Under the pieces are notes generated by a model. That model was not told the DNA's origin, ran no database searches, and saw nothing but the letters and a program-made list of their open reading frames with translations. From positions 105,867 through 137,996 of the forward strand of contig NZ_REGE01000005.1 of NCBI RefSeq assembly GCF_003688935.1: DNA of 32,130 nucleotides. The letters are read 5' to 3'. This document shows positions 1-32,130 of this stretch, piece after piece. The position numbers were made by a program, and so were the translations under genes. Source of the stretch: Corynebacterium macginleyi. Its GTDB lineage: Bacteria; Actinomycetota; Actinomycetes; Mycobacteriales; Mycobacteriaceae. Numbering within the stretch: position 1 is the first letter of the stretch; every line of letters starts with the position of its first letter.

Positions 1-482
1 CGGCGTGCGGCGGCGCGGAATTCCTCGACGATGCGCGGGAGCTGATCGACTTCGAGTGCGCGCGGTACCGGTGCGTCCATCTTTCCAGCAAAGCCGCGAA
101 CTTGGCCGTCCCAGTCCAATGCACTGGGCGCCTCTGCCCGGGCACCATTAATAAGATCCGGGTGGCTGGTGCGCCCGCCGTGCATGATCTGCATGAACAG
201 GACGCCGCCTTCTTCGTGCACTTTGTCGGCCACCTCGCGCCAACCGGCCGCCTGCTCGTCATCGACGATGCCCGCCTGACCCGGAAACGCGCGGTTCGTC
301 CATGCTGGGAAGGTTCCCTCGGTCACCACGAGCCCGGCGCTAGCGCGCTGGGAATAATACTGTTTGTGAAGCTCGCTGGGCACACCGCTGTGACCTGCGC
401 GCTGACGAGTCAGCGGTGCCATGGTCACGCGGTTATTCAACGTATAACGGCCAAGTTCCAAAGGCGTAAACAATGATGTCAT
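1..482 (-). CDS. NADH:flavin oxidoreductase, Old Yellow Enzyme family (N-terminal part, cut by window edge)
   Basis: This frame runs off the left edge, so only about 160 N-terminal residues are present. The conceptual product begins MTSLFTPLELGRYTLNNR, followed by VTMAPLTRQRA. This is the standard first strand of the FMN-binding TIM barrel in the OYE/NemA family (xGxxxLxNRxxMAPLTR). GLVVTEGTF, and further on MQIMHGGRTSHPDL, carry the usual FMN and substrate-pocket segments, including the HxGR motif. Family members are FMN enzymes that use NAD(P)H to reduce activated C=C bonds, nitroesters or quinones; the actual substrate cannot be told. The start is the ATG at 482-480; no strong ribosome-binding site precedes it. 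It is transcribed out of the window, and its upstream gap (483-674) separates it from mscCG, which reads the same way. Confidence 0.85.
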   Translation of the reverse strand, partial: MTSLFTPLELGRYTLNNRVTMAPLTRQRAGHSGVPSELHKQYYSQRASAGLVVTEGTFPAWTNRAFPGQAGIVDDEQAAGWREVADKVHEEGGVLFMQIMHGGRTSHPDLINGARAEAPSALDWDGQVRGFAGKMDAPVPRALEVDQLPRIVEEFRAAAR

Positions 483-674
483 GTCTACTAAAACAGCTCG
501 CGATTCAAATTTGTTCCACCTTTCGCCACATTTCCTTTAAGTCCGCGGCTAGATGCTGGTTTAAGTGCTATATACCAACCCGAGGAACTCGGTCGAATCT
601 GGACTGGCCGCCTCGAGGTAATCGGCGGCCCTCCTAGTACCTACTGGGGTTCTGCAGGAATCTTGGGCTGCTGA

Positions 675-2240
675 CTATTCGCTGACCCCGCTATTTCCGT
701 CAGCGCCTTGGCCTCCATCTCCATCTCCTTGGGCATCGCCAGAATCGCCGTTTGAGGCAGCTGGCCCGTCCTGATTGCTGCCGTGCCCGTCTCCGGAATT
801 TGGAGTCGAAATGGGTTCCTGGCTGGGTTGGCTAGGAACAGTCGCCGTATTGGTGGTTGTCGGTGTTGAGTCAGCGTCCGCCGGTTCAGTTGGGGTGCCA
901 GTGGTTAGTGGGGCGTCCGTAGGCAAAGTCCCTTCAGATTCCGTCGGTTCCGCAGAAGAAGATTGCGTATCCCGATCCTTCCAATAAGCCGGCGATAGCC
1001 AACCTGCCTCCCCATTCTCTGGGTTGCTTGCCGCTAGGATGAGCAAACCAACGACGAGGAGGGCCGCCATAAGACCGGTGGTAGAGGCACGCACGCGCCC
1101 GCCGATGGTAGCAATCTTTTGGAATTGCGTATTGGTCTGGATCGTGCGCCAGATCTTTCGGCGCGACTCCTCGGCTTCATCAGGGCCATCTTCGCCCCTA
1201 TCATCCGTCACTGCTTGCTTTTCAAGCTTAGTCTCAGCCAGCTCGACTTCCTCTGGGACCAGTTCCTGGTCTGCTGTGGGGTCATCCACTGGCGTATTGG
1301 AACGGGCGCCTTCGCCGGCAATGAAAGCGTCTTGAGTAGACTGCGCCGCAGCATGCTTTGCGGCCGTTGGTTTTTTCTTTTTCAGTTCCTGTAGCTCATC
1401 AAAATCGATGGCGGAACCATAGTGATCCCAGAATTCCGAGAGCAACGCCGAACGAATGGCGCGCTCAACCGACCACTGGCGAGCGGGATTAACCGTCACC
1501 ATAACGCGGTAGCCCACCTGCCACGGCTGGCCGGCAACCTGCGGGGTTACCAATTGCGTGGCGGGAAGGACTGTAAGTTCGCCGGCAACATCAACGGAGA
1601 TCTCCGGGGATTGAATAGCTTGCTCTGAAATCTCCTTGACGCGGCGCGTAATCTCCGGCAGGGTTTCGCCTTCGTGCACTGGGACGTTGATATTGACCAC
1701 CGCACGGGACCATTCCTTAGAATAGTTCGTCACCACGCCCGCCGAACTATTGGGGATAATCACCAGCTCACCGGTAGGTGTGCGCACCTTCGTAGTGCGC
1801 AGGGTCAGCATCACCACATCGCCTTCCACCCCGGGAATCCCGGCAAAGGAGACGTAGTCACCTACACCAAATTGCTTTTCCGTGAGGATGAAAAATCCGG
1901 AAAGAAAATCCGAAATCACGGACTGTGCGCCAAAACCAACCGCCGCAGAAACTATCGTCGCAGGCACCGCAGCACCCAGGGCCGGAACGCCGAGGTTAGT
2001 CAGTGCGGCCGCAACCAATAGGAAGTAAGCAACAGCTTGGACGATGTAGACCAATGCCCCAGTCAGCGCCAGCCGCGCCTTGGTGGCTTCTTCTTGCTCA
2101 TCCAAATTATGTTCGATGATCCGGATAGCTAGGCGCCCCATGCGGGGCAGAAGAATGCCGATTATCACGAACGCGATAAGCGGCAAGCCGTGGTCAACGA
2201 TGAGGCCCCACAGCTCAAAAAAGTAAAACCTCAAATTCAT
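675..2240 (-). CDS. mscCG: Mechanosensitive channel MscCG-like (glutamate exporter type)
   Basis: The 521-residue product is an MscS-family channel. Hydrophobic segments lie at about residues 14-33, 57-83 and 89-118. The third is the Gly/Ala-rich pore helix (AAVGFGAQSVISDFLSG), followed by the beta domain (GDYVSFAGIPGVEGDV, then TPTGELVIIPNS). Unlike short MscS proteins it has a long charged linker and a fourth membrane segment at about 387-404 (TTGLMAALLVVGLLILAA), then a Ser/Thr/Pro/Gly-rich tail. This architecture and length match corynebacterial MscCG (NCgl1221/YggB, 533 aa in C. glutamicum), which opens on membrane tension and exports glutamate and betaine. No Shine-Dalgarno is seen. The hexamer TATCCT on the minus strand (2252-2247) ends six bases before the ATG, which suggests a leaderless transcript. 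The gene appears monocistronic. Confidence 0.9.
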   Translation of the reverse strand: MNLRFYFFELWGLIVDHGLPLIAFVIIGILLPRMGRLAIRIIEHNLDEQEEATKARLALTGALVYIVQAVAYFLLVAAALTNLGVPALGAAVPATIVSAAVGFGAQSVISDFLSGFFILTEKQFGVGDYVSFAGIPGVEGDVVMLTLRTTKVRTPTGELVIIPNSSAGVVTNYSKEWSRAVVNINVPVHEGETLPEITRRVKEISEQAIQSPEISVDVAGELTVLPATQLVTPQVAGQPWQVGYRVMVTVNPARQWSVERAIRSALLSEFWDHYGSAIDFDELQELKKKKPTAAKHAAAQSTQDAFIAGEGARSNTPVDDPTADQELVPEEVELAETKLEKQAVTDDRGEDGPDEAEESRRKIWRTIQTNTQFQKIATIGGRVRASTTGLMAALLVVGLLILAASNPENGEAGWLSPAYWKDRDTQSSSAEPTESEGTLPTDAPLTTGTPTEPADADSTPTTTNTATVPSQPSQEPISTPNSGDGHGSNQDGPAASNGDSGDAQGDGDGGQGADGNSGVSE

Positions 2241-2346
2241 GGTTCAAGGATATGGCACGTCGCTGAAAAATTGATGCCAGTTTCCTACCAGAAATCCGAA
2301 CTCAGATGCTTATTGGAGGGGCATCGGCAAGCAGAGGCCTAAGGGC

Positions 2347-3402
2347 CTAGTCACGCGATTGGTAGCGGTCCATCAGGCGGTCAATCAACTCATCCGTAAG
2401 CTTGTCATCCTCTAAAATCGTATCGAGCAGCCGCTGGGATTCTTCGCTGGAGGTCTGCTCCTCTTCCTCATAGGAATCGCCACTAAAGTCCACGCCAAAG
2501 TCCATATCCTCGGACTCGCCTGAGACACTGCTCAACTGGTCAACATCCGATTCGAAGGACTGCAAAAACTCGCTGGCTTCTTCCGCCGCATCCTGGCGGC
2601 GCTTGCCGGAACGTACTTCCTTTTCGATGCGTCGCTGAAGCGCCTCTTCCATCTGGCGATGCCGCCAGGAACGCACGCGGTGGGGCTCCAGCTTGCGCCC
2701 AACGGCCCGGCCCTTGTTCTCTGCCTTCTTCGCCAGAACCTTAACCTGCGCAGCCGTATCATTAATCGGCGCCCACTCTTGGTTCGCGGGTACCCGCCAA
2801 CCGGCCCAAATGCCCAACAGTGCCAAGAAAATCGAGACCAGCGGACCGACAATCATGCCGACCGCCAACATATCGAAGTGGTTTCCCAACAGCACAATCA
2901 CCGCACAAGCAATGGCTGGAATCACCGTGGGCTGATTATCACCAAAGACCGCTGGCTCGCGCCCCATGGCAATATCGCGAATCATGGAACCGCCGGTTGC
3001 GGTAAAGACACCCATCATGATGCACGGAATCGGCGGCAGCCCATAAGTAATAGCCTTCACGGCGCCGGTGCCGGCCCACAGGCCAGAGACCACAGCATCA
3101 CCATGTGCCTGGATATAATCCCAGGTCTTTCCCTTAAAGTAAACAAAGCGCGCGATTAACGCGCCTGTGAAGGCCAGATACAGATACTCTGGCTCGCTCA
3201 TCGCCGCCACGGTGCCGCGATTGATGAGCACATCGCGCACCATGCCCCCGCCCAAGGAGGAAAACATCGCAATAAAGAAAAACCCGATGATATCGTACCC
3301 CCGTTTGCGGGCGATGGTGCCGCCGATAATTCCCATCAGCAATACACCGCTGACATCGGACCAGCGATAGAGGGACTCAATGAGCGGATCTACTTCTGCC
3401 AT
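2347..3402 (-). CDS. TRIC / UPF0126 family cation-channel membrane protein
   Basis: About 351 residues from the ATG at 3402. The N-terminal 210 residues contain the two repeats of the TRIC (YadS/YicG, UPF0126) family: GTIARKRGYDIIGFFFIAMFSSLGGGMVRDVL and, later, GVFTATGGSMIRDIAMGREPAV. Each carries the conserved GG(G/S)M(V/I)RD glycine-acid motif, with seven predicted membrane helices. Bacterial TRIC proteins form trimeric K+-selective channels. The last ~140 residues are a hydrophilic, acidic, Ser/Glu-rich cytoplasmic tail not found in the short family members. An open frame extends upstream to 3561, but residues before 3402 look non-conserved. TAATAA/TCTAAT on the minus strand sits 5-7 bases before this ATG with no SD, so a leaderless start is likely. 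Substrate in this organism is unknown. Confidence 0.82.
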   Translation of the reverse strand: MAEVDPLIESLYRWSDVSGVLLMGIIGGTIARKRGYDIIGFFFIAMFSSLGGGMVRDVLINRGTVAAMSEPEYLYLAFTGALIARFVYFKGKTWDYIQAHGDAVVSGLWAGTGAVKAITYGLPPIPCIMMGVFTATGGSMIRDIAMGREPAVFGDNQPTVIPAIACAVIVLLGNHFDMLAVGMIVGPLVSIFLALLGIWAGWRVPANQEWAPINDTAAQVKVLAKKAENKGRAVGRKLEPHRVRSWRHRQMEEALQRRIEKEVRSGKRRQDAAEEASEFLQSFESDVDQLSSVSGESEDMDFGVDFSGDSYEEEEQTSSEESQRLLDTILEDDKLTDELIDRLMDRYQSRD

Positions 3403-3693
3403 GCCGTTTATTAGACTGCACAGCTCGCCCGCACGCAATTCGACTGCCCCAATGCACGGCGGTGCTGCATTTTCCTGTTTTTCCTTTTCTATCTCCTCCC
3501 CCACATTCGCCATGGAAAAATGTCGTGCTCTTGCCGGCGTTCTTACGGGCAGGATGCTCATCTATCCCTGCAAACCAAGGATCTAACTTCGTCGGCACCG
3601 CACCCCAGTCCCAGCTAAGACACTGACACAACTGCCGACGCCGATAAGGAACCGTCTGTGCCTATGCCCTAGACGCTTATAGGAAGGTGATGG

Positions 3694-3783
3694 ATGCCAC
3701 GTATCGGCTCGATTCTCGCGATTCGTCCACTGCAGATCCCAGAAGACACAACTATTGACACTCGCATCGAGTTGACCGTCTAG
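3694..3783 (+). CDS. Possible 29-residue small protein, unknown function
   Basis: A short frame, MPRIGSILAIRPLQIPEDTT and nine more residues, starts at an ATG six bases after a good ribosome-binding site (AGGAAGG, 3681-3687). The upstream in-frame codon is a stop, so it is not the tail of a larger gene. Codon choice resembles the neighbouring genes, and a strong hairpin at 3820-3854 follows the stop. No family is recognised and no membrane segment is present. The other candidate in this gap, ATG at 3691, gives only 22 residues and has worse spacing. The rest of 3403-3860 shows nothing that looks coding. Existence of the protein is inference from the SD, codon use and terminator. Confidence 0.35.
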   Translation: MPRIGSILAIRPLQIPEDTTIDTRIELTV

Positions 3784-3819
3784 CCATCTTTCCTGAGCGC
3801 GTGGGCGCCCAAAACTAAG

Positions 3820-3854
3820 AAGGAGACGCCAGCACTGCTTGCCGACGCCTCCTT
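3820..3854. terminator. Bidirectional hairpin after the CAU tRNA
   Basis: A 14-base arm (AAGGAGACGCCAGC) pairs with GCCGACGCCTCCTT across a 7-base loop, with three G-U wobbles. It lies seven bases beyond the tRNA 3' end on the minus strand and is followed there by TTCTTAGTTTT. On the plus strand it could also end the small ORF at 3694-3783. Confidence 0.65.
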
Positions 3855-3860
3855 CTACCG

Positions 3861-3934
3861 TGGGGCCACCGGGGCTCGAACCCGGGACCGACGGATTATG
3901 AGTCCGGAGCTCTAACCGACTGAGCTATAGCCCC
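3861..3934 (-). tRNA. tRNA with anticodon CAU (Ile2 or elongator Met)
   Basis: On the minus strand GGGGCTATAGCTCAGTCGG opens a complete 74-base cloverleaf. The acceptor stem GGGGCTA pairs with TGGCCCC (one G-U), the discriminator is A, the anticodon loop is CTCATAA, and the T loop is GGTTCGAGCC-like. No CCA is encoded, as is usual in actinobacteria. A CAU anticodon belongs either to elongator tRNA-Met or to the minor tRNA-Ile2 whose C34 is modified to lysidine by TilS. The all-G start of the acceptor stem leans toward Ile2, but this is not decisive. It is not the initiator, which lacks the first acceptor pair. Confidence 0.93.
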
Positions 3935-4336
3935 ACGCGGGATTCATGTCGTAGACTACGACATCCCGCTCTCAAAAGACTAGTCAATTGCTCGCGAAAG
4001 ACCAATTCTCGGTCCTACGAGAAACAACTCTTGCTGGTTAGTCACGCCTTTTCACTTCGAACGGAGCCGCCGGAACAATTCGGCTTAGCTCAAACGCGAA
4101 CCAAAATTCACATCGATGAAGTTGCGTCGCACGGTTTTCTACTTGAGCCAAGTGTCACAGGCATAGGACAGTATCAGTCGAACATGGCGTTCAATGCTGC
4201 GGCTGCAGCCGACGGTGGAGCATCAGCAGGAATGAATACCGTTCTCATCAGTCAAGCGACGAACCTGTTTGCTGGATGGCCTTCCGATATCTTGATTACT
4301 AAGCCCAGCAGTAGATTCGGGCTACCAAAACAAGGT
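3935..4336. other. Non-coding gap between tRNA and CRISPR array
   Basis: No supported gene. An open frame on the plus strand begins at 4031 and runs through the first repeats of the CRISPR array, so it is not a credible gene as it stands. Its upstream part has protein-like composition (an Ala/Gly-rich stretch near 4195-4230) and could be the decayed end of something. No degenerate CRISPR repeat is visible at the positions where the 61-base periodicity would continue leftwards. Confidence 0.4.
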
Positions 4337-4974
4337 GATTTATCCCCGCTCACGCGGGGATCACCTCTCTCATCATGGCCCGTGTTACCCCGCTTAGGGC
4401 TCATCCCCGCTCACGCGGGGAGCACGATGTCGGCGTTCCCGTATACGTCATCGCGGACGGCTCATCCCCGCTCACGCGGGGAGCACCTGGTTCTATTGCA
4501 GAGACTTTAAGCGATTAGCGGCTCATCCCCGCTCACGCGGGGAGCACGCTTCTACCTGCTCTAACCACTTCTTTCGAGCCGGCTCATCCCCGCTCACGCG
4601 GGGAGCACCAGTGCAGATAAGACTGAGTCGCGTTCTTTTGAGGCTCATCCCCGCTCACGCGGGGAGCACCCGTCGTCATTGCAGCTCCCCCTCTTTACCA
4701 TCGGCTCATCCCCGCTCACGCGGGGAGCACAAAGGAACACTATGGCAGACGCTCTATTTGAGGGGCTCATCCCCGCTCACGCGGGGAGCACTTGCCGCGG
4801 TGGCTGGTTTCGTCTCCGGCGTGCGGCTCATCCCCGCTCACGCGGGGAGCACGGCCTTTTTCAGGGCGTTTTCGTTCCAGTCGGCGGCTCATCCCCGCTC
4901 ACGCGGGGAGCACTGGAATTTGACGAAGGTATTTTCACCGCTCTGGGGCTCATCCCCGCTCACGCGGGGAGCAC
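4337..4974 (-). CRISPR. Type I-E CRISPR array, 11 repeats and 10 spacers
   Basis: Repeats of 28 bases recur every 61 bases, starting at 4337, 4398, 4459, 4520, 4581, 4642, 4703, 4764, 4825, 4886 and 4947. Every spacer is 33 bases. In transcript (minus-strand) orientation the repeat begins GTGC, has the hairpin core TCCCCGCGTGAGCGGGGAT and ends GAGCC, a classical I-E repeat cleaved by Cas6e at the base of the stem. Ten repeats are identical. The one at 4337 has four substitutions, which marks the old, leader-distal end; the newest spacer is therefore 4914-4946, next to the leader and cas2. Spacer targets cannot be named by eye. The first spacer base in transcript sense is G in six cases, C in three and T in one, so it is probably the PAM-derived 29th repeat base. 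Confidence 0.98.
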
Positions 4975-5065
4975 TCTTGCTGAACAGCAGAAATTCGAGC
5001 CTTAGGTCAATTCTACGTACAACTTGTAATTTAAGGAAGCTACTGCCGAAGCTCCGCGCGGCCTA
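4975..5065 (-). promoter_or_regulatory. CRISPR leader
   Basis: The 91 bases between the last perfect repeat and the cas2 stop codon are more AT-rich than their surroundings. They are expected to contain the array promoter and the spacer-integration signals. Position next to cas2 and opposite the degenerate repeat supports this. I could not pick out a convincing -10 or IHF-like site by eye. Confidence 0.7.
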
Positions 5066-5419
5066 CTACCTGCCCTTCTGTTTCTTATAAGAATTACGGT
5101 TACGTCGGGCTTGAGACCACCCAGTCCTTCGCGGTGCTTGCTTAAACTTAGCCGGCCGCCTCATCAAGGTAATCCCGTCGAAATCCGTGGGTTCCCAATG
5201 ATGTCGGTGAGTTTTGAACTCCATTCTCTGCTCATTCGCAGCTGAATGCACCATAAGTGCACGCCCATCTTTACAAAGCTCGGTTGTACGCTCCCAGAGC
5301 AAATCACGAATACGAGCAGAAGGACGTCCGACGAATACACCAGGGGTCAGCTCAATGAGCCACTTCGACAGATCGCCCCGTAGCCCAGCGGGACAAGCAG
5401 TAACAACCAGCACCATCAT
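5066..5419 (-). CDS. cas2: CRISPR adaptation protein Cas2 (type I-E)
   Basis: The 117-residue product starts MMVLVVTACPAGLRGDLSKW, typical of the Cas2e subfamily, where the ferredoxin-like fold opens with (M)xVxVxTxxPxxLRG. WLIELTPGVFVG and RIRDLLWE follow as in E. coli Cas2. Cas2 dimers bridge two Cas1 dimers in the spacer-integration complex. The ATG at 5419 overlaps the cas1 stop (ATGA), so translation is coupled; the second ATG at 5416 is an equal alternative. The C-terminal 25 residues are basic and Gln-rich (SQARRNRNSYKKQKGR), longer than in E. coli. It is the last gene of the cas operon and lies next to the leader. Confidence 0.95.
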   Translation of the reverse strand: MMVLVVTACPAGLRGDLSKWLIELTPGVFVGRPSARIRDLLWERTTELCKDGRALMVHSAANEQRMEFKTHRHHWEPTDFDGITLMRRPAKFKQAPRRTGWSQARRNRNSYKKQKGR

Positions 5420-6354
5420 GACAGCGTGTCCTCTTCTGCCCAGTTAAGACCGGAAGCAATGACTTCAAGTTCGCTCCACAGCATTAGCTCGGCGTCACTG
5501 ACAAGCTCGTTATCTGGTACATCAAAAAGTGCCTTAAGGTCTTGAACCATCCGCGGCATGAGGCGGCGTGAGACAACTTGATCCCGCACGAGACGACGCA
5601 CTTCCACGGAAGGATTACCCTGTTGTGCTGCGACAGCATCAAACGCTGCTGGGATAGAAATCTCAGCTTTGTATAGGTCAGCAATGTCGTAGACAAATGA
5701 CCTATCGGTGCCTGTATGTACTATTCCTAAGGCAGGAATGAAACCAAGCGCTGCAACGACACCGTGAGCAATTCCATATAGCGCAGCGCTACCTGCAGTC
5801 AGAGCTTGGTTAATTGGGTCAGAAGAATCGAAATCATTGGGATCGTAAGACCTCCGATTCCAATAGACTCCAGTACGCTGAGCTTCAGCCGCATAAATCC
5901 GCTTCATGCGTGCACCTTCGCGGCCACGCAGCTGGGATATCGTCAACTGAGAAACGTCTTCTCCTGGAAACCGCATGGCGTACATTCTGCGAGCCACATC
6001 TAAACGCTTCCGCTGGTGAGAAACTACCTGCGCATGAATTTCAGCCATACGGGACGATTTCGCCGGTGGCCGACCGTGCGCATAATACCGAACACCGCGC
6101 TCACCCACCCAAAGGGTGGTAACCCCGGCATCGCCAAGCAAGGCCATGCCCGCATAAGTAATCCTCGTCCCTGGACCAAGCAGCAGTGCCGCCAACTGCG
6201 TGGCTGGCACGTGTGCCACGCCGCGCTGGTCCGTTATCGTTAGAGAATTACCATCCCTATTAATCACGCAGCGCTCTGCGTAAAGAAAACTAATTCGGTC
6301 TCCCATCCGCGATAAAGCTTGTCGGGTGACAGGGACTTCACTCGGATTAGACAT
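5416..6354 (-). CDS. cas1: CRISPR integrase Cas1 (type I-E)
   Basis: From the ATG at 6354 the product has 312 residues, close to the usual ~305 for Cas1e. GDRISFLYAERCVINRDGNSL begins the N-terminal beta domain. The helical catalytic domain has NQALTAGSAALYGIAHGVV, and then GIVHTGTDRSFVYDIADLYK, which supplies the metal-binding His and Asp of Cas1. The enzyme cuts and joins protospacer DNA into the leader-end repeat. The frame is open further upstream to 6573, but that part overlaps cas6e in another frame and is not Cas1-like. The chosen ATG overlaps the cas6e stop as TGATG, the normal coupling in I-E operons. Confidence 0.96.
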   Translation of the reverse strand: MSNPSEVPVTRQALSRMGDRISFLYAERCVINRDGNSLTITDQRGVAHVPATQLAALLLGPGTRITYAGMALLGDAGVTTLWVGERGVRYYAHGRPPAKSSRMAEIHAQVVSHQRKRLDVARRMYAMRFPGEDVSQLTISQLRGREGARMKRIYAAEAQRTGVYWNRRSYDPNDFDSSDPINQALTAGSAALYGIAHGVVAALGFIPALGIVHTGTDRSFVYDIADLYKAEISIPAAFDAVAAQQGNPSVEVRRLVRDQVVSRRLMPRMVQDLKALFDVPDNELVSDAELMLWSELEVIASGLNWAEEDTLS

Positions 6355-7052
6355 CAGGACCCCATCGGTCGAGCTAAGGTCATCAGGCCGCAACCATAAC
6401 CACGAGCTCTTCCTATCCCATGAGTAAGGGTATGCCGTAGAGCCCCAGGGTCTTTGACCTCTAAAGCTCCGCGGTAACGGGCTGTGACGATACGTACACG
6501 CCTGTTGCCATTTCCTTTCCGGAAATCCAACGTTTTTCGCTCGATAATGGCGGGTTCTTCTTCCAACGACCACCGAGAACGCTCATCGTCGCTGACATCA
6601 TCGCCAGCCCGGGGGGCTAGTCCGAATCCGGCATTTTCTGCACGCCGATACAACCACCCTAACTGATGTTCCACAGACACGTGAGCCTTAACTTTGCCTC
6701 GCTTGCCTTCATTAGCTTGCGAATAAGTTGGGTTGGCTACCAGCTCAAAGAGCCATCTTTGCCCCTTGGTCAGCGAATTAAGCAGTCGGTCATACTGAAC
6801 CGATTGTGCCGGCCGTGTATCCCACCCTGCTTGTTCCACAATCACATGGTCGGTCGGCTTTTCCGGCCCCACGACGTAGAGCGAATGGTGATGCGCGCCC
6901 TCATCAAGGCGCCATAAAATGCGGCCAGACTCTTGTTCCACATCCGGTGGAAATGACGCGGCGACTGCAGCGTGCATTGCCTGTGGATTAGCAAGCAACT
7001 TTCGTCCTTGACGCCGCTGAGGATTGATGAGAATTTTGGTTAAAGTACTCAT
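6354..7052 (-). CDS. cas6e: CRISPR RNA endonuclease Cas6e (CasE)
   Basis: The 232-residue product begins MSTLTKILINPQRRQGRKLL, with His27 in the position of the catalytic histidine of E. coli Cas6e (His20). It ends with the glycine-rich loop HGIGRARGYGCGLMTLARP that contacts RNA in the second RRM-like fold. It cleaves pre-crRNA at the 3' base of the repeat hairpin and leaves the 8-base 5' handle. Its start overlaps the cas5 stop by four bases. The same enzyme should recognise the hairpins of the mini-array at 14411-14498, because the stems are conserved there. Confidence 0.94.
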   Translation of the reverse strand: MSTLTKILINPQRRQGRKLLANPQAMHAAVAASFPPDVEQESGRILWRLDEGAHHHSLYVVGPEKPTDHVIVEQAGWDTRPAQSVQYDRLLNSLTKGQRWLFELVANPTYSQANEGKRGKVKAHVSVEHQLGWLYRRAENAGFGLAPRAGDDVSDDERSRWSLEEEPAIIERKTLDFRKGNGNRRVRIVTARYRGALEVKDPGALRHTLTHGIGRARGYGCGLMTLARPMGS

Positions 7053-7765
7053 ACATTCATCACCGCCTCCAAAAACGGATCTGGCCGCCGCTCAGTGCTT
7101 TCCAGGGGGTTGCCCACAATAGCAAATTCCTTTTGCACCACGGTGCGCCATGAATACTTGCGGTGCTGCGGATCAAAAGACTTCGGTATATCCTGGCAAG
7201 CCACGCCAGTTTCTCCTGGGAGGGAGTCCCTGTAGATCGGCAACGATACTTCCCCACCACTTGATTTCATACATTCCTTAGTGGCGTGCCATGTGCTGTG
7301 CTCTTGTAAAGCCTTAACCGCAGTTTTTTCGACCACACCAAGCACCACATTGGGTGGAGCCGGGCACGAACGCCGGCCCAAATAGAGCGGAAACACCGGC
7401 TGGTTTAGATTCTGCGCAAAATTTTCGAGTTGTTCGCGGTCCTCACTCTCGATTGCCGCGACGAATGCGGCATCTGACAGGAAATAGCGGGTGATGAGCT
7501 TTGCGGACGCTTGCGGATCTTTTTGCCAGTTTTGCGCGGTCTGATAATCGCGCAATAGGCTACCTGATTGGTCGACGCGCACTGCAAACTTGAGGCCAGC
7601 CAAATCGGCCATATCTTCGTCACGCCTACGCCCTTCAGCTGCTGCAAGCATGCCAAGCACTCCTGACTTTGAGGGCAAGGACGAAGTGGCACGCGTAGCG
7701 TAGCGAGATTCCGTTCCCCAAGACTGCATCGGTCCTTTAAGCAGCAACAACAATGATGCTGTCAT
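7049..7765 (-). CDS. cas5: Cascade subunit Cas5 (CasD, type I-E)
   Basis: The 238-residue product starts MTASLLLLLKGPMQSWGTES, followed by RYATRATSSLPSKSGVLGML. This is the signature N-terminus of Cas5e, which binds the crRNA 5' handle at the foot of Cascade. The later part includes YLGRRSCPAPPNVVLGV, which is also typical. It lies 13 bases downstream of cas7 with a ribosome-binding site in AGTAGGAGGC, and overlaps cas6e by ATGA. Confidence 0.95.
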   Translation of the reverse strand: MTASLLLLLKGPMQSWGTESRYATRATSSLPSKSGVLGMLAAAEGRRRDEDMADLAGLKFAVRVDQSGSLLRDYQTAQNWQKDPQASAKLITRYFLSDAAFVAAIESEDREQLENFAQNLNQPVFPLYLGRRSCPAPPNVVLGVVEKTAVKALQEHSTWHATKECMKSSGGEVSLPIYRDSLPGETGVACQDIPKSFDPQHRKYSWRTVVQKEFAIVGNPLESTERRPDPFLEAVMNV

Positions 7766-7778
7766 CGTTTCAAGCCTC

Positions 7779-8921
7779 CTACTTCGAAAGCGCGGAAGTC
7801 AACCGCTGCGAAAGCTCTGGAAGGGTCACTTCTTCAGCGATTTGTGCGAATGCCTGGCGGGCCTCGCTCAACCCAACCACAAAAGCTGCCTTAGGCCGCA
7901 GCCCGTAGTTTTCTTCAAACTCGGCTTCTTCTTTCGCCAATGCATCGGCACCAGCAACGCGCAAGCTCTGACCGGTGGTCGGCTCTACTGCTTCTTCGAA
8001 GGCCGTAACCAGGCTAACCGGACGGGTATCGCGAACCGCAACATAGATGAGTTCAGGCATTGTGTGATTGGCAAAGGTATTTATTTTCCCCGTGGGCATT
8101 GACTTGATGAATGCATCGACGAAGTTCACTGCAGCTTGCTTTGCGTTTTCTGCCGAGTCAAGGTTTTGCGTCAGTCCATCTAGGTTTACTGTGGCATAGC
8201 GGTACAAGGTAGAAGACATCATTTGTACAGTGCCAATCATGCCTGCACCTGTTTCTTCGCCTTCCTCAGCTAAGTCATCGACCGCGGTGAAATAGTCAAA
8301 TTCAGGCGCGCTGGCATGGATTCCCAGCGCATGCGCAACCTGCACTGCAGCATCGACGTTATAAGCTGCATCATCGGCAACCATGCGCCCAAACAACGCC
8401 ACATCTACCGAGTGTTGGGTATCGAGGATCTCCAGGGCATCTTTCTTCTTAATCTTTTCACCGTCGGCCGAAACAATCGCCTCAGCGGCACGTTCAATCT
8501 GGTGTGGGCTCAAGAACAACAGGTATTTGGTCTGCGGATACTGCGCTGCGGCTAGTTCTTCTTCGGTGGTTTCCTCGGAATCTTTCAGCGCCTTTATTCG
8601 CTTCGCATCCACTTCCGTCTTAATTCCTGCAGCTTTGAAAAGCTCAGCGACTTCCTTTTGAGCTCGCTCTGCATTCCATCCGGCGTGTTGTTGAACCTTA
8701 CGTGCAATCTTCTCTGGAAGCCGCTTCGATCGGTCTCCCACAGATTCGGCGTCGATTTCAGACTCAAAGTACTTGCGGATTGCACGCTTCCATGCTTGTG
8801 AAGAGACTCGCTGACGTGGTACGCCACCGTAAACGGCAGACTTAGGCGCCCCAGTGTCGTCACGGTTGATCAGGGAAGGCGGAAGGGTCTGCAGAGCGTG
8901 GATATCGATGGTCAAAGCCAT
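7779..8921 (-). CDS. cas7: Cascade backbone subunit Cas7 (CasC, type I-E)
   Basis: The 380-residue product opens MALTIDIHALQTLPPSLINR, then DDTGAPKSAVYGGVPRQRVSSQAWKRA, the conserved start of Cas7e. Six copies form the crRNA-binding filament, and their thumbs flip out every sixth crRNA base. LFGRMVADDAAYNVDAAVQVAHAL and TVNLDGLTQNL are further family motifs. A 35-base gap separates it from cse2. A ribosome-binding site (AAAGGAATTTTC) precedes the ATG at 8921. Confidence 0.96.
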   Translation of the reverse strand: MALTIDIHALQTLPPSLINRDDTGAPKSAVYGGVPRQRVSSQAWKRAIRKYFESEIDAESVGDRSKRLPEKIARKVQQHAGWNAERAQKEVAELFKAAGIKTEVDAKRIKALKDSEETTEEELAAAQYPQTKYLLFLSPHQIERAAEAIVSADGEKIKKKDALEILDTQHSVDVALFGRMVADDAAYNVDAAVQVAHALGIHASAPEFDYFTAVDDLAEEGEETGAGMIGTVQMMSSTLYRYATVNLDGLTQNLDSAENAKQAAVNFVDAFIKSMPTGKINTFANHTMPELIYVAVRDTRPVSLVTAFEEAVEPTTGQSLRVAGADALAKEEAEFEENYGLRPKAAFVVGLSEARQAFAQIAEEVTLPELSQRLTSALSK

Positions 8922-8956
8922 TGCGAAAATTCCTTTCTAAAATTTGAAAACTGATT

Positions 8957-9628
8957 TTAAGAAGTCGGTTCGGTCTGAGCAGATGTATAAGAACCAAATG
9001 CGAAGTCACGTGACCATTTCAATAGCACGCCTTGCCGCTGCGCATACGCTTTTTGAGTAGCATTTTTGTTGCCGAGAATTCTCAGGTCCTGTGCAAATGC
9101 ACCGTAGTCAAACCCCAAATTTTCCCCGCGCAATAGCGTTACCAAGGAACGAATATGTATGAGGCGTGAACCCTCATCGAGGGCTACGAGCATGGCATCA
9201 AACCGCGGTTTCGTGGATTGCGACTGACTGTGCGCATAGAAACGACCGCAGGCCCGTGCAAAGCTTTGACCTCTAATATGTGCTTCGCTGCTAGCGCTTT
9301 GTAGATGGATACCTAGCATTGTTAGGGCTTGAAAAGCTGCGAGTTCTGATGCGGATGGTGCCGCGCCCTTTCCCATCTCTTGTTCGCTCAGTGCCGGCTC
9401 CAATAAGAGGAGAACCTCCTCTAGCGCCACGGGATGTTGTTCAAGACGGACCCCAGAATACTTTCGTAACTGGGCTAGGACTGCACGTGCTCGCGCTTGT
9501 TCATTGTGGTGTGGCGAATGCAAATAATCATTCTGCAGCGCCTCTGCGGTACGTGCCACGGAGTTTCGCAAACGCGGACCTGTGTACTCCGCAGCATTTC
9601 CTGCCTGCGGATGACTGGTGTCATGCAT
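8957..9628 (-). CDS. cse2: Cascade small subunit Cse2 (CasB, Cas11)
   Basis: A 223-residue helical protein whose size and place between cse1 and cas7 identify it as Cse2. Family segments include FQALTMLGIHLQS and, near the C-terminus, LLRGENLGFDYGAFAQDLRILGNKNATQKAYAQRQ. The dimer holds the displaced strand along the Cascade belly. I chose the ATG at 9628 because GGAAGG lies about ten bases before it; a GTG at 9637 also fits but lies inside that SD. Either start overlaps the end of cse1, which implies coupled translation. Confidence 0.92.
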   Translation of the reverse strand: MHDTSHPQAGNAAEYTGPRLRNSVARTAEALQNDYLHSPHHNEQARARAVLAQLRKYSGVRLEQHPVALEEVLLLLEPALSEQEMGKGAAPSASELAAFQALTMLGIHLQSASSEAHIRGQSFARACGRFYAHSQSQSTKPRFDAMLVALDEGSRLIHIRSLVTLLRGENLGFDYGAFAQDLRILGNKNATQKAYAQRQGVLLKWSRDFAFGSYTSAQTEPTS

Positions 9629-11366
9629 GGGCAACACCTTCCTTCATAGATGAGCTAGGATTCTGAGTGCGCATGGACTTGCCTGTTAACGGCAGGTTCT
9701 TATCAAAACGCCGCTGTAGCTGCTGAAAAAGAGACCCGGCTGAGACGATTCGGCCCTTTCCGTCTTCGCCTGCATCTACTTCCCTGCCGATGATCGCCCT
9801 CATGCCAGCGCCACGCAGCAGTTCCATTGCGTGGGAGACAGCTACTATCCGGACCCGTTCTTGCCAGTTGATTTGGGCGCTGTCTGCATTTTCAGCGGAA
9901 ATGTTCTTCATCCAGGCAATAAAATCTGGCTCCAACTGGGCATAAAACCTGTCCTTAGACTTAATACCAAATTCATAATCATCGCCCGCGGCTACCCGTA
10001 GTTGACCTTCAAACCAGCCCAAGCTCACGGCTGTTTCGTAGGTCTTTTGGGCGGCGGTACGGACAGTATTACGCGCTTGTCTGCCACGATAATCTTCGCG
10101 CAATACCACTAACGGCAGCCCGATCGTGGTGCTAAAAGTGGTGGCTATTGAAGATTCCTGCGGTCCGTACTCCATCGAAACCAAAGCAATATCAAAGACA
10201 CCTTGGTTCAAGTACCCATCACCGTCAAGCGCAGCGAGATTGCTGAGATTGGCTGGTCGCTTCGGAGCTTTTGCCTTTTTCTGGTCGAAGCCTGGATCGT
10301 CTTCCACGGCAACCAAAGCATCAAGTGCACGCCACATGGTCTGAGTGGAATCGTAGGGACGCGCATAGTAAGCGTCTTGGCCAGCCTTCGACTGGTTAGG
10401 GCTATACCGATACGGCGTCATAGGATCGTTCATGACATTTTTTCCCGCATCCGGAATGCGATCACCATTCGCTACGAGAACGCGAGTAACCTGGCCTTTT
10501 TCAGTCACCAGGCGCACTCGCCGTGCCTGCCAAGTTGCCAAATCAGCCGCACCTTGGGGCACAGCACCAAGTTTGTCATCCGAGCCACGGCGCTGCGCAG
10601 CTGTATCCGGTTCTCTTTCCCATACCGGCTTATCCAGCTCAATTGGGTTAGTTCCCTGCTTCGTCATCACAGCTGTCATAGGAGTATTTAGCAAAAGTGT
10701 TTCTAGGAGGCCTTCAGTTCCAAGCACCAAAGTTCCACCCGTTCGGCCGGTCCAACCTGTGCCGATGGGATAACCCCTACTACCCTTTACGCGCGGGTCT
10801 CCTACTGCGCCGGTTTTGATACCGGAATAATCATAAGCTTGCAGGTGAAGCAACCATCGGGCAGCCTCATCTAGAGGAATTGCCCGCCGACCCTCAGCCG
10901 TACGCATCGTGAAATGTTCATCAGCGGCTTCTGGAACTATATAGGAAATCGGTCGAGTCTCATTTTTCTGCGAGTGAAGGTCCGCTACTTGCATGAAGGG
11001 GATGGTGTCAGAGAGTAAGTCGAATCGGTCTTTAAAGGCATCAAGATAATCTAAAACAACTTGGTCCCGCTTCGTCCCGCATAATTCTTCACGTTTTTCC
11101 GCGAACCAAACGCCCCAATCAAACTTGGCGCGTTTCCGCCTTCCGTCTCCTGCTTCCGCCAATTCTTGCGCATGAGCGCGCCAAAAAATAGCCAATAATA
11201 GTCTTATGACTGCATAGTCCTGGGTCGGTGAATCGCCCACAATTTTGCGGGCATCACCCTGTCCAGAAAATATGTCCCAAATGCTCAATGCCTTGCGATT
11301 ATCCGCACTGTCTGTGCACAGAATCCATGGCTTATCGAGCAGGTTGAAGGTTTCTTTATCAGTCAT
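9621..11366 (-). CDS. cse1: Cascade large subunit Cse1 (CasA, Cas8e)
   Basis: The 581-residue product begins MTDKETFNLLDKPWILC, the standard Cse1 opening ((F)NLLdepWIpv). Family segments follow: FMQVADLHSQKNETRPISYI, GAVGDPRVKGSRGYPIGTGWTG with the glycine loop, and SMEYGPQESSIATTFSTTIGLPLV. Cse1 reads the PAM and recruits Cas3. It is preceded by a strong ribosome-binding site (AAGGAGG) and by a 98-base gap after cas3, so cse1 could be the first gene of its own transcript as well as being read through from cas3. No anti-CRISPR-like gene sits in that gap. Confidence 0.95.
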   Translation of the reverse strand: MTDKETFNLLDKPWILCTDSADNRKALSIWDIFSGQGDARKIVGDSPTQDYAVIRLLLAIFWRAHAQELAEAGDGRRKRAKFDWGVWFAEKREELCGTKRDQVVLDYLDAFKDRFDLLSDTIPFMQVADLHSQKNETRPISYIVPEAADEHFTMRTAEGRRAIPLDEAARWLLHLQAYDYSGIKTGAVGDPRVKGSRGYPIGTGWTGRTGGTLVLGTEGLLETLLLNTPMTAVMTKQGTNPIELDKPVWEREPDTAAQRRGSDDKLGAVPQGAADLATWQARRVRLVTEKGQVTRVLVANGDRIPDAGKNVMNDPMTPYRYSPNQSKAGQDAYYARPYDSTQTMWRALDALVAVEDDPGFDQKKAKAPKRPANLSNLAALDGDGYLNQGVFDIALVSMEYGPQESSIATTFSTTIGLPLVVLREDYRGRQARNTVRTAAQKTYETAVSLGWFEGQLRVAAGDDYEFGIKSKDRFYAQLEPDFIAWMKNISAENADSAQINWQERVRIVAVSHAMELLRGAGMRAIIGREVDAGEDGKGRIVSAGSLFQQLQRRFDKNLPLTGKSMRTQNPSSSMKEGVAHA

Positions 11367-11464
11367 TATCTTTCGCCTCCTTTCTTTTAAAGGTGAGTTG
11401 TTGAATCAAGTGGCTGCCCCTGGTACATCAAGGTGCTCTCAGCCTAACTAGTGCCTTGTACATA

Positions 11465-14245
11465 TCACTCACGTCCATCACTCATAATTTCGATTCCGAG
11501 CTGGCTCGTATACCGCAGAACAAAGCGTCCTACCTGCGTCTCACCTCTTTCATCTAACGGCAATGCCAGTTGTCCCCGTAGTAAGTAATGTGCACCCCAC
11601 TCGACGGGGGTTGCCCCTTCGAGGTGATCTACTACCGCATCAAAGTCCGCGTCGTAACGGGTCATTCGCACAGGCAGCCGTACCGTACTAGACGCAAGAT
11701 GAAAAGCCAGCTTATACGGAATATCAGCAGCCTCAATGACTTCTTCATCCCAGCCCCACGGGCGATAGCCGTAATCAGTCTTGATTATGGGGATCACCTC
11801 AACGCTGGGCTCTGCGTCACGTACTTGAGCTGTGCCTTTGATCTCGGCATCATCTGCGGAATCGTCCTGCAGCCGTACAAATAGCGCATCGAGGCCATTG
11901 GTACTCCATGGATCTGGCAATCGGAACGTCGAGGACGCTGCATGCGCTGTCGATTCTTCAAAATCACGCGTCCCAATAGCTTCTTCCCACGATTCCTTCC
12001 ACGCCTCTGGAGGCCTAAAGTTTCGGTCGTACGCGGCCGTTACAAGCGGAGCGATGTCATCTGGACGGCGAATCTTATTTGGCAAGACGGCATAGGTTGA
12101 TAGCAATATCGCGCGACCGTAAATGGCCTCGGCCCCTGATTCAAATTCCGGGATTGGTGAGGAAGTGTCTATCCCGCGAATGACAACTTTTGGCTCGCGC
12201 AGTTTTTCGGGTCGATCGTTGGAGGGACGAGCGTGACGGTGCAGCCTCCCGATGCGCTGGATAAGCAAATCCATCGGTGCGATATCAGTGATCAGGGCGT
12301 CGGCATCAATATCCAAGCTCTGTTCCGCTACTTGAGTAGCCACGACAATTTTTTGTTTCGGCCGTCCTGCTCCCCGGTGGGCGTCCGGGCCAAGTTGGCG
12401 CCGTAATGAATCTTCTTTTTCTACGCGTTCCCAAGCCACAAATCCCGCATGATGCAGCTCCACGCAATCACCATAGCTTTCGGCGAGTTCCAAAAATGCG
12501 GCCTGAGCTCGTGCAATAGTATTGCAGATAATAAGAACACATCCGCCCTCCACGAGCCATTCTTTGAGAAGTTCATGCAGTGAATCTCCGTCTTCTGCAA
12601 GGAAATTAATGTTAGCTTCAAGATCCGTTGGGGATGCCGGGACGTTTAGAGAACGGATTTTGTCTTCCGTCGCCACCGTGATTAATGGGTAGCCAGTTGG
12701 CTCTTCCTCTGGCCATTGACCGTCGGAGTACGCGCTGACCAATGCGCGCCGCTTATCCGTCGGCAACGTGGCGGACATGACGATTACGCTAGCACCATAA
12801 AACCCCAACCATTCGATGGCGCTCTGGAGGTAATCGGAAGAATACACATCAAAGGAATGAACCTCATCAAAAATTACTACTTTGCCTGCCAAGCCGACGT
12901 GCCTCAGCATGGAAAACCGCTGTTGTAGTGCCATCATGAGCACTTGGTCAACGGTACCCACCACGAAATTGGAAAGAATGCCGAGCCGCCGTCCAGACAT
13001 CCACTGCGATGCAATAACGTTGCCGCCGTCTTCTTCATAACGGTTGATTCCCGTAAATTTTAAATCCGTATAAGGCTTGGCCAATGCATTTTTGGAATGC
13101 GCGAGGTACATCGATCGAACCGAATCTGTCGTTATGTTTCGACTCCATTCGATGGTCCTTTGCAATAGGCCATTCGCGGTGGCCATGGTCGGGGCGGCAA
13201 AAAAGATTCCTTGCGCCCCACTACGCGCCGCAAGCACTTCCGCTGCTGCTAAGGCGGCTTCGGTTTTTCCTACGCCTGTTTCAGCCTCCAGGACTATGAG
13301 CGCTGGCTCATCGATCTCTCTAGCAACCTCCACCATTTCCTGCTGTACTTGTCGCGCTTTGAACTCAGCCGGCCACCCAAACGATTGCCGGAATTGCTCG
13401 TCGATGTCTAGATGCAATCGAGTTTCCGGTTCCCAAGGTGAGGTCAAGTCAATGAGCTCTGCAGCTTTTTTCACTCGGTCTAGTTGAGTTCCCTCCACAC
13501 GTAAGCCGAAAGCCTTTTCATTAGAAGCAATCCAGTCCGCCATAACTACTAAACCGGTAAGTATTTGCGCAGCGGCGGGTGAGACTTTCGGCAGCTTGGC
13601 AAACACCTGCGCAAGCTCATTTTCCCCACAGAGTTGCGCCATGGCATCAAGAAGTTCACCATGAACAATTCGCCACGCCGAAGGGTAATCCTGAATCAAT
13701 TCTCGGACCGCCTTATTCGGACCACTTGCGGCACCATGATGCGCATTGACAACCGCGGACACAGAGTTAGCTTTCGGCAGGGGAAATCCCCGCTGCTCAA
13801 GCCAGATGGCTAAAATTTCACCAGAGGCAATACCGTGCGGAAGCTTGGACATATTCGCCTCTGAGGCACTCAAATCGATATCCAACCCCACGTCGCTAAC
13901 GGCATGGACCAAATGCGCAACCTCACTGCGGTCAAGAAGGAGCCGCTGAAAAGTTTTAATCCCTTTACCAACATCATGGGACCCAGCAAGGAAGACGTAG
14001 AGAACTTCGACATCCAGCTCTGAAACGCGCAACTCGGCTTTCAGAAACTCTCTAACGGAACGGGAAAGCCAAGAGTTATACACCAGGGATGCAGCACAAG
14101 CGGAATCAACCATATGTTGCGGCAGGTTGAGATGGTCTACACCATCACCCGATTTCGCCCACAAGCTCCGTGCCTGCTGGCTGCGTTGACTGGCCCAACC
14201 ATCTGCACGAGTGCAAAAATCCACTGTCTTCGCTGGCAATTTCAT
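11465..14245 (-). CDS. cas3: CRISPR helicase-nuclease Cas3 (type I-E)
   Basis: The 926-residue product has an N-terminal HD nuclease domain (His44; His90-Asp91 in FLAGSHDVGKG; HAHHG-like at 168-171; Asp237). A superfamily 2 helicase follows: Walker A LEAETGVGKTEAA at about 319-331, motif II DEVH at 460-463, motif III SATLP at 491-495, and motif VI QRIGRLHRH. A Cas3 C-terminal domain ends the protein. Cas3 is recruited by Cascade after R-loop formation and unwinds and shreds the target. The ATG at 14245 has GGAG upstream. The gene heads the cas cluster. An extended -10 (TGCTAATTT, minus strand 14337-14329) lies inside the sequence matched by the mini-array spacer, so cas3 is probably repressed by that RNA. 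Confidence 0.96.
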   Translation of the reverse strand: MKLPAKTVDFCTRADGWASQRSQQARSLWAKSGDGVDHLNLPQHMVDSACAASLVYNSWLSRSVREFLKAELRVSELDVEVLYVFLAGSHDVGKGIKTFQRLLLDRSEVAHLVHAVSDVGLDIDLSASEANMSKLPHGIASGEILAIWLEQRGFPLPKANSVSAVVNAHHGAASGPNKAVRELIQDYPSAWRIVHGELLDAMAQLCGENELAQVFAKLPKVSPAAAQILTGLVVMADWIASNEKAFGLRVEGTQLDRVKKAAELIDLTSPWEPETRLHLDIDEQFRQSFGWPAEFKARQVQQEMVEVAREIDEPALIVLEAETGVGKTEAALAAAEVLAARSGAQGIFFAAPTMATANGLLQRTIEWSRNITTDSVRSMYLAHSKNALAKPYTDLKFTGINRYEEDGGNVIASQWMSGRRLGILSNFVVGTVDQVLMMALQQRFSMLRHVGLAGKVVIFDEVHSFDVYSSDYLQSAIEWLGFYGASVIVMSATLPTDKRRALVSAYSDGQWPEEEPTGYPLITVATEDKIRSLNVPASPTDLEANINFLAEDGDSLHELLKEWLVEGGCVLIICNTIARAQAAFLELAESYGDCVELHHAGFVAWERVEKEDSLRRQLGPDAHRGAGRPKQKIVVATQVAEQSLDIDADALITDIAPMDLLIQRIGRLHRHARPSNDRPEKLREPKVVIRGIDTSSPIPEFESGAEAIYGRAILLSTYAVLPNKIRRPDDIAPLVTAAYDRNFRPPEAWKESWEEAIGTRDFEESTAHAASSTFRLPDPWSTNGLDALFVRLQDDSADDAEIKGTAQVRDAEPSVEVIPIIKTDYGYRPWGWDEEVIEAADIPYKLAFHLASSTVRLPVRMTRYDADFDAVVDHLEGATPVEWGAHYLLRGQLALPLDERGETQVGRFVLRYTSQLGIEIMSDGRE

Positions 14246-14312
14246 GGTTCTATCTCCACTACAGGCTCACCTAGTCCACCCTTTTATGGCGAATTTGGGT
14301 TATTAACTACTG

Positions 14313-14347
14313 ATTCAAGTGTACACCTAAATTAGCACAAACATGTT
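14313..14347 (-). promoter_or_regulatory. Candidate cas3 promoter and target of the mini-array spacer
   Basis: On the minus strand TGCTAATTT (14337-14329) is an extended -10 element, placing transcription start near 14322 and a leader of about 75 bases before cas3. The same stretch is matched by the mini-array spacer. After a 5' AAC (14347-14345) the minus strand agrees with spacer positions 1-5, 7-11 and 13-16, and then only partly. Positions 6 and 12, the only early mismatches, are bases that Cascade flips out of the hybrid. The match would put Cascade over the -10 and the start site. Confidence 0.75.
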
Positions 14348-14405
14348 GAAAATTTGAAATCACCCAAACCTCCACCACTTTTGAGGTAAGATTACAGGAG
14401 GCAAA

Positions 14406-14435
14406 ATGCCAAACTCCCAGCTAATGCTGGGATGA
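14406..14435 (+). other. Nine-codon mini-ORF with a perfect Shine-Dalgarno, overlapping the first mini-array repeat
   Basis: AGGAGG (14396-14401) lies four bases before an ATG at 14406. The frame reads MPNSQLMLG and stops with TGA inside the first degenerate repeat. A -10-like TAAGAT (14387-14392) sits just upstream, so an RNA starting near 14399 would carry both. A consensus SD before so short a frame is unusual. It may be a relic of a lost gene or a small toxin-like translation trap as in CreT-type elements; that reading is speculative. Confidence 0.3.
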
Positions 14436-14498
14436 GCCCATGTTAGTGCTCATTTGAATAGTCAATTGGCTAGTTCCCCGCGACAGCGGGGATTATTT
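14411..14498 (+). CRISPR. Degenerate two-repeat mini-CRISPR (putative cas-regulating crRNA)
   Basis: Repeat 1 (14411-14438) matches the array repeat at 19 of 28 bases. Its stem carries a compensatory change (C-G to A-T) and its last ten bases, GGGATGAGCC, are identical, so the 5' handle left by Cas6e is preserved. Repeat 2 (14471-14498) also matches at 19 of 28, with the whole stem TCCCCGCG..AGCGGGGAT intact and the handle lost. The 32 bases between them (14439-14470) equal one PAM-derived base plus a 31-base spacer. Repeat 2 is followed by a T-run (TTATTTTT), so its hairpin can also act as terminator. It is divergent from cas3. The spacer partly matches the cas3 promoter region. By analogy with crRNA-like regulators of CRISPR loci (CreR/CreA types), it should guide Cascade to repress, not cut. 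Confidence 0.85.
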
Positions 14499-14781
14499 TT
14501 CCCTGTAATTAAAGGCTGCTTTTGCCTTCGCCGTCTTTCGGCAGCTTGAGCTTGCTAGTCAATCAAAGAGCTACCCCAAGGTACTTCCACCAGAAGGAGC
14601 ACCCACTCCCCCAGCGCGGCTTGAGTAGGTCTGCGGTACGCGCTTGGACATACCACCTTGTCCGAGCGCGTCCTTCCACTTCTTTGGTCGCTGAACTCGA
14701 ACGGCACCGGTACCAATTCTGGGTACAATCGGTGTCTGCACTCACCGCTAGTGTGAAAATTAATTGAGAAAAGGAGCAATC
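14499..14781. other. Gap between mini-array and ohr
   Basis: No supported gene. Several short overlapping frames exist on both strands but none has a ribosome-binding site or recognisable product. TACAAT at 14724-14729 could be the -10 of the ohr promoter; no good -35 is seen at the right distance. Confidence 0.35.
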
Positions 14782-15201
14782 ATGGACGCCCTCTACACCA
14801 CAGAAGCACTCGCTACCGGAGCAGGCCGCGATGGCCGCGCCGTAGTCCACAATTCTGACCTTGACTTCACTCTGGCTTTACCGAAGGAGATGGGTGGCGA
14901 CGGCAATGGCGCCAACCCGGAGCAGCTCTTCGCCGCTGGTTATGCCGCTTGCTTCCACTCCGCCCTGCAGGTAGTGGCCCGCAGCGAAAAAGCTGAATTG
15001 GGCGATTCCTCCGTGGGTGCCCGGGTATCCATTGGCAAGGAGGGCGAAGGCTTCAAGCTCGCCGTCGAGCTCGAGGTCATCATCCCCGCCCAGGAGCATG
15101 ACAAGGCGCAGGCACTTGCTGATGCCGCTCACCAAGTCTGCCCCTACTCCAATGCCACCCGCGGTAATATCGACGTCAAAGTCACCGTCGCACAGGACTA
15201 A
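14782..15201 (+). CDS. ohr: Organic hydroperoxide resistance protein, Ohr/OsmC family
   Basis: The 139-residue product starts MDALYTTEALATGAGRDGRA. It contains GGDGNGANPEQLFAAGYAACFHSAL, with the first redox cysteine in the AACF motif, and VCPYSNATRGNIDVKV, with the resolving cysteine in the CPYSNATRGN motif. These are the signature motifs of Ohr, which reduces organic hydroperoxides with lipoylated-protein or thiol partners in the cytoplasm. The ATG at 14782 follows AAAGGAG with good spacing. No OhrR regulator is beside it. It stands alone between the CRISPR and Wadjet loci and looks like core genome. Confidence 0.93.
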   Translation: MDALYTTEALATGAGRDGRAVVHNSDLDFTLALPKEMGGDGNGANPEQLFAAGYAACFHSALQVVARSEKAELGDSSVGARVSIGKEGEGFKLAVELEVIIPAQEHDKAQALADAAHQVCPYSNATRGNIDVKVTVAQD

Positions 15202-15286
15202 TCAGAACTAGTAGCGCCTTTGAGTGCTCGGACCACGCTGCGTTGCCATGTGCGGTGGCCCCTCCGATTCGAATAAGTAAGTCAAA

Positions 15287-15326
15287 CTACGCTGCATGTG
15301 TCCGGCGTAGCTGGCACAATCGAATC
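15287..15326 (+). promoter_or_regulatory. jetA promoter region with inverted repeat and leaderless start
   Basis: CTACGC (15287-15292) and GCGTAG (15305-15310) form an inverted repeat with a 12-base gap. CACAAT (15315-15320) resembles a -10 and ends six bases before the jetA ATG; there is no SD. The dyad covers the -35 area and could be an operator. No regulator gene lies next to it. Confidence 0.4.
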
Positions 15327-16796
15327 ATGTCTGTTGAAGCTCGCGCCCTTTCACTGCGGCGGTTATTACATGATTCGGCTGCCGTCCGGCTGCTGGCCGC
15401 CGATAATGCTCCGGTGATTTTGGCGCTGATTGCTGAGTACTTCCCCCGTGGTACTCGGGCACGGTCGGCGGCAGAGGTATACGAGCTCATGGTCACAGAT
15501 TTCGAGGTACTTGCCAGTGAGTTCCCCATGCCGCGCACGCCGCAAAACTATTGCAATGACTGGGTGAAAGCTGGTTGGCTTGTCAGAAAGTCTGGTAGGA
15601 GCTCACGCGGCGAAACCTTAGAGCCGAGCGAGGAAGCTCTGTCTGCGCTCGAGGCCGTTGAACGGTGGGAAACACCGGTTACCACGGTCACGGCGTCCCG
15701 GGTGGAATCTATCAGCTCGGCACTGCAGCGTTTGGCGCGGGATACCAACGAGGATATTTCGAGTCGCGTCGCCAGCTTAGAGGCAGAACGAGACCGCATT
15801 GACCGCGAAATTGACAAGGCTTATTTAGGGCAGTTTGAAAAGCTAACCGCGGCACAGACGGAGGAGCGCGTCCACGACGTGCTGAATATGGCTATGGCTG
15901 TCCCGAGCGATTTCGCCAGAGTGCGCCATGAACTCGAAGCCCTCAATCACCGGTTACGCCGCCAACTACTGGATCCAGAAGGCTACCGCGGTGACGTGCT
16001 TGAGGAAATTTTCAGCGGCGTGGACCACATCGCCGAATCGGATGCCGGCCGTAGCTTTCGGGGATTCTATTCCTACCTCATGGACAGAGAACGCAGTGCG
16101 TGGATGGACCAGTGGATTAACCAGGTTTTAGAAAGCGACGTTGGCCATGAGCTGGCACCAGAGAGCCGGCAGCAGCTACGGAATCTCTTTCGCGATATGG
16201 AAGAAACGAGCTTCGAGGTCAATCAAACAATGACTGGCCTTGCGCGCAGCTTGCGCAACTATGTCTCTTCGGAACAATTTGCAGAAGATCGGCGCATGAT
16301 TGAACTACTGCGTGAAGCACGGGGCATGGCCATTGATGCCGCGCAGGCATCAGAGCTGAAAGCCTTTCACCGCATGGAAACACCCCTGCAGCGCATCGGC
16401 ATGCCCATTCACTCGGTCTCGCGCATCCACTTAGCCAACCCGGGACGCGAAGTCGTGGAGGAAACACCGGAAGCCTTCCAGCCGCGCCAGGAAAACGCGG
16501 GGGCATTGTATGAGTTAGTGCGCGAATCAGAAATTGACTTTGAGGAATTGCATGCGGCGATTCGCGGGGCTGTCGGCAAGGCTGGTCCATGCACGATTGG
16601 CCAGGTAATGCAGGAGTACCCGCCCACGCAGGGTCTCGCCAGCGTCGTGGGTTTGGTGCACATTGCGTACCAGCACCCACTGCCGGGTTTGCATGATGCT
16701 GACGAAAAAGTCACGTGGACCGAAGGAGATGGGACCATTCGCGCGGCGTATATCCCTACTATGTATTTCGATAGCACCACTGTTAAGGAGTTATAG
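15327..16796 (+). CDS. jetA: Wadjet anti-plasmid protein JetA (MksF, DUF3375)
   Basis: The 489-residue product is the kleisin-like subunit of a Wadjet system. It opens MSVEARALSLRRLLHDSAAVRLLAADNAPVILALI, the usual DUF3375 start. Helical, Glu/Arg-rich middle and winged-helix ends follow, as expected for a MukF/kleisin analogue that bridges the two ATPase heads. It is the first gene of a tight four-gene operon; its TAG overlaps the GTG of jetB by one base. An open frame extends upstream to 15243, but the ATG at 15327 fits both the family N-terminus and a leaderless promoter. Wadjet complexes extrude loops of circular DNA and cut small plasmids. The protein was identified by context and N-terminal pattern. 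Confidence 0.92.
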   Translation: MSVEARALSLRRLLHDSAAVRLLAADNAPVILALIAEYFPRGTRARSAAEVYELMVTDFEVLASEFPMPRTPQNYCNDWVKAGWLVRKSGRSSRGETLEPSEEALSALEAVERWETPVTTVTASRVESISSALQRLARDTNEDISSRVASLEAERDRIDREIDKAYLGQFEKLTAAQTEERVHDVLNMAMAVPSDFARVRHELEALNHRLRRQLLDPEGYRGDVLEEIFSGVDHIAESDAGRSFRGFYSYLMDRERSAWMDQWINQVLESDVGHELAPESRQQLRNLFRDMEETSFEVNQTMTGLARSLRNYVSSEQFAEDRRMIELLREARGMAIDAAQASELKAFHRMETPLQRIGMPIHSVSRIHLANPGREVVEETPEAFQPRQENAGALYELVRESEIDFEELHAAIRGAVGKAGPCTIGQVMQEYPPTQGLASVVGLVHIAYQHPLPGLHDADEKVTWTEGDGTIRAAYIPTMYFDSTTVKEL

Positions 16797-17446
16797 TGAC
16801 CGCTACTGATAATCATCGCGTCGATTCCGCCCATGAGCCCCCGCTGTGGGAAAGCGATAAAGGAACGCTAACCTATAACTCGCGCCGCGCGTTAGTGCAG
16901 CTTTTGAAGGGGCCGCTGGTGCGTGCACACAAGGAACCTGTCTTATGGTCCGCCATTATCTCGGACGAAGACAATCTGCGGGCCCGCCTCCATGAGGTAT
17001 TTCTTGAGCTGGTGGTCGATGAAGGAGAAGGGTTTGCCTTTACCCGGATGGTAGAAGAGGAGACGCTGCCTATTCCACAGGTGCTGCGCACGGATAAGCT
17101 CAAGCACATCGATACCGCCATCCTCCTGAACCTACGCCAGGAACTTGGCTTGGCGCTACCCGGTGAACGTGTGATCGTAGACATAGAAGATCTGCGGGAG
17201 GGCATTGGATACGTCCGCGCGGTTGATTACCGCGATGAAGCCGGGTTCAATAACCGGTTCAATGCGGCGATTAAACGGATCCGGAATGAGTATTCACTGC
17301 TGAGCGCAACTGAGACGGAAGGGCGTTTCGAGGTATCACCCGTCTTGCGGCAGCTTTTCGATGCCGCCACGGTTACCGCCATTCGGAATGAGTACGCCCG
17401 GCTAGCAGGTGCCGAGGATGACCAGGAGAATGCTTCCGATGCCTAA
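16796..17446 (+). CDS. jetB: Wadjet protein JetB (MksE, DUF4194)
   Basis: The 216-residue product matches the DUF4194/MukE-like subunit in size and position. RRALVQLLKGPLVRAHKEPVLW and LNLRQELGLALPGERVIVDIEDL are typical; the C-terminal part is a winged-helix-like domain (YSLLSATETEGRFEVSPVLRQLFD). Translation starts at GTG 16796 with AAGGAG a few bases earlier, and the start overlaps the jetA stop by one base. In the complex, MksE/JetB binds the kleisin near the ATPase heads. Its end overlaps jetC by eight bases. Confidence 0.92.
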   Translation: MTATDNHRVDSAHEPPLWESDKGTLTYNSRRALVQLLKGPLVRAHKEPVLWSAIISDEDNLRARLHEVFLELVVDEGEGFAFTRMVEEETLPIPQVLRTDKLKHIDTAILLNLRQELGLALPGERVIVDIEDLREGIGYVRAVDYRDEAGFNNRFNAAIKRIRNEYSLLSATETEGRFEVSPVLRQLFDAATVTAIRNEYARLAGAEDDQENASDA

Positions 17447-20400
17447 TCTCTATCCCGGCCAATTCCGTATCAGCCGTATCCAGCTCATTAACTGGGGTAC
17501 TTTTCACGGCTACTTTTCCATACCGGTAGCCCGCAAGGGCTTCCTCATTACCGGTGGATCCGGTTCAGGCAAATCCACGCTGCTTGACGCGATGTCGGCT
17601 GTGTTGGTTCCGCAGAAGGATCTCAAGTTCAACGCGGCATCACAGCAAGACCTCGGGCGACATAATGGGCGCAACCTCGTCTCCTATATTCGCGGAGCGT
17701 GGCGGCAGCAGGAAAATGCGCACACGGGTGAAATTGCCCCGGAGTACCTGCGTGAGGGCGCAACGAACTCGGTGGTGGCGTTGACCTATGATAATGGGGC
17801 TGGAACGCAGCACACCCTCATTGCCATCTTCCGCCTCAACGGTGGTGAAAATTCGGTGGGCCAGATTAAAAGGCTCTATGGGGTTGTGCGGGGAGACGAG
17901 GACATCGATAAGCTCAGCCCTCTGCTCACCCGCAGCCTAGATACCCGCAAGATTAAAGCCATGTATAAGGGGCCTGGCGCTTCATTTACGCCGACGTACA
18001 ACACGTTTGCGGATCGATTCCGCAAACGCCTAGGCATCAAGAGTGAGCAGGGCCAAATCCTGCTGCACCGCACGCAGTCCGCCAAGTCCTTATCCAGCCT
18101 GGACCAGCTTTTTCGGGACTATATGCTAGATACACCGTCTACCTTCGAGCGGGCGGAGAAAGCAGTGGAGCAGTTTGAAGATCTGCGCCAAGCATACCTG
18201 CGAGTAGAGGATGTCAAGGCCCAGATTGAGACCCTGGCTCCCCTGCCCCAATTGCACTCCCAGCGCACCTGCGCAGAGGCGGATAAACACAAAGCTGAGG
18301 CGATGAATGAGGCGCTACCGGCGGTGCGCGCCCGCTTGGTGGCAGAAGAACTGGACTATCGCATCCGCGTGCTGACTGCCCAACAGGCAGAGGCACAATC
18401 TGCAGCCGAGGCACTCGAAGCGGAGGTCGAGCACCTTGACGATGCCGAGCGTCGCGCCGCAGTAGCGGTCTCCCAGCTCAGTGCCGGCGAGCTGGCCGCA
18501 CTAGAAGCCAAAATTGAAACCGCGGAGAAAGAAATTGAGCACCGCTCTAAAGAGTTCCAACACCTGGCCACTGCCGCTGAACAATGGACTGATCACTTTG
18601 AGCTCAACCCACACGGCTTCGCCGAACTGCAGGCAAATGCCCGTCTGCGCATCGCGGACTTTGAGGCTGACTCGGCCCAGCTTGCTGAGCAGCAGCAAGA
18701 AGCCGGTGTTGCCGCTCGCGATGCTGCGACAGCCTATGCATGCCTAGAAAGTGAACTGCGCTCCTTTAGCTCGCGGCGTACCAATATCGATAAGGCCCTC
18801 GTAGAGCTGCGCACCCAACTCGCCCAAGATACTGGCTACGCAGAATCGGAGCTTCCTTTCGCTGGAGAGCTCCTAGATATCGCCCCGCAGCAGGCGGAGT
18901 GGGAACCGGTGATCCAAAAACTGCTGCACACATTCGCCGCTACCCTGCTTGTTCCAGAAACCGCACGGGAAGCCATTAACCAGTGGGTCAATTCTCGCAA
19001 CGTGGGCACACGGCTCGAATACCGCACTATCCCGGAGTTCGCTCCGGCGCCTGCCCCCGCGCGCAGCCCGCACCAACTCATCCACAAATTGGAGTTTCAG
19101 GACCACCCCATGGCGCAGTGGGTGCGCCACCATATTTCAAGCCGTTTTAACTACGAATGTGTCAACTCGGTGGCCGCCCTCGAACAGGTAACCAAGACCC
19201 CGGCTGTCACGCACGATGGCCTGGAAAGCCGACCCAAGGACAAGGATGGCTCAACGCGATTTATCAAGGATGATCGCACGCGCTTTAATGGCACGCGGTG
19301 GTACCGAGTAGGTTCTACTAATACCGCCAAGATTGAGCTCCTGCGTTCCCAATTGGGCGAAGCGAAGGCCAGTGCTCGCGCTAGGGCAAAACAGGTCCAC
19401 GAGCTCAACCGGAAGATGGATATCCTGCGCACACAACGCGATAAAGCACAACGTGTACTAGAGACCAAGTTTCAGGATATTGATACCGCATCCGCTGAGG
19501 CGCGCAAGCGCGATTTGCAAGAACAATATGATTCTTTGGCTTCCTCCCCAGAGGCGCAGGCCCTAGCCAAAGCGCACGAGCAGGCGAGAGAAAAGCTTAC
19601 TGCTGCCCGCACCCAACTAAACGAAGCCCAAAAACATCTCGGTAATGTGGAGGGCGAGCTGAACCGTTCCTCCCAACGGCGCCGCAGCATCGGAACTGTG
19701 CCCATGGTGGCGGATCAGGGCATCGCTGCGGCAGTCGAAGAGGCTCTGCACAAAGGCAGAAGAAAACTCACCATCGATGACATCGATGCCCGGCGCGATG
19801 AGGTGCAAGCCAGCCTGCAAGAAACCGCACGCACGGCAGCGCGCCGCATCGAGGAGACGAATGCCAAGATTGTCTCCGTCCTCCACAAGTACCTATCGCA
19901 GTGGCCCGCGGAAGCCGCTGATTTGGAGCCGCAGGCCAGCTTCGCTGGCGAGGGCATGGAGAAGCTCAAGTTCCTGCGCGCGGACCGCCTGGCCGATTTT
20001 CGCGCTAAGTTTTTGGAGCTGCTTAATGGCACGACGGTGCAGAACCTATCGCACCTCGCCTCGTCACTTCGCCATGCCCGTAGCGATATCGAGCAGCGCA
20101 TGGAGTTTATTAATAAGTCTTTGCAGCGCACGCCCTTCAACGGCGACCGCACCCTACGGATCGATGTGAAGGATGCCCGGGGTCAGGTGGTGCAAGACTT
20201 CCAGCGGGATCTCGATGCCGCAACGTCCCATAGCCTGGCGGAAATTAGTGCCGATGATCCCGAAGCTGCGGTAGTGCGCTATCACGCCCTGGATAAGATT
20301 CTCAGCCGCTTGGGCTCGTCTGAGGCGGAGGACATTCGGTGGCGCAACCTGGTTCTCGATACGCGCAAGCATGTCAGCTTCATCGGCCGTGAGTGCTATC

Positions 20401-20810
20401 CCGATGGCACGACCGCCAATACGTATCAGGATTCCGCCTCCCTGTCGGGCGGCCAGGCCCAAAAGCTGGTGTTCTTCTGCTTGGCTGCGGCGCTGCGCTT
20501 CCGGCTGGCGGAGCCGGATCAGGACGTGCCCACCTACGGTTCCATTATTTTGGATGAGGCTTTCGACCGCGCCGACCCAGCCTTTACGCGCACCGCTATG
20601 TCCGTGTTTGCGTCCTTTGGTTTCCACATGATTTTGGCAACGCCATTCAAACTCATCCAGACGCTCTCGCCGTACGTGGATGGCACCATAGTGGTCAATT
20701 ACGACGAGCCTTTTATTCAGGGCCGCCCGCAGGCGCGTACGGGCTATTCGCTTATCGATGCCACCACCTACCCCCACAAGTCCCCGGAGTCTGCCGATGC
20801 GGATGCCTAG
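17439..20810 (+). CDS. jetC: Wadjet SMC-like ATPase JetC (MksB)
   Basis: From the ATG at 17439 the product has 1123 residues. The N-terminal head has MPNLYPGQFRISRIQLINWG and Walker A GGSGSGKST (39-47). Long Glu/Ala/Gln/Arg-rich coiled coils flank a hinge-like region near the middle (around residues 480-640). The C-terminal head has the ABC signature LSGGQAQKL (about 1002-1010) and Walker B SIILDEAFDRAD (about 1035). This is the MukB/MksB-type motor of Wadjet, which dimerises and extrudes DNA loops. An upstream in-frame ATG at 17409 lies inside jetB; the chosen start is ten bases after AGGAG and overlaps the jetB stop within ATGCCTAA. Confidence 0.96.
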   Translation: MPNLYPGQFRISRIQLINWGTFHGYFSIPVARKGFLITGGSGSGKSTLLDAMSAVLVPQKDLKFNAASQQDLGRHNGRNLVSYIRGAWRQQENAHTGEIAPEYLREGATNSVVALTYDNGAGTQHTLIAIFRLNGGENSVGQIKRLYGVVRGDEDIDKLSPLLTRSLDTRKIKAMYKGPGASFTPTYNTFADRFRKRLGIKSEQGQILLHRTQSAKSLSSLDQLFRDYMLDTPSTFERAEKAVEQFEDLRQAYLRVEDVKAQIETLAPLPQLHSQRTCAEADKHKAEAMNEALPAVRARLVAEELDYRIRVLTAQQAEAQSAAEALEAEVEHLDDAERRAAVAVSQLSAGELAALEAKIETAEKEIEHRSKEFQHLATAAEQWTDHFELNPHGFAELQANARLRIADFEADSAQLAEQQQEAGVAARDAATAYACLESELRSFSSRRTNIDKALVELRTQLAQDTGYAESELPFAGELLDIAPQQAEWEPVIQKLLHTFAATLLVPETAREAINQWVNSRNVGTRLEYRTIPEFAPAPAPARSPHQLIHKLEFQDHPMAQWVRHHISSRFNYECVNSVAALEQVTKTPAVTHDGLESRPKDKDGSTRFIKDDRTRFNGTRWYRVGSTNTAKIELLRSQLGEAKASARARAKQVHELNRKMDILRTQRDKAQRVLETKFQDIDTASAEARKRDLQEQYDSLASSPEAQALAKAHEQAREKLTAARTQLNEAQKHLGNVEGELNRSSQRRRSIGTVPMVADQGIAAAVEEALHKGRRKLTIDDIDARRDEVQASLQETARTAARRIEETNAKIVSVLHKYLSQWPAEAADLEPQASFAGEGMEKLKFLRADRLADFRAKFLELLNGTTVQNLSHLASSLRHARSDIEQRMEFINKSLQRTPFNGDRTLRIDVKDARGQVVQDFQRDLDAATSHSLAEISADDPEAAVVRYHALDKILSRLGSSEAEDIRWRNLVLDTRKHVSFIGRECYPDGTTANTYQDSASLSGGQAQKLVFFCLAAALRFRLAEPDQDVPTYGSIILDEAFDRADPAFTRTAMSVFASFGFHMILATPFKLIQTLSPYVDGTIVVNYDEPFIQGRPQARTGYSLIDATTYPHKSPESADADA

Positions 20811-21930
20811 CGACCTCCACGCGCATGCGGCAAAATACCTGCGCAACCACTTCGCTGAGGCCTTAGCCGCCCCGGATTCGCTGAGAATCGACTGGCCGCT
20901 GCACCCGCCTACGGCCGCCAACGCCGCGCGCGATGTCCCCGCCACCCAGGAGTTTATTCGCGCCTGGCAGCGCTGGCCGCACCCGGAAGAGATCCACTAC
21001 GCATCCCGCAATTGGTCCAGCACCGGCCTGGGCACCAATTCGGTGCCAACCCGCGCGGTCCTTAGCGGCGCGCGGCGGATCGCCGCGGTCGCGGGCCTTA
21101 ACTCCGAGTACTCCCGCGCGCTACAGCGCGCACACGACATCGCCTCAATCTTTCCCGACTCCCCTGCATTCGCCGACGCCGTGTACCGCACCTATGCCCA
21201 GTGGAAGGACCTAAACGCATACGATCTGCGCTGCCTAGAGCCATGCTTGACCTGGCTGCGCGCCCATCCGAATTCCGGCGAGTGGGAGCGCGCCGTTCCC
21301 GTCGAAGGAGTAGACGGCAAATGGATTGGCACCCACCGCCGCCTGTTGCTCGCCCTGCTTTCGCCCTTTGGCATCACGGATTTGGGGCTGCGCCGCACCG
21401 ATGCCCGCCTGCGCCTGCGCTATCTCAACCATGCCCCAGCGTTGTCCGATATCGAGGTTCCCCTCTCCCAAGCAGCACGCCTCTTCCCCACCGCGCCCCC
21501 GCGCGTTCTCATTGTAGAAAACAAGCAGACCTTCCTAGCCCTGCCCCTGCTTTCCGTTGCCGCCCCACCCACCATCGCCATCCTCGGTGCCGGCAATGCT
21601 GCCCGCCAGCTCCACGCCCTCGACTGGCTCCACCACGCCGAAATTACTTACTGGGGCGATCTTGACGCCGCCGGCTTCAGCATCCTCAACGGCGTACGCG
21701 CCCATTTTCCCCACACGGAGTCCCTGCTCATGGATACTGCCACCGTCACCGCGTTCCGACACCTCGCGGTCCCCGATCCCGGTGACGGCTCCGCCATGCT
21801 TAGCCACCTCACCACCGAAGAGCAGCGCGCCTACCGTCTCCTCTTCACCGAGGGCAAGCTGCGCATCGAGCAAGAGCGGATTCCGTTCGCGCATGCCAAT
21901 GACGCGATTCAAGCCACGTTTCAACACTAG
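20797..21930 (+). CDS. jetD: Wadjet nuclease JetD (MksG, TOPRIM, DUF3322/DUF2220)
   Basis: The 377-residue product has an N-terminal DUF3322 part (YLRNHFAEALAAPDSLRIDWPLHPP, FIRAWQRW) and a C-terminal TOPRIM nuclease domain. The catalytic acids are visible in PPRVLIVENKQTFLAL (Glu) and in TYWGDLDAAGFSIL (the DxD pair). JetD is the topoisomerase VI-A-like subunit that cuts trapped plasmid DNA. GGAG (20786-20789) is seven bases before the ATG at 20797; a second ATG at 20803 overlaps the jetC stop as ATGCCTAG, copying the jetB/jetC junction, and is the alternative. This is the last gene of the operon. The acids look intact, so the system is probably active. Confidence 0.93.
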   Translation: MRMPSDLHAHAAKYLRNHFAEALAAPDSLRIDWPLHPPTAANAARDVPATQEFIRAWQRWPHPEEIHYASRNWSSTGLGTNSVPTRAVLSGARRIAAVAGLNSEYSRALQRAHDIASIFPDSPAFADAVYRTYAQWKDLNAYDLRCLEPCLTWLRAHPNSGEWERAVPVEGVDGKWIGTHRRLLLALLSPFGITDLGLRRTDARLRLRYLNHAPALSDIEVPLSQAARLFPTAPPRVLIVENKQTFLALPLLSVAAPPTIAILGAGNAARQLHALDWLHHAEITYWGDLDAAGFSILNGVRAHFPHTESLLMDTATVTAFRHLAVPDPGDGSAMLSHLTTEEQRAYRLLFTEGKLRIEQERIPFAHANDAIQATFQH

Positions 21931-21985
21931 CTCATGGGCGCACGTGGCAGCCTCAGATAAGGCTTCGGAACTCCTCGGCTCCAGG

Positions 21986-21997
21986 CGGAACGTTCCG
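21986..21997. repeat. Perfect 12-base palindrome in the jetD/22055 convergent gap
   Basis: CGGAACGTTCCG lies between two convergent genes; further GAAC and GTTC half-sites follow to 22037. It may be part of a terminator or a protein site. There is no T-run directly after it. Confidence 0.3.
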
Positions 21998-22054
21998 GTA
22001 TCTGGCACGTCGTAACGAACGTTTAACCGTTCCCGCTGGCGGAACCTCCTTTTC

Positions 22055-22438
22055 TCACGGCATCGCAGTCCACTCGATGTCTTCGAAGCCCCAGTCGGAG
22101 AAATGCCAGGTGATGGTTTCGGTGGCATCGATAAGCGCGTGCTCCAGTGCTTCTTCATCGTCGCCAGTAACGGAGAGCTCGAGCATCACTGAAGTATCTT
22201 CTTCGTCCAGTACCCCCACGTCCAAGGGGCCGCCATCATCGAGGCCGGATACAAAGCGCGCGGTCCAATTTTCGCCGCCAAAGAAACTGGAGTCATCTTC
22301 TATAGCGTGCTTTTCCTCCAAATCCCACACGGCTTCAATAATGTCCCAGTTACCGGTAATTGCCGCGGACAGCTCGGCGTCACGCCCGTACAGCACCAGC
22401 TCGTGAAGCCAAGAATAATCAATGATGAAGCTACTCAT
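22055..22438 (-). CDS. Hypothetical acidic protein (127 aa)
   Basis: I do not recognise this family. From the ATG at 22438 the product is a soluble 127-residue protein, strongly acidic (LDDGGPLDVGVLDEEDTS, DDEEALEHAL) and rich in Trp (NWDIIEAVWDLEE, TITWHFSDWGFEDIEW). There are no membrane segments, signal peptide or metal motifs. AGGA precedes the ATG; an in-frame extension to 22483 has no support. It reads in the same direction as bioF but is separated from it by a hairpin, so it is probably its own unit. It converges on jetD. Function unknown. Confidence 0.7.
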   Translation of the reverse strand: MSSFIIDYSWLHELVLYGRDAELSAAITGNWDIIEAVWDLEEKHAIEDDSSFFGGENWTARFVSGLDDGGPLDVGVLDEEDTSVMLELSVTGDDEEALEHALIDATETITWHFSDWGFEDIEWTAMP

Positions 22439-22475
22439 GATGGTTCCTAGTGTATTCGCCGGGAGTCCGTTCATT

Positions 22476-22497
22476 AAACGCACTCACCGAGCGTTTT
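22476..22497 (-). terminator. Hairpin after bioF
   Basis: AAACGC (22476-22481) pairs with GCGTTT (22491-22496), with an inner CTC/GAG helix as an alternative. It starts three bases beyond the bioF stop and separates bioWF from the downstream gene. The U-run is short. Confidence 0.5.
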
Positions 22498-22499
22498 AC

Positions 22500-23669
22500 T
22501 CATAAACCCAGCTGTTCAAGCTCTGCGCAGAGAGCATTAATCTGCGTGCGCGTATGGGTTGCCATGAGAGTAACGCGGAGTAGTGCAGCGCCTCGCGCAA
22601 CAGTGGGCCAGCGGATTGCTGGAACGATAAGTCCTCGGTCCAGCAGCGCGGCGCTAGCACTCATCGCAGCCGCCTCATTGCCCACATGCACGGGGATAAT
22701 GGGCCCTTGCTGTGGCGTAGTCCCGCGTGTGTGGTGCCAATATGAAATATTGTCCTGCAGCTGCCTAACCGGACTGGGATCAGCTTCCATGAGTTTTAGT
22801 GCCGCGAGCACTGCGGCAGAGGTGGCAGGCGTGGGCGAGGTCGAAAAAACGAAGGACCGAGCCTGTTGCCGCAAGAGCTGCGCAACCGGTTTACTCGTTG
22901 CCACTAGTCCACCTTCGGCACCAAGCGCCTTGCTAGCAGTAATAACCTGGATATCGGGCTGAACGCCAAAATATTCTGGGAGGCCAAGGCCGCGGTCGCC
23001 AACGGTGCCAAACGAGTGAGCATCATCCACCATTAGCCATGCCCCGTATTCGCGCGCCACCCGCGTTAGCTCAGGCAGGGGCGCGAGCACCCCGTCCATG
23101 GAAAAGAGACCATCAGTAACCACCAGGGCATACTTGGTGGTCCTGGTAGCCAAGGCAGCTTCCACAGCGCGGGTATCACGGTGTGGGGTAACGACGAGGG
23201 AGGCGCCGCTCGCCTTTGCGAGCCGACAGCCATCGATAATGCTGGCATGGTTGCGCGCATCGGAAATAATGGTGAGCTCGGGCGAGGCTACAGCCTGCAA
23301 CGTCGATAAATTGGCTTGGTACCCGGTAGCAAAGAATACCGCGTCCGGATACCCAGTCAGCCGGGCCGCCGCAGCTTCTACCGCAACGTGTAAATCCGAC
23401 GTACCGGTGGTCAATCGGGAGCCGCCTGAGCCGACACCGTAGCGATCAACGCTGTCCTTCACAGCGCTTTTTATCTCCGGATGTTCTGCCAGGCCCAGGT
23501 AATTCGATGAGCTAAAAAGGACCGCCTGCCTGGCTGTATGCTCAGCTGCCGTCCGCACGAAGCTTTCTGGCACTTGCCCACGTGTAAAGACCGATGGGCT
23601 GCGCCAGAGGCCATCCTTTCCCCACTTATCAAGGCGGGCAGACGCGACTTCTTCTAGACTCTTATTCAC
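22500..23669 (-). CDS. bioF: 8-amino-7-oxononanoate (KAPA) synthase BioF
   Basis: The 389-residue product is an alpha-oxoamine synthase of the fold-type I PLP enzymes. SNYLGLAEHPEIKSAV, GVGSGGSRLTTGTSDLH and DDAHSFGTVGDRGLG (Asp215-His218 region) are standard, and Lys247 in VITASKALGAEGG is the PLP lysine. It condenses pimeloyl-CoA with L-alanine to KAPA and CO2. KBL/ALA synthase paralogues are possible from fold alone, but the coupled upstream bioW makes BioF much more likely. It starts at GTG 23669, overlapping the bioW stop as GTGA. Confidence 0.92.
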   Translation of the reverse strand: MNKSLEEVASARLDKWGKDGLWRSPSVFTRGQVPESFVRTAAEHTARQAVLFSSSNYLGLAEHPEIKSAVKDSVDRYGVGSGGSRLTTGTSDLHVAVEAAAARLTGYPDAVFFATGYQANLSTLQAVASPELTIISDARNHASIIDGCRLAKASGASLVVTPHRDTRAVEAALATRTTKYALVVTDGLFSMDGVLAPLPELTRVAREYGAWLMVDDAHSFGTVGDRGLGLPEYFGVQPDIQVITASKALGAEGGLVATSKPVAQLLRQQARSFVFSTSPTPATSAAVLAALKLMEADPSPVRQLQDNISYWHHTRGTTPQQGPIIPVHVGNEAAAMSASAALLDRGLIVPAIRWPTVARGAALLRVTLMATHTRTQINALCAELEQLGL

Positions 23670-24382
23670 TCGTCTGCCTCAAAATCCACAAGTACGGCGC
23701 GGTTTTCCAGATAATCTATCAACGCTTCAATATCGGCTCCTGGTTTGATGATGAACGCTCTCGCCCCCTCATCCGATCCAGGTTCTTTAATGTGCGGCAA
23801 GCGGTGGTAGGTGTTACCTATGCAGACATAGCCGGTGGTATACGCCGGGTCATCCGACACACAGACTTCTGCTAAGACATCGGGATGCGCGGCAACTTTG
23901 CTCGCCAGAACGATGGCTTCATGGGCAGCGTCCTTACCTGTGAAATCCGCTTCTTTAGCGTTATGCGCATCCATGTGGCTTACACGGACGCCTCGCTGCA
24001 CGTCTGGTTCGCAGCGCACGCCAGTATCGGCCGCGATAAGCATTGCCCCGCGCATGTTTCTGGCGGTAAACGTCTCTTCAATAACTATCTGGGAATGGGC
24101 GGTCATGGGGCGTAGTAGTTCCTCAATAATTCCCCTCGCCTGCGAAGGCCGTTGCATCACCTCTTCCTGTACGCCCACGGAAGGGACACGCAAAATATCC
24201 GATTCATCCAAAGCCTCCACTGTGATGAAGACATTTTCCGCCATTCCCTTGGGGTGCGTCATAGCACGTTCAGATAACGCCGCACAGACCGCCGGAACCT
24301 CGTGCGACCTGACGATGCGCTCTGCACCCGAAATGTGTTGGCCCGAAGAATCCGCACGCATTCGCACTGAGAAATAGTTCAT
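23666..24382 (-). CDS. bioW: 6-carboxyhexanoate-CoA ligase (pimeloyl-CoA synthetase) BioW
   Basis: The 238-residue product begins MNYFSVRMRADSSGQHISGA followed by ERIVRSHEVPAVCAAL, the characteristic BioW start (YSVRMRAS..G.HISGAERI). HMDAHNAKEADFTGKDAAHEAIVLASKVAAHPDVLAEVCVSDDPAYTTGYV carries the C-terminal conserved segments. It joins free pimelate to CoA using ATP, the first step of the BioW route to biotin. TATCCT on the minus strand (24394-24389) ends six bases before the ATG with no SD, so the mRNA is probably leaderless. A BioQ-type palindrome lies immediately upstream. It forms a two-gene operon with bioF. Confidence 0.95.
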   Translation of the reverse strand: MNYFSVRMRADSSGQHISGAERIVRSHEVPAVCAALSERAMTHPKGMAENVFITVEALDESDILRVPSVGVQEEVMQRPSQARGIIEELLRPMTAHSQIVIEETFTARNMRGAMLIAADTGVRCEPDVQRGVRVSHMDAHNAKEADFTGKDAAHEAIVLASKVAAHPDVLAEVCVSDDPAYTTGYVCIGNTYHRLPHIKEPGSDEGARAFIIKPGADIEALIDYLENRAVLVDFEADE

Positions 24383-24404
24383 AAGCCGAGGATACCGAAC
24401 GCGT

Positions 24405-24417
24405 TGAACGCTGTTCA
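24405..24417. promoter_or_regulatory. BioQ-type operator upstream of bioWF
   Basis: TGAACGCTGTTCA is a perfect TGAAC-N3-GTTCA palindrome. It matches the known corynebacterial BioQ consensus TGAAC-N3-GTTAC at nine of ten specified positions in direct order. It lies 11-23 bases upstream of the bioW -10-like hexamer, over the -35 region, as expected for repression by the TetR-type regulator BioQ when biotin is plentiful. Confidence 0.8.
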
Positions 24418-24551
24418 GGAAGAGGGAAGATAGCCACCTACCCAGGCTCTAGGCAGTGCTTCAGCAATAGGAACGCAAAAGCCATACGCTTTCCGTTGCC
24501 ATCCGCACGCCTCCATATTGCACCCCTAGTTTTTCCGGTTAAGCAGGTGAT

Positions 24552-24579
24552 TTGTATGAAAACACCATTAGCCTATATA
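24552..24579 (+). promoter_or_regulatory. Candidate promoter of tRNA-Asn
   Basis: TTGTAT (24552-24557) and TATATA (24574-24579) are separated by 16 bases, about 45 bases upstream of the mature tRNA 5' end. Both hexamers are close to sigma-A consensus. Confidence 0.45.
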
Positions 24580-24630
24580 GTTATTTCTCGTCGCACAGAG
24601 AACGGCTCGTTAGAAGTGCAACATAATTAT

Positions 24631-24703
24631 TCCTCCATAGCTCAGTTGGCAGAGCATTCGACTGTTAATCGAAGGGTCACTGGTTCGAGCCCAGTTGGAG
24701 GAG
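24631..24703 (+). tRNA. tRNA-Asn (GUU)
   Basis: A full 73-base cloverleaf. The acceptor stem TCCTCCA pairs with TGGAGGA, the discriminator is G, the anticodon loop is CTGTTAA (GUU), and the T arm is CTGGTTCGAGCCCAG. No CCA is encoded. It borders the degenerate accessory region to its right, a common position for integrated elements. Confidence 0.96.
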
Positions 24704-24713
24704 CAGTTTTCAA

Positions 24714-24757
24714 AGCCCCTCATACCGGCGAAAATGCTGGTGAGAGGGGTTTATTCG
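24714..24757 (+). terminator. Terminator after tRNA-Asn
   Basis: CCCCTC..ACCGGC pairs with GCTGGT..GAGGGG across a short A-rich loop (wobbles and one mismatch), followed by TTTATT and a further T-run at 24757-24762. It starts eleven bases after the tRNA. Confidence 0.75.
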
Positions 24758-24807
24758 TTTTTGTGACGTTGCTCCATGTTGCTAAATGTGGGCACTTATT
24801 GGCCCGT

Positions 24808-24893
24808 ATGTCGTCAAAATGTCGTCACGTTTCGGGTTAAACGACAAAATGTGTTGTTTTCCGGCGTGTCGGAGTAAACGACATTTTGTGTTG
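24808..24893. repeat. Cluster of short repeats beside tRNA-Asn
   Basis: ATGTCGTCA occurs twice with an 11-base period (24808-24816, 24819-24827). Two 19-base copies follow at 24838-24856 and 24875-24893, sharing TAAACGACA and TGTGTTG. Their centres, ACAAAATGT and ACATTTTGT, are reverse complements of each other. Location just past a tRNA suggests attachment or arm-type recombinase sites of a lost element; no integrase gene is present. Confidence 0.5.
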
Positions 24894-24907
24894 GTGGACA
24901 GCGTGGT

Positions 24908-25159
24908 TTAGGGCACCTGGCCTTTGCGTATTCCCATAGAGTGGTTGTAGGCACTGTCGAAAGTTGCTGGTGGACCGTATTCACGGCCGCCGGTGGCTTG
25001 TGTTTCTTGGCTGGCTAGCGTGTGCGCTTTAGCTCGTGGGTCTGCCCCCTGATGCGTCCACTTTCCTGGGTCAGCCTCTAGCGCGAGTGACAGTGGCTTT
25101 ACAGGCGCTCTATCGCCATTGCTAGCGGATTGGTGCCTGTAGTCCCGTTTTTCGTGCAC
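24908..25159 (-). pseudogene. Open-frame fragment of unknown origin
   Basis: An 83-codon frame, in a different phase from the transposase start next to it, ends at 24908 (ATFDSAYNHSMGIRKGQVP). No SD precedes its ATG, which lies inside the transposase remnant. Composition is hydrophilic, with no recognisable domain. It is probably the tail of an older gene left by rearrangement. Confidence 0.25.
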
Positions 25160-25200
25160 GCCCCGCTACAGACGGGACATCGAGGATGATTCTTACCCAT
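25138..25200 (-). pseudogene. N-terminal remnant of an IS1249-type transposase
   Basis: From ATG 25200 the minus strand reads MGKNHPRCPVCSGACTKNGTT, the zinc-ribbon opening (CPxC) of IS1249-type transposases common in corynebacteria. The following residues (TGTNPLAMAIERL, stop) do not continue the family's second CxxC half, so only about 21 residues survive. The remaining 25201-25368 shows no gene. Assignment is from memory of the family pattern. Confidence 0.5.
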
Positions 25201-25368
25201 CCATTCATCGTGAACCTCAGCGCCTAGCACATCAGCACGCCCCCGGCGGTATTTCAGAACCGAGGCTGCGTTATCCCTCCGGATAAGTGAAATAATCCTA
25301 ATACCAGCACGCCAGACGCGCTAAACATATAACTTCACCAACACATCCTGTCGTTTAGGCCGTGACAG

Positions 25369-26115
25369 TCACCAGCTGGTATGCCTGCGAGGCTCTGGGC
25401 ATCCATCTTTAGGTGGGGTCACATTGAAACCTAGCCCTTCGAGGGCTTTCATCGCTTCGTCTGGGTTATCACGAACCGCTGCTCTAAGTTGTATGTCAAA
25501 CCACCTATCGCGGGATTTCTTCAGTGCGTTCTGCCATCCGTTATTCCCTGAGAATCCGCATTCTTCAATCGTGAAATATAAGAAGTCTTCCAGTGAAGGG
25601 CGGAATCGGTGTCCTCCTACGGGCATATGGAGTGCTTTTAGGTTTTCGTCTTTTCGGGTGTCACTTTTGCTTTTCTTCCCGTTTTTCATTAGAGCCGGAC
25701 TGAGTAGGCCGCCTATGCCAGAGAAGTGAATATGGGCGGCTGGTGCAGTTGTTTTTTCACGCTCGTACTCGAACTTGATGGCTGATTGCGTATGGACTCG
25801 AATTTCAAATGCGCTGTTTCTCACTGTCAGAAATGTTGCATCACGGTCGTGTGTGAGCTTGTACTCCACTACGAGACCGTAGAGCTCACTGCGCTTTGAT
25901 TCATTTCGTTCTTGCGCCGAGATAGTTCCTCGCCCGTAAAATAGCGGTGCAGCTATGGATAAAACGATGATTCCGTTACTCTCGTTAATTCCGAACTCAA
26001 CGACCAGGTCACTGTCTACAACAGGGAGTGCGGCTTTTATAGTTTTCTTAACTTCCTCGGCGAAATCCTTGGCCGACTCTTCTCCGTATTTCCTGGGCAA
26101 TATTGACTCAGTCAT
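25369..26115 (-). CDS. Hypothetical protein (248 aa) of the accessory island
   Basis: I do not recognise this protein. It is soluble, with a beta-rich N-terminal half (DLVVEFGINESNGIIVLSIAAPLF, ELYGLVVEYKLTHDRDATFLTVRNSAFEIRVH) and a C-terminal half with HIHFSGIGGLLSPALMKNGKKSKSDTR and MPVGGHRFRPSLEDFLYFTIEE. The first resembles a small curved sheet; the latter has a His-Arg-Pro segment and helices. No nuclease or membrane motif is clear. The ATG at 26115 overlaps the 72-residue upstream gene by eight bases (ATGACTGA), so the two are translationally coupled and probably act together. The gene ends beside two adjacent palindromes (25362-25380). It lies in a region full of mobile-element remains. 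Confidence 0.7.
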   Translation of the reverse strand: MTESILPRKYGEESAKDFAEEVKKTIKAALPVVDSDLVVEFGINESNGIIVLSIAAPLFYGRGTISAQERNESKRSELYGLVVEYKLTHDRDATFLTVRNSAFEIRVHTQSAIKFEYEREKTTAPAAHIHFSGIGGLLSPALMKNGKKSKSDTRKDENLKALHMPVGGHRFRPSLEDFLYFTIEECGFSGNNGWQNALKKSRDRWFDIQLRAAVRDNPDEAMKALEGLGFNVTPPKDGCPEPRRHTSW

Positions 26116-26326
26116 CGATATCGAGCATCATTTCAACTCTACGAAGCTCGTCGTAGAGTTGCCGTTCATCAACAGTGAGACATCCCATGGAAGCCAAATC
26201 TCGCAAGTCACGGCGCGTAATCGGCCGTCCTTCGACAGAGGAATACCCATCCACCAAACGCTGTGTCAGAGCTGCTCGCCTCGTTTTTAATTCCGCGGTG
26301 TTGGTTCGCTTCATAGTCAATCGCAT
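26108..26326 (-). CDS. Hypothetical small protein (72 aa), coupled to the 248-aa gene
   Basis: A charged, helical 72-residue protein (LKTRRAALTQRLVDGYSSVE, then RRDLRDLASMGCLTVDERQL, ending in RRVEMMLDIDD) with an acidic end. AGAGGAGG stands seven bases before the ATG at 26326, one of the strongest ribosome-binding sites in the window. It overlaps the tail of the upstream HTH gene by ten bases and the 248-residue gene by eight. Size, charge and coupling recall small partners in toxin-antitoxin or accessory pairs, but no family is recognised. Confidence 0.65.
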   Translation of the reverse strand: MRLTMKRTNTAELKTRRAALTQRLVDGYSSVEGRPITRRDLRDLASMGCLTVDERQLYDELRRVEMMLDIDD

Positions 26327-26583
26327 TGTTTTCCTCCTCTAAGTTGATTATCCCGCAGCCTAGTTGCGAGGGTGGACATTACGGTTCGCGTCTTTCGATA
26401 TTTCTTGCAACACTGCGTATACCTCCGACAGAAGGTACAGATTGGGCCTTTGTTCACTGGTATTTTTACGTACTTTCCCCGCTCAGCCCATTTTCGCAGC
26501 AGGTTGGGGGTAAAATCATACCCCTTTTCTCTCAACTTGTAGGTGAAGGTTTTTGCGGTAAGCCATATTTCCCGTATGTCCAC
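26317..26583 (-). pseudogene. Excisionase/MerR-like HTH gene with a probable frameshift
   Basis: The N-terminal 48 residues (FTYKLREKGYDFTPNLLRKWAERG, ending PVNKGP) look like a small HTH of the excisionase type. After that the annotated frame turns Cys/Arg-rich (CTFCRRYTQCCKKYRKT) and loses the pattern. In the +2 frame the DNA reads LYLLSEVYAVLQEISKDANR, the expected next part (xYxLSEVxxVLxE), ending at a TAG at 26360. A single missing base near 26440-26442 explains this. The start is a GTG at 26583 without a clear SD. It is first in the coupled minus-strand operon and faces the divergent promoter at 26778-26806, so it may have regulated it. Confidence 0.55.
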
Positions 26584-26777
26584 TATTGGCTCTGGTGGCC
26601 GTGTGCGGAGTAGGCGGTGGTTGAGTTAGCGGGCCTAACGCTTGGGCTCGTCGAGTATGAGAGGCGCGACGTCGAGTTGGCTGACGGTCTTTGACATTTA
26701 GCGTGGGCGGGATCGTGCTGGTTGAGGGGCATGCTTTCCTGGGGCGATGTTTTCCTACTTGAGAACATATTGAGAGT

Positions 26778-26806
26778 TTGCACATAGTGCATATGTGCAG
26801 TATGGT
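26778..26806 (+). promoter_or_regulatory. Promoter with overlapping operator dyad
   Basis: TTGCAC (26778-26783) and TATGGT (26801-26806) are spaced by 17 bases. The perfect inverted repeat GCACATA-N5-TATGTGC (26780-26798) covers the -35 and spacer, an arrangement typical of a repressor site. It lies in the divergent gap between the HTH remnant and the small membrane gene. Confidence 0.65.
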
Positions 26807-26833
26807 CGGTTTAAAACAAAGGAAGAGACAATA

Positions 26834-26980
26834 ATGGAAAAGACCATGACTTACGCGTCTGCCGCCGCTTTCGCCGCGTTCATTGCCATATCAACAGTGG
26901 TACCCAATTGGCTCCTAATTGCCCCCGTGGCACTCGTCATATCCGAACTGGCATTGCCCCTCCGTAAGGACCGCAAGTGA
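26834..26980 (+). CDS. Small membrane protein (48 aa)
   Basis: A 48-residue product with two hydrophobic stretches (SAAAFAAFIAISTVV, NWLLIAPVALVISELAL) separated by PNW, and a basic end (PLRKDRK). This is a simple two-helix hairpin as seen in many phage and plasmid accessory proteins. The ATG at 26834 follows GGAAGAG. An upstream in-frame ATG at 26795 lies inside the promoter and is rejected. It overlaps the next gene by four bases (GTGA). Function unknown. Confidence 0.6.
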   Translation: MEKTMTYASAAAFAAFIAISTVVPNWLLIAPVALVISELALPLRKDRK

Positions 26981-27216
26981 ACCCCATCATCGTAGACAAA
27001 GACACCGGGCGTGAATTGTGGCTTGGGGAAGCTTGCGCCACGTTTATTGGGGTATCTCCAGCTACATGGCGGACCTATTCCGCTAACGGCCGTACGCCTG
27101 ACCACGTGGCTACAATTCTTGGCAATTCTCGTCTCTGGGACGCGGCCGAGGTCAGGGCGTGGCATTCCTCGCGACCTGGCTCACCGGTTCGGAATGCTCC
27201 AGGGGCCACACGCTAG
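26977..27216 (+). CDS. AlpA/excisionase-like HTH protein (79 aa)
   Basis: A 79-residue protein with LWLGEACATFIGVSPATWRTYSANGRTPD followed by LWDAAEVRAWHSSRPG. This is the winged-HTH layout of AlpA/Xis-like or HTH_17 DNA-binding proteins (recognition helix in SPATWRTY, then the wing and the WxxxEVxxW segment). These act as excisionases or transcription regulators of integrated elements. It starts at GTG 26977, overlapping the membrane-protein stop. It could be the protein that binds the dyad at 26780-26798. Signs that the island is mobile are the tRNA neighbour and transposase fragments. Confidence 0.7.
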   Translation: MNPIIVDKDTGRELWLGEACATFIGVSPATWRTYSANGRTPDHVATILGNSRLWDAAEVRAWHSSRPGSPVRNAPGATR

Positions 27217-27729
27217 CAACCCATGCCGGTGGCTAGCGCGTTCACACTTCCTCCCAGTCGGTGCCATGCCGGCGTATGAGGGTGCCGGGCGGGGTGTTGA
27301 AATAGTGGGGGTCTTTGATGGCACCGTTTCAATGCTGCATAAACCACTTGGTAGTTATGGCGGTAAAATATGAGTGAACCTCGCGGCAGCACCGTAGGGC
27401 GCTGACGATGATGGGTTGCTCATGTGGGACAGGACTGAGTCGGCCATTCCTATAGTTGACCATCCTTGCTGAGCTCATAAGGTTGTTCGTACCAGCATTC
27501 GTGACTGTTGAAACTATTTTCTATTTCGTCTTTTGTGGGTTCGTCCGTGTCGTCGAGCAGGAATTGCGCGGGACATTCGGAATACCTGAAGATGGTAGGT
27601 TACTAATCTTGCCAACCCAACCGGGCCGAATATCAGGTGTTTACAAAACAGGGGTCAGGACCCAGGGTCTAAACATCCTCGCTCCCGACACACAATCTGG
27701 CCTTAACCCCGGCATATGAGCACGCGAAA
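27217..27729. other. Degenerate stretch without an intact gene
   Basis: At 27242-27325 the minus strand encodes a protein-like tail, IKDPHYFNTPPGTLIRRHG, then TDWEEV and a stop, with an upstream stop at 27329. A different frame just before reads FYRHNYQVVYAALK, so a gene appears to have been broken. An 87-codon plus-strand frame at 27456-27719 has no SD and an uneven composition. I see no intact gene. Confidence 0.35.
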
Positions 27730-27755
27730 GGGCCTAGCCAGTCAAGGCTAGGCCC
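27730..27755 (-). terminator. Terminator downstream of gabD
   Basis: GGGCCTAGCC (27730-27739) pairs perfectly with GGCTAGGCCC (27746-27755) over a six-base loop. On the minus strand it follows gabD by about 70 bases and is followed by TTTCG. On the plus strand it is followed by CCTTCCCT, so minus-strand use fits better. Confidence 0.65.
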
Positions 27756-27822
27756 CCTTCCCTACTGCGCTCTATGCACTCGCCGCACGATCGCGGCGCG
27801 CTGAGCGAGCGCCAACGAGCAA

Positions 27823-29196
27823 TTAGTCGTTGACATACAGGTACTGCTTGTTCACAAACTCGTCCAGTGCGAAGACGGAAAGCTCACGACCGATGCCGGA
27901 GTTCTTAATACCTCCGAATGGCAATACTGGGGAAAAGTACTGGCCCAGGTTGACGTGAACCATTCCCGCCTCGATCTGGTCAGCAACCTTGGTGGCGCGC
28001 TCGGTGTCATCGGAGAACACGGCACCGCCTAGGCCGTAATTGGAGTTGTTGGCCAACTCTACGGCTTCCTTTTCAGAGGACACCTTGTAGATTTCTGCCA
28101 CTGGGCCGAAGAACTCTTCGTAGTAGGAGTCAGAACCAACTGGGACATCGGTAAGCACGGTCGGCTCGTAAAACGCAGCCGTCTCGTGCAGGTTGCCACC
28201 AGTGCGAACCTTAGCGCCGTTCTCCACAGCGGTCTTGACCTGCTTGTCCAAGTTCTCGGCGGCCTCGCGGGAAGACATGGGATAATACTGGTTCTCGCCA
28301 GGCTGAGTTGGGTCGGCCTGCTTCATCCCCTCTGCAATGCGGACCATTTCATCAACAAATTCGTCATAAATATCTTCCATGACAATGATACGCTTGTTGG
28401 AGGTACAAGCCTGGCCGATGTTCTCGATACGCTTGGCCCAAGCTTCCTCAGCGGCCGCGGTGACATCGGCTGCATCCAGGATGATGTAGGGGTCGGTGCT
28501 ACCAAGCTCGAGCACAACTTTCTTCAAGTTGCGGCCGGCAATCTCAGCCACAGCGGCACCAGCGCGCTCAGAACCGGTCAGAGATACGCCCTGGACGCGC
28601 TTGTCCGCGATGATCTCCTCAATCTGCTTATGGTCGGCGTAAACGTTGATGTAAACGCCCTCTGGCAGACCAGCCTCGCGGAAGATCTCCTCGATGACAG
28701 CAGCAGACTTTGGGGTAATTTCGGCGTGCTTCAGGATAATGCAGTTACCATTCATCAGGTTCGGGCCGGCAAAGCGTGCGACCTGGTAAAAGGGATAGTT
28801 CCACGGCATGATACCCAGCAGGGAACCAATAGGCAGGCGCCGGATGGTGGCCTTACCACCTGGCACGTCAACCGGTTGGTCTTTGTTGTATTCTGGGGCT
28901 TTGTCTGCGTAGAACTGCAGGATATCGCCGGAGAAGTTAATTTCCCATTCGCCTTCTGGGGTGGACTTACCCATCTCTTGTGCGACAATCTTGGCTAGCT
29001 CGCCTTTACGCTCCTTGAGCAGATCCGCTGCGCGGGACACAATCTTTGCGCGCTCCTCAATAGAAGTCTCGCGCCAGATCTGGAAAGCCTCATTGGACTT
29101 AGCTAGAGCTTCTTGAATCTGCTCATCCGTGAAGGTGTCGAATTGCTCTAATACTTCATTGGTAGCAGGGTTAGTTACCGCAAAATCCTTAGCCAT
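27823..29196 (-). CDS. gabD: NAD(P)-dependent succinate-semialdehyde dehydrogenase family (GabD)
   Basis: The 457-residue product is an aldehyde dehydrogenase of the GabD type. GIMPWNYPFYQVARFAGPNLM holds the conserved PWN (131-133), Glu230 in VVLELGSTDP is the general base, and Cys264 in GQACTSNKRI is the nucleophile. SDDTERATKVADQIEAGMVHVN and LPFGGIKNSGIGRELS complete the cofactor and C-terminal motifs. The family oxidises succinate semialdehyde, but related aldehydes cannot be excluded. ELGS replaces the commoner ELGG. AAGGGG precedes the ATG at 29196. It is monocistronic, with a terminator downstream and a perfect palindrome at 29288-29297 upstream. No gabT is beside it. Confidence 0.88.
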   Translation of the reverse strand: MAKDFAVTNPATNEVLEQFDTFTDEQIQEALAKSNEAFQIWRETSIEERAKIVSRAADLLKERKGELAKIVAQEMGKSTPEGEWEINFSGDILQFYADKAPEYNKDQPVDVPGGKATIRRLPIGSLLGIMPWNYPFYQVARFAGPNLMNGNCIILKHAEITPKSAAVIEEIFREAGLPEGVYINVYADHKQIEEIIADKRVQGVSLTGSERAGAAVAEIAGRNLKKVVLELGSTDPYIILDAADVTAAAEEAWAKRIENIGQACTSNKRIIVMEDIYDEFVDEMVRIAEGMKQADPTQPGENQYYPMSSREAAENLDKQVKTAVENGAKVRTGGNLHETAAFYEPTVLTDVPVGSDSYYEEFFGPVAEIYKVSSEKEAVELANNSNYGLGGAVFSDDTERATKVADQIEAGMVHVNLGQYFSPVLPFGGIKNSGIGRELSVFALDEFVNKQYLYVND

Positions 29197-29287
29197 TAAA
29201 GGATCCCCTTTCTAATCGGATTCTTGGAACTAATGTGGCGACGAACACGTTTTGTGTGCGCCTGCCACCAGGATACTTAAATTCTAT

Positions 29288-29297
29288 TGACATGTCA
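29288..29297. promoter_or_regulatory. Perfect 10-base palindrome upstream of gabD
   Basis: TGACATGTCA lies about 90 bases upstream of the gabD start. TTGACA, read rightwards, is the first half. It could be an operator for gabD or the promoter of the now-decayed insertion remnants to the right. Confidence 0.35.
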
Positions 29298-29500
29298 CCT
29301 ATGTAAATGGGGAACCTATGAAGGGGTCCACGACGACCAAGCTACTCTTCATCTTGATACCCTCATTCTGCTTCATATAGATGGCGTTGCGAGTGAGCAT
29401 CTGGCGCAGCACCTCCGGCCTCGAGCGTGTCACGTTGTTTGTGTGTGGGGCCGGATTATAGGAATTTGTCGAAGCCGTCAGCGAAGACCACGGCCATGCA

Positions 29501-29606
29501 GTAGGTCCGACCGGAATAGGCAAGACTACATTGCCCGCGCCATCGGCATCACCGCGTGCCACGCTGGATATTCCGTGGCCTACTACCAGCAGGAGTGCGC
29601 GGCCAG
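29501..29606 (+). pseudogene. Frameshifted IstB (IS21 ATP-binding protein) fragment
   Basis: One frame has VGPTGIGKTT (Walker A) from 29501; another continues as IARAIGITACHAGYSVAYY. Joined, they give the core of IstB, the AAA+ helper of IS21 transposases. The shift lies near 29525-29532. The preceding 29300-29500 shows no intact frame. There is neither istA nor the end of istB. Confidence 0.6.
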
Positions 29607-29833
29607 TCTTGACGGGGCTATATTCCACTGCCGATCACGGCAGTGTGTACACCTCACAGGCCTTCAGAAACTACTACTCTTCACTAGAGGTACGCCAGTC
29701 CATTGGCGCGGTAGTAACGAGTGGCGATAACGCCCTAGCAGAATCATTTAACGCAAAGCTCAAGCAAGAAGTACTGCAAGATCGGACGGTCTTTGAAGCC
29801 GGGACTCCAGCTATACTGACCAAAGCAGCATAG
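29607..29833 (+). pseudogene. Truncated IS3-family transposase (OrfB) fragment
   Basis: The frame reads TADHGSVYTSQAFRNYYSSL, then EVRQSIGAV, and NALAESFNAKLKQEVLQDR, the DDE-domain end of IS3 OrfB (DHGxxYxSxxF ... ESFNxxLKxE). The catalytic Asp of DHG and the last Glu of AESF are present, but the sequence leaves the family after DRTVFEA. The usual CRRxxxxWxxxYNxxRxHS end is missing, and no N-terminal part exists. It is joined directly to the IstB fragment, so one element inserted into the other or both were deleted. Confidence 0.75.
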
Positions 29834-29948
29834 CTAAGCTCCCGACGTGTCCACCTTTCCGGGATCAGGCCCGTCACACCGGCGGAAACCGCACGCTGGC
29901 TACCATCTACATCGACGTCAGCTAAAGCCTGGCGGCAATAATCCAAAA

Positions 29949-29977
29949 CGCCTAGTCTCCGTGCCGAGGACTAGGCG
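29949..29977 (-). terminator. Terminator of the PAP2-phosphatase gene
   Basis: CGCCTAGTC (29949-29957) pairs perfectly with GACTAGGCG (29969-29977). On the minus strand it begins 28 bases after the phosphatase stop and is followed by TTTTGG. Confidence 0.75.
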
Positions 29978-30004
29978 GTTTATGGGGATGCGGGTGAGAC
30001 CAAG

Positions 30005-31291
30005 CTAGCCTTGCACGTTGACGCTACCATCGATATTCACGTTTACCTGCGCCGCCATGGCGCGGGCAACGTTAAGCCGCTGCCAGGATCCATCCTCGCC
30101 TTGCCTATCCAATGGATTGCCAGCGGGGAGCGCGGTTTGGCGTAACACCTCGGCGCGCTGTTCCCAAGTCAAGTCTGGGTGAGAGGCGGCTAATAAAACC
30201 GGGGCAGCCTGCGGAACAACCATTGGCGCGTCTGTCGGATTGCTTGGAGTGAAATCATAATCCAACAAATTCGTGTATTCGTCTACGGCCGCTGCGGTGG
30301 GGCGGTATTCCTTGCCATTCGCTCTATCCTGGGCGACTAGTTCTTCTACGGTTTTCCCCGTACGCCATTGAATCTCTTCCCGAATTTCCTGCGCGGCTTG
30401 CTGTAATGCAAAGCGCATGCGTCCGTCGTTCAAGCGATCAGCCGCCGCAGCTTGGCCGGTCATACGGCCTCCAATGACATCCAACGGGTAATGCACACCC
30501 AGTACAACGCGGTGGTATCCCGCTTCCGCGCCGCGCAGCATTAACTGGGGGCCTATCTCTGGAAGCATGAAGGCCATCAAAGTAGTGATCCACGTTGCCT
30601 GGTTCGTGTGCCCAGAGGGGAAAGCTGGTGAGCTGGGATAGATATCCTTCGACTCGTCTTCGTAACGCTTGATAGCATCGGGTGCCTGTACGAACGGGCG
30701 GTCGTAACGGAAGTAATACTTTTCTGCAAAAGTGGAGCTAGCCAGTCCACCGGCACGCGCAGCGTAGCCATTGCCCAGTAAGTACTGTGTCTTGGGCAGT
30801 CGATGCTCTGCTAAAGCCTCGCGGAATGCGCCACCCAGGCTCTCTCCCATGGAGTCAGAAATGGCCTCGAGCATGCCACCGGAGCTTGCCTTGGCATCGG
30901 ACAGCGCGCGAGCAATCAGCCCAGGGTCATCGGCAGCTGCATTGTTAATGGCCACAACCTTGGCTAGGTTTTCTGCAAGGACCTCCGGCTGGTTCTTGAT
31001 CTGATCAAATCCGCGGACAACCTGCCAATAATTGCCAAATTGATAAGATGAAATATCGGATTCAAAGCCTACAAGGTAGTCCAGGCCAAAGGGCTTAGGA
31101 ACCGGTGCGCCCGGATGCTGCACCGGAGAGGGGCCAATACTGGATCCACTGCTAAATCCCTGTACTTGCGGCACCTTGGAAGAAAGCTCGCCCGCCTGTG
31201 CAGCGGGTGCAAAAGAAGCAACGGTGAAGCTGGCGGCCGCTCCGAGAGCAAGTACTCGACGCGAAACACCACGATTGAAGATAAGGGTCAT
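30005..31291 (-). CDS. Secreted PAP2-superfamily acid phosphatase
   Basis: The 428-residue product has an export signal with a twin-arginine pattern (SRRVLALGAAASFTVASFAPAAQA, cleavage near residue 33). The phosphatase core has the three PAP2/class A acid phosphatase motifs: KYYFRYDRP (Lys191, Arg198-Pro199), PSGH (225-228) and HRVVLGVHYPLD (His260 to Asp271). The second motif lies in PSSPAFPSGHTNQATW. The family hydrolyses phosphomonoesters outside the membrane; the substrate cannot be told. The 130-residue C-terminal part (NLLDYDFTPSNPTDAPMVVP, DLTWEQRAEVLRQTALPAGNPLD) is an added region seen in actinobacterial members. The ATG at 31291 has only a weak GAAAG. The upstream gap holds two 9-base direct repeats. 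Confidence 0.9.
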   Translation of the reverse strand: MTLIFNRGVSRRVLALGAAASFTVASFAPAAQAGELSSKVPQVQGFSSGSSIGPSPVQHPGAPVPKPFGLDYLVGFESDISSYQFGNYWQVVRGFDQIKNQPEVLAENLAKVVAINNAAADDPGLIARALSDAKASSGGMLEAISDSMGESLGGAFREALAEHRLPKTQYLLGNGYAARAGGLASSTFAEKYYFRYDRPFVQAPDAIKRYEDESKDIYPSSPAFPSGHTNQATWITTLMAFMLPEIGPQLMLRGAEAGYHRVVLGVHYPLDVIGGRMTGQAAAADRLNDGRMRFALQQAAQEIREEIQWRTGKTVEELVAQDRANGKEYRPTAAAVDEYTNLLDYDFTPSNPTDAPMVVPQAAPVLLAASHPDLTWEQRAEVLRQTALPAGNPLDRQGEDGSWQRLNVARAMAAQVNVNIDGSVNVQG

Positions 31292-31327
31292 GTATCGAAA
31301 CTTTCAGCTAGAAGTTTTTTCCTTTGA

Positions 31328-31372
31328 ACACTAACCAACCAACGTTAAGGACATATGAACTGCACACTAACC
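31328..31372. repeat. Two 9-base direct repeats upstream of the phosphatase gene
   Basis: ACACTAACC occurs at 31328-31336 and 31364-31372, 36 bases apart, upstream of the phosphatase start. TTGAAA and CATATG spaced by 17 bases (minus strand) overlap the right copy. The arrangement suggests a two-site regulator, possibly for phosphate, but no known consensus is matched with confidence. Confidence 0.35.
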
Positions 31373-31376
31373 TTTT

Positions 31377-31538
31377 TCAATGCTTTTTCAAACAATCAGT
31401 TGTATGAGCGCTCAAGCTAATCGATGTCCTCTGCCTTTCCACTGAGAACCGCGTTTCACCAAACGGTTCAGCACCATGCGCGGACAACCCCGCCGCCTCG
31501 GCTGCCGTAGCCGAATGCCGATCCTCATGAAAAATCAT
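31377..31538 (-). CDS. Possible small protein (53 aa)
   Basis: An open frame of 53 codons starts MIFHEDRHSATAAEAAGLSA and ends in a basic CLKKH. Third positions look coding. TAAGTT ends six bases before the ATG, the same spacing as other leaderless starts here. There is no SD and no family. It sits between the phosphatase promoter and 31677; if real it would be transcribed into that promoter. Confidence 0.28.
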   Translation of the reverse strand: MIFHEDRHSATAAEAAGLSAHGAEPFGETRFSVERQRTSISLSAHTTDCLKKH

Positions 31539-31676
31539 TAAATCAACTTAGCACGAATCGGTGCCGCCGAAAACAGGAAGGGATTTTGACCGGGTAGTTT
31601 CGACACGAAAGCGCACATCCGGGGTAGGCTGGAGAAGAAATTTTGCTCGCTTAGAATTAAAGGGAATTAGTCAATA

Positions 31677-31958
31677 ATGATCCAATTCGTCTTCGGCGCC
31701 GCCGCAGGCTACGTATTTGGCACTAAGGCTGGGCGCAAACGCTACCACCAGATTAAGGGCGCATACGAAAAGACCGTTAACTCCCCTGCCGCTAAATCCG
31801 CGGTACGCTCCGCCCGCAAGGTAGTAGCCAACCGCCTAGATCCCGAGCCACGCATGCGCGAAATCCACGACCTTTCCGAAAAGCGCCGTGGAAGAGGCAA
31901 GACTCGGGGGAACCGGGCTCCTCAGGCCGACCGCATTTATGAACCCGATAAGGATTAA
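31677..31958 (+). CDS. Small basic YtxH-like protein (93 aa)
   Basis: A 93-residue product with a short hydrophobic N-terminus MIQFVFGAAAGYVFGTKAGR, then KRYHQIKGAYEKTVNSPAAK and a basic hydrophilic end. The GxxxGYxxGxxAGRxRY pattern is the YtxH-like or actinobacterial short membrane-anchored family. Exact function is unknown; in relatives it is a small stress or envelope protein. TAGAAT (31652-31657) is a good -10 and AAGGGA lies 12 bases before the ATG. It converges on the minus-strand gene at the right edge. Confidence 0.75.
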   Translation: MIQFVFGAAAGYVFGTKAGRKRYHQIKGAYEKTVNSPAAKSAVRSARKVVANRLDPEPRMREIHDLSEKRRGRGKTRGNRAPQADRIYEPDKD

Positions 31959-32039
31959 AGGCTTTCCCGCTAACCACTTCCCGCGCAACTCCTGAACTAA
32001 CGTTGTTATGTCCATGAGGTTTTTGGACTTGGAGTCTAG

Positions 32040-32130
32040 CTACTTTTTGGACTTGGAGTCTAGGGACTTTGTGGACGTGGAGTCTCCCCGCTTTTTGGAC
32101 GGGGAGTCCACTGAGTTTTTGTACTGGTGC
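32040..32130 (-). CDS. C-terminus of an unknown gene with 8-residue Ser/Lys repeats
   Basis: Only the last 29 codons lie in the window. The frame reads HQYKNSVDSPSKK, then RGDSTSTK and SLDSKSKK before TAG (32042-32040). The DNA is a 24-base tandem repeat, three full copies plus degenerate ends, that encodes the octamer xxDSxSxK. Such basic Ser-rich repeats form flexible cytoplasmic tails in corynebacterial membrane and cell-envelope proteins. The rest of the gene is outside, so its identity cannot be given. Confidence 0.6.
   Translation of the reverse strand, partial: HQYKNSVDSPSKKRGDSTSTKSLDSKSKK

What the first reader, a model, noticed from the sequence alone, without database searches (positions are those of the whole stretch)
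14313..14347. The mini-array spacer matches the cas3 promoter with mismatches only at the bases Cascade flips out
Taking 14439 as the PAM-derived base, spacer positions 1-5, 7-11 and 13-16 equal the minus strand from 14344 leftwards; positions 6 and 12 differ, and identity falls off after 16. In type I-E Cascade every sixth base is not paired, so the first 16 bases are effectively a perfect seed. The flanking AAC agrees with an AA(G/C) PAM implied by the array. The match covers an extended -10, TGCTAATTT. Short PAM-proximal complementarity should allow binding without Cas3 cleavage, so Cascade would repress its own locus.
Basis: partly seen in the sequence, partly recalled or inferred. Interest (0 to 1): 0.95.

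Follow-up and report, generated by a model that had tools for sequence, protein, structure and literature searches.

The report
Self-silencing CRISPR guide beside cas3
Next to the cas3 gene of this Corynebacterium lies a tiny CRISPR unit whose guide matches the DNA just upstream of that same gene, and in related species guide and target have changed in step, so it likely lets the CRISPR machinery turn down its own production.

Summary
The mini-array guide (14440-14470, + strand) equals the minus strand from 14344 at 14 of its first 16 positions; only positions 6 and 12 differ; the flank is AAC. The PAM-plus-seed pattern occurs once in the 2.4-Mb genome.

Of 87 Corynebacterium cas3 loci examined, 57 carry a mini-array whose guide matches its own cas3 upstream region beside an AA PAM. 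Own against swapped regions: 31 of 44 versus 1 of 1760. Over 44 distinct guides, positions 6 and 12 match at chance (9/44, 10/44) while positions 5, 7, 11, 13 match 164/176.

It files with CreR, cas-regulating RNAs that reviews report for types I-B, I-E and V-A: a new member of a known kind. Two features I did not see described: guides fall into two length classes, about 20 and about 32 nt, two Cas7 footprints apart; and the second repeat often runs into T-rich DNA, like a terminator. Expression and repression are untested.

The parts
14411..14438 (+). Degenerate repeat A of the mini-array; keeps the 5' handle ATGAGCC and a 7-bp hairpin
   Evidence: 19/28 identical to the canonical repeat; fold z -3.5
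14439..14439 (+). Eighth handle base (C), the position that is PAM-derived in a canonical array
   Evidence: position by alignment to the canonical repeat
14440..14470 (+). Guide, 31 nt; first 16 match the target except 6 and 12
14471..14498 (+). Degenerate repeat B; its hairpin (14475-14492) runs into TTATTTTT and looks like a terminator
   Evidence: 19/28 to canonical; terminator-like site, 1 found against 0.7 expected by chance
14314..14344 (-). Target site (protospacer) upstream of cas3; the matching part is 14329-14344
   Evidence: single occurrence in the genome
14345..14347 (-). PAM, AAC
14349..14356 (-). A+T-rich block just upstream of the PAM, a candidate -10 region (inferred)
   Evidence: A+T 0.81-0.82 over 32 aligned upstream regions; no sigma-70 consensus site
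11465..14245 (-). cas3, the gene downstream of the target
   Evidence: cas3 helicase and HD domain models above cut-off
5066..11366 (-). cse1, cse2, cas7, cas5, cas6e, cas1e, cas2e
   Evidence: each above its NCBIfam cut-off
4336..4978 (-). Canonical CRISPR array, repeat GTGCTCCCCGCGTGAGCGGGGATGAGCC, period 61

Best explanation
The mini-array at 14411-14498 is predicted to encode a CreR-type guide RNA that would load into the type I-E Cascade and, by pairing through its first 16 bases with an AAC-flanked site 69-99 bp upstream of cas3, likely block transcription of cas3; guide and site are identical at 14 of those 16 positions and have changed together in relatives. Shown here: the repeats, the match, the flank, its uniqueness in the genome, the covariation in the genus, and the chance-level matching at positions 6 and 12. 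Inferred: transcription of the mini-array, cutting by Cas6e, loading into Cascade, an R-loop that stops at about 16 bp without licensing Cas3, and exclusion of RNA polymerase. The expected result is negative feedback, eased when ordinary crRNAs compete for Cascade or an anti-CRISPR disables it, as reviews describe for CreR.
For: Match and PAM, single occurrence in the genome. Strict scan of 60 loci: handle in 44; own-region scores out of 14 were 10 in 2, 11 in 7, 12 in 14, 13 in 16, 14 in 5; the PAM, not scored, was AA in 41 of the 42 scoring 11 or more; swapped regions reached 12 in 22 of 1678. With an AA PAM and an unbroken run of 12 or more: own 31/44, swapped 1/1760. 57 of 87 loci in all. 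In five near relatives, guide and target positions 2 and 5 change together. Position 6 and 12: 9/44 and 10/44; neighbours 164/176, Fisher p 4e-33; re-finding targets without the tested positions agrees. Reviews report CreR in type I-E. Cascade aimed at promoters represses in E. coli (PMC12235044, passages).
Against: In E. coli, Cascade sites with short seed matches were transcriptionally inert, and repression was said to drop greatly with 6 PAM-distal mismatches (PMC5904413, passages). No sigma-70-type promoter was found in 14200-14780 for cas3 or the mini-array. 30 of 87 loci did not enter the count: no such mini-array found, or dropped, or too weak (L070). L039 keeps a target-like site but no mini-array was found. 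No expression data exist here.
Confidence: 0.85

Rival explanations
1. Inert binding: the RNA is made and Cascade visits the site, but the short match does not change transcription; the site is kept for another reason, such as storing idle Cascade.
For: Short-seed Cascade sites in E. coli were transcriptionally inert.
Against: In the 44 strictly found loci the site mostly lies within about 130 bp of the cas3 start beside an A+T-rich block, where blocking polymerase is the simplest effect; CreR is reported to repress in type I-E.
Confidence: 0.06
2. CreTA-like pair: the guide is an antitoxin RNA that represses a small toxin gene between the target and cas3.
For: Same anatomy: degenerate mini-array and partial match to a nearby upstream region.
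Against: The 99-bp leader between target and cas3 holds no open frame of note (translation), and in relatives the target lies as little as 23 bp from the predicted cas3 start, leaving no room. A very short RNA toxin in the window itself is not excluded.
Confidence: 0.04
3. Decaying immune or self-targeting array: an old array remnant whose spacer happens to match the locus.
For: The repeats are degenerate.
Against: Guides differ between species yet match their own region (31/44 against 1/1760); repeat A keeps a stem; no convincing phage or plasmid match to the guide (best E 0.3 and 0.9).
Confidence: 0.03

Closest known systems
CreR (cas-regulating RNAs) of types I-B, I-E and V-A, as described in reviews PMC13131331, PMC12948488, PMC12737573 (passages); original paper recalled, not held
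   Same: Mini-CRISPR near cas genes; partial complementarity to the cas upstream region; predicted Cascade-dependent autorepression
   Different: Nothing at sequence level that excludes membership; expression and repression not tested here. The two guide-length classes and the terminator-like second repeat were not described in the passages I read
CreTA (RNA toxin-antitoxin pair guarding CRISPR-Cas; PMC12948488 and PMC12737573 passages)
   Same: crRNA-like RNA guides Cascade to a promoter by partial pairing
   Different: Here the gene downstream of the target is cas3; no toxin gene seen
Engineered short-guide repression with type I-B Cascade (PMC10989794 abstract; PMC10551041 passages)
   Same: Guides of at most 24-26 nt repress without Cas3 cleavage
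   Different: Engineered and type I-B; here natural guides of about 20 nt occur in type I-E relatives, while the window's own guide is 31 nt
Off-target seed binding of E. coli Cascade (PMC5904413 passages)
   Same: AA PAM, short seed match, position 6 less important
   Different: Reported inert for transcription, and position 6 matched in 45% of sites there; here matches are conserved with the site, and position 6 matches in 9 of 44

Membership tests
CreR | Degenerate mini-CRISPR close to cas genes | tested here: met
   two repeats 19/28 identical to canonical, one guide, upstream of cas3
CreR | Partial PAM-proximal match of the guide to its own cas upstream region, with a PAM | tested here: met
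   in the window; across the genus
CreR | crRNA-like RNA is transcribed and processed | not testable with these tools
   No expression data; only repeat hairpins predicted
CreR | Effector-dependent repression of cas genes | not testable with these tools
   Needs a reporter assay
CreR | Generally not coupled to a toxin gene | tested here: met
   No open frame of note between target and cas3; a very short RNA toxin is not excluded
CreTA | Toxin gene under the targeted promoter | tested here: not met
   cas3 is the gene downstream of the target; leader translation
Canonical type I-E array | Near-identical repeats with spacers from mobile elements | tested here: not met
   Repeats 19/28 to canonical; no convincing phage or plasmid match

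The most novel reading that the evidence does not exclude
Actinobacterial type I-E systems carry a dedicated repressor form of Cascade whose guide is shortened in quantal steps: guides of about 20 nt, two Cas7 footprints shorter than 32, build a four-Cas7 mini-Cascade that binds the cas3 start region but cannot license Cas3, with the second repeat fused to a transcription terminator. The 31-32-nt class, to which the window belongs, reaches the same end by keeping only about 11-16 positions of match.
Probability: 0.35. Interest if true: 0.8.

Novelty: new member of a known kind. Interest (0 to 1): 0.62.

Why it matters
It turns a sequence guess into a testable feedback loop, and offers a natural experiment: 44 distinct guide-target pairs read out Cascade's pairing rules (five kept, one free, five kept, one free, a fading match to about 16, then chance). 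It bears on a real tension: E. coli work found short-seed binding inert for transcription, yet here short matches are conserved together with their guides. The two guide-length classes would, if confirmed, suggest that effector size is tuned to separate repression from cleavage.

Tried and rejected
Rejected: CreTA (no toxin gene seen, little room in relatives), decaying immune array (covariation), chance (swapped control). Selection for mismatch at 6 and 12: match rates equal chance (p 0.60 and 0.86).

Limits of the counts. 103 of 242 held Corynebacterium genomes had a cas3 match. I examined 87: 60 fetched and 27 more (L152-L158, L159-L178). The 16 left out are mostly weak matches, plus G086 at a contig end, G051 and G015. 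Some genomes are near twins (G050 and G782 give identical scores). In one search, 13 of 27 genus loci were flagged and I kept 11 (dropped L164 and L169: no repeat-like sequence). Outside the genus 57 loci were scanned (56, one; those searches gave loci only for their best matches); 15 were flagged and I kept 8 (dropped L097, L101, L114, L116, L120, L122, L147: no repeat-like hairpin, or canonical repeats). These keeps are by judgement; shuffled upstream regions gave a flag in 9 of 171 (outside) and 4 of 81 (genus) trials. Only one best handle per locus was counted; some loci had a second handle-like stretch without a match. L070 was left out of the 57 (9 nt, AAT). The relaxed scans required an AA PAM; the strict scan did not. 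Cas3 start codons were chosen by script and are unsure in places (L075-L077). Guide length was measurable in 40 of 44 distinct guides. The Cas3 tree used 57 of 60 loci, with a quick method and some long branches.

Led nowhere: nine literature searches. Their listings showed no paper on CreR in Corynebacterium or on natural 20-nt type I-E guides, but most subscription papers are not held. In the passages seen of the C. striatum type I-E paper (PMC9944170) no such element was mentioned.

Full report
What is there. The window holds a complete type I-E locus on the minus strand: cas3 (11465-14245), cse1, cse2, cas7, cas5, cas6e, cas1e and cas2e. Each passes an NCBIfam cut-off, cas3 through its helicase and HD domain models rather than the full-length model. 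The canonical array has repeat GTGCTCCCCGCGTGAGCGGGGATGAGCC at period 61. Upstream of cas3, on the plus strand and pointing away from it, are two degenerate repeats 60 nt apart with a 31-nt guide between them. Repeat A keeps the handle ATGAGCC and a 7-bp stem with one base pair exchanged. Repeat B keeps its stem and runs into TTATTTTT; it is the one terminator-like site found in 14200-14780, where 0.7 is expected by chance. No sigma-70-type promoter site was found there. The nearest named relatives are Corynebacterium sp. KPL1814 and MSK130 and an uncultured bin, with Cas3 93% identical.

The match. The guide's first 16 bases equal the minus strand from 14344 at 14 positions; 6 and 12 differ; the flank is AAC. 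The PAM-plus-seed pattern occurs once in the genome. The guide has no convincing phage or plasmid match: best E 0.3 (two Streptococcus prophage records) and 0.9.

Is it more than chance? I asked whether relatives with other guides match their own cas3 upstream region. In 60 Corynebacterium loci a handle outside the canonical array was found in 44 by sequence alone. Each guide was compared with its own upstream region, leaving positions 6 and 12 and the PAM out of the score. Scores out of 14 were 10 in 2 loci, 11 in 7, 12 in 14, 13 in 16 and 14 in 5; unrelated swapped regions reached 12 in 22 of 1678. Of the 42 scoring 11 or more, 41 lie beside AA (AAC 34, AAG 3, AAT 3, AAA 1) and one beside AGC. 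With AA required and an unbroken run of 12 or more (sixth bases ignored): own 31/44, swapped 1/1760; at 9 or more, 38/44 against 1/1760. A relaxed scan added 3 loci and 27 further loci added 11: 57 of 87. Outside the genus 8 of 57 loci looked alike, by judgement.

Covariation close to home. In five loci whose Cas3 N-terminal 315 residues are 91-100% identical (L031-L034, L152), guide positions 2 and 5 read T/T, C/C, C/C, T/C, T/T, and target positions 2 and 5 read the same. Target position 6 differs in the window alone, while guide position 6 is the same in all five. In L082, a near twin of L081, repeat A, guide and target are missing while a repeat-B-like hairpin remains.

The Cascade footprint. 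Over 44 distinct guides (36 from the genus, 8 from outside) match counts at positions 1-16 are 44, 44, 42, 44, 42, 9, 44, 43, 40, 41, 38, 10, 40, 31, 30, 25; positions 17-24 give 9-15 of 44, near chance. Positions 6 and 12 do not differ from 25% (p 0.60, 0.86); positions 5, 7, 11 and 13 match 164 of 176 (Fisher p 4e-33). Because the scoring ignored 6 and 12, I re-found targets without the positions under test: position 6 then matched in 5/20 and 6/25, position 12 in 7/25, against 18/20 at position 5 and 21/25 at position 13. That every sixth base does not pair in E. coli Cascade is from PMC5904413 and PMC12871591 (passages). So the window's two mismatches look like free drift at unpaired bases.

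Two guide lengths. Measured between hairpins and calibrated on canonical arrays (2316 of 2385 spacers are 32 nt), mini-array guides are about 20 or about 32 nt. In the genus, 55 of 57 loci could be measured: 34 at 19-20.5 and 21 at 31-32. Of 44 distinct guides 40 could be measured: 24 at 19-21 and 16 at 31-33, none between. On the Cas3 tree the class changes at least 4 times. The gap of 12 equals two six-base Cas7 footprints (footprint size recalled). Short guides are said to give type I-E complexes with fewer subunits, without evidence that these repress (statement inside PMC10551041); in type I-B they repress without cleavage. In type I-F1 only full-length R-loops trigger Cas2/3, and that abstract says type I-E is less restricted. 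Behind the repeat-B hairpin, 12-nt tails hold 5.2 T on average over 41 loci, against 2.2 in the first 12 nt of canonical spacers.

How it likely works. The mini-array would be transcribed, cut by Cas6e and loaded into Cascade; Cascade would find AAC at 14347-14345, open about 16 bp, stop, and keep RNA polymerase off the cas3 start region without calling Cas3. Over 32 aligned upstream regions an A+T-rich block (0.81-0.82) lies 5 to 12 bases upstream of the site; I infer that the -10 lies there and that the R-loop covers the start site. All of this is inferred. Against it stands the E. coli report that short-seed sites were transcriptionally inert. Whether cse1 and the genes after it are also controlled is open: 98 bp separate cas3 from cse1.

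Results against. In 13 of the first 60 loci no mini-array was found by either scan, and L070 has only 9 matching bases beside AAT. L039 has a target-like site but no mini-array was found upstream, and no second copy of the site in the 18 kb searched.

Relation to what is known. Reviews state that CreRs mediate autorepression in types I-B, I-E and V-A through partial promoter complementarity (PMC13131331, passage), respond to crRNA abundance and to anti-CRISPRs (PMC12948488 and PMC12737573, passages). The original paper is recalled (Cell Host and Microbe 2023) and was not held. The window's element meets the sequence-level features; expression and repression could not be tested. Hence: a new member of a known kind.

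Noticed in passing
15327-21927: A Wadjet system, JetA-JetB-JetC-JetD of the first subtype by PADLOC models, lies on the plus strand next to the CRISPR locus, separated from it by an Ohr-type peroxiredoxin gene.
   Followed up: partly
L087, L088, L089: Relatives with a different repeat end (ATGTTCC) carry the mini-array in the opposite direction, toward cas3, but the guide still equals the cas3 sense strand beside AAC or AAT.
   Followed up: partly
L082 upstream of cas3: A near twin of L081 in which repeat A, guide and target are all missing.
   Followed up: partly
L039, about 60 bp upstream of cas3: A target-like site (AAC then TTGCTAAG) resembling that of L035-L038, with no mini-array found.
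   Followed up: partly
32020-32115: Four imperfect tandem copies of a 24-nt unit at the window end.
   Followed up: no
29531-29833: Short open frame that looks by eye like a transposase remnant (not searched).
   Followed up: no
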